From assembly GCA_947174235.1 (NCBI GenBank), contig CAMWID010000018.1:1-49567 (forward strand): DNA of 49,567 nucleotides, in the 5' to 3' direction. Shown here in pieces: positions 1-49,567 of the stretch. The position numbers and the translations under genes are program-made. Each line of letters begins with the position of its first letter. Position 1 is the first letter of the stretch. The notes under the pieces are model-generated. The model saw nothing but the letters and a program-made list of their open reading frames with translations. It searched no databases and was not told where the DNA came from. The DNA comes from an uncultured Porphyromonadaceae bacterium. GTDB taxonomy: Bacteria > Bacteroidota > Bacteroidia > Bacteroidales > Muribaculaceae.

Positions 1-568
1 AATACCGAAGTATATCCAAAGCCTGATCGACAAGCAAGAGGTCTCGGTCTTTATGATTTTTGCCCATTTGGTAATGCAAACGACCATTTTCAGTGTCGTT
101 ACGCCAGCGGAGCTGAATCAGATCTGCGGCACGGATACCTGCGCAATAATAACTGAACATGAAATAATTCTTGCAGTGCCATATCAACGACCCTTCTTCC
201 AATTCAAGCGCGATAATACGCTCCATCTCCGTATCGCTCAGTTTTTCTAAATCGTAAAGTCGCTGACTTAAGGGAGTAGTAAGGATTTCCGGTTTATTGC
301 GCTTTTGATGAATGAGTATCCGCATATTGATTATCGCATCCGCCGAAAGGTCTTCAACTGCAAGACCTTTGCAAATACGGGCAGAGAAATCACGATCCTG
401 CTCTTGCAGTATCGAGAAATATTCCTGGTCATCCTTCTCGCGTAGACTTTCTCCTACTCGCATTAACGAGACACCCTCAAATCTCAATGCTTTCCCAATC
501 GGCCGAGAAGGAATATGGATAACCAATACTCGATTTTTCTTTTTATCATAAAGTTCTTCGCAGTGAAT
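1..568 (-). pseudogene. Chimeric fragment: AlbA_2-like piece fused in frame to tyrosine recombinase (partial)
   Basis: One minus-strand frame stays open from a TAG at 569-571 to the window edge. Its upstream half reads like the AlbA_2 (Schlafen-type) domain of Bacteroidales ATP-binding proteins: RVLVIHIPSRPIGKAL, then LMRVGESL, then DFSARICKGLAVEDL. Its downstream half is a tyrosine recombinase catalytic domain: ELEEGSLIWHCKNYF, YYCAGIRAADLIQLRW with the first catalytic Arg, and QMGKNHKDRD. The switch lies near 230-280. No start codon precedes the AlbA_2 part; the first in-frame ATG is at 461-463. The recombinase N-terminal SAM-like domain is absent and its C-terminus lies outside the window. 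I read it as a gene remnant or recombination product. Expression as a fusion is possible but unsupported. The family calls come from motif recognition only. Confidence 0.6.
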
Positions 569-586
569 CTATATGCCGGCTATATG

Positions 587-1120
587 TTATCCAATTTGAG
601 TCATGTGATAGCCGAGGGTATTCAGTTCTATTGCTATGCCCATTGAGTAAAGGGCATGAAGAGCTGAAATGTAAGCCATGGATGCATCTTTTGTTCCCGG
701 TTCGATACCCGAATGTTGGATTGCGCTGAGTGTGCGTGCCGCGCATTCTCCGACAATAGCTCCCATTTTCTTAGACTCCTCTTTGTCAAGACCCAATATT
801 TCTTCAAGAATATAATCATCCATATTGTCATACCCTTTTGCATCGCGGAAACTTTGGTATAGATGTTCTCCCGATTCCGAAGAATATTTCTCCCACTCCA
901 CATCCCATAATTTGGCAAGCCCCATGCCTACAAACATTATCCATCCGAGAGAAGATACAGGATAATTCTGAAACTCTCTTACCCCGTCGGGAAGATAAGC
1001 TCTTACCACCGGCTTCCATAACTCTTCAAGGTCGGGACATTCCGGTAATTTCTCGTCCACAAGTTTCTCGCTTACCAGATATTTGTGAAGGTCATCTATC
1101 AATTTTTTCTCAAAATCCAT
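587..1120 (-). CDS. Conserved hypothetical protein, 177 aa
   Basis: The 177-residue protein starts MDFEKKLIDD. It is acidic, probably helical and soluble, with no signal peptide and no clear membrane segment. A Trp/Gly-rich stretch (GWIMFVGMGLAKLWDVEW) lies near residues 60-77. I recognise no family and assign no function. The coding frame is continuous, the composition is ordinary for the region, and the longest competing frames here are shorter. It ends 18 bases before the recombinase fragment, in the same orientation. Two TAnnTTTG-like boxes lie about 150 bases upstream, beside the MITE. Confidence 0.7.
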   Translation of the reverse strand: MDFEKKLIDDLHKYLVSEKLVDEKLPECPDLEELWKPVVRAYLPDGVREFQNYPVSSLGWIMFVGMGLAKLWDVEWEKYSSESGEHLYQSFRDAKGYDNMDDYILEEILGLDKEESKKMGAIVGECAARTLSAIQHSGIEPGTKDASMAYISALHALYSMGIAIELNTLGYHMTQIG

Positions 1121-1269
1121 GATTTAAAATTTTAAATTCAAAGAAGATGTTTAGACTGTCTGTTTTTTAGATATTTGGAAAAATTGCCGAGGAGGTCATC
1201 CGCCGCAAAAAGGGATATGGCTGACCTACTGTCTGAACGGCTTCAATTATTCAACGTTACAGATAGTGT

Positions 1270-1287
1270 CAAAGTTATGCAAATCTA
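1270..1287 (-). promoter_or_regulatory. Candidate Bacteroidetes -7 boxes for the hypothetical gene
   Basis: The minus strand carries TAACTTTG (1277-1270) and TAGATTTG (1287-1280). Both match the Bacteroidetes -7 consensus TAnnTTTG. Neither has a clear TTG at the -33 distance, and the upstream half would fall inside the MITE end. This is a weak call. Confidence 0.3.
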
Positions 1288-1449
1288 AGAAACTGTTTAA
1301 ATTTATTTAATCTTGTCATTGAGTTCTTTGTCGGCATCTTTATGATATTTATTCAGTCATTATGGAACCCCATAACTTCTTCATAAATATCAAAAATCTG
1401 CCTGACAAATCTTCTCAATTCCTTCGACAAATAAATTTAAACAGTTTCT
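1288..1449 (+). mobile_element. MITE-like element, copy 1 (162 bp)
   Basis: A 162-bp non-coding unit is bounded by a perfect terminal inverted repeat of about 21 bp, starting AGAAACTGTTTAAATTTA and ending with its reverse complement. The same unit, about 90% identical by eye, lies in the opposite orientation at 5328-5489. Length, long perfect termini, no coding capacity and two dispersed copies all fit a miniature inverted-repeat transposable element. Flanks are AT-rich, so a target duplication cannot be defined. The parent transposase is not in the window. Confidence 0.75.
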
Positions 1450-1590
1450 AAGAGATTGTCTTGAATTTTTAACTTTAAGGCACGATAACACCCTCAACCA
1501 TGGTGTTGAAAGAAGAAAAAAGATATTCGTATGTATAGAAAAACTTCTATCAGACACATCTGACCGATGGTCAATGGTCTTATTTTCTTT

Positions 1591-1616
1591 TCAATGTCAT
1601 TCGTCAATGTCATTCG
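1591..1616. repeat. Tandem 13-bp duplication
   Basis: TCAATGTCATTCG occurs twice in direct succession upstream of the channel gene. It looks like a simple slippage duplication. Confidence 0.7.
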
Positions 1617-1685
1617 GTTTGTTTTGTCGGAACGGACTGATCCAAATGAGTGGCGGATGCGTTATAGTTTGAAACGAATGATGAA

Positions 1686-2642
1686 ATGTCGCTACATACT
1701 ATATCCAACAAATTCCGCCACTTTTTCCATGTGGTCTCCAATATCCGTCCTATCATATGGATCGGATCTTATGTATGTCTGATGCCGGTGTTCGCCCTTA
1801 TCTATTGGTGGCTTCCGGATTCCCAATTCCGCATCCCCGAGGGTGCCGGCACGGATTTCGGATCATGGCTTTATTACAGCATAGTGACTATAACCACCCT
1901 CGGATTCGGCGATTACACACCGGCGCATGGCTGGGCTCAGGCTGTCACTGCAGTAGAGGTGATGTGTGGACTGATTATACTAGGACTTTTCTTGAATGCT
2001 GTCGGCTCAATGAAGTCGGAAATAGATGTGGAGTCGGAACTTGAGAAACAGAGGCGCGTGCATTATGTGATGGAGAAAGAGAAACTGATGAAAAGTATTC
2101 CTACAGTCCTGCACAACATCAATAAGTTTCTCGCATATTGTTATGCCGTCACCACACCTGAATCGGAAAGGACCGGAACGGATGTTGAGTATAATCCGGA
2201 TTTCAAATTCAACGATATGTGCGATCTTTTCAAACCTACCGGACTGCCTTTTGACAAGACCCGGATGCCTGCCGTGGAGCGTCTCATGAAATGCAGTTCG
2301 CAGACCAGTCTGAGCCTTGATTCCCTTGAGACAAGGGTGGATCTTACCTTGTGGCCTGATTTGCTTGAATCATGTTTCACTTTTGTCGCCAACTGGCAGA
2401 TGTTTTCCTCATTCGATGTCCTTAGCGAAAAGGCTACAGCCTTATTGCCCAAGGGGGAACATGGAGACGAAGAGGAGGCTGAACGTAAAATATCCGCAGA
2501 GATTGCCGCTTGGAACGGAGGCACGGACTTTCAGAGTGCATCGGGCATGCTGGAAATCGGAGAATTATACAGTTTTATCAAGGATAACGCCTCGATAGCC
2601 CGTCAGCTTGAGACAGAAATTACCAAGATAGCAAACTCGTGA
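1686..2642 (+). CDS. Two-TM potassium channel with long cytoplasmic tail
   Basis: This is an ion channel of the Ion_trans_2 type. A hydrophobic segment at about residues 22-43 is followed by a pore helix and the filter TLGFGDYTP (about 71-79), then a second membrane segment at about 84-107. TxGFGD is the K+-selectivity signature. The tail of about 210 residues begins with a charged, possibly coiled-coil stretch (about 110-135). It has no RCK/TrkA-N glycine-rich motif that I can see, so the gating input is unknown. The start at 1686 leaves a short N-terminus before TM1. The gene converges on the GH95 gene across a shared hairpin. There is no obvious functional link to the PUL. Confidence 0.85.
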   Translation: MSLHTISNKFRHFFHVVSNIRPIIWIGSYVCLMPVFALIYWWLPDSQFRIPEGAGTDFGSWLYYSIVTITTLGFGDYTPAHGWAQAVTAVEVMCGLIILGLFLNAVGSMKSEIDVESELEKQRRVHYVMEKEKLMKSIPTVLHNINKFLAYCYAVTTPESERTGTDVEYNPDFKFNDMCDLFKPTGLPFDKTRMPAVERLMKCSSQTSLSLDSLETRVDLTLWPDLLESCFTFVANWQMFSSFDVLSEKATALLPKGEHGDEEEAERKISAEIAAWNGGTDFQSASGMLEIGELYSFIKDNASIARQLETEITKIANS

Positions 2643-2700
2643 GAATCAATAGAAACGTATCTTCACCTTTTTAACCAAACGGCATCGCGCTTATGATTTA

Positions 2701-2741
2701 GGCTCCATTCCCCAGCGTTAACAATTTTGGGGAATGGAGCC
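2701..2741. terminator. Bidirectional terminator between channel and GH95 genes
   Basis: A perfect 13-bp stem (GGCTCCATTCCCC / GGGGAATGGAGCC) with a 15-base loop lies between two convergent genes. The T-tracts are interrupted on both sides, so termination efficiency is uncertain. Confidence 0.75.
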
Positions 2742-2769
2742 TTATAAATTTGAAGGAACAAACTCTTGA

Positions 2770-5175
2770 TCAGGGATTGAGTCTGAAGGTTTTAGTTTCG
2801 TCAGGGGAGAGTGCTACCCGGATTGTCTTTCCATTGACAATGAGATCGGTCTTGCCCCCTTTGTCGCTTGAAACTGTCAGTTCCATCACTTTGCCGTCTT
2901 TCCATTCGGCGTCGATTGTAAAGGCTCCTCTTGCCCTGAGTCCGTTGAAGCTTCCGTTTTTCCATTCTTCGGGCAATGCCGGAAGAATGATAATGGTTTC
3001 CGGGGTGGATTGAATCAGCATTTCCGCCACTCCGGCTGTTCCACCGAAGTTTCCGTCAATCTGGAATGGAGAATGGGCGTCAAGAAGGTTGGGATATGTT
3101 CCGCCACCTCGGCGTTTGTCTTCCCCTTCGTATCTGTCAGGACTTACATATTTGAGGAGACGGCGGTACATTGAATAAGCTTCAGGAGCTTCCTTAAGTC
3201 GCGCCAGAAGGTTGACACGCCATCCAGTGCTCCATCCCGTAGTGTTGTCTCCTTTTATTTCAAGAGAACGTGCGGCGGCGTGGGCAAGCTCCGGAGTATT
3301 GTCAGGAGATATATGATTACCTGGGAAAAGTCCGTAAAGGTGTGACTGATGCCGGTGTTGAGGATCTTCTTCCGGGAAGTCTATAGCCCATTCCTGAAGC
3401 TGACCGTTTGCACCGATTTTATAAGGAGCGATCTTTCTGAGGGCCATGTCAATCTGATCCACCAGTTGTCTGTCGGTTCCGAGTTCTAAAGCGGCGCTTC
3501 TCGTGTCAGCAAGGCATTCCCGTATCATGGCGAGGTCTGCGAATCCACCGGCGCTTGTCGCCACAGGCTTGCCGTCGGGCGCGATAAATCTGTTTTCCGG
3601 CGAGGTGGAAGGAGTGGTGATAAGATTCCCGTTTTCATCCTCCACCATCCATGCGAGGCAAAATTCAGCCGCCCCTTTTAAAGTGGGGTAGTATTCTTCA
3701 AGGAATTTTTTGTCTTTTGTGAAGAGATAATGTTGCCAGATATGGGATGACAGCCATGCACCCGCCATATTCCAGTTTGCCCACATAGGCTCGTCGTTGC
3801 CATGACCGACGGGACATGTCATCCCCCAGATGTCGGTGTTATGTCCGGCACACCATCCTTTGTCGATACCGTAATATTCACGAGCTGTTGTTTTCCCGGT
3901 ATTTGGAAGTTGCTTGATAAAAGATAGGAGAGGGGTGTGCATCTCGCTTAGATTTGTAATTTCTGCGGGCCAATAATTCTCTTCAAGATTAATATTTGCG
4001 GTATAATTCGCACGCCAAGGGGCAAACAGATATTCATTCCACAAACCTTGAAGATTGGCAGGAACTCCCACGGTTCTGGAGCTGCTTATGAGTAGGTATC
4101 GTCCATATTGGAAATAAAGCTCTTCAAGATCGGGATCAAAATTATGGTTGTCGGTATATGATTTCAATCTTTGATCCGTGGGCATTTCTTGCAAAGCTTT
4201 TGCAGACTCGCCAAGATCTATATTAACTCTGGAGAAAAGATTTGAATAATCCTCTATATGTCGGTTTTCGATGTCGGAGAAAGATTTGCCGAGAGCCCTG
4301 TCAGAACGGGAATCGGCAATGCCTTTGTAATCCTTCTTTGAATTAGCCGGATTTACGGATGAATTTTCAAAATTGGTCGCTATTGTCACATAGATTGTCA
4401 GGTCTTTTGCGTTGACAACGTTTAGTTTTCCATCTTTAGCCGAAATCTTGCCTGTTGAAGAGACTGCATTGATATCAGTGCGGAAATGTATGCCCCGTTT
4501 TGGATCGTATTGCATTTTCTCTTCCCGTTTCCCATTCTCCTCTGTCAGAATAAATCCATAAGGGGCATATCCGTCAGCCGATATGCGTTGTGCGGAAGAG
4601 TTTGTTTCATGAGGGAGCAACGACTCAAAAAAAAGAGTCATGTCAACAGGTTTTGATGAACTGATATTTACAGCAATCAGACTGTCGGGGGCTGAAACAA
4701 AATATTTGGTTACGATGTCGTTTCCGCCACGGTTATATCTTACTGTAGAGATTGCATTGTTAAGGTCAAGTTCACGGTAATAATCCTTAACAGGCGACTT
4801 GTCGTTGAAATCGATGAAAAGGTTCCCGAGCGGCTGGTAATACTGGCTGTTGTGACCCTGCATCTTGTGCTGCAGAGCCTCAGCGCATGAGTAATCCCCC
4901 TTATTAAGAGCCTCCCTTATTTCCTGCAGATACTTATATGCTCCCGGATTATAGGCGACGGTATCCGGTTCGCCGCTCCAAAGGGTTATGTCATTTAAAG
5001 AAATCCGTTCTCTCGATGGATCTCCGTATACGATAGCTCCCTGGCTGCCGTTGCCGAGAACGAAAGTCTCTTCAAAAAATTCGGCAGGGCGGTCAAACTT
5101 AAGTTTGAGGTCATTGGCGTTTGCCGCTAACAATCCGGCGGCTCCGGCTATCAGGGAAAATATGATTTTTTTCAT
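2770..5175 (-). CDS. GH95 alpha-L-fucosidase
   Basis: A periplasmic glycoside hydrolase that removes alpha-1,2-L-fucose (GH95 also includes some alpha-galactosidases). Family landmarks run in order: ERISLNDITLWSGEPD near the N-terminus, NINLEENYWPAEITNLSE mid-protein, TSPENRF, HRHQSHLYGLFPG, GWSTGWRVNLLARL and FQIDGNFGGTAGVAEM. Counted from the start at 5175, the likely general-acid Glu is E527 (SPENRF) and a conserved active-site Asp is D707 (QIDGNFGG); both roles are known for the family, not tested here. The start at 5175 gives a standard signal peptide (MKKIIFSLIAGAAGLLAANA). A -7 box at 5210-5203 places the transcript start near 5196, after the alternative ATG at 5199, which supports 5175. 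Fucose removal fits the xyloglucan PUL, from which the R-M islet now separates this gene. Confidence 0.9.
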   Translation of the reverse strand: MKKIIFSLIAGAAGLLAANANDLKLKFDRPAEFFEETFVLGNGSQGAIVYGDPSRERISLNDITLWSGEPDTVAYNPGAYKYLQEIREALNKGDYSCAEALQHKMQGHNSQYYQPLGNLFIDFNDKSPVKDYYRELDLNNAISTVRYNRGGNDIVTKYFVSAPDSLIAVNISSSKPVDMTLFFESLLPHETNSSAQRISADGYAPYGFILTEENGKREEKMQYDPKRGIHFRTDINAVSSTGKISAKDGKLNVVNAKDLTIYVTIATNFENSSVNPANSKKDYKGIADSRSDRALGKSFSDIENRHIEDYSNLFSRVNIDLGESAKALQEMPTDQRLKSYTDNHNFDPDLEELYFQYGRYLLISSSRTVGVPANLQGLWNEYLFAPWRANYTANINLEENYWPAEITNLSEMHTPLLSFIKQLPNTGKTTAREYYGIDKGWCAGHNTDIWGMTCPVGHGNDEPMWANWNMAGAWLSSHIWQHYLFTKDKKFLEEYYPTLKGAAEFCLAWMVEDENGNLITTPSTSPENRFIAPDGKPVATSAGGFADLAMIRECLADTRSAALELGTDRQLVDQIDMALRKIAPYKIGANGQLQEWAIDFPEEDPQHRHQSHLYGLFPGNHISPDNTPELAHAAARSLEIKGDNTTGWSTGWRVNLLARLKEAPEAYSMYRRLLKYVSPDRYEGEDKRRGGGTYPNLLDAHSPFQIDGNFGGTAGVAEMLIQSTPETIIILPALPEEWKNGSFNGLRARGAFTIDAEWKDGKVMELTVSSDKGGKTDLIVNGKTIRVALSPDETKTFRLNP

Positions 5176-5202
5176 GAATTCGGTTATTAGGTTTTCCAAC
5201 TA

Positions 5203-5210
5203 CAAAAATA
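5203..5210 (-). promoter_or_regulatory. -7 box for the GH95 gene
   Basis: TATTTTTG matches TAnnTTTG. It lies 28 bases upstream of the ATG at 5175, giving a predicted start of transcription near 5196. No clear -33 TTG is visible. Confidence 0.5.
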
Positions 5211-5245
5211 GTAATAAATTGGTAAATATTAGTAAGTATTGATCA

Positions 5246-5330
5246 AAAAATAAGGCAGATGATACACTTTATGTAAAAACGTCAACCCGTATGGAACGGA
5301 TTGACGCAAAGTATTTATAGAAACCTTAGA
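5246..5330 (-). terminator. Terminator repeat, copy A
   Basis: A stretch of about 85 bp is repeated at 9396-9479, with 60 identical bases at 5271-5330. On the minus strand it forms a stem, CGTCAATCCGT with ACGGGTTGACG (5280-5306), followed by TTTTT. This is a Rho-independent terminator for the methyltransferase transcript. It lies upstream of the GH95 promoter. Confidence 0.75.
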
Positions 5331-5489
5331 AACTGTTTAAATTTATTTGTCGAAGGAATCAAGAGTATTTGTCAGGCAGATTTTTGATATTTATAAAGGA
5401 GTCACGGGGTTCCATAATGACTGAATAAATATCATAAAGATGCCGACAAAGACCTCAATGACAAGATAAAATAAATTTAAACAGTTTCT
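5328..5489 (-). mobile_element. MITE-like element, copy 2 (162 bp)
   Basis: This is the inverted copy of the element at 1288-1449, with the same perfect termini of about 21 bp. It begins within the last bases of terminator repeat A. Its other end supplies the last two bases of the TAG stop codon of the first methyltransferase (5488-5490), so the insertion decides where that protein ends. Confidence 0.75.
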
Positions 5490-7011
5490 AAATTACTTCA
5501 TAATACTCATTTAATCTTACCAACGCACTTAAAGTAGTATCTGTAAATGTTCGCCAAATGTTTAAATGGACAGGAATAAATTTGCGATAAAGCTGTCTTA
5601 CATATTCAATTTCAAATACAAGTCGAATATCGGCATCATCGCTATCAGGATGTACCTCCTGTTTTGAACCAATTCTTGCTATCTTAATAAAATAAAGATC
5701 ACGTATCCCTTTCCCTTTAATGTATGGCATAAAATAAAAAAGTTTATTTAATGCTATACACATGGGAAATTTTTTCCCTGTATAATAAATTTTGGCAGAA
5801 CGATTGGCAAACATGTGAGTATTATCAGACTTGACCAATCCTAACAACACATGTTTATCTAAGTCTTCTGTGATGTTTTCCTCTGTTAATTCAATCTTAT
5901 CATCAATAGATTTAACTTTTGTATTTTTTATTATAGTTGTTGAATATTGTTTGATAATTTTGGATATGGGTATTTCCTTTAAAATTTCTGGATTTATAGT
6001 CTTTATTTCATTAGAATCAACTGTCATTTCATTAGAAAAAGCTTTTTTCATTTGTATAGCAAGATACCATGCTAATCGAGGAGGAACAGCATTACCAACC
6101 ATTTTGTAACCATCTGTCACATTGCTGTATAAAAATTTGAAATCATCAGGAAATGTCTGAATCCTTGCACATTCACGCACACTAAGCCTGCGATATAAGT
6201 GTTCCGATCCTTTTACAAAGCGTCTTTGAGAAGACGATATGAATTCCATTTTGGGAGCTTGAGGGTGTTGGGGCGCATTTCTGGCTTGCGCTTGCATCGT
6301 GAATGATACTTCATCCCATCCGCGAACTCTATTTCTTGACATATATTTGGCATCGTAAGGACCTATGTATACATCATGATTCAGACGCAAAAGATTTTCA
6401 GATTGCACTTGCTCTAAATTATATAATCGAGGTTGTTCTTTTATATCTCCAATAGCCTGACGAAGAGTTATGCGAGGATAATTTACAGAATCAGGAAACA
6501 CATATTTATTACTCAAATCACTTCGAACGCCAATAAAAAACACACGAATCCTATCCTGCGGTATCTTGTAGTCAGCGGCATTTAATAATTCATATGTAAC
6601 CTTATACCCGGCTTCTTTGAGACCGGTTATGATACAACTTAATGATGCCTTATGCCTCTCCTCCAATATCCCTGGCACATTCTCGATAACAAAAAATTTA
6701 GGTTTCTTTTCCTTTACAATACGGATATAATCAAAAAACAGTCGCCCACGAGGGTCATGTATCCCTCTTTGATTGCCACCTTCACTCCACGATTGGCAAG
6801 GGGGACCTCCGATAATGCCATCACAGTCAGGAATATCCGAAGCAGGAACAGTACGGATATCTGCCGTGTTCAATACCGTATATGGATGATTTAATTTGTA
6901 TGTATCATGTATTGAAGTGTCAAATTCGTTTGCCCATATTATTTTGAAACCAGCACGTTCGAATCCCAAATCCAAACCTCCACATCCAGCAAAGAGAGAG
7001 ACAATGTTCAT
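5488..7011 (-). CDS. DNA cytosine-5 methyltransferase M1 with C-terminal extension (507 aa)
   Basis: It transfers a methyl group from S-adenosylmethionine to C5 of cytosine at a specific site. Motif I is FAGCGGLDLGF (7-17), motif [10 protein letters not shown] carries the catalytic Cys72, motif VI has ENV (110-112), motif VIII is QDRIRVFFIGVR, motif IX is RRLSVRECARIQ and motif X is GYKMVGNAVPPRLAW. The target-recognition region has [10 protein letters not shown] and HPQAPKME, both shared with M2. After motif X, near residue 330, come about 175 extra residues of unknown function; most stand-alone enzymes end near there. The start lies 1 base after the M2 stop, so the two are translationally coupled. 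The stop codon is partly MITE sequence, so the extension may be clipped. The sequences resemble M.HaeII/M.NgoBI-type enzymes from memory; specificity is unverified. Confidence 0.92.
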   Translation of the reverse strand: MNIVSLFAGCGGLDLGFERAGFKIIWANEFDTSIHDTYKLNHPYTVLNTADIRTVPASDIPDCDGIIGGPPCQSWSEGGNQRGIHDPRGRLFFDYIRIVKEKKPKFFVIENVPGILEERHKASLSCIITGLKEAGYKVTYELLNAADYKIPQDRIRVFFIGVRSDLSNKYVFPDSVNYPRITLRQAIGDIKEQPRLYNLEQVQSENLLRLNHDVYIGPYDAKYMSRNRVRGWDEVSFTMQAQARNAPQHPQAPKMEFISSSQRRFVKGSEHLYRRLSVRECARIQTFPDDFKFLYSNVTDGYKMVGNAVPPRLAWYLAIQMKKAFSNEMTVDSNEIKTINPEILKEIPISKIIKQYSTTIIKNTKVKSIDDKIELTEENITEDLDKHVLLGLVKSDNTHMFANRSAKIYYTGKKFPMCIALNKLFYFMPYIKGKGIRDLYFIKIARIGSKQEVHPDSDDADIRLVFEIEYVRQLYRKFIPVHLNIWRTFTDTTLSALVRLNEYYEVI

Positions 7012-7012
7012 A

Positions 7013-8023
7013 TTAATCTTGATAATCTACACCATGTTTATCCAATGCTCGACGTATACTCATAGCTACATGGTAAGCAAGATTTACCGGCACTGCATTG
7101 CCAATCATTTTATATCCTATATTTACATCCTCGTAAATAAAAATATAGTCATCCGGAAAACTTTGGACACGAGCCACCTCCCGCACGGTCATACGTCTGT
7201 ATAAGTGTTCTTTGCCTGGTACGAACCTTTGGACATTCTTTTCCACTTTCTCCATCTTAGGAGCCTGTGGATGCAATTGACACTGACGACCGCTTGCTTG
7301 CACAGTGAATCCAGGCTCATCCCAGCCTCTCACCCTATTACGCGACATAAATATAGGAGAATAAGCGCCAATAAAATATTCATTGTTAGCTATTTTACAA
7401 GCACTTCCATTCGTGCGGTTTTTTTCCTTAGCCGGCATAGCTGTTTCTTGTAAATCCCAAATTGCTTCACGGAGAGTTGGCTTATGATCCAGCGGAGTTG
7501 GATATTCGAAATCATGTATGTTTAAATCTTTGCGAAAACCAATATAAAACACTCTATCACGATCTTCAGGAACGTTATAATCATTTGCATTTAGCATTTT
7601 TAAATTTACATCATATCCGGCTTCATCGAACAATCGCATAAAGTTGCCAACAGCATCGGAATGTCTCTTTGCTAACATTCCTGACACATTTTCAGCGACA
7701 AAGAAAAGAGGCTGCGTGTCTCGTAAAATTCTGATATATTCATAAAAAAGTTGTCCACGTGCATCATCTATTCCTTTCAAAGAACCCGCTTCGCTCCATG
7801 ATTGACAAGGAGGACCACCGATAATTCCCGTAACATGCTCTGGAAACAGATCAGAAGAAATATTGCGGATATCGCCTTCAATAAGGTTGACCTCAGGATA
7901 ATTTGCTCTAAAGGTAGGGCAAATCTTAGGGTCTAATTCATTTGCTACTATGGTTGTAAATCCAGCATTATGAAAGCCTTTATCAAGACCTCCGGCTCCA
8001 GAAAACAAACTGATGAGTTTCAT
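7013..8023 (-). CDS. DNA cytosine-5 methyltransferase M2 (336 aa)
   Basis: A complete m5C methyltransferase of ordinary length. Motif I is [11 protein letters not shown] (7-17), motif [12 protein letters not shown] carries Cys73, motif VI is ENV (111-113), motif VIII is [12 protein letters not shown], motif IX is [12 protein letters not shown] and motif X is [15 protein letters not shown]. The target-recognition stretch [20 protein letters not shown] is nearly the same as in M1, so the two probably recognise related sequences. The gene sits between the endonuclease (103-base gap) and M1 (1-base gap) on one transcript. Together they protect host DNA from the endonuclease. Confidence 0.93.
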
Positions 8024-8126
8024 ACCTTGCCAAGCTATGAATTTATTTAATTATTAAATTGACTGTAAAATTAACGAATAAAATCGAATCTCTCACTTCA
8101 TTTCCCTCACATTTTATGCCATATAT

Positions 8127-9035
8127 TTAAATTTTCCAATCTTCATAATATCTCACGCCTTTATCTAATTTGGTCTTAAGCGTTTGGAAATTTGAATGAT
8201 CAATACTAAGACTCCTAAGAATTTTCCTGACATTGTTACCTATTTCATTCCCCGCCTTCTGAAGTGGTTCTTCAAAAACCAGGGCACCAGCCATTTTTCC
8301 ATCTATTATACTCCACTTTACATACACAGACAAAGCACGATTACCTTCCCATTTGTCCTTATTAGACCTATAGTTTAATGCTTTACAAACGAAGAATATA
8401 TCCGGATGCTGATCTATGAATGTATCAATTGGAGTTAATAAATCAATACATTGTTGTAAATTATATTTACTATTTGGATCGATAACAAGAATATAATTGG
8501 CGACTCCACTCTCATAAACAACTCGACCATTAACATTAGCATTTCTTTTGGAATTTGGTAGATTTTGACCACTATAGATATCTCTTACCTGTTCACGTGA
8601 TAAAATAAGTTTGCCCGACAAGTCTCCTCCCGGCTTGTTTACAAACTCAAATCTCCATCCAAGTTTAATGGATTTTGCTTCTGTTTTCTTGTACTTGTCA
8701 AACACGACAAGATATTGTTCTAAAAATTTATCTTTTAATGAATTTATGGAGTTCTTAAGAATTTCGTCAACACCCTCTCCTAAAATTTCTTTGGCTCTTT
8801 CATACTTTATTTTATTTTCCAAAAAATCTGCATTATTTTGCTTTATTGAGATTTTTACTTCTCTTATCGACTTGTCCGTTTTAAGCTTTAAATAGACATC
8901 GGTCTTACATTCTCCAGCACTTGGGCGTGGTTTTGCGCACTCTTCTATGATGTATCTCGCTCCTTCGAATTCTATCGTTGTATTTGGGATAAATAATTTA
9001 ATGATCTCAACTTCTGTTTGTGAAAATTGTGGCAT
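8127..9035 (-). CDS. Type II restriction endonuclease, PD-(D/E)XK type (302 aa)
   Basis: This is predicted to be the nuclease partner of M1 and M2. The N-terminal part carries a plausible PD-(D/E)XK site: D46 in GECKTDVYLKL, then E59-V-K61 in REVKISIKQ, with the usual beta-strand spacing. The rest has no motif I recognise, and the DNA target is unknown. The start at 9035 (MPQFSQTEVE) is chosen because AGGAGG (9048-9043) sits 7 bases upstream; the ATG at 9056 would add seven residues and overlap that site. Context is the strongest evidence: it is first in a three-gene minus-strand unit with two methyltransferases. An accessory role other than cleavage cannot be excluded. Confidence 0.7.
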   Translation of the reverse strand: MPQFSQTEVEIIKLFIPNTTIEFEGARYIIEECAKPRPSAGECKTDVYLKLKTDKSIREVKISIKQNNADFLENKIKYERAKEILGEGVDEILKNSINSLKDKFLEQYLVVFDKYKKTEAKSIKLGWRFEFVNKPGGDLSGKLILSREQVRDIYSGQNLPNSKRNANVNGRVVYESGVANYILVIDPNSKYNLQQCIDLLTPIDTFIDQHPDIFFVCKALNYRSNKDKWEGNRALSVYVKWSIIDGKMAGALVFEEPLQKAGNEIGNNVRKILRSLSIDHSNFQTLKTKLDKGVRYYEDWKI

Positions 9036-9042
9036 ATATAAA

Positions 9043-9048
9043 CCTCCT
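9043..9048 (-). promoter_or_regulatory. Strong Shine-Dalgarno sequence deciding the endonuclease start
   Basis: AGGAGG lies 7 bases before ATG 9035. Such sites are unusual in Bacteroidales and absent from the neighbouring PUL genes, hinting at transfer from a lineage that uses them. Confidence 0.75.
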
Positions 9049-9068
9049 GTCGACATACAAATACAAAA

Positions 9069-9098
9069 GCCCTCTTATCATTTCTGAAAAAAGAGGGC
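9069..9098 (-). terminator. Leader hairpin upstream of the endonuclease
   Basis: GCCCTCTT and AAGAGGGC form an 8-bp stem followed on the minus strand by TTTTGTATTTG. It ends about 20 bases before the AGGAGG site. It could be an attenuator in the endonuclease leader or the terminator of a lost upstream gene. Confidence 0.5.
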
Positions 9099-9395
9099 GT
9101 GGAAGAGAAATGTTGGTACTCAGGCTTAGCACAGCCCACACCAGACAACAAAACTACTGTCCACGCCTTTACTTGAAGCGCAGACATCCATTGTCTTGGC
9201 TGAACTGGTGTTATATTTGAAGTGCTAATTCGAGTACATCAGTCGAGTCAAAGATGTCATAAATTCAATCTCTTTAATACTTGGATGCCAAATTTTATGA
9301 TAAATAATTATACATTCATTTAACTGAGCATGACACTCATTGCGAAATTATACATTTTTTTTATTATAACAAAAAAATAATGACTCGTTTTTCGT
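9099..9395. other. AT-rich gap upstream of the endonuclease
   Basis: About 300 bases with no convincing gene. Short frames show no controller-protein helix-turn-helix. No TAnnTTTG box with a -33 element was found for the endonuclease. Confidence 0.5.
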
Positions 9396-9479
9396 AAAAA
9401 TAAGGCAGATGACACAGAGATGTAAAAACGTCAACCCGTATGGAACGGATTGACGCAAAGTATTTATAGAAACCTTAGA
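9396..9479 (-). terminator. Terminator repeat, copy B, downstream of GH5
   Basis: This is the second copy of the repeat at 5246-5330, with 60 identical bases (9420-9479). The hairpin is at 9429-9455, followed on the minus strand by TTTTT. It lies 22 bases past the GH5 stop codon and is the natural terminator of the PUL left arm. Confidence 0.75.
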
Positions 9480-9501
9480 GTGTGTTTACTTTTAGAAACT
9501 G

Positions 9502-11253
9502 TCAAAAAGGATATGTCCCTTCTTGAGAACCTTCCATTATTGCATTTACAATTTCTTTGGCTTTCACCTCGCCGGTGGTGCGGTTGAATATTTCTCCGGT
9601 ATCCCAAAGGAAGGGGACAAGACCGCGCTCTTTCCCGAATTGAGACACACATTTATTGAAATAAGCGCGGGAGGCGAGATGTCTTGCCTTGAGGTCAGAA
9701 CCTGACAAAGCGGTTGAATGGTCAACGATGGCTCCATATTCTCCGATTATCACCGGTATTCCCTTGTCAACAAACTGTTTTTTCATTTTGTCGAACTGAC
9801 CTATCATGTAATCCTCATCTCCCCATGTTGAGTTGCGGTCCGAACCGTCAACAAAATTATCTTTTCCCCAGAAGAAAGACATTTTTCCCCAGCTTTCATC
9901 TTTTTCCATTCCGCAGAAATTCCAGGGATCATAAAAATGTATTTCAGCCATCATGCGGTCATCCACAATGTCTTCGGGCATCCGGGACATAAGCTTCTCC
10001 GTGAGGTCGATACTCGTGGCGGGACCCTGAACCACAAGCGTGCGTTTGAGATTGTTGCCGCCGGTGGCGCGCACAGCGTCGACAAACGCCTGTTCATATT
10101 CGAGCAGAACACCCATTTCTGATGTGCCGAACTGATCCTGTCTGCTTTGATACGGTTCGTTTGTTCCGGCGAACAACAGTCGTTCGTTATACCCGTTGAG
10201 TTTGTCAGCGATCTGGGTCCATAGAGCTTTCTGTTTAGGGAGGACTTTGTCTTTACTTGCCACGTTGACATTTTCTTCAAGCCATCCGCCGTCCCAATGG
10301 ATATTGACGATCGCGTACATGTCGCGGTCAACAATCCATCCGACAACTTCGCTCACGCGGTCAAGCCACGCCGGGTCGATTGTATGATTTGCCGCGTTGA
10401 CAATATGGCTGTCCCACGCGCAAGGGATACGGATGGCATTAAATCCCGCATCCTTGAGACCTTGTATGTATAGTTCGTTTACTTTAGGATTTCCCCATCC
10501 GGTTTCCCCGCCGGGCACTTCCATCGTGTTGCCGATATTGATTCCGGCAAACATATCTGCGGCTATATTTAGAGCCGTAAGATTCAATGGTTCCTGAGCA
10601 TTGCCTGCCTCTTGCCGAATGTTGACGGTCAGAGGATCCACATCAGAAGAACCGACAGGAGACAGAACGATTGATCCCGAGCGCGACGAGACGGAGGTGT
10701 TGGCTGCGACAGAAAATGTGACCGCACCGTCTTGTAAGGAGCGGGTTTCGTCAATCGTGATCCATGATGCGGTAGCGGTGGCGCTATATTCATGATTATA
10801 TGAAACTTTTATAGACCGTTGTCCTCCCTCTGCGGGGAATGGTTTCTCTGCTTCCGCAACAGATTCGCGGTCAACTTCTATGATCAGGTTTGCGGATTGA
10901 TACAATTTTACCTCCGCTGAATTTTCTCCTGCTTTCAATGAGACAATGGCGGTGCGTTCTTTGTCTTCCGGATTGGCAAGCGCGTTGATTGTAATTTTAT
11001 AGATGCTGTTCTGCGCCTCCTGAATCGCGATATGCTCTACCGTAGCCCAGTCTTCACTGATTGTAATTTCAGGTTTAGACGGTGATTCCACAGTTATAAT
11101 ATCTTTCCCTCCGTCAGCGGGGAAATTTATTTCAGACGTGGTACATTTAAAGTCGATTGAAACCTCTTTCGGCTGGTCATTGTTGTCATTTCCACAAGAA
11201 ACTATGGAGACGGCAGCAAGAATCATTGAGAAATAAATTAAGATTCTATTCAT
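9502..11253 (-). CDS. BACON-GH5 endoglucanase lipoprotein, probable endo-xyloglucanase
   Basis: A surface-anchored endo-acting glycosidase. A lipoprotein signal ends at IVSCGND (Cys20). Two BACON-type beta-sandwich domains follow (about 33-120 and 125-215), each with the typical PADGG/PAEGG and ASWITI-like pattern. The GH5 barrel starts near 225 with FAGINIGNTME, then FNAIRIPCAWDSH, NIHWDGGW, FAGTNEP with acid/base E366, and IIGEYGA with nucleophile E505. The architecture matches PUL endo-xyloglucanases of the GH5_4 type; the subfamily is inferred. It would make the first cuts in the backbone outside the cell. It is the last gene of the minus-strand arm, 115 bases after the Rid-like gene, and is followed by terminator copy B. 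Confidence 0.9.
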   Translation of the reverse strand: MNRILIYFSMILAAVSIVSCGNDNNDQPKEVSIDFKCTTSEINFPADGGKDIITVESPSKPEITISEDWATVEHIAIQEAQNSIYKITINALANPEDKERTAIVSLKAGENSAEVKLYQSANLIIEVDRESVAEAEKPFPAEGGQRSIKVSYNHEYSATATASWITIDETRSLQDGAVTFSVAANTSVSSRSGSIVLSPVGSSDVDPLTVNIRQEAGNAQEPLNLTALNIAADMFAGINIGNTMEVPGGETGWGNPKVNELYIQGLKDAGFNAIRIPCAWDSHIVNAANHTIDPAWLDRVSEVVGWIVDRDMYAIVNIHWDGGWLEENVNVASKDKVLPKQKALWTQIADKLNGYNERLLFAGTNEPYQSRQDQFGTSEMGVLLEYEQAFVDAVRATGGNNLKRTLVVQGPATSIDLTEKLMSRMPEDIVDDRMMAEIHFYDPWNFCGMEKDESWGKMSFFWGKDNFVDGSDRNSTWGDEDYMIGQFDKMKKQFVDKGIPVIIGEYGAIVDHSTALSGSDLKARHLASRAYFNKCVSQFGKERGLVPFLWDTGEIFNRTTGEVKAKEIVNAIMEGSQEGTYPF

Positions 11254-11368
11254 ATTGTTAAAAATTAGGGATGCGTTAAAAATAAACTAATTGTCAGTTT
11301 GCCGGATATTTTCAGTCGCTATGGAAAGAATGAAGAAGTCTTACTTCGGAATATTTTCCGGGAAGACT

Positions 11369-12445
11369 TCAGATCCCTTTCATAGCCATACATTCCATCT
11401 CCACGAGCCATCCGGCACGGCAAACAGGAGCGTGAAGAATCACATACGGAATATCCCGGAATTTCTTTTCAAACATATCTTTCACGACGGCGTAGTCAGC
11501 CGGGTCTCGGAGATATACAATTATTTGTCCCACGTCTTCCCAACTGAAAGAGGCGGCATCAAGAAGAGCGCTGACATTTTCCCACATCCTGAGAGTCTGT
11601 TTACGAATGTCTCCCGGCGCCACTATCTGCCCCTTGTTGTCGATGCTCGCCGTTCCCGATATGAAAAGGTGCCTCCGGTCGTCGTAATCAATACTTGTGG
11701 CTCTTTCAAACGCGACTCCATATTCATATGTCGGATTGAGATGATCCGGGGCGTTCACCTGTCTCATCTTTCCCTCTTTCAGACCGAGTACTGAATATGT
11801 ATCCAACGCCACAGCGGCGGTACGGTCATACTGTCCGCCTCCGATCCCGGTGCTGGCTATAAATCTTGAGTGAGGTGTAAGCCCGAGCGCTCCAAACGCC
11901 TGGTTGCGCCCTTTTACCACCTCGGCATAGTCTACATCAACGTTTTGAACGAATATCCACGTCCTCACACAGCTTTCAAGAAGGCTTCCTCCTCTCTGCG
12001 CAAGAGCCTCGTGAGTGGAAGTCAGCATGAAAAGCATCGCATGGTAGGGATCCATGCCCGGACGCATACATCCTCCTTCGAACACGTGGGTGTGTCCGAA
12101 CGCCTGTACCGTATATCTGCCGTCGGCATCCCCGTCTACAGTCGCATCTTCAATCATCCAGACCCAGAGAGCCGCCTTGGTGAGATTCAATGGAGGCTGT
12201 TCTACAATAGATGTGGCACATTCCTTGTCGTCAGGCAGCAGTGGCTGCTGGTTGACAGAGTCGCTGAGAAACCAGCGACGGAATACAGGACGCATTCCGG
12301 GTCCGAGAGCCGCCTTTGCATTTTCATACTGAGAGGATATTTCCTCTATCTGGCTTTCAAATGTCAGAACGTGGTCGTCAATTGTGATTATGATGTGTGC
12401 TTCGCGTTTACCTCCCGAAGCTTTTAGAACTTTTGTCGTGATCAT
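11369..12445 (-). CDS. Rid-superfamily / chorismatase-like protein (358 aa)
   Basis: A soluble protein without signal peptide, hence probably cytoplasmic. The C-terminal third (about 240-356) has the YjgF/RidA pattern: HLFISGTASID, then AASFSWEDVGQIIVYLRD, and a final HAPVCRAGWLVEME. The middle (about 158-205) has CVRTWIFVQNVDVDYAEV, NQAFGALGLT and ASTGIGGG. These resemble the chorismatase group (FkbO, Hyg5, XanB2), two-lobed enzymes that hydrolyse chorismate. The CRxxWLVEME stretch (342-351) is where that group keeps catalytic residues, as I recall. A plain Rid-type imine deaminase is the alternative. It lies between the third propeller gene and GH5, with gaps of 89 and 115 bases. No role in glycan breakdown is known, so it may serve the module genes. 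Confidence 0.6.
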   Translation of the reverse strand: MITTKVLKASGGKREAHIIITIDDHVLTFESQIEEISSQYENAKAALGPGMRPVFRRWFLSDSVNQQPLLPDDKECATSIVEQPPLNLTKAALWVWMIEDATVDGDADGRYTVQAFGHTHVFEGGCMRPGMDPYHAMLFMLTSTHEALAQRGGSLLESCVRTWIFVQNVDVDYAEVVKGRNQAFGALGLTPHSRFIASTGIGGGQYDRTAAVALDTYSVLGLKEGKMRQVNAPDHLNPTYEYGVAFERATSIDYDDRRHLFISGTASIDNKGQIVAPGDIRKQTLRMWENVSALLDAASFSWEDVGQIIVYLRDPADYAVVKDMFEKKFRDIPYVILHAPVCRAGWLVEMECMAMKGI

Positions 12446-12510
12446 TTCAAACTTGAATTAATCCGGTTATCGATAAATTTGTTATTCACCCGGTCTCGGA
12501 TGTCTGAATG

Positions 12511-12533
12511 CGGTTCAGATTGTTCCTGAACCG
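12511..12533 (-). promoter_or_regulatory. Intra-operon hairpin after propeller gene C
   Basis: CGGTTCAG / CTGAACCG forms an 8-bp stem one base past the stop codon, without a T-run. It is more likely an mRNA stability or processing element than a terminator. Confidence 0.45.
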
Positions 12534-12534
12534 A

Positions 12535-13986
12535 TTAATTTTTCCCTGCCATAGTCGCAGCCACATCGCGTGGACTGAAAGACACCGGGACAGCACCAAG
12601 ATCAGGGACATTGAAAGATTTTAGGTTGTCATCATAAAATGAAGGTGATTTCTGCGGAAGCAAAAATGGTTTTGATACCTTCCCATCAGGAGAAACATGG
12701 GCGAAATACGGTTTCCCATAAAGACCGTCGTCACGCTTGCTGGCAAAAACAAACCATCTTCCTGTAGCTGACCAACAGTGGTATGTGTCGCTCATCGGAC
12801 TGTTGACAATCATAAGACTGTCGATTTCTCCGGTGGTGAGATCCACCATCTGCAGATCCGCCTCACGGTGCCATATCGGGAATGTGCCGAAATCAGATAC
12901 GGTATACAGCAGCCGTCTCCCGTCAGGCGATACCCTCGGGTGGCTTACGCTCCTTTTCCCGGGCAGTCCCTTGACAATCGTGTCGGTGGATTGTCCGAAT
13001 GTACCTTGTCTCGGATCAAAGGCAATACGGCACAGGCTGTAATGGATGCTGTCGATAACAGATGGCCGTATCGGTCCGTCCGCCACGCAATAATAGATGC
13101 TGTTTCCGTCTGCCGAGAAAGTCGGGAAAGTCTCCAGTCTGGAGGAATCAGCAAGAAGAGGAGAACGCAACACTGCATCGCGTTGCAAATCATAGACGAA
13201 AATATCCGATTTGGTGTCGAATACTTCCAGCCGTTTGTCAGGACGAGAATGAAATGCCGGGATGATGGCGTTAGTGGAGAATACCAGGAACTGTCCGGAA
13301 GGATCGAATTGTGCGTATACCGGACCCGACACCATGTCAGGAGTTTTGAAATCCAGAAGTCGCAGGTTGCCGTGGTCATTCAGTACCATTCCGCCTCCTT
13401 CTCCACGAACATATAAAAAAGAGAGATCACCGTCTCCCGGAGCGTGGGTGTGACAATTCATGCATCGGTTGCCTACCGCGTTGTAGTCGCATAGGATACG
13501 TTCAGAAAAGTCACTGATATTTCTTTCCACTATCCGGAGCCGGGAGAAAACTTCATAGTCCGGTTCGATCAGCCTGTACGTGAGGTAGGGGTCGATCATG
13601 TCGCCGGATACGGCAATATCAAAGGACTTATACTTCGTCCAATCGTCTCCGTGAAGGACGGTGACAGAGACGGTTATGTTTTTCCCTTGTGCTTTGTCTA
13701 AAAGATTTTTCCATTCCGTGAGGTCAAAAATAGCTTCATTTCCCTTCTTGTGAGACTTTATCTCAAATCCTTCTGTCGCCGCCGTCACATAAACAGCCTC
13801 ACAGCTGTCGCGGAGAAGAAAATTGAGAGGTGCGATATTGCATGGCACTGTCACTCCGATATAATCCGGATATATATCGGGAAAGGCATCGGTTTCACTG
13901 ACATCTTCCGGACCGGGTACACACGCTTCCAGAAGTGTCAGCAATATGATTAAAGGTAAATATTTGAAATACATATTTGTGTTCAT
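12535..13986 (-). CDS. Beta-propeller lipoprotein with CxxCH motif, module C
   Basis: One of three paralogues, exported and lipid-anchored (LLEACVPG, Cys22). The N-terminal domain carries the family signature FPDIYPDYIGVTVPCNIAPL (about 35-54). A single CxxCH heme-type motif follows (CMNCH, C175/C178/H179), then a VRG-GGG-M stretch with a Met that could be a heme ligand. The C-terminal half (about 210-460) is a TolB/PD40-like propeller with repeats such as FDPSGQFLVFSTN, FSADGNSIYYC and VSPDGRRLLY. The start at 13986 is chosen because its ATG overlaps the TGA of the membrane gene (ATGA), implying coupling; ATG 13974 is the alternative. The family is often annotated as a TolB-like or cytochrome-like protein. 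Its ligand is unknown. Confidence 0.75.
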   Translation of the reverse strand: MNTNMYFKYLPLIILLTLLEACVPGPEDVSETDAFPDIYPDYIGVTVPCNIAPLNFLLRDSCEAVYVTAATEGFEIKSHKKGNEAIFDLTEWKNLLDKAQGKNITVSVTVLHGDDWTKYKSFDIAVSGDMIDPYLTYRLIEPDYEVFSRLRIVERNISDFSERILCDYNAVGNRCMNCHTHAPGDGDLSFLYVRGEGGGMVLNDHGNLRLLDFKTPDMVSGPVYAQFDPSGQFLVFSTNAIIPAFHSRPDKRLEVFDTKSDIFVYDLQRDAVLRSPLLADSSRLETFPTFSADGNSIYYCVADGPIRPSVIDSIHYSLCRIAFDPRQGTFGQSTDTIVKGLPGKRSVSHPRVSPDGRRLLYTVSDFGTFPIWHREADLQMVDLTTGEIDSLMIVNSPMSDTYHCWSATGRWFVFASKRDDGLYGKPYFAHVSPDGKVSKPFLLPQKSPSFYDDNLKSFNVPDLGAVPVSFSPRDVAATMAGKN

Positions 13987-15560
13987 TGTTTGTCGAAATA
14001 ATACCAATAGGTGTCTTTGAACGCGGGATCGCCTCGGCGGTTGCTGTATCTATTGAACGCATCCACCGTCGGACCGGGAATGATATACCTGTCCCATTCC
14101 GATTCCGGTACGTCAGTCCCGGCGAGATAGATCATCAATGCTTCCTGATATAGCTTTTTGTATCTTGGAGAACCCTTCTGTATGCAATACGTGTCATAAT
14201 CCATCTTGAAAGTGTCCATATCTTTCAACAGTAGATCAGTGCAAAGCAGATAATCGAGAGCGATAAGGTTTTTGTGATTGGATTCAAGGAGTTCCAGCAG
14301 AATATTCCGGCAGTTGTCACCAAGGCGTATATTGTCTTTATTGTTTGAGAGCGTGCGCCGGCGCGATATGTCCGCTTCAACGTCCGGAGGCATTTGTCCC
14401 GGGGTGTGTTTTTTGCTCCAGGCGGAGTAGGCGTGTGTCCGGTCAAGAATCCGAAGGTATTTCAAGGCTGCGAGAGTGTCGCCGCTGACAAGGTTTATTT
14501 CGGCAAGACGACAAATCATGCGCACATTGCGGTTGCGGGGAGAGAACACGTTTCTCATCATAGCCGCTCGTTCGGCATATGTCATGTCGCCGAGTTCGAA
14601 ATAAAGGTCGTTCATCATATTGATGACCGGAAGGGGAGAGGTTTCTCCGATTGTTGTCAGTGTGCCGAGACTTTTTATCTTATACTTCAGCAGATTGTCT
14701 GGAAGAGAATCTTGTAATGCGCTCGACAGGTAATAATAAAATGCGGATATCTCGTTTGGAGATTCTGCGTCGAGAGCAAGTTGTCTGGTCAGGTCATAGT
14801 CTTTGTCATGAAATGCATCTGCGATGGCAAGACGTTCCTCGTACTCATAGTTCGGCAATGCCGGCTTCGCGATTCCGGGATAAAAAAGGGCTTTCGAGTA
14901 CGGCAAAGCATAATATCCGGATAGAAAGGCGGGAGTGCCGGCAGCGAGAATTACTGCACACAATGCAGAGAACCAATGCCGGTCGCTCATGTATTTCCGG
15001 AGAATCCGTTTTATTGTAAATGCTGTTATCAGGAATGCTGAGATCAAAGCTCCGAATCCGAAAGCCCAATATGCCGCGACCACAAAAACAGGAGTTAAAT
15101 CAAGTCTGCGACATTTACCAAAAGATACCCTGTGTTGAAGCAACCCTAAAGCCAATCCTCCAGCCACGCAGAAATAAAACGGCAGGGTGGTGGCGGCATC
15201 CATGGAGCAGGCGATCAGCAATATCGCGAAGAGGACAGTCAATATGTATGAGGATATACCGGGTAGGATACGGCGGACACCTATGGCGAAGCATACCGTA
15301 CAAAAGGCGATCGCGAGAGTAAGGATTACCGCTCCCGCCACCGGATTGTGGTAATATTGGGTCAGCCAGTCTCCGGCAAGACATCCGAGCCATGCCGGTT
15401 TGTCGAAATAGGTCGCCACCCAGTGTGGAGTGTTAAGAAAAATCTGATTCTGCTCTTGCCATAAAAGATGAGAAGGATAAGCTGTAGCGTAGAATGCCGC
15501 GAGGATTACACAGCCTGCCAGACAAATTCCAGATATTATTATATCTTTGGGTTTAAGCAT
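13983..15560 (-). CDS. DUF6057-like polytopic membrane protein, module C
   Basis: The 525-residue inner-membrane protein has about seven to eight hydrophobic segments in its first 230 residues, then about 290 soluble residues that look helical and TPR-like. The N-terminal loop has WQEQNQIF, the counterpart of the E-x-x-QLF motif in the other two copies. It is the most divergent of the three paralogues: the GMTGQL motif of the soluble part is replaced by ALQDSL, and YWLAGP by YWAFGF. It follows propeller B by 6 bases and overlaps propeller C by 4. The match to DUF6057 is from memory of the family layout; biochemical function is unknown. Confidence 0.65.
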   Translation of the reverse strand: MLKPKDIIISGICLAGCVILAAFYATAYPSHLLWQEQNQIFLNTPHWVATYFDKPAWLGCLAGDWLTQYYHNPVAGAVILTLAIAFCTVCFAIGVRRILPGISSYILTVLFAILLIACSMDAATTLPFYFCVAGGLALGLLQHRVSFGKCRRLDLTPVFVVAAYWAFGFGALISAFLITAFTIKRILRKYMSDRHWFSALCAVILAAGTPAFLSGYYALPYSKALFYPGIAKPALPNYEYEERLAIADAFHDKDYDLTRQLALDAESPNEISAFYYYLSSALQDSLPDNLLKYKIKSLGTLTTIGETSPLPVINMMNDLYFELGDMTYAERAAMMRNVFSPRNRNVRMICRLAEINLVSGDTLAALKYLRILDRTHAYSAWSKKHTPGQMPPDVEADISRRRTLSNNKDNIRLGDNCRNILLELLESNHKNLIALDYLLCTDLLLKDMDTFKMDYDTYCIQKGSPRYKKLYQEALMIYLAGTDVPESEWDRYIIPGPTVDAFNRYSNRRGDPAFKDTYWYYFDKQ

Positions 15561-15566
15561 ATTTTG

Positions 15567-17033
15567 TTATTTTTTTACCGAAACATCGAGTGTCTTGCCG
15601 GATTTTACCATAGAGCGGACTTCCGGCATGTCAAGATCGATTTTTTCAGTGATGAAATCCGGAGCATTGAAAGAATGTAAAGCCTCGTCATAATATAGGC
15701 GTGGATTTTTTTGAGGGAGCAGGAACGGTTTTGTTGCTTTTCCGTCAGGTCCGATACACGAGAAATAAAGATTCCCATACATGCCGTCGAGACGTTTGCT
15801 GTTGAAAAGAAACCATCCTCCTCCTGTGCTCCAGTTGTGATAAGCGTCGCTGCAGTCGCTGTTTACCTCGGCAATATTCCGTGATTCACCAGTCGACAGA
15901 TCCATGATCCATAGGTCGGCGTCGGAGTGATGTATGGGGGATGTGCCGTAATCAGTGATGTTATACATCAGATACTTGCCGTCGTATGAGGGTCTCGGCA
16001 GGCTGGCGCTTTTCCCGAGATCCCCTGCGCAAACAAGAGTGTCGATCCGGGAGCCGAATGTCTCGGATTTTACGTCAAAATCAATGCTGCATAGACTGTA
16101 TTTCAACCTGTCGTATCCTCCGGGCATAGTCACGGAATCCGCCAGACAGAAATAAATTTTCTTTCCGTCGGGAGAGAAAGCGGGAGTTGTCTCGCAGCGT
16201 GGCGTCGCTACAACAGGCGAAGTTATGATCCGGTTTGTTTCCGTGTCAAGTACAATTATGTCAGAGACCACGTCCCATGGTTCGATGTTATGCTCTTTGT
16301 CGAGATAGAAATTCTGGACAATCTTGTTTACGGAGAAAGCGATATACCTGCCGTCCGGATGCCAGTACCCATATGTCGCGTTTCCTGCGGTCTCCGGTGC
16401 CTTGGTGTTCAGGTATACGAGATTCTTGCCGTTGTTGAGGATAGTTCCACCGTTTTTGCCCCTGACGTGTATGGAGAATTGATCATTTCTTCCCCTGTTC
16501 GAGTAATGGCAGTTAAGGCATTTCCCTTCGACGGCTGTCTCTTCAAGAACGGGAATCTCCTCGAAAGAAGAGATGTCGCGCTGATATATTCCTGTCTTGC
16601 TGAATGTCTGGTATCCAGGGGCTATCTTGCGGTAGACCACGCCGTAATCGTCAAGAGGAATATCGCTTACATGTATGACAAACGGCGCATAGCGTGACCA
16701 TTTTCCGTCGCGGTCCTTGACACTTACATCAAAAGAAAGATCAGCGCCGATATTTTGAGTCGTGAGATCATGCCATTTTTTCTCATCGAAATCAGCATAT
16801 CTTCCCGAAGTTTCCAGTTCGCCACCTTTCTCTCCGGTGACTTTCACATAAATATGTTCCGCGTTATCGTTTATGATATTAAAATTCATCGGGGCTATGC
16901 GGGAAGGAATGGTCACATCTGCATAATCAGGAAAAATATCCGGTTTTTCTGTAGATGGAGACATCTGAGGCGGTTTCCCGTGGCTGCAAGCCGCAAGGAT
17001 AGCACAGATGAAAATGTAGATATATGGTTTCAT
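15567..17033 (-). CDS. Beta-propeller lipoprotein with CxxCH motif, module B
   Basis: Paralogue of the proteins at 12535-13986 and 18831-20306. The start at 17033 (MKPYIYIFICAILAACSHG) gives a clean lipobox at Cys16 and a 4-base gap from the membrane gene; ATGs at 17045, 17063 and 17117 would overlap that gene. The signature KPDIFPDYADVTIPSRIAPM spans about 30-49. CLNCH is at C172/C175/H176. The Met found after the VRG box in copies A and C is absent here (GGTILNNG). Propeller blades include WHPDGRYIAFSVN, FSPDGKKIYFC and PSYDGKYLMYN. The conserved end PFLLPQKNPRLYYDEALHSF is shared by all three copies. Confidence 0.75.
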   Translation of the reverse strand: MKPYIYIFICAILAACSHGKPPQMSPSTEKPDIFPDYADVTIPSRIAPMNFNIINDNAEHIYVKVTGEKGGELETSGRYADFDEKKWHDLTTQNIGADLSFDVSVKDRDGKWSRYAPFVIHVSDIPLDDYGVVYRKIAPGYQTFSKTGIYQRDISSFEEIPVLEETAVEGKCLNCHYSNRGRNDQFSIHVRGKNGGTILNNGKNLVYLNTKAPETAGNATYGYWHPDGRYIAFSVNKIVQNFYLDKEHNIEPWDVVSDIIVLDTETNRIITSPVVATPRCETTPAFSPDGKKIYFCLADSVTMPGGYDRLKYSLCSIDFDVKSETFGSRIDTLVCAGDLGKSASLPRPSYDGKYLMYNITDYGTSPIHHSDADLWIMDLSTGESRNIAEVNSDCSDAYHNWSTGGGWFLFNSKRLDGMYGNLYFSCIGPDGKATKPFLLPQKNPRLYYDEALHSFNAPDFITEKIDLDMPEVRSMVKSGKTLDVSVKK

Positions 17034-17037
17034 AAAA

Positions 17038-18825
17038 TTATTCATGAGTATGTTGATATTCATTGGCAACTTCCGTCTGCTGACGTGTAAGGGATGTGTT
17101 AAGGAAATATATTCCATATGATCCAGGTGCGACGTTCTGCCATGAAGCGGGATTGTCTTTGTTTTTCATCACGGCTTGAGCCAAGGCTGCGGTCTGCTGT
17201 TTGACCTCATCCTTCAAATGGAATGGCAATCCTTCAAATGTAGGATGGTTGAAAGTCCAGTACATAGCTATGGCTTCCTGGACATGACGGGGAATAGGAA
17301 GTCCGGCATATGGATTGGACGGTGATCCATATGCTCCGGCGAGAGTGGCAATGTTTCCGTTCAGCATAGATGCGGCACAGAAATATTGCCAGGCAAGAGT
17401 ATTTTCTCCTCCGCTGTCAATGGCGAGGATAGCCAATATTTTGTCAATCTGCGAGTGATCATAAAACGCCTCTTCCCTGAAGGCGTTGCGGCGCATCTTT
17501 CCATAAGCCGGATGCTTCTCCACCGCATTGTCGTTCCATAGAAGAGTTTCCGCCTTGCGCGCCCAGTCAGCATAAAAGAGGCTGTTTCGCAGGAAGCCGA
17601 GGTATTTTGCCGCTACCTTGTAATTGCCGTTGATTATCATGCATTCAGCCATTCTTTTCATAAGTCTGCCGCTTTTGCGGTCGTTCATAATGGATTCCTG
17701 AAGGTCAAATGTTTTGGAGAACGCTATATTTGTAAGACCAAGATGAAAAAGTGCTTCGGCAGAAATAAGCTGGGAAGTGTTGTCAAGGCGGTTTTTTCCG
17801 ATGAGTCCTTCAATGCCGTTTTGGCTGTAGCGGAACATGGTCTCCGGCAGTTGCCCTGTCATTCCCAGGGCGAGGTTTACCGCCTGTAGAGAAAAAACAT
17901 CGGAAGGATTTTCATTTTGAGCTTTCTCTATGATGTCGGTCCATTTGCGTTGCCTTACAAGGGAATCATAAGACAGGATATCGCTTTTCGTTTTGTCGAA
18001 CGATGCCGGCACATAGATCATGGCGAAAGCAGCGGTTGCAATAGCTGAAAAATATGTGGCGGTGCGCCCGGCGCGAATCTTAGGAAGTGTGACAATCGGG
18101 AAAAACGCAATGAGAGCTGCAATGACTGACAGAATGCCGGGGTGAATCTCGGGGACTCTGTAATAGTTGATACCCAACAGCATGGAACTTAACGGATATT
18201 GCTCAAAAAATATGGAGTGCAAAGCCCATATAAAAGCGAATGCTACAGGAACCCCTATCGCTATGGCTTTCGGGCGGCGGCAAACTATTCCGGCGGCGAT
18301 CACAAAAGTTATAGCCATAGGTCCGGCAAGCCAATAAAGCGCGGCAAAACCTATGATAAGCGAAATCGTACAGACAAGAGAGGAAATACCCTTGAATAGA
18401 GAGCAAATATATATGAAAAGGGAAGACAGAATCATTGCCACGGCATACGAAAGAAGGATGTTTTCGTCAGACATCGCCCCGAGATAAATCAAAGATGGAA
18501 GCGCCGAGAGGATAAAAGCTGAACCAGAAAGGTTGCCGCGACGGCATGCCATGCCTAAAAACAGCTGTGACAAAGAGAGAACCAGAGCCGCCATCATCGC
18601 GCCATAGACAGGAACGTAGAAAAACTGCACCACAAATTCCGAAATATAATCAGCCATACCACCGGGAACCGAGATTGTATGTAGAAAATAGCTTCCGGTA
18701 AAAAGGAAAAGCTGGTTCCGCTCATGATAAAGCAGATATTGCGGACATTGTAGCCATAAAAATAGCCATATCGCTAAGAATATAACTATTGTATAAGCGC
18801 ATAAAATTATGTTTTTGCGTGTCAT
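17038..18825 (-). CDS. DUF6057-like polytopic membrane protein, module B
   Basis: The 595-residue membrane protein closely parallels the copy at 20396-22231. The first TM segment is followed by YHERNQLFLFTGSYF and a PGGMADYISEFVVQFF loop, then about seven more hydrophobic segments including LYWLAGP. The soluble C-terminal part (about 290-595) has NLALGMTGQL and EKHPAYGKMR motifs and looks like helical repeats. It starts 5 bases after propeller A and ends 4 bases before propeller B, so it is certainly co-transcribed. The soluble part may face the periplasm and contact the partner lipoprotein; that is inference. Confidence 0.7.
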   Translation of the reverse strand: MTRKNIILCAYTIVIFLAIWLFLWLQCPQYLLYHERNQLFLFTGSYFLHTISVPGGMADYISEFVVQFFYVPVYGAMMAALVLSLSQLFLGMACRRGNLSGSAFILSALPSLIYLGAMSDENILLSYAVAMILSSLFIYICSLFKGISSLVCTISLIIGFAALYWLAGPMAITFVIAAGIVCRRPKAIAIGVPVAFAFIWALHSIFFEQYPLSSMLLGINYYRVPEIHPGILSVIAALIAFFPIVTLPKIRAGRTATYFSAIATAAFAMIYVPASFDKTKSDILSYDSLVRQRKWTDIIEKAQNENPSDVFSLQAVNLALGMTGQLPETMFRYSQNGIEGLIGKNRLDNTSQLISAEALFHLGLTNIAFSKTFDLQESIMNDRKSGRLMKRMAECMIINGNYKVAAKYLGFLRNSLFYADWARKAETLLWNDNAVEKHPAYGKMRRNAFREEAFYDHSQIDKILAILAIDSGGENTLAWQYFCAASMLNGNIATLAGAYGSPSNPYAGLPIPRHVQEAIAMYWTFNHPTFEGLPFHLKDEVKQQTAALAQAVMKNKDNPASWQNVAPGSYGIYFLNTSLTRQQTEVANEYQHTHE

Positions 18826-18830
18826 TATTT

Positions 18831-20306
18831 CTAAGGTTTAACTTTAGTCGGAATCCGTTCGTCAGAAAGGATAGCGCCAACAGCTTCGCGACTGTCGAGA
18901 TCGACTTTGGTTTTTGTGAAGTCGGGAGTGTTGAAAGAATAGAGTGACTGTATGTAATAATCTTTTGGATTCTTCTGGGGAAGAAGGAAAGGTTTTGAGA
19001 ATACGCCGTTGTCATCTATCCCTGTGATATAAAGGTGGGAGTATAGTCCGTCATGGCGACGGGATGTAAATACCACCCATCGACTGTTGTCACTCCAGTT
19101 GTGGAAACTGTCGGCGTCGCTGCTGTTGATTTCGTCTGTCGGGCGGGCTTCGCCGGTGTCCAGGTCGAGCAGCCATTGGTCGGACTCCTTATGCCAGATG
19201 CTGAAATATCCGTAATCACAGAGTGTGAACAGGATATATTTCCCGTCGTACGAGGGCCGCGGCCATGTCACGCTCTTGTCAATCGCAACGGCGTTGAAAA
19301 GGGTGTCGACTTTTTCTCCGAAGCGACCTGTGTTTTCATCAAAAGAAATGCGGCAGAGATTATATTTTTCATCTTTATGTTTCAGCGGATATTCCTGTTG
19401 ATAGCAGGTTGTGAAATATAGCCATTTCCCGTCAGGAGAAAAGGAAGGAGTGTTTTCCGACCATGCCTTTGTGTTAAGCAGTGAGTCAAGAATAATCTCG
19501 TTTTTCTCAGTATCGTATACAAGTACATCGGAAGATATGTCGAAAACTTCCAGTCTCTTCCCTTTCGATATATGGAATCCCTGCCGGGTCTGGTTGGTAG
19601 AGAATGCGCAATATCGTCCCGAGGGGTGCCAGTATGGATATACCATCGATCCTCCGAGATCTTCGCTGGATGCTTTGAGCCATGTACACGCGCCGTTTTT
19701 CCGCACCATAGTCGCGCCGTGTTCACCTCTGACATGAAACACCAAGTCTTTTGGATCCGTCCGGTTGGAAGTGTGGCAGTTATAGCATTGACCGTCAGTC
19801 ATAGTATTTTCAATGATAGGGAATTCGTCGAAATTGCCGAGATCTCTTTGATAAATACCCATCTTGCTGTATACCTCATAACCGGGAGCTATACGCCTGT
19901 AGGTAAGTCCCCACTGTTCAAGCGGCCAGGAACTTACATTGATGTTGAAATCATCATATTTTATCCATTCGCCGTCTGTCTTTGCGCAGACGGATACTGT
20001 GAGCCGTTTTCCTTTGTTAGCCTCCGTAAGTGCATGCCATTCGTCTATGTCAAATTCCGCATATTCCCCGTTGGAATGAATTTCATATCCGTTGTCACCT
20101 TTGACGGTTACGTCGACACGCTTTACATCAGCATTATCGCTTATTACGGCAAAATTAAGAGGAGCGATTCCCGCCGGTATGGTCACATCGGTATAGTCAG
20201 GAAAGATGGGAGGTAAAGATGCCACTCTTTCTACATTATCCGGTTTGCTTCCGCAACCAAGAAGAGTAAGAGTGATTAATACGGAAAGTATTTTGTATTT
20301 TGTCAT
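18831..20306 (-). CDS. Beta-propeller lipoprotein with CxxCH motif, module A
   Basis: First of the three paralogous lipoproteins in transcription order. The signal peptide ends at LTLLGCGS (Cys18). The signature LPPIFPDYTDVTIPAGIAPL spans about 31-50. Between about 55 and 165 lies a beta-rich domain, then CYNCH (C174/C177/H178) and a candidate ligand Met200 in HVRGEHGATM. Propeller blades follow: WHPSGRYCAFSTN, FSPDGKWLYFT, PSYDGKYILFT and WSDNSRWVVFTSRR. A c-type heme in the periplasm is the direct reading of CxxCH, but one motif in an otherwise non-cytochrome protein needs proof; a metal site is the alternative. It follows membrane gene A after an 89-base gap with two hairpins. Confidence 0.75.
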   Translation of the reverse strand: MTKYKILSVLITLTLLGCGSKPDNVERVASLPPIFPDYTDVTIPAGIAPLNFAVISDNADVKRVDVTVKGDNGYEIHSNGEYAEFDIDEWHALTEANKGKRLTVSVCAKTDGEWIKYDDFNINVSSWPLEQWGLTYRRIAPGYEVYSKMGIYQRDLGNFDEFPIIENTMTDGQCYNCHTSNRTDPKDLVFHVRGEHGATMVRKNGACTWLKASSEDLGGSMVYPYWHPSGRYCAFSTNQTRQGFHISKGKRLEVFDISSDVLVYDTEKNEIILDSLLNTKAWSENTPSFSPDGKWLYFTTCYQQEYPLKHKDEKYNLCRISFDENTGRFGEKVDTLFNAVAIDKSVTWPRPSYDGKYILFTLCDYGYFSIWHKESDQWLLDLDTGEARPTDEINSSDADSFHNWSDNSRWVVFTSRRHDGLYSHLYITGIDDNGVFSKPFLLPQKNPKDYYIQSLYSFNTPDFTKTKVDLDSREAVGAILSDERIPTKVKP

Positions 20307-20341
20307 TTGGTATTCGGTTGATGGTTTTTGTTTTTACCGGG

Positions 20342-20391
20342 GACAGTCACTGTGTGACTGTCACACGACAAAAGAATAGGGGCTTTTGTCG
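20342..20391 (-). promoter_or_regulatory. Twin hairpins between membrane gene A and propeller gene A
   Basis: Two adjacent perfect stems of 9 bp lie at 20342-20362 (GACAGTCAC / GTGACTGTC) and 20366-20391 (CGACAAAAG / CTTTTGTCG). Neither ends in a T-run on the minus strand. They probably protect or process the mRNA and so set the ratio of the two proteins. Confidence 0.55.
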
Positions 20392-20395
20392 CGGC

Positions 20396-22231
20396 TCATT
20401 CTTGAGACAGTAGGTAGTGGAAAAGTGTGCGGCGGTAAGGCTCCAGAAGTGATGGATTTTTACTTGTCCATGCCTGGGCGAAGTTGCGCAGAGACTGTTC
20501 CACTGCCTGAGGAACTATATTCTTAGGTATCGGCTGACCGTTTTTCATGGAGATAAAAGCCAGTGCCTGTTGTGCAAGCAGAGGGTTGTAGCTTGGCTGG
20601 GTTTCGGCGACGACCCCCATATATTGTGCGAACTTATTGAGATCGCGCTGAAGCAACGGATAAAGAATCAGATATTGTTTCGCCAGATTATTTCCGGAAT
20701 CTTTCAAGTAGAGCTGACCTAATGTCTTGTCAAGTTCCCCCTCGCTGAAAAGATAATCTTCATCTATCATTTTTTTTCTCATGGATCCGTATAACGGATG
20801 TTTATCGACAGCCTCTGGGTTGTTGAGCAGGTCAAGATTTCTTTGTGCCCACTTTTTATAGAAAATAGTGTTTTCAAGTATCGCCAGATATTTCTTCGCT
20901 AAAGAGTATTCCCCCCGGATAATGGCTGTTTCCGCAAGACGTTTTATCGCCCTGCCGCTCTTGTTGTAATTCGGGATAGCCTCCATCCCTTCGAAATAGA
21001 ACCGCTGGGCACTGTTGATCATGCCGAGTTGAAAAAATATCTCACCTGTGGTCCAAGAGGATAATGTCTCTTTTACGAATGGTGGAATCAGCCCTTCTGC
21101 ACCGTGTTGACGGTAATCAAACGCCCTGCAGTCGAGTTGTCCGGTCATACCTGCCGCGAGATTGGTGGCACTGACGCTGAGAGGGAGATCCGGATCGTGT
21201 TTATCTGAATAATCGAGAATGCCTTTCCAGTTATTTGCCCTGACCATGTAGTCATAGTCAATCAGACGGTAAGTGGTCCGGTCATAAGATTTCGGATAAA
21301 AAAATATTACGGCTAAGATTTCCACTGCGGCAAGTGTCGGCGCAATGGCTTTCTGTGGCATACGTGCAAATACTGCCGCCAAAACAGGGACAACGACGCA
21401 CAGAGCCGCGACAATGATCTGTCCGGTATACACCATGTCAGGAATCATCATATATCCTATCCCGGTCAGTTGGTAACCAATCGGGTATGTAAGAATGCAT
21501 GACCATGCATAGATGTTGGCAGCGAGACATCCCACTGCTACGGTTGCGTATATTGCTTTGTATAAAAACGAAGCCTCTCTGTCTGTATAGATATATGCGG
21601 TGGTTGTTAAAGTGAAGATTACAGAGGCGGGACCTGCCAGCCAATAAAGAAGAGAGGTGCCGGCGATCATCAATAGATATGTAATCGCACACCGGGTTGT
21701 TTTATTGCAGATTGGCTGATATTTCCCCGCTGCATTCCTACGGTTGAAATCAGCAATTGTGAAAAGATATGTTCCGGCGGCAGAGACAATTATTGCAATC
21801 ATGAAAGTCAAAGTCACATCCGGATTCCCAAAAAATAAAAACATGGAAAAGAACGGGAGCAAGGAAAGAGAAAGGTTGGTGAATCTGGGAATTGATGGTG
21901 CGAATTTTCTGTTGACAAGATAGCATATCAGCAGAAACAGCGTCATTAATCCGCACATTACTGCCGCGCCGATACGGAAATCGTTGAAAAATTGTGTAAG
22001 AAACTCGCCTATATATGTCGCCGGACCTCCCGGGCGTCCGGCAAGGCTGTTGAAATATGTGTCTGTTGTCTGGAACAATTGCAGTTGCTCTCTGTAGCTG
22101 AGGGCTGCGCGATAGGGAACTGCCCAGAAATAATAGATGAAAACAGCGATAGCTGAAAAGATTCCTGCAAGGATATATTTTGATGAAGACGAAGCCTTGG
22201 CTCCGTATCCATTCCGGATTTCTTTTGCCAT
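20396..22231 (-). CDS. DUF6057-like polytopic membrane protein, module A
   Basis: The 611-residue protein is the first gene of the triplicated module. About eight or nine hydrophobic segments fill the first 320 residues, with YREQLQLFQTTDTYF after TM1, a GGPATYIGEFLTQFF loop, and LLYWLAGP. The soluble tail carries NLAAGMTGQL, HGAEGLIP and DKHPLYGSMRKK, shared with copy B. The start at 22231 (MAKEIRNGYG) is chosen because a -7 box at 22263-22256 puts the transcript start near 22249; the longer frame to 22297 would begin upstream of that. The family is of unknown function. The layout of membrane domain plus helical tail could be a transporter, an enzyme or a scaffold for the lipoproteins. Confidence 0.7.
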   Translation of the reverse strand: MAKEIRNGYGAKASSSSKYILAGIFSAIAVFIYYFWAVPYRAALSYREQLQLFQTTDTYFNSLAGRPGGPATYIGEFLTQFFNDFRIGAAVMCGLMTLFLLICYLVNRKFAPSIPRFTNLSLSLLPFFSMFLFFGNPDVTLTFMIAIIVSAAGTYLFTIADFNRRNAAGKYQPICNKTTRCAITYLLMIAGTSLLYWLAGPASVIFTLTTTAYIYTDREASFLYKAIYATVAVGCLAANIYAWSCILTYPIGYQLTGIGYMMIPDMVYTGQIIVAALCVVVPVLAAVFARMPQKAIAPTLAAVEILAVIFFYPKSYDRTTYRLIDYDYMVRANNWKGILDYSDKHDPDLPLSVSATNLAAGMTGQLDCRAFDYRQHGAEGLIPPFVKETLSSWTTGEIFFQLGMINSAQRFYFEGMEAIPNYNKSGRAIKRLAETAIIRGEYSLAKKYLAILENTIFYKKWAQRNLDLLNNPEAVDKHPLYGSMRKKMIDEDYLFSEGELDKTLGQLYLKDSGNNLAKQYLILYPLLQRDLNKFAQYMGVVAETQPSYNPLLAQQALAFISMKNGQPIPKNIVPQAVEQSLRNFAQAWTSKNPSLLEPYRRTLFHYLLSQE

Positions 22232-22255
22232 GATGTCAGATTGGAATATTTTTAA

Positions 22256-22263
22256 CAAAGATA
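22256..22263 (-). promoter_or_regulatory. Promoter of the three-module operon
   Basis: TATCTTTG fits TAnnTTTG. A TTG lies 20 bases upstream, near the proper -33 spacing. It sits between a terminator and the ATG at 22231, so the modules can be expressed separately from susCD. Confidence 0.6.
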
Positions 22264-22309
22264 CAGAAAATCGGCAAAATATGCAATAGGCAAACAAAAG
22301 GAAATTTCC

Positions 22310-22349
22310 AAAAAAATGTCAGTATTCCGGGTGGAATCCTGACATTTTC
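22310..22349 (-). terminator. Rho-independent terminator after the DUF4369-like gene
   Basis: On the minus strand AAAATGTCAGGATTCC pairs with GGAATACTGACATTTT, with one mismatch and a 4-base loop, followed by a T-run. Confidence 0.8.
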
Positions 22350-22372
22350 AATCGGGGTCTCCGTGAGTTTTC

Positions 22373-22966
22373 TCAGTCCGGATCTCCGTATCTCTGCTGA
22401 AGGACATCATAGGCGGTGCCGGATCCGAGTCCTCTCATGAGATCGTGAATTTCGCTTATGTAATGTTCGTTGAAAATTTTAAGCGAGTCGGAGAGTGATT
22501 TGGCATAGACAGTGTCACCTTGTGCCTGGAGATATTTGATATATTGAGACTGATTCCAATGTACGCGGTCACGGTTTCCTTTCAGCTCTTTCCATTTCTG
22601 GAGTGCATCGTTCTGTGGTGTGCCTCCGGCAGAAGATATGCTGTCGATAACCACGGAAATCACTCCCGGTTCAATTACCACAAGCAGATCCTGAGTGCCG
22701 TAACGTACTTTTTTGTCGACAGTCACACGGGCAAGAAATTCCCCTTTGTGACCACGGAATTCAAATTTGCCGTCTTTAATTTCCGTGGAATCCACTCCTA
22801 TGCTGTCTTCATATTCGGGAGTACCGTAAGGAACTATAAAAACTCTATGACCGTTGAGTCGCGAAAGGGAAGTTGTCCCTTTTACGATATATTCGTCATT
22901 ATTGTCGGTGCAACATGTCACACCGGCACCGAGCATTGCGAGCAACAGATATAAAAGTTTTCTCAT
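22373..22966 (-). CDS. DUF4369-like lipoprotein
   Basis: The 197-residue exported lipoprotein starts at 22966 (MRKLLYLLLAMLGAGVTCC), chosen for its signal peptide; the longer upstream frame has none. Residues about 30-130 show the DUF4369 pattern: a small beta domain with SLNGHRVFI-type opening, DSIGVDSTEIKDGKFEFRG and LLVVIEPGVISVVID. DUF4369 domains often precede a thioredoxin fold, but none is present here; the last about 70 residues are helical and charged. It follows the glycan-binding gene after an 86-base gap holding a terminator and no visible promoter, so it probably depends on read-through. Function unknown. Confidence 0.7.
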   Translation of the reverse strand: MRKLLYLLLAMLGAGVTCCTDNNDEYIVKGTTSLSRLNGHRVFIVPYGTPEYEDSIGVDSTEIKDGKFEFRGHKGEFLARVTVDKKVRYGTQDLLVVIEPGVISVVIDSISSAGGTPQNDALQKWKELKGNRDRVHWNQSQYIKYLQAQGDTVYAKSLSDSLKIFNEHYISEIHDLMRGLGSGTAYDVLQQRYGDPD

Positions 22967-22997
22967 TGAGTCAGATTTTTTATAAAACAAGAACGGT

Positions 22998-23032
22998 AAA
23001 AAAAGGATGCGCATTGTGTGATGCGCATCCTT
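22998..23032 (-). terminator. Strong terminator after the glycan-binding lipoprotein gene
   Basis: AAGGATGCGCAT / ATGCGCATCCTT is a perfect 12-bp stem with a 6-base loop, followed on the minus strand by a run of T. It should end most susC-susD-binding protein transcripts. Confidence 0.85.
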
Positions 23033-23052
23033 AAATAAAGTCCGCTCAGAGA

Positions 23053-24555
23053 TTACTTGCCGAATGACCACCAAGTACATTCGCTCCAGGCATCACCCGA
23101 TGTAGAATAAAGAAGCACCATCGCGTCCGAACCAAGATAGCCGATGTCGAATACAGTGGGCTGGAATCCACCTGTATTGATGGCGAAAGGCCACAGGATC
23201 AGACCTTCAGAAGTGTTGAGGGTTCCGATTCTGAATTTTTCGGCATCCGGGGTCATGTCGAGAGAGAATGAACCCTGACGGATCTGTTCGCCGTCCTTGC
23301 CGAATACAGTGATTGAAGCCTCGTCTTCATTGAAGACCATCTTCGCGGTGGAATATTCCTCACCTTCCACATAAGCTGGACCTGCATGATTCATCTGTTC
23401 ATCGAATTTGGAAGGGCAATCGCCGTCGTTGACACCGCATCCCCACCAAGCTCCATTGATGGCGCCTGTGCCGTCCTGTGAACCTGCGCAATAACCTCCG
23501 TTGCCCCATACGGCTCCTCCGTTGACCTGGGTAGGTTTCCAGTGCCAGTCATGAGATGCGAGTACTCCTGAAGGATCGTCGTCGCTCATGAAAGACCACC
23601 ACGTACATTCGCTCCAGGCATCACCTGATACAGAGTAGAGGAGCACCATACGTGATACGTCAAGATAGCCTATATTGAATGTTGTAGGCTGCATGCCATC
23701 TGTATTGATAGCGAACGGCCAGAGGATCGCTCCTTCCGAGGTCTCAAGAGTACCCCTTGAGAAAGTGTCGGCATTTGTGATCTCGTTGTTGTTGTAATTC
23801 TTGATCGCAAACGAACCTTCGTTGATCTTTTCTCCGGTGTTGCTGTAGGCTGTCAAAGAACCGTCTTCATTAAATTCCATGTATGACAACGCATAGCATT
23901 CCCCTTTGATCTCATCATATCTGCCTCCGGCGTGTTTTGTCTGGGTGCTGAACGTTTCAGCGCAATCACCGTCATCAACGCCGCAGCCCCACCAAGCACC
24001 GTTGATGGTCAGGCTGCCGTCCTGTTCGCCTGCGCAGTATCCGCCGTTGCCCCAGACAGCACCTCCGTTGACTTCTGTCGGCAACCATTTCCATTTTTTT
24101 CTACCGCTGTTGGATACGAGAATCTTGGCGGCGGGATCAAGAGCCTGTGCAACCTCAAGAGTGAACTGCTTCTGTGCAACCACCTCTGTTCCGTCTTCAT
24201 TGAGGTAGGAGAAATAGAGGGTCTGCAGCGGGTCGCTGCCACGGGAAGGCATGTAGTAGATCATGCCGCCGGCGCGGCCATATGACAGGGTTTTCTTCTC
24301 CCCGTTCTTTTCGTAGTATACATTTACAGCCGATACGCCGGGGATATTGAACTGAATATAGTTGCCGGTTTCGGAAGGAACATAAGAGACTTTGCCGTCA
24401 TCGCCGGTAACTGCATTGAACTGAGCGAAAGTGGCTCCGTTCAAAAGAGATTCCGCAGTCATAGTGTTTGATACGAAATCGCCTTCAGCCATCTGCGGGT
24501 CGCAAGAGGTGAACAATACACCTGCAACGCCCAATATCAAAAGTGTTTTTTTCAT
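23053..24555 (-). CDS. Surface glycan-binding lipoprotein with duplicated aromatic domain
   Basis: Third gene of the susC-susD operon, in the place of SusE/F-type binding proteins. The lipobox is FTSCDP (Cys18). An N-terminal beta domain (about 30-140) is followed by two copies of one domain of about 165 residues (155-322 and 337-498). Each copy has NGGAVWGNGGYCAG, INGAWWGCGV, LILWPFAINT or ILWPFAINT, and ends SGDAWSECTWWSF. Identity between the two copies is high in these blocks. The exposed Trp/Tyr clusters suit binding of a beta-glucan chain, and paired cysteines (YC, GC, DC, EC) may form disulfides. Cell-surface location and xyloglucan as ligand are inferred from context. I do not recognise the repeated domain. 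Confidence 0.75.
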   Translation of the reverse strand: MKKTLLILGVAGVLFTSCDPQMAEGDFVSNTMTAESLLNGATFAQFNAVTGDDGKVSYVPSETGNYIQFNIPGVSAVNVYYEKNGEKKTLSYGRAGGMIYYMPSRGSDPLQTLYFSYLNEDGTEVVAQKQFTLEVAQALDPAAKILVSNSGRKKWKWLPTEVNGGAVWGNGGYCAGEQDGSLTINGAWWGCGVDDGDCAETFSTQTKHAGGRYDEIKGECYALSYMEFNEDGSLTAYSNTGEKINEGSFAIKNYNNNEITNADTFSRGTLETSEGAILWPFAINTDGMQPTTFNIGYLDVSRMVLLYSVSGDAWSECTWWSFMSDDDPSGVLASHDWHWKPTQVNGGAVWGNGGYCAGSQDGTGAINGAWWGCGVNDGDCPSKFDEQMNHAGPAYVEGEEYSTAKMVFNEDEASITVFGKDGEQIRQGSFSLDMTPDAEKFRIGTLNTSEGLILWPFAINTGGFQPTVFDIGYLGSDAMVLLYSTSGDAWSECTWWSFGK

Positions 24556-24575
24556 TTCAGATTTTGTTTAATGGA

Positions 24576-26417
24576 TTAGTAAACAGGTGTGCTTGCCATA
24601 TTCCAATCGCTTGCATCGGTTCCCCATCCGGCGTTCTGCTTCAGTACCTCGGGATTGTTTACGATGTTGATCTGACCGGGAGGTATTGGAAGGAATCCGT
24701 TGGTCACGGCATAACGCTGCGCCCATGAAGAGGATGCGTGATGCATTGTAGTCCAGCGACCTGTATAGTTTACAGCTGAACCGTTCTGTTTCTCAAGAGC
24801 CAAAGCGGCTTCGCAGGTTGTCCCGCCATCTATGCCAGACCAGCGGCGCAGGTCGTTGAAGCGGATTCCCTCGCCGTAGAGTTCCCAGCGGCGTTCGTTC
24901 TTTATATTTGTCCACGAATAGCTTGTCTGGGCTACGCCGGCACGAGCCTGAACCCGGTTCATCATTGTAGGATCGCCGGTGAGCTCGGTGTGCATGAGCA
25001 TTACGTCGGCAAGACGGAGCAGGATAATGTCGTTGAAATGGTCACCCTGGAACGAGTTGCCGTTAGTATTTGCCACAGTAGAGTTCTGGACACGGAACAC
25101 ACCCCACCATGTGTAGGCATCGGCATGGTCTGACCAGCTTGACTGGCTGCAAGTTATTGAAATCCATTTCTTGTTGTATTTCCCGGTTTCCTCAGAGCAG
25201 GAAGTAGTGTATGCGAATTGCTGTAGTTCTGTGTCGCAGTCAAGCACGGTGGCCTTTTTGCGTGGATCGCTTGCCGGCCATTCGTTTACGGAGTTCATAT
25301 TGAATACGCCTTGTCCCCATCCCTGTCCGAATGGAAGAGTCTCGGGACCGCCGTTCTCCTTGCCTTCTTCATTGGCATCGCAACGGAGACCGTTGTAGAG
25401 GGCTGTCATGTTGGTGAAACCCATCGCCACGGTACCGTTCCAGGTAGCGATATTTGAGAACTGAACCTGGAAGAGCTGCTCTTTGTTGCCGTTGCCCGCC
25501 CAATATTTTTTTGCATCAGCAAGATCCTTCACATATTCATAATCCGGGGCTGTCAGTTCGTTTGTATATTGCCAGAGCTGACGGAAGTCTGGGATAAGTT
25601 CAGATCCTGAATTGTTGATGCAGTCTTCAAGGTAAGATACTACCTGAGCTTTCGAGAGGGGACCGTTCACACCCTCCTGTTCGGGAAGTTCGACATCTGG
25701 AAGCGAAGCGGATGCGAGTTCGCCGGCTTTGTTGTAGAATCCCTGATAGAACATGTAAGCACGTGCGAGGTATCCTTCAGCCGCGCCTTTCATCGCATGT
25801 CCGTCGCCCCATGTGGTCGCTCCGTTTGTCATAAGATTGGAGGCGGATACGAAATCGGCGAGGATGTGAGGATAGATCACGTCCTTGGCGCTTTGCTGCG
25901 GACAGGGATCGGGAGCGGCTGCAGCCCAGTAAGCCGGGATATCACCCCAGAACTGTGTGCCCCAAAGGTAGAACAGACCGCGCATGAAATATGCTTCGCC
26001 GAGAAGCTGGTTGCGTGTGGTCTCATTGCCCGACCAGTCGAACGCGTCAACCGAATAGATAATCGCGTTAGCGCGTGCGATACCCACATAAGTGTTGTGC
26101 CATGCCGCGCTGTAGAGCTCGTCCTTGTTGGTCATGAGGTGACCGATAGCGTGTGCCTCGATGTCACCTGTTCCGCCGCCGCCGTTGGCATCGTCAGACA
26201 TTATGTCCCAGACCAGCCATGGAGTCTGCAACGGGTCATTGGCATATTGGTTCATCACTCCGTAGAGTGCGGCAAGTTCCTTGTTGAGATCTTCAGGTGC
26301 CGCAGGGTAGTTGCCGGTATTTGCCTCATTATAGTTGTTCGTGTCAAGGAAATCCTCACACGAAGTGAGAGAGAGCATCCCGACAGCGGCTAAAGTGATC
26401 AAAAGATTTTTTTTCAT
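24576..26417 (-). CDS. susD: SusD/RagB-family outer-membrane lipoprotein
   Basis: The glycan-capturing lid of a SusCD transporter. The lipobox is LTSCEDF (Cys20), followed by the usual helical SusD N-terminus (SWHNTYVGIARAN-like AAWHNTYVGIARAN, LLGEAYFMRGLFYLW). The C-terminal WELYGEGIRFNDLRRW is typical of the family. The length of 613 residues is normal. It lies 30 bases after the susC gene and 20 before the glycan-binding gene. It would hold oligosaccharides over the SusC barrel at the cell surface. Confidence 0.95.
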   Translation of the reverse strand: MKKNLLITLAAVGMLSLTSCEDFLDTNNYNEANTGNYPAAPEDLNKELAALYGVMNQYANDPLQTPWLVWDIMSDDANGGGGTGDIEAHAIGHLMTNKDELYSAAWHNTYVGIARANAIIYSVDAFDWSGNETTRNQLLGEAYFMRGLFYLWGTQFWGDIPAYWAAAAPDPCPQQSAKDVIYPHILADFVSASNLMTNGATTWGDGHAMKGAAEGYLARAYMFYQGFYNKAGELASASLPDVELPEQEGVNGPLSKAQVVSYLEDCINNSGSELIPDFRQLWQYTNELTAPDYEYVKDLADAKKYWAGNGNKEQLFQVQFSNIATWNGTVAMGFTNMTALYNGLRCDANEEGKENGGPETLPFGQGWGQGVFNMNSVNEWPASDPRKKATVLDCDTELQQFAYTTSCSEETGKYNKKWISITCSQSSWSDHADAYTWWGVFRVQNSTVANTNGNSFQGDHFNDIILLRLADVMLMHTELTGDPTMMNRVQARAGVAQTSYSWTNIKNERRWELYGEGIRFNDLRRWSGIDGGTTCEAALALEKQNGSAVNYTGRWTTMHHASSSWAQRYAVTNGFLPIPPGQINIVNNPEVLKQNAGWGTDASDWNMASTPVY

Positions 26418-26447
26418 ATTTATATTGTATTCTCTTGATATTAATGG

Positions 26448-29400
26448 TTAGAATTTTACGGTCACACCCACCACGAAAGTGCGTGCAGACGGGTAAAGAC
26501 CTGTATCGATACCACGTATCCAGTTTGTGTCAGTACCGCCGTTTGAACCGATTTCAGGATCCACACCGGTGTATTTTGTTATAGTGCATAGATTCTGAAG
26601 CTGTGCATAGAGGCGGAGCTGCTGGAACGGAGTCTTGAACTGGCTTGCAAAGTCGTAGCCTACAGTTATGTTCTGCAATTTGAAGTAGTCAGCGTTCTGC
26701 ATATAATATGTAGATACCCACTGGTTGTTCTCGCTACCTACCACAAGGCGGGGCACAGTGTTGCTTGTGCCGGCGCCATGCCAGCGGTCAAGAATGTCGA
26801 CAGTATAGTTGGAATACTGGTTTGCGAGGAGTGCTGTGCGGTAGCACTGCATTGCCTGCATTCCGAACGCTCCGGAACCTGCCATGCTGAAATCAAAACC
26901 TTTATAGTTGAATCCGAGGTTGATACCGAGAGTCCAGTCGGGGTTTGGATCGCCTATCTCATGGCGGTCGCCGTCAAGAGTGATGACTCCGTCATTGTTG
27001 TAGTCATCCCATATGAAGTCGCCGGGTTGTGCTGTCGAAAGCACTGCCTGTCCTGCGGCGCGTGCAGCCTCGATCTGTTCCTGAGTCTGCCAGATGCCGC
27101 TGTGGCTCATACCGCTGAAGTATCCGATCGGGTGTCCGACTTCAACCAAAGACACATATGAAGAATTCTGGAACAGGCTGTTGCTGAGGTTATCACCGAT
27201 TTTGCCTGAAGATGTGGCAAGACGGGTTACCCTGTTTCTGTTGTATGCGGCGTTAACGTTGACATGATAAAGGAATTCGCCGCCTATGTTGTCATTCCAT
27301 GAGAGGGCAAGTTCGACACCTCTGTTCTCTACGTCACCACCGTTGATCATAGCAGCTTCCTCATATCCGAGCACGTCGTTGAGAGGAGCCTGCACGAGCC
27401 AGTCTTTGGTCTTCTTGATATACCAGTCGAAAGTCACTGCAAGACGGCTCTGGAGGAATCGTGCATCGAAGCCAAGGTCCCACTGCTCTGAAGTTTCCCA
27501 TGTGATGTTTTCATTGGGCACGTTCTTCGCATAAGCACCGGTCTGGTATACTCCGTTGACGGTGTTGAGCATGTCGCTTGAGAACTTGTATCCGTAGTCG
27601 GCGTAATCAGTGGGGGAGAAACCTATATTTGAAAGATAATAGAAGTTGTTGATCTGGCAGTTACCGTTCTGACCCCAGCTTGCGCGGATCTTGAAGAAGT
27701 CCATTACGCTATATGTGTTCTCCATAAACTTTTCGTTTGAAAGAACCCATCCCGCCGATACAGAAGGATAAGTGTGCCAACGGTGTCCGCGTGCGAAGTT
27801 GTTAGAACCGTCGCGACGTACAATGGCTGTCAACAGATACTTTTCATCAAAGTTGTAGTTGACACGACCGAAGAATGAAGCCATTCTGCCTTCGCGGGGA
27901 TTGTCGTAACCGCTGTAGCCGGTCATGTTTGCCATGTTCGAAGGAATGGTGAAATCCCATCCGTTGAGCACGAGAGAGTTCAGGTTGTCGGGAGAGTCGC
28001 TGAAAGCCATTGACAGACCTGATGACCAGTTGGATTTTTCGATAGACTGACCGATCAGCACGTCGATGTTGTTTTTGCCGAAAGTCGGGAGCACATAAGA
28101 GATGGTGTTCTCGATCGACATGCTTGAGCTCTGGTATGCATTCTGACTCAGTCCGTAGTTTGCGCTTGCCGATGTGGAGCTTGCCGAATAGGGAGTGGAG
28201 GCGCTTCTATAGTTGCTTCCGCTGTAGCCGGTATTGATCTGTCCACGGTATTTGAGGTTTTTGATCGGCTCTACGATCCAATAGAATGTGGCTCCCACGC
28301 CGAAGTCGCGGCTGCGGTTCAAAGAGCTGTACATACCGTTGATGAATCCTTCATAAGGGTTGTTGAAGATCATCGAGCTCCATCCTGCACCGTCCTCACG
28401 GAAATTGGTCGGAGTGCCGTCTTCACGGAATGCCGGAACGAGAGGGGAGTTGGAGTATACTGGCTGCATTATATTCCAGTAGCCGCTACCTTCGGCGAGG
28501 TCATGGCTTGAGTGGTACCAGTAAGAAACATTTTCACCCAAGGTGATGATGCTGTGTTCATCATTTTTGAGAAGGATATGCTCAGAATTGATACGACCGC
28601 CATAACGTGAGTAGTCGGAAGCATTCTTGCCGCCAAGGATACCGTCCTGCTTACTGTAGTTTACCGAGATAGAGAACTTGCTGCGCTCGCTGCCGCCGGA
28701 CAGAGTTACGGCATGGCTTTGCTGGAAGGCGTTCTTGTTGCGATATACGTCAAACCAGTCTTCTCCCTGCCAGCCGTTGTTGACTTTGTCGAGGATAGCC
28801 TGCGGAACGAGCGAACTCCAGTTTGTGGCAGTGCCATAGGTGTTGAAATTCATCTCGTTGATGACCTGCATGTATTGCTGAGCATTCAGAGTGCCGGGTT
28901 GGCGATAAGGGTTTGACCAGCCTACGAATCCGTCGTAAGTGATTGAAATCTTACCTTCCTTACCCTGCTTTGTTGTCACAAGGATGACACCGTTGGCGGC
29001 ACGCGCGCCATAGATCGCGGCGGAGGCGGCGTCTTTCAAGACGTCAATGCTTTCTATGTCGTTGGGGTTGATTCCGTTCAGACCGTCATTGGCAGTGCCG
29101 GAAACGATACCGTCAATAACGAGGAGCGGAGAAGATTCACCGATAGTACCCATACCGCGGATATTAACCTTGAATCCTTTACCCGGCTGAGTGGAAGATT
29201 GAGTGATCTGCACGCCCGGAGCATTTGACTGCATAGCGGAGAGTGCGTTTGAGGTATTCATCTGAGCGATCTGGTCCCCGGCTACCTGGAAAGTCGCGCC
29301 GGTGACGAGTTTCTTTTTCTGTGTGCCATAGCCCACGACAACAAGTTCGTCCAGATTATTTTCGTTTTCCTGAAGCACGACGTTTATTTCAGGAGAGTTT

Positions 29401-29708
29401 CCGACCTTGATTTCAGAAGGGTCATAGCCGACATAACTGACGATCAGGACGTCGCCAGGTTTCGCGTTAAGTCTGTATTTACCATCGATGTCGGTAGCTG
29501 TGCCTGTCTGACTGCCTTTGATCATGACAGTCGCGCCAATCAGAGGCTCTCCGTTTACATCGGTGACTGTTCCGTGAATTTGGCTCTCAGTCTGTTGAGC
29601 CAGACTGATCTGAACAGGATCAGCAGCATACAGCTGAGGCGAACTGCAAGCAAGCACAGATAATCCTGCACAGGACAAGAGTACGGCTTTTTTCTTGTTA
29701 AGATTCAT
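26448..29708 (-). CDS. susC: SusC/RagA-family TonB-dependent transporter
   Basis: The outer-membrane import barrel of the PUL, 1086 residues. A signal peptide is followed by a carboxypeptidase-regulatory-like domain (about 42-115, GTVTDVNGEPLIGATV), a TonB-box-like LDELVVVGYGTQ, the plug (VNIRGMGTIG, NPNDIESIDVLKDAASAAIYG, ANGVILVTTKQG) and a beta barrel ending in an aromatic residue (FVVGVTVKF). It is the first gene of the minus-strand arm, divergent from the regulator across a 1-kb control region. Energy comes from the TonB-ExbBD system, encoded elsewhere. Confidence 0.96.
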   Translation of the reverse strand: MNLNKKKAVLLSCAGLSVLACSSPQLYAADPVQISLAQQTESQIHGTVTDVNGEPLIGATVMIKGSQTGTATDIDGKYRLNAKPGDVLIVSYVGYDPSEIKVGNSPEINVVLQENENNLDELVVVGYGTQKKKLVTGATFQVAGDQIAQMNTSNALSAMQSNAPGVQITQSSTQPGKGFKVNIRGMGTIGESSPLLVIDGIVSGTANDGLNGINPNDIESIDVLKDAASAAIYGARAANGVILVTTKQGKEGKISITYDGFVGWSNPYRQPGTLNAQQYMQVINEMNFNTYGTATNWSSLVPQAILDKVNNGWQGEDWFDVYRNKNAFQQSHAVTLSGGSERSKFSISVNYSKQDGILGGKNASDYSRYGGRINSEHILLKNDEHSIITLGENVSYWYHSSHDLAEGSGYWNIMQPVYSNSPLVPAFREDGTPTNFREDGAGWSSMIFNNPYEGFINGMYSSLNRSRDFGVGATFYWIVEPIKNLKYRGQINTGYSGSNYRSASTPYSASSTSASANYGLSQNAYQSSSMSIENTISYVLPTFGKNNIDVLIGQSIEKSNWSSGLSMAFSDSPDNLNSLVLNGWDFTIPSNMANMTGYSGYDNPREGRMASFFGRVNYNFDEKYLLTAIVRRDGSNNFARGHRWHTYPSVSAGWVLSNEKFMENTYSVMDFFKIRASWGQNGNCQINNFYYLSNIGFSPTDYADYGYKFSSDMLNTVNGVYQTGAYAKNVPNENITWETSEQWDLGFDARFLQSRLAVTFDWYIKKTKDWLVQAPLNDVLGYEEAAMINGGDVENRGVELALSWNDNIGGEFLYHVNVNAAYNRNRVTRLATSSGKIGDNLSNSLFQNSSYVSLVEVGHPIGYFSGMSHSGIWQTQEQIEAARAAGQAVLSTAQPGDFIWDDYNNDGVITLDGDRHEIGDPNPDWTLGINLGFNYKGFDFSMAGSGAFGMQAMQCYRTALLANQYSNYTVDILDRWHGAGTSNTVPRLVVGSENNQWVSTYYMQNADYFKLQNITVGYDFASQFKTPFQQLRLYAQLQNLCTITKYTGVDPEIGSNGGTDTNWIRGIDTGLYPSARTFVVGVTVKF

Positions 29709-29922
29709 AGAAGTCTTATTTGGTTAACATTTAATGAAATAGTTTAAAACGGGTTATAAAGCAACGGCATATTGGGAAGGTTGTAAGCATTATATATTGT
29801 TTAAGTGGAATCAATGAAGTAAACAACTCGCAATGTCGTGAATCTTACCGATCTGTCCGAAGCTTAGTGTGTATGTCAAAGGAACTGTCTCACGGCTTAT
29901 CCTGTAGGGTATTTTTTTAGGG

Positions 29923-29938
29923 ATGTAACCGGTTACAT
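29923..29938. promoter_or_regulatory. 16-bp perfect palindrome resembling a LacI-family operator
   Basis: ATGTAACCGGTTACAT is fully self-complementary with a central CG, the pattern used by many LacI/GntR-I type repressors. It lies about 215 bases upstream of the susC start and downstream of the candidate -7 box. No LacI-type gene is in the window. Confidence 0.5.
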
Positions 29939-30015
29939 TTCTGTATTCATCTTAGTAATGGTGGAAAATGTCATTCCACAACCTGTCTGAATGAACTGAA
30001 TGTAATAGTTTACAC

Positions 30016-30023
30016 CAAAGTTA
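30016..30023 (-). promoter_or_regulatory. Candidate -7 box for the susC operon
   Basis: TAACTTTG fits TAnnTTTG; predicted transcript start near 30009. No TTG at the ideal -33 spacing, as often seen at activator-dependent PUL promoters. Confidence 0.4.
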
Positions 30024-30312
30024 TTACCATTAAGATAGCACCATAATACCAATTGCAATGCATATTGTCATTATATCAGACACTATCCTCCTTTCGGAAA
30101 ACTGCCAGAAAGGGGACACCGCCATGCTGAATCAGGCGGGGTTTGTAATGGTCTATTAGATTTTTTTCCATTGGTTACAGGTTTAACAGGTAAATATTAT
30201 TGGTTAAGTTTAAGTTTTGTTGTAGATATTCGGATTGTCCGGTTGTGCCGGATGTTTAAGTTGTCAATCCACGGTGCAAAATTAGTCACAACGAGCCAAA
30301 CACACGTGCGTG

Positions 30313-30326
30313 AAAAGCATGCTTTT
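30313..30326. promoter_or_regulatory. 14-bp perfect palindrome upstream of the candidate promoters
   Basis: AAAAGCATGCTTTT is fully self-complementary and lies just upstream of the -7 box at 30284-30277. Candidate binding site for the hybrid regulator, by position only. Confidence 0.35.
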
Positions 30327-30758
30327 GGGGTGTGAAATCGTTTGAGCAGGGTTAAAAATGTTAACAAATATGTAGTTAAATGTTATTAATTTTAAGTTTA
30401 AATATGTGAATAATAGGGGTGTAAGTCTTAAAGTTGGGAAAAATTATGGTGTAAATCAGTTGGAATTTAGAAAATCATTAGTTTATTTTGCATTTGGAAA
30501 CATAAAGGGGCGGTTGCTCTATTTTTTTGTTGATGCCATGGGAGAAACTGATTTAGTTCAGAATAGTTTTTCATACGGAATTGACATTTGTGACAGACCC
30601 TGAAAACTGATATAATTTTAACTGATAATAATCAAATAATACAGTGGTAAGCCAATTGAAGTTAAAGTTGCCGACATTGAGGATTCTGACGCAAGTTCAT
30701 TGCCTCAGAATCAGCGACCGGCTGAGTTGACAAATTTTGGATACCTGACCAAGATCTT

Positions 30759-33700
30759 ATGCCGTTGAAGCTGTTTTCTCTGATACTCTTTATAATGTCA
30801 TTGCCGTTGCAGGTGTTTTCCGTGACGGTGCCACATCTGTCGTTGCACCACATGGAAGCGGCTTCCGGCACATACAATAACCTTATAACGTCTTTGCACA
30901 AGCACAGCAATGGAATGCTTTGGATAGGCACTTCTTCAGGTCTGAACCGATATGACGGTTACAGCGTGCAACAGGTGACGGCGGGATTGAATGACACGAT
31001 TTCAGTCCTTAACGATTATATTCTCAATATTTATGAAGATGGGGGAGGGAAAATGTGGATCCAGACCCAGTTGGGTTACGGAATCTATGATCCGGAGACA
31101 GATTTTTTGATAACTGATGTTCCTGAATACTTAGGAAAAGAAGGTATTGACGGTTTTGTCACCGCCATATGTTCCGATCATAAAGGAGATGTGTGGATTG
31201 CGGTTGAAAACAACGGAATCTACCGTATGAAGGGTGGCGAGGGTCAAGCCGAGAAAGTGGATTATGACGGGGAGGGAAAAACTTCAATAGCCAACATGAC
31301 CATAGACGGCGATACCCTTATATGCGTGGATATGACCGGCAATCTGATATTTGTTGATACAGGGACATTGAAGGTGGCTTCGAGGGTTGACTCCGTTCCC
31401 GAAGTAAAATCCAACGGTAAACAAAATTATTATCTGACAGCGGACAAGTCCGGAAGGGTATGGATATATGCCACCCATCGTCTGATGGTCTATGACAGGG
31501 TGGAAAAAAAGTGGATGAATGACCGGTTGCCTATGGAAGGTAAGGATGGCATAGTCAAATCGATTTTCCAGGACCGCTCAGGGAGACTGTGGATTGCCAG
31601 GGATCATCACGGACTTGAGCTTATTGATTATGAAAACGGTGTTTTTAAATTCGTAAGTACCGATCCGTCGGAAGAGATCACCGAAAACACTACTGTCACT
31701 TGTTTTTTGGAAGATTCCCACGGCACAATATGGATAGGTACATATAAAAAAGGTCTCATGTCGTATAATGACAGTGTGACAAAATTTTCTCTTGAGAATT
31801 TCCCGGATGTCAACTGCGTAATCCCTGCCGGCGATGCGTGGATGTGGGTGGGTACAGACAGCTCCGGGTTATGGAAATGGAACACGATAACAGGAGAGAA
31901 GGTATCTTTTAAAGATCCGGCGGACGGAGTGTCGGTACCAGCTATCACAGCGCTTGCGGCAGATTCGGACGGGAGAGTGTATATAGGATCTTTTTCGAGA
32001 GGACTGCGTAGATATTACAATAATAAATTCGAGCGTATCATCACAGGGACAGCATTGGATAGCAATTACCTGTGGTCTCTTACGATGAGCGCTGACGGCA
32101 AACTTTGGGCAGGCACGCTCGGAGGAGGTGTCTTTTCATATGATCCCACCTCCGGAGAAGTCACTGAATTTAATGAATCTGACACCACACTTCCCTCAAA
32201 TTATGTCATGAGCGGAATCACTTCAAGAGACGGCAAGCAATATTTCGGGACATCTTACGGAATTGCGATTGCTGATCCCGCGACCGGTAAGCTTATGAAT
32301 TTTAAAGAAGTGTTTCCGGAATTTGATACGGACGGGTGGAAAGTGACACAACTTTATGAAGATTCAAGAGGATTGCTGTGGGTAGGAACGGCAAGCGGTC
32401 TGAAGGTTATCGACAGGACTCATGGGAAAATCATAAAAGTGGATCTCGGAGACCAGCAGAACAATAAATACGTGCTTGGAATAATTCAGGACAACGGAGG
32501 AGCCATGTGGGTGAGTGTGGGCACTGAGCTGATTAATCTGCGTGTCGTGTATAATGAAAAAAGTGGTGAGCTGTCTGTCATCACACATCATTATGACAAT
32601 CGCGATGGTTTGATGGATTGCGATTTCAATCAGAGATCGTTTGCCAAACTTCCGTCAGGGGAACTTGTTGTGGGAGGCTTTTACGGTCTGAACCGGTTTT
32701 CGCCGTCAGATATCAAATTCAACACTGTACGCCCCAAGGTGCTTTTCACGGATCTATATATGGGAGGCAGCCGGATCCGTCCGGGTCAGGAAATGGATGG
32801 AAGAGTTGTTCTGCGAGAGGGTCTCAATCAAGGAGGAACGGTGGAGTTCTCGCACAATCCGAAGGATTTTTCGATCTATTTTTCAACAGACAATTATGTC
32901 TTGCCGGAGAAAACGACGTATGAGTATAAATTAGTGGGATATAACGATGAATGGATGATGTGTCCTCCGGGCGTAAACAGGGTGACATATACGAATCTGT
33001 CGCCGGGCAAGTATACATTGCTTGTAAGGGCGATCAACGGCGACGGATATGAAAGTGAGGATCCAGCCGAATTGAAGATCAGGGTCTATCCCCCGTTATG
33101 GGCGTCCCCCTGGGCTTTCGTGATCTATTGCGTATTGGCGATTGTGGGGATCTGGGCTATAATAAAGATTGTCAGCAAACAGGAACGCAAGCGTTTTGAA
33201 CGGAGGCGTCATGAGGATGCAGTCAGAAAACAGGAGGAAATCAATCAGCTGAAATTTAAATTCTTCACTAATGTGAGTCATGATTTACGCACTCCGCTTA
33301 CGTTGATAGTCTCACCGCTTGAAGAGATGATAAAAGAGACTACCGACGAAAGGCAGAGCAAGCGGCTCACGCTGATGCGATCCAACGCCATGCGTCTTTT
33401 GGCGCTTGTCAACCAGCTTCTTGATTTTAGAAAGAATGAGGTAGCCGGTCTTCAATTGTCGCCTACAGAGGGAGATGTCGTGGCATTCAGCAAAAACGTG
33501 TGCAATTCTTTTGTCAATCTTTCCGAACGCAAGAATATCAATCTTACGTTTTACTCAGACCGGGAGAATATTTACATGATGTTTGATCAGGACAAACTTG
33601 AGAAGATACTTATGAATCTCCTTGGCAACGCATTCAAGTTCACTCCTGCCGGCGGAAGGGTGGATGTCTCGCTTGAGCAGGTGGGGGAAGATAATCCTAT

Positions 33701-34829
33701 GCTCCGGATCAAGATAGCTGACACCGGTATAGGCATCAAAGACAAAGATAAAGAACATATATTTGAAAGGTTCTATCAGGTGGATGACAATGGAGAGTCA
33801 CATCCCAACATGGGTAGCGGCATAGGGCTGAGTATGGTCAGTGAGTATGTCAAACTTCATGATGGAGTCGTGCGTGTCACCGACAATGTGGATTGCGGGA
33901 GCGTGTTTATCATAGACATTCCCGTCAGGCATGCTGAACGAACCAAGGAACATAGTGCGGATGTCGAGTCCCAAGAAAAAGAACGCAATGATATTGATTC
34001 ACGCGATTCGGAGAATGAGGAAAGGGACGACATACAGAGGGAGCCGGGTTCTGCCAAACGTCCCGTGGTGCTTGTTGTGGACGACAATCACGACATGACG
34101 GAAATGCTGAGGTTTGAACTTGAAAATGACTTTGATATTATCACGGCATCCGATGGCAACGAGGCTTTGAAGATAGTGGAAAACGTGACTCCTTCAATAA
34201 TTCTTACGGATCTCATGATGCCGGGTATGGATGGTATCGAACTGTGCCGCAGGCTGAAGGCAGATAAGTCGACTGTCTCGATTCCTGTAATAATACTGAC
34301 GGCAAAACATGATCTGGGAGTAAAACTTGAAGGATTGACACTCGGTGCGGATGACTATATAACGAAACCATTCAATATAGATGTGCTTAAACTCAGGATC
34401 AAACGTCTTGTGGAACTTACGGCAAAAGGAGCCAAACGCAGTCTGATAGATCCGGAGCCGGAATCCATCAAGATCACGCCGCTTGACGAGCAGCTTATAG
34501 AAAAGGCGGTGAAATATGTGTCGGATCATCTTGACAGTTCTGAACTTTCGGTAGAAGAATTGAGCGAGAGTCTTGGTATGAGCAGGGTCAGACTTTATAA
34601 GAAAGTGAAGCAGATCACAGGCAAGACGCCAATAGAGTTCATCCGCGTGATACGCCTCAAGCGGGCGGCTCAGCTCTTGCGTGAAAGCCAGCTCAACGTC
34701 TCGGAAATAGCTTATCGAACAGGGTTCAACAGTCCTAAGGTTTTCAGTAAGTATTTTAAGGAAGAATTTGGTATTCTGCCGTCTGTATACCAAAGTCAGG
34801 AGGGCTCTGAAACAAATTATACCGTCTAA
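30759..34829 (+). CDS. Hybrid two-component system sensor/regulator (HTCS)
   Basis: A one-protein signalling system that senses an imported oligosaccharide in the periplasm and activates PUL genes. The signal peptide (MPLKLFSLILFIMSLPL) leads into two-component propeller repeats (about 40-690, e.g. LWIGTSSGLNRYDG), a Y_Y_Y domain (about 700-775) and one membrane segment (about 779-803). HisKA follows with FFTNVSHDLRTP (phospho-His841), then the ATPase domain (NLLGNAFKF, ADTGIGI, GSGIGLSM), a receiver with acidic D1108/D1109 and phospho-Asp1151 in LTDLMMPGMDG, and an AraC-type HTH (about 1245-1348, YRTGFNSPKVFSKYFKEEFG). All key residues are present, so it looks functional. It lies between the divergent susC operon and the exo-glycosidase genes. 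Confidence 0.96.
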   Translation: MPLKLFSLILFIMSLPLQVFSVTVPHLSLHHMEAASGTYNNLITSLHKHSNGMLWIGTSSGLNRYDGYSVQQVTAGLNDTISVLNDYILNIYEDGGGKMWIQTQLGYGIYDPETDFLITDVPEYLGKEGIDGFVTAICSDHKGDVWIAVENNGIYRMKGGEGQAEKVDYDGEGKTSIANMTIDGDTLICVDMTGNLIFVDTGTLKVASRVDSVPEVKSNGKQNYYLTADKSGRVWIYATHRLMVYDRVEKKWMNDRLPMEGKDGIVKSIFQDRSGRLWIARDHHGLELIDYENGVFKFVSTDPSEEITENTTVTCFLEDSHGTIWIGTYKKGLMSYNDSVTKFSLENFPDVNCVIPAGDAWMWVGTDSSGLWKWNTITGEKVSFKDPADGVSVPAITALAADSDGRVYIGSFSRGLRRYYNNKFERIITGTALDSNYLWSLTMSADGKLWAGTLGGGVFSYDPTSGEVTEFNESDTTLPSNYVMSGITSRDGKQYFGTSYGIAIADPATGKLMNFKEVFPEFDTDGWKVTQLYEDSRGLLWVGTASGLKVIDRTHGKIIKVDLGDQQNNKYVLGIIQDNGGAMWVSVGTELINLRVVYNEKSGELSVITHHYDNRDGLMDCDFNQRSFAKLPSGELVVGGFYGLNRFSPSDIKFNTVRPKVLFTDLYMGGSRIRPGQEMDGRVVLREGLNQGGTVEFSHNPKDFSIYFSTDNYVLPEKTTYEYKLVGYNDEWMMCPPGVNRVTYTNLSPGKYTLLVRAINGDGYESEDPAELKIRVYPPLWASPWAFVIYCVLAIVGIWAIIKIVSKQERKRFERRRHEDAVRKQEEINQLKFKFFTNVSHDLRTPLTLIVSPLEEMIKETTDERQSKRLTLMRSNAMRLLALVNQLLDFRKNEVAGLQLSPTEGDVVAFSKNVCNSFVNLSERKNINLTFYSDRENIYMMFDQDKLEKILMNLLGNAFKFTPAGGRVDVSLEQVGEDNPMLRIKIADTGIGIKDKDKEHIFERFYQVDDNGESHPNMGSGIGLSMVSEYVKLHDGVVRVTDNVDCGSVFIIDIPVRHAERTKEHSADVESQEKERNDIDSRDSENEERDDIQREPGSAKRPVVLVVDDNHDMTEMLRFELENDFDIITASDGNEALKIVENVTPSIILTDLMMPGMDGIELCRRLKADKSTVSIPVIILTAKHDLGVKLEGLTLGADDYITKPFNIDVLKLRIKRLVELTAKGAKRSLIDPEPESIKITPLDEQLIEKAVKYVSDHLDSSELSVEELSESLGMSRVRLYKKVKQITGKTPIEFIRVIRLKRAAQLLRESQLNVSEIAYRTGFNSPKVFSKYFKEEFGILPSVYQSQEGSETNYTV

Positions 34830-34910
34830 ATTAACAATTCATCCCCCTCGTATAGAATAATCGCGCCCTTTCCGACACGTATCGGGGAGTATGGTAAGGC
34901 AGACAATATG

Positions 34911-34918
34911 TAATTTTG
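34911..34918 (+). promoter_or_regulatory. -7 box for the exo-glycosidase operon
   Basis: TAATTTTG fits TAnnTTTG. The predicted start near 34925 gives a leader of about 107 bases before the GH31 gene. No clear -33 TTG. Confidence 0.45.
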
Positions 34919-35031
34919 TAAAGTGAGTCAAAACCGGCTCAGGAGCCATCAATCGGCATGTATTTATACAGCCTTACGGTGTCTCTCCGGAAGTTCAAAC
35001 AGCATATTTAAGTTAACCCTTACCTATATTT

Positions 35032-37914
35032 ATGAAATTATTCTATTTTACATGCGGTCTGTTGGCGACAACATTGCTTGCATCCTGCGGTTCCGGAAAA
35101 TATACCAAGGAACAGACAGGTATTACGGTCAGCATCGGTCAACAGAATGACAACGACGTGCGCAAGGTGCGGCTACAGGTTTTTGGAGACAAGATCATAA
35201 GGGTCTCAGCCACTCCTGACAATAAATTTGCCGACGACGAGAGCCTTGTGGTGCTGAAGCCGGAACAAAAGGTGAAATTTGATGTTGAGGAGACAGACTC
35301 GACAGTCTCTGTGGTCACTTCTGCAGTTAAGGCGACGGTGACGCTTGCAACCGGCGATGTGAAATTTTATGATCATGCCGGCAAGCTGATCGTATCGGAG
35401 GCTGAGGGTGGAAGAGAATTTACTCCGATAGAAGTTGAGGGTACGAAAGGATATACAGTCCGTCAGGTGTTTGAATCATTGTCTGACGAGGAGGGTATCT
35501 ATGGTCTCGGGCAGCACCAGAGCGACGAGTTCAATTATAAAGGTAAAAACGAGGAACTTTTTCAATACAACACCAAAGTGTCTGTTCCGTTTGTGGTGTC
35601 TACCGACAATTATGGAATCCTTTGGGACAGTTATTCCCTTTGCCGCTGGGGAAATCCCGATGGCTACAAACAGCTTGGAGGAGTCTTTACCCTATATGAT
35701 AAAGATGGTAAGGAAGGGGCTTTGACGGGCACATATGTCCCTGCCTCAAAAGATGAGACTACACTCGTCCAGAGAGAGGATTCCATCTATTTCGAACATC
35801 TGATCAGGGGAGACCTCGCCCATGTGGTAAATCTGCCTCAGAATTTCAATTTCGCGGGAAGTCACGTGACATATGAAGGGGAGATAGAGGCATCGACAAC
35901 CGGAGAATATAAATTCATATTATATTATTCCGGCTATCAGAAGGTGTTTGTCGACAACAAGGAAGTAGTTCCGGAGCGATGGCGTACGGCATGGAACCCC
36001 AACAGCTATAAATTTTCTGTGAATCTCGAGGCGGGCAAACGTGTGCCTCTGAAGATAGAGTGGGAACCAAACGGCTCCGTGGCATATTGCGGACTGAGGG
36101 TTTATGATCCGCGCGATCCTAAGGATCAGCTCAATATGAGCTGGTGGGGCGAAATGCAGGATCAGATCGACTATTATTTCGTTTATGGCGAAGATATGGA
36201 CGATGTTATCTCCGGCTACCGTACCCTTACAGGGAAGGCTCCCATAATGCCGAAGTGGGCTATGGGCTATTGGCAGAGCCGCGAGAAATACAACACTCAG
36301 GAGGAGGTTCTTTCCACTCTCGCCGAATTCCGCAAGAGAGGAATCCCCATCGACAATATCGTGATCGACTGGCTTCATTGGAAAGAAGATTCATGGGGCA
36401 GCCATGAGTTTGACCGTGCCCGTTTCCCGGATCCGAAAGGAATGGTCGACACTATTCATGACATGAACGCACGTCTGATGATTTCGGTATGGCCTAAGTT
36501 TTATGTCACCACTGAACATTACAAGGAATTTGACAAGAACGGATGGATGTATAAGCTTCCTGTTCAGGACAGTATCCGCGACTGGGTAGGTCCCGGCTAT
36601 CTCAGCTCATTCTACGATGCCTACGATCCGGGAGCCCGTAAGCTTTTCTGGAGCCAGATCAACGACCATTATATGCCTCTTGGTATAGACGCGTGGTGGA
36701 TGGATGCTTCGGAACCGAATATCCGTGATTGTACGGATATTCAGTATCGAAAAGATCTTATCACCCCGACAGCTCTTGGTCCGTCTACAAAATATTTCAA
36801 CGCATACGCCCTTATGAACGCGGACGCAATCTACAACGGTCAGCGCGGTGTGGATCCTGACAAGCGTGTGTTCTTGCTCACCCGTTCAGGGTTCGCCGGT
36901 CAGCAGCGTTATTCCACAGCCACCTGGAGCGGCGACATCGCCACACGCTGGGAGGATATGAAGGCACAGATCTCCGCCGGTCTTAATTTCTCAATGAGCG
37001 GCGTGCCCTGGTGGACTATGGATATCGGCGGCTTCTGTGTGGAAGACCGTTATGTGAAAGCACAGCAGGAGTTCCTGAAGACGGGTGTCGAGAATCCCGA
37101 CCTCAAGGAATGGAGGGAGCTCAATACGCGCTGGTATCAGTTTGGCGCTTTCTCACCCCTTTTCCGTGCGCACGGGCAATGGCCTTATCGTGAGATTTTC
37201 AACATCGCTCCGGAAAGTCATCCCGCGTATGAGTCGGTGGTATATTACACAAATCTTCGTTATGACCTGATGCCATACATCTACTCGCTTGCCGGAAAGA
37301 CCTATTTCGACGATTATACCGTGATGCGTCCTATGGTGATGGAGTATACTTCCGATCCCGCCACGCGTGAGATCCAGGATCAATATATGTTCGGCAACGC
37401 GTTTCTTGTGGCTCCGGTCTATAAATACAATGCCCGTGACCGCGAGGTTTATTTCCCGAAAGGTTCTGTATGGTATGATTTCTATACCGGGAAAGAGATT
37501 TCCAAAGGTGGAGAGACGAAAGTTGTGTCGGCACCTTACGGACGGATGCCTCTGTTCGTCCGCTCGGGAGCGATAGTTCCTTTCGGTCCGGAAATACAGT
37601 ATACCGACCAGAAGCCGGCTGAAGAGATCAATCTATATGTCTATGCCGGGGAGAACGGAGAGTTTACATTATATGAAGACGAAAATCTCAATTATAATTA
37701 CGAGAAAGGCGCCTATGCGAAGATACCGTTCGCATATGACAACACTACCGGCGTTCTTACCATCGGAGACCGCGAGGGTGAGTTCCCGGGGATGTTGAAA
37801 GACAGGACGTTCAACGTAATAAAGGTATCGGCAGAAAATCCCGTGGGTTATACCCGTGGATCAAAAGGTAAAGAAGTGAAGTACACAGGTTCAAAAATTG
37901 AAGTAACAATTTAA
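35032..37914 (+). CDS. GH31 alpha-xylosidase lipoprotein with PA14 insert
   Basis: Removes the non-reducing-end alpha-1,6-xylose from xyloglucan oligosaccharides. The lipobox is LLASCGSG (Cys19). An N-terminal beta domain is interrupted by a PA14 domain (about 245-365, with VTYEGEIEASTTGEYKFILY and KVFVDNKEV). The catalytic barrel has MGYWQSREKYNTQEEVL, nucleophile D558 in WWMDASEPN, and acid/base D635 in TWSGDIATRW. A GH31 with PA14 is the layout of PUL alpha-xylosidases; other alpha-glucosidase activities remain possible. It is first in a three-gene plus-strand operon, 34 bases before GH2. Confidence 0.92.
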   Translation: MKLFYFTCGLLATTLLASCGSGKYTKEQTGITVSIGQQNDNDVRKVRLQVFGDKIIRVSATPDNKFADDESLVVLKPEQKVKFDVEETDSTVSVVTSAVKATVTLATGDVKFYDHAGKLIVSEAEGGREFTPIEVEGTKGYTVRQVFESLSDEEGIYGLGQHQSDEFNYKGKNEELFQYNTKVSVPFVVSTDNYGILWDSYSLCRWGNPDGYKQLGGVFTLYDKDGKEGALTGTYVPASKDETTLVQREDSIYFEHLIRGDLAHVVNLPQNFNFAGSHVTYEGEIEASTTGEYKFILYYSGYQKVFVDNKEVVPERWRTAWNPNSYKFSVNLEAGKRVPLKIEWEPNGSVAYCGLRVYDPRDPKDQLNMSWWGEMQDQIDYYFVYGEDMDDVISGYRTLTGKAPIMPKWAMGYWQSREKYNTQEEVLSTLAEFRKRGIPIDNIVIDWLHWKEDSWGSHEFDRARFPDPKGMVDTIHDMNARLMISVWPKFYVTTEHYKEFDKNGWMYKLPVQDSIRDWVGPGYLSSFYDAYDPGARKLFWSQINDHYMPLGIDAWWMDASEPNIRDCTDIQYRKDLITPTALGPSTKYFNAYALMNADAIYNGQRGVDPDKRVFLLTRSGFAGQQRYSTATWSGDIATRWEDMKAQISAGLNFSMSGVPWWTMDIGGFCVEDRYVKAQQEFLKTGVENPDLKEWRELNTRWYQFGAFSPLFRAHGQWPYREIFNIAPESHPAYESVVYYTNLRYDLMPYIYSLAGKTYFDDYTVMRPMVMEYTSDPATREIQDQYMFGNAFLVAPVYKYNARDREVYFPKGSVWYDFYTGKEISKGGETKVVSAPYGRMPLFVRSGAIVPFGPEIQYTDQKPAEEINLYVYAGENGEFTLYEDENLNYNYEKGAYAKIPFAYDNTTGVLTIGDREGEFPGMLKDRTFNVIKVSAENPVGYTRGSKGKEVKYTGSKIEVTI

Positions 37915-37948
37915 ATTTTCACCTAAATCCATTTTTAGAGTTGGTTTC

Positions 37949-40459
37949 ATGAAAAAAAATGTGATAAGTTTTCTCATGGCTTATATAATCCTCCTTGTCT
38001 GCGCTGTGAATGCGCGGGCAGGAGGTGACAGCCGAGCCGTGTCGTTTGACAAAGGGTGGAAATTTTCATTGAGCGATGATTCCGGTTATTCGTCACCGGA
38101 TTTCAACGACGTATCCTGGCGGTCGCTTAACCTTCCGCATGACTGGGCGATAGAAGGGAATTTCAGCGAGGACAATCCTTCCGGCACCGGGGGAGGGGCT
38201 TTACCCGGCGGAGTAGGGTGGTACCGCAAGACATTCAATCTGCCTGCCGACATGTATGGCAAGGAGATTTATATAGATTTCGACGGGGCATACATGAATG
38301 CCACGGTTTATATCAACGGACATGAGCTTGGCACGCGCCCGTATGGATATGCCTCATTCAGCTACAATATCACCCCTTGGCTAAAGCGGGGAAAGAATGT
38401 GGTCGCTGTCAGGGTTGACAATGCCGAGCAGCCTAATTCGAGATGGTACAGCGGATGCGGCATTTACCGTCATGTATGGCTTCGAGCGCTGAATCCTGTC
38501 CATGTGGCGCAATGGGGCACATTCGTGAGGCAGGACAAGGTTTCCGCCGATAAGGCAGATCTTACTGTCATTACAAATGTTGAAAACAACGGTAAAAAAA
38601 ACGTGAAGGCGACATTGCAGACCGAGGTCGTTTCTCCGGGTGGGAAGGTTGTGGCGCAGATTTCGTTTCCTGTTTCGCTCAAAGCCGGAGAAAAACTGGA
38701 AGTCAGTCAGCCGGTGTCTGTCGCTGATCCTGAACTATGGTCTTTAAAATCACCGAACCTTTACACCGTAATAAATCGTGTGAAGGTTGACGGGCAGACT
38801 GTTGACACTTATGAGACAAGGACCGGCTTCCGTTTTCTTGAATTTGACGCGCGTAAAGGGTTTTCCCTCAATGGGGAAAGAATGAAAATAAATGGAGTGT
38901 GTCTCCACCATGACGCCGGTGCCTTGGGCGCGGTGGTCAACAAGGCAGCTATAGCACGGCAGTTGAAAATCATGAAAGATATGGGAGCCAACGCCGTCAG
39001 GTCGTCGCACAATCCTCCGGCTCCGGAACTCCTTGAACTGTGTGATTCCATGGGGATCATGGTTATGGATGAGACTTTCGACATGTGGCGAAAGCAAAAG
39101 ACCTCTCACGACTATGCCCGATATTTCCCGGAATGGCACGAGCGGGATCTGACTGATCTTGTGGTACGCGACAGGAATCATCCGTCTATAATTATTTGGA
39201 GTATAGGCAACGAGGTGCTTGAACAGTGGAGCGACGCGAAAGCCGACACGCTTTCGCTTGCAGAGGCTAACCTTATTCTGAATTTCGGACATGGGAAAGA
39301 TATGCTTGCCGAAGAGGGCGCGCCGTTGTCGGTCAATTCTTTGTTGACCAAGAAACTTGCCGATATGACTCGCGAACTTGATCCGACACGTCCCGTCACC
39401 GCCGGATGTAACGAGCCTGATCCAGGTAATCATCTGTTCAGGTCGGGAGCCCTTGATATCATAGGATTCAATTATCATGATGATTGGTTTAAGGATGTTC
39501 CGAAGAATTTTCCGGGAAAACCGTTTATAGTCACGGAAAGTGTCTCGGCGTTGCAGACACGGGGATATTACCGTATGCCTTCCGACAGCATGTATGTGTG
39601 GCCCGAACGGTGGGACAAACCGTTTTACGATGAATCGTTCTCATGTTCGTCTTATGACAATTGTCATGTGCCTTGGGGCAACACCCATGAGGGCACGATG
39701 CGACATGTCGAAGATAATGATTTTATAATGGGTCAGTTCGTATGGACGGGATTTGACTATCTTGGAGAGCCTACACCCTTCGGATGGCCTGCCAGAAGTT
39801 CTTATTTCGGCATCGTCGATCTTGCCGGAATCCCCAAAGATTCATATTATATGTATCAGAGCCGCTGGCGTCCCGATCTTGATGTGCTCCATCTTTTCCC
39901 GCATTGGAATTGGAATGAAGGAGATGATGTTGATGTCTGGGCGTACTTCAACAATGCCGATGAGGTGGAACTTTTCCTCAACGGAGAGTCGCTCGGAACA
40001 AAGAAACCAGAAGATGGCTCTTATCATGTGTGGTGGAGAGTGCCGTTTGTTCCGGGTGAGCTTGTGGCTGTGAGCAGGAAAGATGGGAAGGAAGTTAAGC
40101 GTGATTCAGTCAGAACCGCCTCTGAACCTTATGCGATAAGGTTGACTCCCGATCGTTCTGAAATCAATGCTGACGGAACTGATCTGAGCTATGTTGCCGT
40201 TGAGGTTGTGGACAAGGACGGTAATCTTTGCCCGCTCGCGGAGAATGAGATCGTGTTTGAGGTGGATGGCGCCGGATTCAATGCCGGAGTGGACAATGGT
40301 TCCCCGACTTCGCTCGAACCGTTTAAGTCAGACAGACGGAAAGCGTTTTACGGGAAGGCTATGCTTATCGTCCAGAATGATGGAAAAGAGGGTGAAATCA
40401 GGGTGAGTGCCACTTCTCCCGAATTAAAAGGATCTACAGTGACAATCAAAAGTTTATAA
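37949..40459 (+). CDS. GH2 beta-galactosidase
   Basis: An exported exo-enzyme expected to remove beta-1,2-galactose from xyloglucan side chains. The signal peptide ends near VNARAGG. The GH2 sugar-binding domain (about 30-180, with LPHDWAIEGNF and RWYSGCGIYRHVW) is followed by the Ig-like domain and the barrel. MGANAVRSSHNPPAPELLEL and IIWSIGNEV carry acid/base E422; FIVTESVSAL carries nucleophile E530. The C-terminal part has a DUF4982-like domain (DVWAYFNNADEVELFLNG, about 650-720) and an Ig-like/Big-type domain. The GH2 family also includes mannosidases and glucuronidases; the galactosidase call rests on the overall pattern and context. The start lies 34 bases after GH31 and the stop 6 bases before GH3. 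Confidence 0.9.
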   Translation: MKKNVISFLMAYIILLVCAVNARAGGDSRAVSFDKGWKFSLSDDSGYSSPDFNDVSWRSLNLPHDWAIEGNFSEDNPSGTGGGALPGGVGWYRKTFNLPADMYGKEIYIDFDGAYMNATVYINGHELGTRPYGYASFSYNITPWLKRGKNVVAVRVDNAEQPNSRWYSGCGIYRHVWLRALNPVHVAQWGTFVRQDKVSADKADLTVITNVENNGKKNVKATLQTEVVSPGGKVVAQISFPVSLKAGEKLEVSQPVSVADPELWSLKSPNLYTVINRVKVDGQTVDTYETRTGFRFLEFDARKGFSLNGERMKINGVCLHHDAGALGAVVNKAAIARQLKIMKDMGANAVRSSHNPPAPELLELCDSMGIMVMDETFDMWRKQKTSHDYARYFPEWHERDLTDLVVRDRNHPSIIIWSIGNEVLEQWSDAKADTLSLAEANLILNFGHGKDMLAEEGAPLSVNSLLTKKLADMTRELDPTRPVTAGCNEPDPGNHLFRSGALDIIGFNYHDDWFKDVPKNFPGKPFIVTESVSALQTRGYYRMPSDSMYVWPERWDKPFYDESFSCSSYDNCHVPWGNTHEGTMRHVEDNDFIMGQFVWTGFDYLGEPTPFGWPARSSYFGIVDLAGIPKDSYYMYQSRWRPDLDVLHLFPHWNWNEGDDVDVWAYFNNADEVELFLNGESLGTKKPEDGSYHVWWRVPFVPGELVAVSRKDGKEVKRDSVRTASEPYAIRLTPDRSEINADGTDLSYVAVEVVDKDGNLCPLAENEIVFEVDGAGFNAGVDNGSPTSLEPFKSDRRKAFYGKAMLIVQNDGKEGEIRVSATSPELKGSTVTIKSL

Positions 40460-40465
40460 TCAGCA

Positions 40466-42718
40466 ATGAAACTAACAAATTTATTGATGGCAATGACTAT
40501 GGCGACAGGCGTCTCGGCTGCAAACGACGAGACTCCGATATATCTTGATCAGAATGCTCCGATAGAGAAACGGGTGGAAGATGCCCTTTCGCGGATGACA
40601 CTTGAAGAGAAGGTAGCTTTGTGTCACGCTCAGGGTAAATTCTCATCCAAAGGAGTGGAACGTCTCGGCATTCCCGAAATATGGATGAGCGACGGTCCCC
40701 ACGGAGTGCGTGCGGAAATAAATTGGAACGACTGGGGATATTCCGGCTGGACCAACGATTCGATCACCGCTTTTCCGGCTTTGACGGCTCTTGCCGCTAC
40801 GTGGAACCCTCAGCTCGCCGCCCTGTATGGAAAGAGCGTAGGTGAAGAGGCGCGGTATCGGGAGAAAGATGTTCTTCTCGGTCCCGGTGTAAATATCTAC
40901 CGTACTCCTCTCAACGGCAGAAACTTCGAATATATGGGGGAAGACCCTTATCTTGCAGGAGAGATGGCAGTTCCTTATATTAAGGAACTGCAGAAAAACG
41001 GTGTAGCCGCCTGCGTGAAGCATTTCGCTCTCAACAATCAGGAGAAATGGCGCGGAACTGTGGATGTAGAGCTCAGCGACCGTGCGCTTTATGAGATATA
41101 TCTGCCGGCTTTCAAGAAAGCTGTTCAGGAAGGAGGAGCATGGTCGATCATGGGTGCCTATAATCAGATATGGGGTCAGCATTGCTGTCACAATGACCGT
41201 CTGCTCAATGATATTCTCCGTGGAGAATGGGGATTTGACGGAGCTGTCATCACTGACTGGGGGGGCGCCCATGATACTAAAGAGGCGGCTCTCAACGGGC
41301 TTGATATAGAGATGGGCTCTTACACCAATGGTCTGACGAGTGAAAGTCAGTTCGGCTATGACGATTATTATCTCGCGAATCCTTATCTCGATATGATCAA
41401 GAAAGGGGAGGTGCCGGAAAGCACTGTTGATGAAAAGGCACGCAATATCCTACGTCTTATCTTCCGCACCGCCATGGATACAAACAAGCCATTCGGGTCA
41501 AAATGCACACCGGAGCATTACGCGGCAGCAAAAAAAATCGGTGACGAATCGATTATACTTCTAAAGAACAGCGGAATACTTCCTCTTGACGGATCTAAAT
41601 ATAGATCGATTCTTGTAGTAGGCGACAACGCAGTCCGTCGTCTCACTGACGGTGGGGGATCTTCGGAATTGAAACCAAAGGATTACGTATCGCCTCTGTC
41701 CGCACTTCAGGCTCTTTATGGCGATAAGGTGAAGTTTGCTCCCGGATATGCGTGCGGAAGAACTCTTTATGAGGCGGAAGACACAATTCCTCAGGAGGAA
41801 CAGGACAGATTGCGTGCGGAAGCTGTGGCTATGGCTAAGGATGCGGATGTCGTGATATATATAGGAGGACTTAATAAAAACTCATGGCAGGATTGCGAAA
41901 GCACCGACCGTCGTGAATATGAACTTCCTTTCGGACAGAATAAGCTTATCGAGGAGTTGATAAAAGCAAATCCGAATATCGTGATCGCAAATATCTCCGG
42001 CAACGCCTACGAGATGCCATGGGTGAAGGATGTTCCGGCTATTCTTCATGCTTCTTATCTTGGAACAATGGGTGGCGCGAGCATAGCGGATGTGATTGCA
42101 GGTAATGTGAACCCTTCCGGTAAGCTTCCTTACTCAATCCCCGTCAGACTTCAGGATTGCGGAGCCAATTCATTTGGCGAGATGTCATATCCGGGGATCG
42201 AGAGCGGAGATACAGATGTTGTGGCGATTCCGGGGTCCGTGATTGAAGGCGGAAAGAATCCTAAGCAGAAATATATGGAAGATATATTTGTAGGCTACCG
42301 TTGGCATGACACCAAGAAAATCCCGGCGCTCTTCCCGTTCGGGCATGGATTGAGCTATACAGAGTTTGAGTATGGCAAGCCCGTTGTCTCTGAATCGGTG
42401 ATGGGAGAGAACGGCAAGATCATGATAGAGGTGCCAGTCACCAACAAGGGTGCAAAGGAAGGTAGCGAGATCGTGGAGCTTTATATATCCGATCTCAAGT
42501 CATCGTTGCCCCGTCCTGTCAAGGAACTCAAGGGATTCGGTAAAGTGAGACTCGCGCCGGGTGAGACAAAGAGTGTGAAATTCGAGATTACGCCTGAAGA
42601 TCTCAAGTTTTTCGATGACAAGGCTCACGCATGGGTTGTGGAACCCGGTAAATTCAAAGCACACATAGCTGCTTCGTCAACCGACATCCGCCATACAATC
42701 CCCTTTGAATACAAATAA
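40466..42718 (+). CDS. GH3 beta-glucosidase
   Basis: A periplasmic exo-enzyme that releases glucose from the reducing backbone oligosaccharides after xylose removal. The signal peptide is MKLTNLLMAMTMATGVSAAN. The (beta/alpha)8-like domain has GIPEIWMSDGPHGVR, GPGVNIYRTPLNGRNFEYMGEDP, KHFALNNQE and nucleophile D264 in VITDWGGAHD. The second domain holds GGGSSELKP with a likely acid/base Glu. A fibronectin-type C-terminal domain closes the protein (SEIVELYISD, PVKELKGFGKV). The length of 750 residues is standard. It is the last gene of the operon and is followed by a strong terminator. Confidence 0.93.
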   Translation: MKLTNLLMAMTMATGVSAANDETPIYLDQNAPIEKRVEDALSRMTLEEKVALCHAQGKFSSKGVERLGIPEIWMSDGPHGVRAEINWNDWGYSGWTNDSITAFPALTALAATWNPQLAALYGKSVGEEARYREKDVLLGPGVNIYRTPLNGRNFEYMGEDPYLAGEMAVPYIKELQKNGVAACVKHFALNNQEKWRGTVDVELSDRALYEIYLPAFKKAVQEGGAWSIMGAYNQIWGQHCCHNDRLLNDILRGEWGFDGAVITDWGGAHDTKEAALNGLDIEMGSYTNGLTSESQFGYDDYYLANPYLDMIKKGEVPESTVDEKARNILRLIFRTAMDTNKPFGSKCTPEHYAAAKKIGDESIILLKNSGILPLDGSKYRSILVVGDNAVRRLTDGGGSSELKPKDYVSPLSALQALYGDKVKFAPGYACGRTLYEAEDTIPQEEQDRLRAEAVAMAKDADVVIYIGGLNKNSWQDCESTDRREYELPFGQNKLIEELIKANPNIVIANISGNAYEMPWVKDVPAILHASYLGTMGGASIADVIAGNVNPSGKLPYSIPVRLQDCGANSFGEMSYPGIESGDTDVVAIPGSVIEGGKNPKQKYMEDIFVGYRWHDTKKIPALFPFGHGLSYTEFEYGKPVVSESVMGENGKIMIEVPVTNKGAKEGSEIVELYISDLKSSLPRPVKELKGFGKVRLAPGETKSVKFEITPEDLKFFDDKAHAWVVEPGKFKAHIAASSTDIRHTIPFEYK

Positions 42719-42749
42719 ATTTGAACCCAAATAACAAGGAGATAAATGA

Positions 42750-42789
42750 AAAACAAGCGACGGCTGGAAAAGACCGTCGCTTGTTTTTT
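42750..42789. terminator. Terminator after GH3
   Basis: AACAAGCGACGG / CCGTCGCTTGTT is a perfect 12-bp stem with a 10-base loop and a T-run on the plus strand. The A-run on the other side lets it also serve the convergent SGNH gene. Confidence 0.85.
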
Positions 42790-42832
42790 GCAAATGTCTA
42801 AATGCCAACGACTGTAGACTAATGCCTAATGA

Positions 42833-43531
42833 CTACTTGCTTAACGACTGCCCAATCTGTTCTGCGATCTGTTTCATCCCTTTAATATTTGGATGTCCTG
42901 CAGTTTTGTCAATATCTTTAAGTTGGATATACGGCACTCCATAATGATTGCAGGCTTCGATAATTGAAGAGGTGATTTCCGGTTTCAGCCCGTCGTTGAT
43001 GATATAGACGATTTCTGTGTTTGGGTAGCGGTCTACAATATGCGAAAGCATATACGTCAGAGCGGGGCGGAAAGACTTCAGCTGTTCTTCGGTCCAGTCG
43101 TTCCATACAAAATCGCCGACAGGGGAGTCCGCCCATGAATCATTGGTTGCTCCGAAAACCAAAAGAAGATCGGGACTTCCCAGGTTGTTCATTCTGGTGA
43201 TAAAAGAACGGTCAGAGTAGTCCTCTCCGTTATAACCAGTGTTGCAGATAGTCGCTCCCGAATAAGAATTGTTTTTTTCGAGTCTGTAGCCGTTCCCGGT
43301 TATAAACTGATGCCACCAGGTCTGTTTCACATCGTTGACATCGGTAAGTTTCGGATCCGGTTTCTTGAAATACCACAAGGCATTTCCTGATGGCTCCACA
43401 AAATCTTCAAATGTGGAATACGAATCCCCGAGGATAGAAACGCCTTTCCTGCTTTGGGAGAAAACAGGAAGAGAAACAGACAGAGCCACAAGTAAAACAG
43501 CCATGGCTCTACACATAATCTTGATATTCAT
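42833..43531 (-). CDS. Secreted SGNH/GDSL hydrolase
   Basis: An exported hydrolase, probably an esterase or deacetylase. A signal peptide (about 1-26) ends near PVFSQS. The block I motif ILGDSYS carries Ser37; LLVFGATND carries N130/D131 of block III; the C-terminal DKTAGHPN holds the likely catalytic His213 with D208 nearby, spaced wider than the usual DxxH. The substrate is unknown; deacetylation of plant cell-wall xyloglucan would fit the PUL, but the gene lies outside the operon and points the other way. It has its own -7 box. Confidence 0.8.
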   Translation of the reverse strand: MNIKIMCRAMAVLLVALSVSLPVFSQSRKGVSILGDSYSTFEDFVEPSGNALWYFKKPDPKLTDVNDVKQTWWHQFITGNGYRLEKNNSYSGATICNTGYNGEDYSDRSFITRMNNLGSPDLLLVFGATNDSWADSPVGDFVWNDWTEEQLKSFRPALTYMLSHIVDRYPNTEIVYIINDGLKPEITSSIIEACNHYGVPYIQLKDIDKTAGHPNIKGMKQIAEQIGQSLSK

Positions 43532-43563
43532 AGATCAGATTTTAAATTGTCAATTTAATTCCA

Positions 43564-43571
43564 CAAAATTA
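43564..43571 (-). promoter_or_regulatory. -7 box for the SGNH hydrolase gene
   Basis: TAATTTTG fits TAnnTTTG, with a TTG 22 bases upstream; predicted start near 43557, 26 bases before the ATG. Confidence 0.5.
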
Positions 43572-43583
43572 ATCCATTTTTAG

Positions 43584-43591
43584 TAATTTTG
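43584..43591 (+). promoter_or_regulatory. -7 box for the small membrane protein gene
   Basis: TAATTTTG on the plus strand, 13 bases from the oppositely directed box, so the two promoters would overlap. No good -33 element. Confidence 0.4.
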
Positions 43592-43691
43592 CACAACAAA
43601 GTATTCACTTTGTTCCGTTATCGTCGCCAAAGGTCAGATTGTAAGTATAAATCTGTCAACATCAAGTCATAGAATACAAACTATAATACCC

Positions 43692-44165
43692 ATGCATATG
43701 AAACATAAAGTAAATCTCAGCACTTTCTCGGTGATGATCTCGTTTATCATCATGTTGATTCTCCTATGGATTCTCTATTATAGTAAAAGCGAAGGATTGA
43801 CACTCACGATAGGTGTCATCATAATCACATGGACGTTTCTTGTAGGATTATATATGCCTCTGTCCATATCCACGGAAGAAGATGCACTTGTGGTGAAAAG
43901 GGCATTCAAGGAGAAGAGGATACCATATGTCAATATCCAGGATATACGTCCGTGTCCTCCGACGATGGCTGAACGCCGATTGCTTGGAAGCGGCGGATTC
44001 TTCGGCTACTGGGGATGGTTTCACGAAAAAGACTTGGGAAAATACTTTGCCTATTACGGCAAAGCATCCGACTGCTTTCTTGTCATTCTCAAGGACGGGT
44101 CGCAATACATGCTCGGATGTGAGGATCCCTCAAGAGTCGTGGAGCTTATAAAATCACGAATTTAG
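43692..44165 (+). CDS. Small membrane protein with bacterial PH-like domain
   Basis: The 157-residue protein has two hydrophobic segments (about 12-30 and 36-55) followed by about 100 soluble residues that read like a bacterial PH domain: ALVVKRAFKEKRIPYVNIQDI, then GYWGWFHEKDLGKYFAYYG and VILKDGSQYMLGCEDP. PH-like domains of this type are common in Bacteroidetes and of unknown role. The start could be 43692 or, two codons later, 43698. No link to the PUL beyond proximity. Confidence 0.65.
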   Translation: MHMKHKVNLSTFSVMISFIIMLILLWILYYSKSEGLTLTIGVIIITWTFLVGLYMPLSISTEEDALVVKRAFKEKRIPYVNIQDIRPCPPTMAERRLLGSGGFFGYWGWFHEKDLGKYFAYYGKASDCFLVILKDGSQYMLGCEDPSRVVELIKSRI

Positions 44166-44436
44166 CTGAAATCACGAATTTATTCTCAGCCTGGAGCGTG
44201 TTCCTTAAAATAGAGGTCTTACGGTTTCTCAGATTACTGTGTATCGGTCTGAAAAAAGCTTCGCTATTTCGAATGGATACATTATTCCTGATGGGGTGCG
44301 GCATATTTAGCTTCCATGCGTTGATTATAAAAACAAGAGAGAGAGATGCATCGCGCACCCCTCACTCCTGCTGAACTGATTTTAAGATATTATATTTTAA
44401 TTTTACGTATGAGTATTATCTTTCTACGTATGAATG

Positions 44437-46197
44437 CTATCTATTGCTGTCTGGAAGTTCATCCACGCTGATAGCTTTGTTATAGTTGAATTCGCCGTTG
44501 GGGACAGAGATACGCCACCCGCATTTATCAGACGGAGCGAAATCTTTCGCGAGGTTATTCTGATAATTGCCGGAGGTAGGATCGTTCGCCTTCCATCCGT
44601 TGCGGTGCATTGTAGTGTTCCAACGCTTGTAGTCAAACCAAGTGAAGCCTTCTCCCCACAATTCGACGTGACGGTAGGTTTTAAGTTTGGCGAGAAGTGC
44701 CTCTCCGGATTCTGTGCAGGTGAAATCAGGATCGCGATAGTCTTTATTGATCGCGATCAATATTTCGCGTGCCGCATTTTCATCACCGAGCATAAATGCC
44801 GCCTCGGCTTCAAGATAAGCCATTTCTGAGGCACGCATGAATGGATATTGGTTTGTTGCGAAGGTGTCTACGCCCCACCATTTGTACTGAAGTCCTGCCA
44901 CGAGGTATGGGGCAGCATAATAAGGACGGCATATTCCGTCGGTGAAGGCACTTGTCAAAGGCATTGAAGCGTCGTTCCAGTCCGGAAGATTTTCAGGGTC
45001 GCATGCGTAATCGTTGACAAAATTGACCATGCTTTGATTTTCGCCGGTATTGATTGTCACAGTTGAAGCAGCAACAATAGTAGGATCAAAGAATGAATCA
45101 TCTGTCAGATTATGTTCTGCGGCAAGCTCCGGATGAAGAGCAAAGAAGCCGGGTGCCATATACATCCCTTTGCGGCAGTCTGTCTGAGGAATTGCACGGT
45201 ATAGATCAAAATCGATGCCGCAGCTTACTCCCCATGAATGTACAGTCCATCCATTGCAGCCGTATGTGCCGCCATGACCGTCGTAGTACATACCCTCGCT
45301 CTGGAACCATGTAGCCCACATATATTCTTCATTGGCGGTTATAAAACCACCCTTTGAATATTGACGTGCCGACATGATGGGATAACTCTGGCGTGCGGCA
45401 CGCGCCTCGTCGCGCATGGTCTGGTAGTCGAGCTTAATTGCAGCGGCTCTCGCTTTCAATCCGTGTGCCACGTTTACATCAGGAGTCCAGATTAGTTGGT
45501 CGCTATAGGAGCTTCCGTTGAAAAGGGCGATTGCATCGTCAAGGTCTTTATAGATTTGAGTCATCACTTCCCCTGTGGTAGAGAAAGGCACGTCAATATC
45601 GACCCCATTAAGACGGAGCACGACACCTGAATTTTCTGCACCGTTGTTTGAATCCTGCCAACGGGGACCATATACCTGAAGCAGTTTTGTATAGAAATGA
45701 CCACGCAAGGTGAGACATACAGCCTTGATGAAGTCTCTCTGTGCTATTTCGGTGTCGTCAGATACCGGAATATTGTCAATTCCGTCAAGCACCTGGTTCG
45801 CAGCGCTGATAACACCGTATGCGTATACCCACATATAGTTTGCCATCATAGATGTCTGGCTTCTCATCTGAGTCCAGTCGGAGATGTTGGAGGCATACAC
45901 GTTCCATATGCGGTCATGATATGTGTTGCCAGGAGCTTCTCCATACATTATATTGTAATAAGGTTCGCCGCATGTGTTGTTCCAGCCGGGATAATCGCGC
46001 ATCTGGCGATACATAGAGCTGCATGCTCCCTGCATGGCATAAAGAGCCCCGTCGAGAGTGGTTGCCACGTCGGCTTTAGAGATGCTTGTGATGGGACTCT
46101 CCTCAAGATAGTCGTCAGAGCAGGAGGTCATTGCCGGAACTACCGCAGAAACCGCAAGCATTCCAGCCATCGCTTTTACGAATATATTCTTTTTCAT
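44437..46197 (-). CDS. Second SusD/RagB-family lipoprotein
   Basis: The signal peptide ends with MTSCSDDY (Cys26). It has SusD-type helical repeats (LTLRGHFYTKLLQVYG) and the C-terminal HVELWGEGFTWFDYKRW. At 586 residues it is of normal length. It is only distantly similar to the first SusD, so it probably serves another glycan. It follows its SusC by 24 bases. No terminator is clear in the 270 bases downstream, which otherwise hold only a short imperfect direct repeat. Confidence 0.93.
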   Translation of the reverse strand: MKKNIFVKAMAGMLAVSAVVPAMTSCSDDYLEESPITSISKADVATTLDGALYAMQGACSSMYRQMRDYPGWNNTCGEPYYNIMYGEAPGNTYHDRIWNVYASNISDWTQMRSQTSMMANYMWVYAYGVISAANQVLDGIDNIPVSDDTEIAQRDFIKAVCLTLRGHFYTKLLQVYGPRWQDSNNGAENSGVVLRLNGVDIDVPFSTTGEVMTQIYKDLDDAIALFNGSSYSDQLIWTPDVNVAHGLKARAAAIKLDYQTMRDEARAARQSYPIMSARQYSKGGFITANEEYMWATWFQSEGMYYDGHGGTYGCNGWTVHSWGVSCGIDFDLYRAIPQTDCRKGMYMAPGFFALHPELAAEHNLTDDSFFDPTIVAASTVTINTGENQSMVNFVNDYACDPENLPDWNDASMPLTSAFTDGICRPYYAAPYLVAGLQYKWWGVDTFATNQYPFMRASEMAYLEAEAAFMLGDENAAREILIAINKDYRDPDFTCTESGEALLAKLKTYRHVELWGEGFTWFDYKRWNTTMHRNGWKANDPTSGNYQNNLAKDFAPSDKCGWRISVPNGEFNYNKAISVDELPDSNR

Positions 46198-46221
46198 AAT
46201 GATTTTTCTTAAAAATGAATA

Positions 46222-49200
46222 TTAGAAACCTGCAGTGAGCTGGAATGAGAATACTCGAGCCTGCACAAAAGTGTCACCCTGTCCGCCTGAGAAGTTATAC
46301 AACGGATTTATACCCTTACGGGAGGTGGTTGTAAACACATTGTCGATAAACACGCCAAGATTGAGTTTTTTAAGCTTCATCACGTTGGTCCAGGCTTTCG
46401 GGAAGTCATAGCTCAAATTGATATTTTTCAGAGTGAGATAGCTTGCGCTTGTGAGCCAACGGTCTGATCCTGCGTTATTATAGTTAGACTGGTTTGTGTT
46501 GTTTGCCTGCGGCACACCCTTGGTGTCCACACGCTGAGAGAACGGACTGTCTTCTGTCACTCCTGCAGGAGCTTCTGTCCAGCTTTTGAGGATATCCTTG
46601 TGGAATGTGTGAGCCGATGTAGACGTCATGGTTCCCATGAGTCCTGAGTATCCGCTGTCATAGATTTTTCCGCCGAGAGAATAGGTGAACAATACACCAA
46701 GATTTATGCCTTTCCAGCTGAGGCTTGTTCCGAACGAGCCATATACGGTCGGGAGAGTCGATCCGAAGAATTTCCTTGTGGCGTAAGATGTGTCGGTGGT
46801 ATAAGGTTTGCCGTCGATCATGACGAGAGCACCTGCCGCCTCCGCTTTCTTGAGATTGTTGTCATAAAGATTTTTGGCGTATTCTTCGTCCCAGATCCAG
46901 CGGAATCCGTCTTCGGCACGCTTTTCCCATTCGTGCGCACCTTCAAATTCTATGGCATATAGAGATCGTCCTGTGAGGCGGTCTACACCTACCCAATCGT
47001 ATGTGTACATTTCATAACGGCTCTTGCCTTCAATAAGGGCAGGGTTGCCGTATACGTTCTCATGGTTAGGAATGCTCACTACCTTGTTCTTGATGAAAGT
47101 AGCATCGGCATTCATTCTCCAGGTGAGGTCGGGTGTGCGGATAATGTCGCCACCGATAGAAATTTCCCATCCTGTGTTACGCATTGTTCCCATATTTCTG
47201 AGAACTGTCGTGGTTGTGCCACCCCAGTTGGATGCATAAGAAGGAGGATTGCTGACTTTATAGAGAAGGTCTGCATTGTCTTTTAAGAAATATCCTATTG
47301 AGAAATTCAATCTGTTGTTGAATAGGTTTCCTTCCAAAGCAAGGTCAAGAGTGTTGGTGCTTTCCCATTTCACATCGGCTGCTGCAATTTGACCGGGATA
47401 ATATATCACCTGTCCTTCGGGAGTATAGCCGATTTTGTTATAAAGGCTCCAGTAGGCATAATAACCGGCTGCGGCGTCACTGCCGACGGTTCCATATGCG
47501 GCGCGTAGTTTTAGATTGTCAACCCATGTCAGGCTTTCCATAAATTTTTCCTTGCTGATTATCCAGCTCGCGCCAACGCTCCAGAATGTACCCCATCGAG
47601 AATTTTTAGCAAAACGGGAAGTTCCGTCACGCCGGATAGAGGCTTCCCCGAAGTATGTTTGATCATAGTTATAGCGCACGCGCCCAAGATAGGATTCGGT
47701 CTTTACATTATATGCGTCTGAATAATACGATTCGTTAGCGCTGAAATTGCTTAAAGTGTATACGCCTTCACGGATCATGCCTTTATTGTTGACAGAATCA
47801 TATACGTATGATTTGCTGTAGTTCTCGTGGTCAAGAAGGACATCGATATGATGCATCCCGTAATCATGTGTCCAATTGAGAGTCTGGAAGAATGTGTGGC
47901 TGTAAGAACGCCAGGTGGCGAGAGAGAGACGACCTCCGACCGAACCGCTGGCATCACCTACTTCAGGATTGCTGAATGAGGTGGTTGTGCCATGGTCTCG
48001 CCACATGTTTCCTCTAACGGTAAGTTCGAATCCGTAAGGGAGCACTGCAGTGCCGTAGATAGAAGCATCGACCATAATACCTCTGTAGCGTTCGAAGTCA
48101 TGCTCCATCAGATAACCGGGATTAAACCTTGTCTGCGGATAAGCAGCGTCGGTGTTCCAGATAGGTTTGCCGTTGTTGTCGTGCATGATATTGCCGTTTT
48201 CGTCATGCTGATAATACGGGAGAGAGGGCGCCACATTTACCATTGCAAACGGGTTTGCCATACTTCCCATGTCGAACTGATTGCTGTTCTGGTTCTGATA
48301 TGTAGCCATGATATTGGCTCCGAATTTGAGATAATCCACAGGATTATAGTTCGCGTTCATTCTTCCGTTGTAGCGTTCGAAGCCTGTATTCTTTGTGTAA
48401 CCTTCTTCGTTAAGATATGAAATAGATGTGAATACATTATATTTCTCACCGGCAGCGGTAGCATTAATGTTGTATTCCTGTCTGTAGCCTGTACGAGACA
48501 TAGCGTCCCACCAGTCAAGATCGGTGAAACCGGGAAGCGGTGTTACTCCGGCACGTATCTTGCCGTCGCTTCCAAAGATTTCAGAGGGATCTTTCCCATA
48601 AATATTGTAGATATTGTTATCGCTATAGAAAGCCTTTATGGCTTCAGCAGTGGCGTCAGCTTTCGACAGGCTTGAGTTGCCGCTCATACGTCCGTATACA
48701 CCTGCCTGAAGAGCTGTTTCCATATATTCATTGAGATTGACACGGTCGTAGAAGGGAAGTCCGCGAGTATACATACCCTGTTTGATTGAAAGGGTTACGT
48801 CGACAACTCCGACATTCTTGGCGCGTTTGGTAGTCACGAGGATGACACCGTTTGCACCCTTGGCACCGTAAAGCGCACAAGATGCCGCATCCTTCAACAC
48901 AGATATGCTTTCCACATCATTGGGGTTAAGGTCAGCCATTCCTCCTGTAAAGACCACTCCGTCTACAACATACAAAGGAGATGTCACACCATTTACCGTA
49001 TTGATACCACGAATAAGGATTGAGGGGTTTGATCCCGGCGAGCCGGTTGAATTATAAACCTGTACGCCTGGGGCGTTGCCTTCAAGGGCAGCTGTGACAG
49101 TGGTCACGGGGCGTTTCTCAATATCTTCAGAATTTACCACAGCCACAGAACCAGTCAAGGATTCTTTGGAAGCTGTGCCGTATGCCACCACCACGACATC

Positions 49201-49503
49201 GTCCAGACTTGTGGAGGAAGACTTCAGTTTAATGGTCATATTGTCGGAAAGAGCGACTTTTACTGTGGTGTATCCTACATATGACACTTGTATCTGATGA
49301 ACGTTTGACGGGACTGTCAAAGTGAACTTGCCGTCAATATCGGTGGCGACACCTTGTCCGCCCCCTATCGGCATAATTGTAGCTCCGATCAGTGGTTCAT
49401 CACTATCCGCTTCGAGAACTGTACCGTGATAGGTGCGTGTCTGAGCCTGTACAGACCAGCAGCACGCTATCAGAGTCATCATGATCAAAAACAATTTCCT
49501 CAT
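46222..49503 (-). CDS. Second SusC/RagA-family TonB-dependent transporter
   Basis: A 1093-residue outer-membrane importer. A signal peptide (MRKLFLIMMTLIACCWSVQA) leads into a carboxypeptidase-regulatory-like domain (about 25-95, GTVLEADSDEPLIGATIM), a TonB-box-like DDVVVVAYGT, the plug (SILIRGINT, NPNDVESISVLKDAASCALYG, GANGVILVTTKR) and the barrel with a terminal RVFSFQLTAGF. Only 64 bases upstream are visible, without a recognisable promoter. Further genes of this second locus lie beyond the window. Confidence 0.95.
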   Translation of the reverse strand: MRKLFLIMMTLIACCWSVQAQTRTYHGTVLEADSDEPLIGATIMPIGGGQGVATDIDGKFTLTVPSNVHQIQVSYVGYTTVKVALSDNMTIKLKSSSTSLDDVVVVAYGTASKESLTGSVAVVNSEDIEKRPVTTVTAALEGNAPGVQVYNSTGSPGSNPSILIRGINTVNGVTSPLYVVDGVVFTGGMADLNPNDVESISVLKDAASCALYGAKGANGVILVTTKRAKNVGVVDVTLSIKQGMYTRGLPFYDRVNLNEYMETALQAGVYGRMSGNSSLSKADATAEAIKAFYSDNNIYNIYGKDPSEIFGSDGKIRAGVTPLPGFTDLDWWDAMSRTGYRQEYNINATAAGEKYNVFTSISYLNEEGYTKNTGFERYNGRMNANYNPVDYLKFGANIMATYQNQNSNQFDMGSMANPFAMVNVAPSLPYYQHDENGNIMHDNNGKPIWNTDAAYPQTRFNPGYLMEHDFERYRGIMVDASIYGTAVLPYGFELTVRGNMWRDHGTTTSFSNPEVGDASGSVGGRLSLATWRSYSHTFFQTLNWTHDYGMHHIDVLLDHENYSKSYVYDSVNNKGMIREGVYTLSNFSANESYYSDAYNVKTESYLGRVRYNYDQTYFGEASIRRDGTSRFAKNSRWGTFWSVGASWIISKEKFMESLTWVDNLKLRAAYGTVGSDAAAGYYAYWSLYNKIGYTPEGQVIYYPGQIAAADVKWESTNTLDLALEGNLFNNRLNFSIGYFLKDNADLLYKVSNPPSYASNWGGTTTTVLRNMGTMRNTGWEISIGGDIIRTPDLTWRMNADATFIKNKVVSIPNHENVYGNPALIEGKSRYEMYTYDWVGVDRLTGRSLYAIEFEGAHEWEKRAEDGFRWIWDEEYAKNLYDNNLKKAEAAGALVMIDGKPYTTDTSYATRKFFGSTLPTVYGSFGTSLSWKGINLGVLFTYSLGGKIYDSGYSGLMGTMTSTSAHTFHKDILKSWTEAPAGVTEDSPFSQRVDTKGVPQANNTNQSNYNNAGSDRWLTSASYLTLKNINLSYDFPKAWTNVMKLKKLNLGVFIDNVFTTTSRKGINPLYNFSGGQGDTFVQARVFSFQLTAGF

Positions 49504-49567
49504 ACTTTAATGGTTTTGAGATAAGTTATTATTGAAGGTTAATTTGTTCAGCTTCTATTTTTTTGTT

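Follow-up and report, generated by a model that had tools for sequence, protein, structure and literature searches.

What do three tandem copies of a gene pair, one encoding a membrane protein and the other a lipoprotein, contribute to a plant-sugar gene cluster (PUL)? The question is raised by a 49,567-nucleotide stretch of DNA (the window), in which six genes of the minus strand, read from 22231 to 12535, strictly alternate between a DUF6057 membrane protein (MEM) and a propeller lipoprotein (LIP). The reading that we favour, with a probability of about 0.4, is that MEM and LIP form one envelope complex, in which a c-heme propeller and a GT-C/TPR protein act together on a glycan product.

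Organization of the locus

The gene coordinates bear out the threefold membrane/lipoprotein alternation of the preliminary description, together with its spacing of -4 to 6 bases except for one gap of 89; from mem1 to lip3, the intergenic gaps are 89, 5, 4, 6 and -4 bases. The first pair consists of mem1 (20396..22231, on the minus strand like all features below; 611 aa), with a GT-C-like membrane region and a C-terminal TPR-like domain, and lip1 (18831..20306; 491 aa), with an N-terminal beta domain and a six-bladed TolB-like propeller. The second pair comprises mem2 (17038..18825; 595 aa) and lip2 (15567..17033; 488 aa), and the third mem3 (13983..15560; 525 aa) and lip3 (12535..13986; 483 aa); mem2 and mem3 are DUF6057 proteins, and lip2 and lip3 are CxNCH propeller lipoproteins. 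The start of lip2 was picked by its lipobox; an alternative in-frame ATG at 17045 gives a protein of 492 aa and would turn the mem2-lip2 gap of 4 bases into an 8-base overlap.

Upstream of mem1 lies a gene for a DUF4369 protein (22373..23080; PF14289), a frequent companion that occupies the same position in other loci. It is preceded by X500 (23053..24555), a 500-aa lipoprotein with two similar halves (judged by eye), and by susD (24576..26417; PF07980, PF14322) and susC (26448..29708). X500 had no Pfam match at E ≤ 0.01 and no PDB match at E ≤ 1; considering its position only, it is perhaps a surface glycan-binding protein. On the other side of the array, a Rid/chorismatase-like protein of 358 aa (11369..12445) matches PF01042. 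A search of the window's own genome (96.6% complete) for DUF6057 paralogues beyond the window found none.

Pairing and joint inheritance of MEM and LIP

In a survey of 150 genomes, the window's own among them, a MEM match was located at most 400 bp from 49 of the 59 LIP matches. This is the opposite of the rare adjacency that had been named as a reason to give up the idea of a MEM/LIP unit, and the unit itself holds as a conserved pair, which is frequently located next to susCD, DUF4369 and glycan enzymes. The pair counts exclude LIP matches weaker than E 1e-100 (PD40 noise) and DUF6057 matches below the cut-off (G047, G099), and split MEM matches were merged (G066, G108:C36, G113:C53). LIP is present in 24 of the 25 DUF6057 genomes of this survey, while a partner within 5 kb is missing for 6/59 LIPs and 8/62 MEMs, several of them near contig ends. 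At one locus (L134), LIP and MEM flank other genes at a distance of about 5.5 kb, and one genome of the phylum sample (G499) lacks LIP, its DUF6057 match being split.

Additionally, the distances of MEM and LIP co-vary with r 0.94, a value that drops to 0.74 or less on exchanging partners within a locus; this is evidence that the two are inherited together, as is nearly always the case in gut Bacteroidales, rather than of contact between them. Since Prevotella rows fall in with every one of the three LIP types, the triplication is old, and three old paralogous pairs fit three specialised versions. That the pair is ordinary PUL cargo, i.e., unrelated accessory genes joined to susCD repeatedly by chance, is extremely improbable: the pair is found near many other genes as well, as such cargo might be, but the pairing, the distance co-variation and the cross-phylum fusion described below contradict this explanation.

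Among the best 25 of 109 neighbour families, glycan enzymes and esterases rank on top, with 2-4 members each. In a scan of 91 of 168 neighbour ORFs, hand-picked, mostly unclassified and under ~650 aa, no constant partner besides the pair was found. Several genes inserted into the arrays of relatives were taken as outside the module: a KilA-N gene (L034) and LuxR- and AAA-type genes (L045), both between DUF4369 and mem1, AAA-ATPase/PDDEXK genes between X500 and DUF4369 (L037), and a transposase-like gene between two pairs (L077). In one case only (L042), an FMN_bind gene is located upstream of a mem3-type gene.

LIP propellers and the CxNCH motif

The LIP model is a six-bladed PD40 propeller with a TolB-like fold, the blades being counted by hand. 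Pfam searches at E ≤ 0.01 gave PD40 only (43-49 bits), in agreement with the PD40-like propeller proposed earlier, and LIP profiles run against solved structures matched TolB-like and other propeller repeats only. No NCBIfam family scored above its cut-off for LIP, and lip1 alone, compared by sequence with solved structures, returned nothing at E ≤ 1. In the aligned set (n=62, each at least 34% identical to lip1), 60 LIPs carry the lipobox pattern expected of an exported lipoprotein. The xFPDY signature of the preliminary description persists as [FY]PDY, its F not being universal (lip3 has YPDY).

TolB-like is a label for the fold only. Against the TolB family, the LIPs score 21.7-31.5 bits, far below the cut-off of 343.15, and their neighbours susCD, DUF4369, MEM and Rid set them apart from it. 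The earlier statement that TolB-like families have no assigned function does not extend to TolB itself, the Tol-Pal beta propeller, which has a known role; TolB is not known to be a heme protein.

Each LIP contains a single CxNCH motif, C174-H178 in lip1 (CYNCH; 19773..19787), C172-H176 in lip2 (CLNCH; 16506..16520) and C175-H179 in lip3 (CMNCH; 13450..13464), and these starts match the single CxxCH near residues 172-175 noted before. Beyond what chance would give, the motif is invariant in 62/62 aligned LIPs. It is also present without exception in the 240 database homologues listed, 120 each from sets of 5886 and 6987 matches, of which those past the listed ones possibly rest on PD40 or TPR alone. 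The LIP family therefore has the conserved CxxCH by which a c-type cytochrome is recognised. In the model, CxNCH stands at the start of an inner beta strand (lip1 174-181), and an invariant histidine, H402 of lip1 (19101..19103), a candidate second ligand, lies on an inner propeller strand as well; as assigned from the strand list of the model, both strands line the channel. The CxxCH of heme c is usually helical, and the modelled placement on a beta strand would be unusual for heme c.

That LIP carries heme at CxNCH is inferred from genomic context, namely the cytochrome c assembly genes found in the same genomes and the Rid-ccsBA neighbourhood (see the next section). No cytochrome family matches LIP at the family level, and the matches to cytochrome domains are weak (NapC/NirT, E 0.0066 in 1/62; CCP_MauG, E 0.082 in 2/62). 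LIP resembles cytochrome cd1 nitrite reductase in joining a propeller to a c heme, putative in LIP; in that enzyme, the cytochrome c domain is separate and the propeller has eight blades with heme d1, whereas no separate cytochrome domain was found in LIP. The hydrazine synthase alpha subunit, to which LIP is 9% identical, bears its hemes outside the propeller, in its middle and C-terminal domains (PMC12758564, PMC12607021). Searches of the open-licence PMC literature found no papers joining beta-propeller, CXXCH and lipoprotein in Bacteroidetes, nor any joining polysaccharide utilization with c-type cytochrome lipoprotein and SusD.

The same residues could serve a site of another kind. LIP without heme would hold Zn, Cu or Mn, or a disulfide, through C174, C177, H178 and H402 at the central channel, and would be a metalloenzyme or a glycan-piece binding protein tethered to MEM. 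We consider this somewhat unlikely, although the model places CxNCH and H402 on channel-lining strands and the strictly fixed N of CxNCH suggests a tight site, e.g., a metal site. The Foldseek neighbours of LIP point in the same direction: besides cytochrome cd1 nitrite reductase, they include oligogalacturonate lyase with Mn, thiocyanate dehydrogenase and arylsulfate sulfotransferase, three propellers that have a metal or histidine site at their centre. A metal site leaves unexplained the co-occurrence with cytochrome c assembly genes and the lip3-Rid-ccsBA order reported in the next section; with such a site, LIP would still be a cross-phylum family with a candidate active site.

Cytochrome c assembly genes and the Rid neighbour

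PF01578 (cytochrome c assembly) is present in 11/11 LIP genomes with a completeness of 90% or more, compared with 53/79 others, and also in 4/4 LIP genomes of a further count and in 3/3 fusion genomes. Genome size and kinship are confounders of this co-occurrence, and PF01578 includes System I proteins too. Both PF01578 and ResB are absent from 3 of 24 LIP genomes (G012, G082, G088; 59-86% complete).

The gene order lip3-Rid-ccsBA was observed in the neighbourhood survey. Most full-length relatives of Rid adjoin ccsBA and a few adjoin LIP; the 36 Rid matches of the 150-genome survey exclude matches to the C-terminal domain only and the split G148 match. The Rid gene of the window (12445-11369) scores 49.9 bits against TIGR04444 (FkbO/Hyg5 chorismatases), far below the cut-off of 325, and no relevant papers on chorismatase with cytochrome c in Bacteroid lineages were found in the open-licence PMC literature.

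The MEM proteins and their possible GT-C-like fold

With 431.7 (mem1), 412.4 (mem2) and 328.4 bits (mem3), all three MEMs score well above the curated cut-off of PF19529 (29.8 bits); mem3 lacks a 52-residue piece late in the membrane region, equivalent to mem1 259-310. The NCBIfam search gave no family at all for MEM, a sequence search of solved structures with mem2 alone gave nothing at E ≤ 1, and the corresponding profile search gave chance-level matches only. No papers on DUF6057 were found in the open-licence PMC literature.

In the mem1 model, the membrane region (residues 10-324; 21260..22204) aligns with STT3 (rows 8age_A, 7oci_F and 8agc_A); the likeness is weak, with a score below the tool's caution level of ~13 for helical proteins, and Foldseek gave no match at E ≤ 0.001 (3waj row, a weak E 0.034). 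Residues 317-611 (20399..21283) are helical, and the soluble tail described earlier is recognisable here as a TPR-like domain, the TPR rows aligning mainly to 317-478.

The E-x-x-Q-x-F motif attributed to all MEMs after TM1 occurs in mem1 (E48-F53, EQLQLF; 22073..22090), mem2 (E35-F40, ERNQLF; 18706..18723) and mem3 (E36-F41, EQNQIF; 15438..15455), but a short MEM lineage reads WYDEMSLF. The position of F53 is conserved in 48/48 aligned MEMs and that of E48 is acidic in 47/48, so that MEM resembles the GT-C enzymes STT3, PMT and ArnT in having an acidic residue in the first outer loop. STT3 has a second acidic motif in the TM3-TM4 loop; in contrast, a GDEN/SDEN-like second motif is found in part of the MEMs only and is absent from mem3 types, and TM3-TM4 GDEN was dropped as a general catalytic motif for this reason.

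Could MEM be no more than an assembly partner of LIP? The TPR proteins NrfG and CcmI play a holding role for other cytochromes, and the TPR domain of MEM could hold unfolded LIP for heme attachment or sorting, with the membrane region as a non-enzymatic scaffold. This role is consistent with the one-to-one ratio of MEM and LIP in most loci, their joint inheritance, the presence of TPR and the retention of only the first acidic residue. Nevertheless, it is unlikely, given that eight or nine passes make the GT-C-like region large for a scaffold and that other phyla fuse TPR to the propeller, more as a working part than as a chaperone.

At the other extreme, MEM could be an active GT-C glycosyltransferase, with LIP as acceptor or specificity subunit and CxNCH as a structural element. 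The STT3-like fold and the acid after TM1 argue for it, as does the GT-C + TPR layout that passages of PMC7801869 describe for the TMTC O-mannosyltransferases and that the modelled MEM resembles, with fewer membrane helices (8-9, counted by hand) than the 11 of TMTC and 13 of ArnT given there. This possibility is also improbable: the second catalytic motif is not in all members, the search of GT-C families by sequence gave nothing significant (a single E 0.021 match among the best 25 families), and the cytochrome c assembly link is left unexplained. No papers on a periplasmic GT-C + TPR glycosyltransferase in Bacteroidetes were found in the open-licence PMC literature.

Proposed complex and propeller-TPR fusions in other phyla

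In the envelope complex that we favour, LIP would be held on the periplasmic side as a lipoprotein. Its propeller would bear a single c-type heme, bound covalently to CxNCH by the CcsBA-type ligase of the cell, and H402, invariant and located on another blade, would be a possible second heme ligand. MEM would be an inner-membrane protein with a GT-C-like fold, whose C-terminal TPR domain would grip the LIP propeller in the periplasm. The complex would act on a glycan, either lipid-linked or periplasmic, that the neighbouring polysaccharide-utilisation genes produce, the heme being a redox centre or a redox switch, and the three pairs would be old paralogues with separate roles. Heme in LIP would bring heme chemistry into gut-bacterial sugar-use clusters, where heme supply and redox state vary by host, and DUF6057 gains a partner and a possible fold.

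Propeller-TPR fusions were found in Kapabacteria, Ignavibacteriae, Aminicenantes and others, and make up half of the 240 LIP homologues listed. They share homology with LIP across both of its domains (E 2.6e-40), CxNCH in 120/120 listed, and the precomputed Pfam family PF26549, in many also PF26550; lip1 H402 aligns with a histidine of these proteins. Unlike LIP, they carry TPR within the propeller's own chain, and H372 is not kept. The three fusion genomes in the survey gave no match to DUF6057.

LIP and the fusions might together represent a new kind of c-type cytochrome, with heme on a channel-lining strand of a six-bladed propeller that works with a TPR domain, in one chain in several phyla but divided in Bacteroidales between a lipoprotein and a membrane enzyme of GT-C fold, although we regard this as doubtful. 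Within PULs, such a cytochrome would make plant-polysaccharide use include a step of glycosyl transfer or glycan oxidation that depends on heme and is under redox control. If LIP carries heme, this cytochrome family has so far been named mostly 'hypothetical protein' or 'tetratricopeptide repeat protein'; these are the names of the fusions where one is given, and a few rows add 'Tol biopolymer transport system component'.

Organisation of the window

The window is a single contig (G000:C18, G000 being its own genome) in a 3.4 Mb assembly. The minus strand carries, in order, susC, susD, a 500-aa lipoprotein, a DUF4369 protein, the array mem1-lip1-mem2-lip2-mem3-lip3, a Rid/chorismatase-like protein and a BACON-GH5 enzyme, where MEM is the DUF6057 (PF19529) membrane protein and LIP a lipoprotein with a TolB-like propeller and a single CxNCH motif. 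The plus strand carries an HTCS regulator, GH31, GH2 and GH3. The joint presence of GH5, GH31, GH2, GH3 and GH95 fits a xyloglucan-type cluster, judging by enzyme families. The gene-level statements of the preliminary description stand as a whole, with small points corrected: the LIP signature reads [FY]PDY, and the MEM glutamate motif is WYDEMSLF in a short MEM lineage. Elsewhere in the window, two neighbouring C-5 cytosine DNA methylase genes (PF00145; 5488-8023) and a 309-aa protein lacking a Pfam match (8127-9056) possibly constitute a restriction-modification island next to the glycan cluster, and a second susC/susD pair with a GDSL-like esterase occupies the right end (42833-49503).

Pairing of MEM and LIP across genomes

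In a survey of 150 genomes, including the window's own, DUF6057 scored above cut-off in 25 and LIP gave a strong match in 24, all within those 25; the leftover DUF6057 genome is 61% complete. The families had been described as forming modules, and they do adjoin: a MEM lies within 400 bp of 49 of the 59 LIP hits and within 5 kb of 4 more. Counted from the 62 MEM hits, a LIP is no more than 400 bp away for 50 of them and falls inside 5 kb for another 4. This leaves 6 LIPs and 8 MEMs with no partner inside 5 kb. Among fetched loci, a set biased toward these families and with one genome represented twice, MEM is immediately upstream of 47 of 48 LIP ORFs. The identical pairing occurs in named loci of Prevotella, Cryptobacteroides and others, and the middle pair is missing entirely from two relatives (L039 and L045). 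Besides the window's genome, a phylum sample of 395 genomes contained four with a strong LIP (G495, G542, G188 and G227), all with DUF6057; G499 showed a split DUF6057 match and no LIP. LIP and MEM distances correlated at r 0.94 over 45 non-identical pairs; in 5000 trials with partners swapped inside a locus, the coefficient stayed at or below 0.74. At the sequence level, this shows that the two genes travel and diverge jointly, a correlation that does not prove physical contact.

In a tree of 48 LIPs, whose few long branches make the deeper forks unsure, each of lip1, lip2 and lip3 groups with out-of-genus Prevotella sequences in a clade with support (100/99, 96/97 and 100/99, respectively). 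The three types therefore predate the divergence of these families, barring lateral transfer of whole pairs between them. A different layout marks another, shorter MEM lineage of the same genus, in which a prolyl oligopeptidase gene separates LIP from MEM (L139, L143 and L144; the L141 and L147 stretches stop short of MEM). In L143 and L147 of this lineage, LIP has susCD and GH5 upstream of it; in L139, L141 and L144 its neighbours are GH31 and GDSL genes. The array of relatives seems to gather insertions, because KilA-N (L034:6252-7055), AAA-ATPase/PDDEXK (L037:4682-6241), LuxR/AAA (L045:3664-6826) and transposase-like (L077:10764-11645) genes occupy different spots within it. In Prevotella, a mem3-type gene is immediately preceded by an FMN-binding-domain gene (L042:13725-14141, minus strand).

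A putative periplasmic heme complex

We propose, with a probability of roughly 0.42, that the LIP c-heme propeller and the MEM GT-C/TPR protein would form one membrane-anchored periplasmic complex acting for the neighbouring glycan system. In Bacteroidetes, surface export of lipoproteins follows a rule based on acidic residues after the lipobox cysteine. A simple pattern identified a lipobox in 60 LIPs (the cysteine being misplaced in a few); none of these has three or more acidic residues in the five positions that follow, and the window susD reads CEDFLD there. Under this rule, the absence of the acidic signal points to the periplasm rather than the surface as the probable side of LIP.

The CxNCH motif and its strict conservation would allow a heme. 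Alternatively, the motif may be a metal site, a rival reading that we rate somewhat lower than the heme complex. Two features count against heme: the motif is modelled on a beta strand, and the second of its spacer residues is invariably N, a choice that is atypical of heme c and would be in keeping with metal binding. Genome co-occurrence favours heme. The cytochrome c assembly family PF01578, which comprises CcsA and related proteins, is present in 11/11 LIP genomes at least 90% complete versus 53/79 others (p 0.018, or 0.015 without the one of the 53 below the family cut-off, ignoring genome size and kinship). PF01578 or ResB occurs in 21 of 24 LIP genomes versus 76 of 126 others (p 0.007, with the same two factors ignored), the three exceptions being 59-86% complete. 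PF01578 is also present in the four further LIP genomes of the phylum sample, one a single contig, and in 3 of 3 surveyed genomes encoding cross-phylum CxNCH propeller-TPR fusions. This fusion family, for which our searches of open-licence PMC papers gave no described function, is the most general result and extends past the preliminary description.

Association of the Rid-like gene with ccsBA

The gene following lip3 (11369-12445) encodes a 358-aa Rid/chorismatase-like protein and is a second link of LIP to cytochrome c assembly; a search of open-licence PMC papers yielded no role for such ~360-aa proteins in cytochrome c maturation. Across the 150 genomes, 28 of 36 full-length relatives (~360 aa), nearly all from the window's genus, have ccs matches no more than 0.9 kb away, and 4 of the 8 located elsewhere lie within 100 bp of a LIP. 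One genome (L045/L076) has the order mem1-lip1-mem3-lip3-Rid-ccsBA. Long Rid-like proteins also occur near MEM or LIP in the distant loci L133, L135 and L136 (208, 65 and 63 bits, the latter two weak). Of the two fusion neighbourhoods fetched, L138 contained no Rid-like gene, and in L137 a weak match (36 bits) adjoins the fusion gene. The window genome's own Rid paralogue (G000:C79:8577-9674) is flanked by a PSCyt1 protein and ccsBA, with a dihaem oxidoreductase and an imelysin encoded before them. The complete run there (G000:C79:2477-11782) reads Porin_O_P, imelysin, dihaem oxidoreductase, Porin_O_P, PSCyt1 protein, Rid and ccsBA; by ORF layout alone, L140 and L141 have ORFs similar in size and order ahead of Rid and ccsBA.
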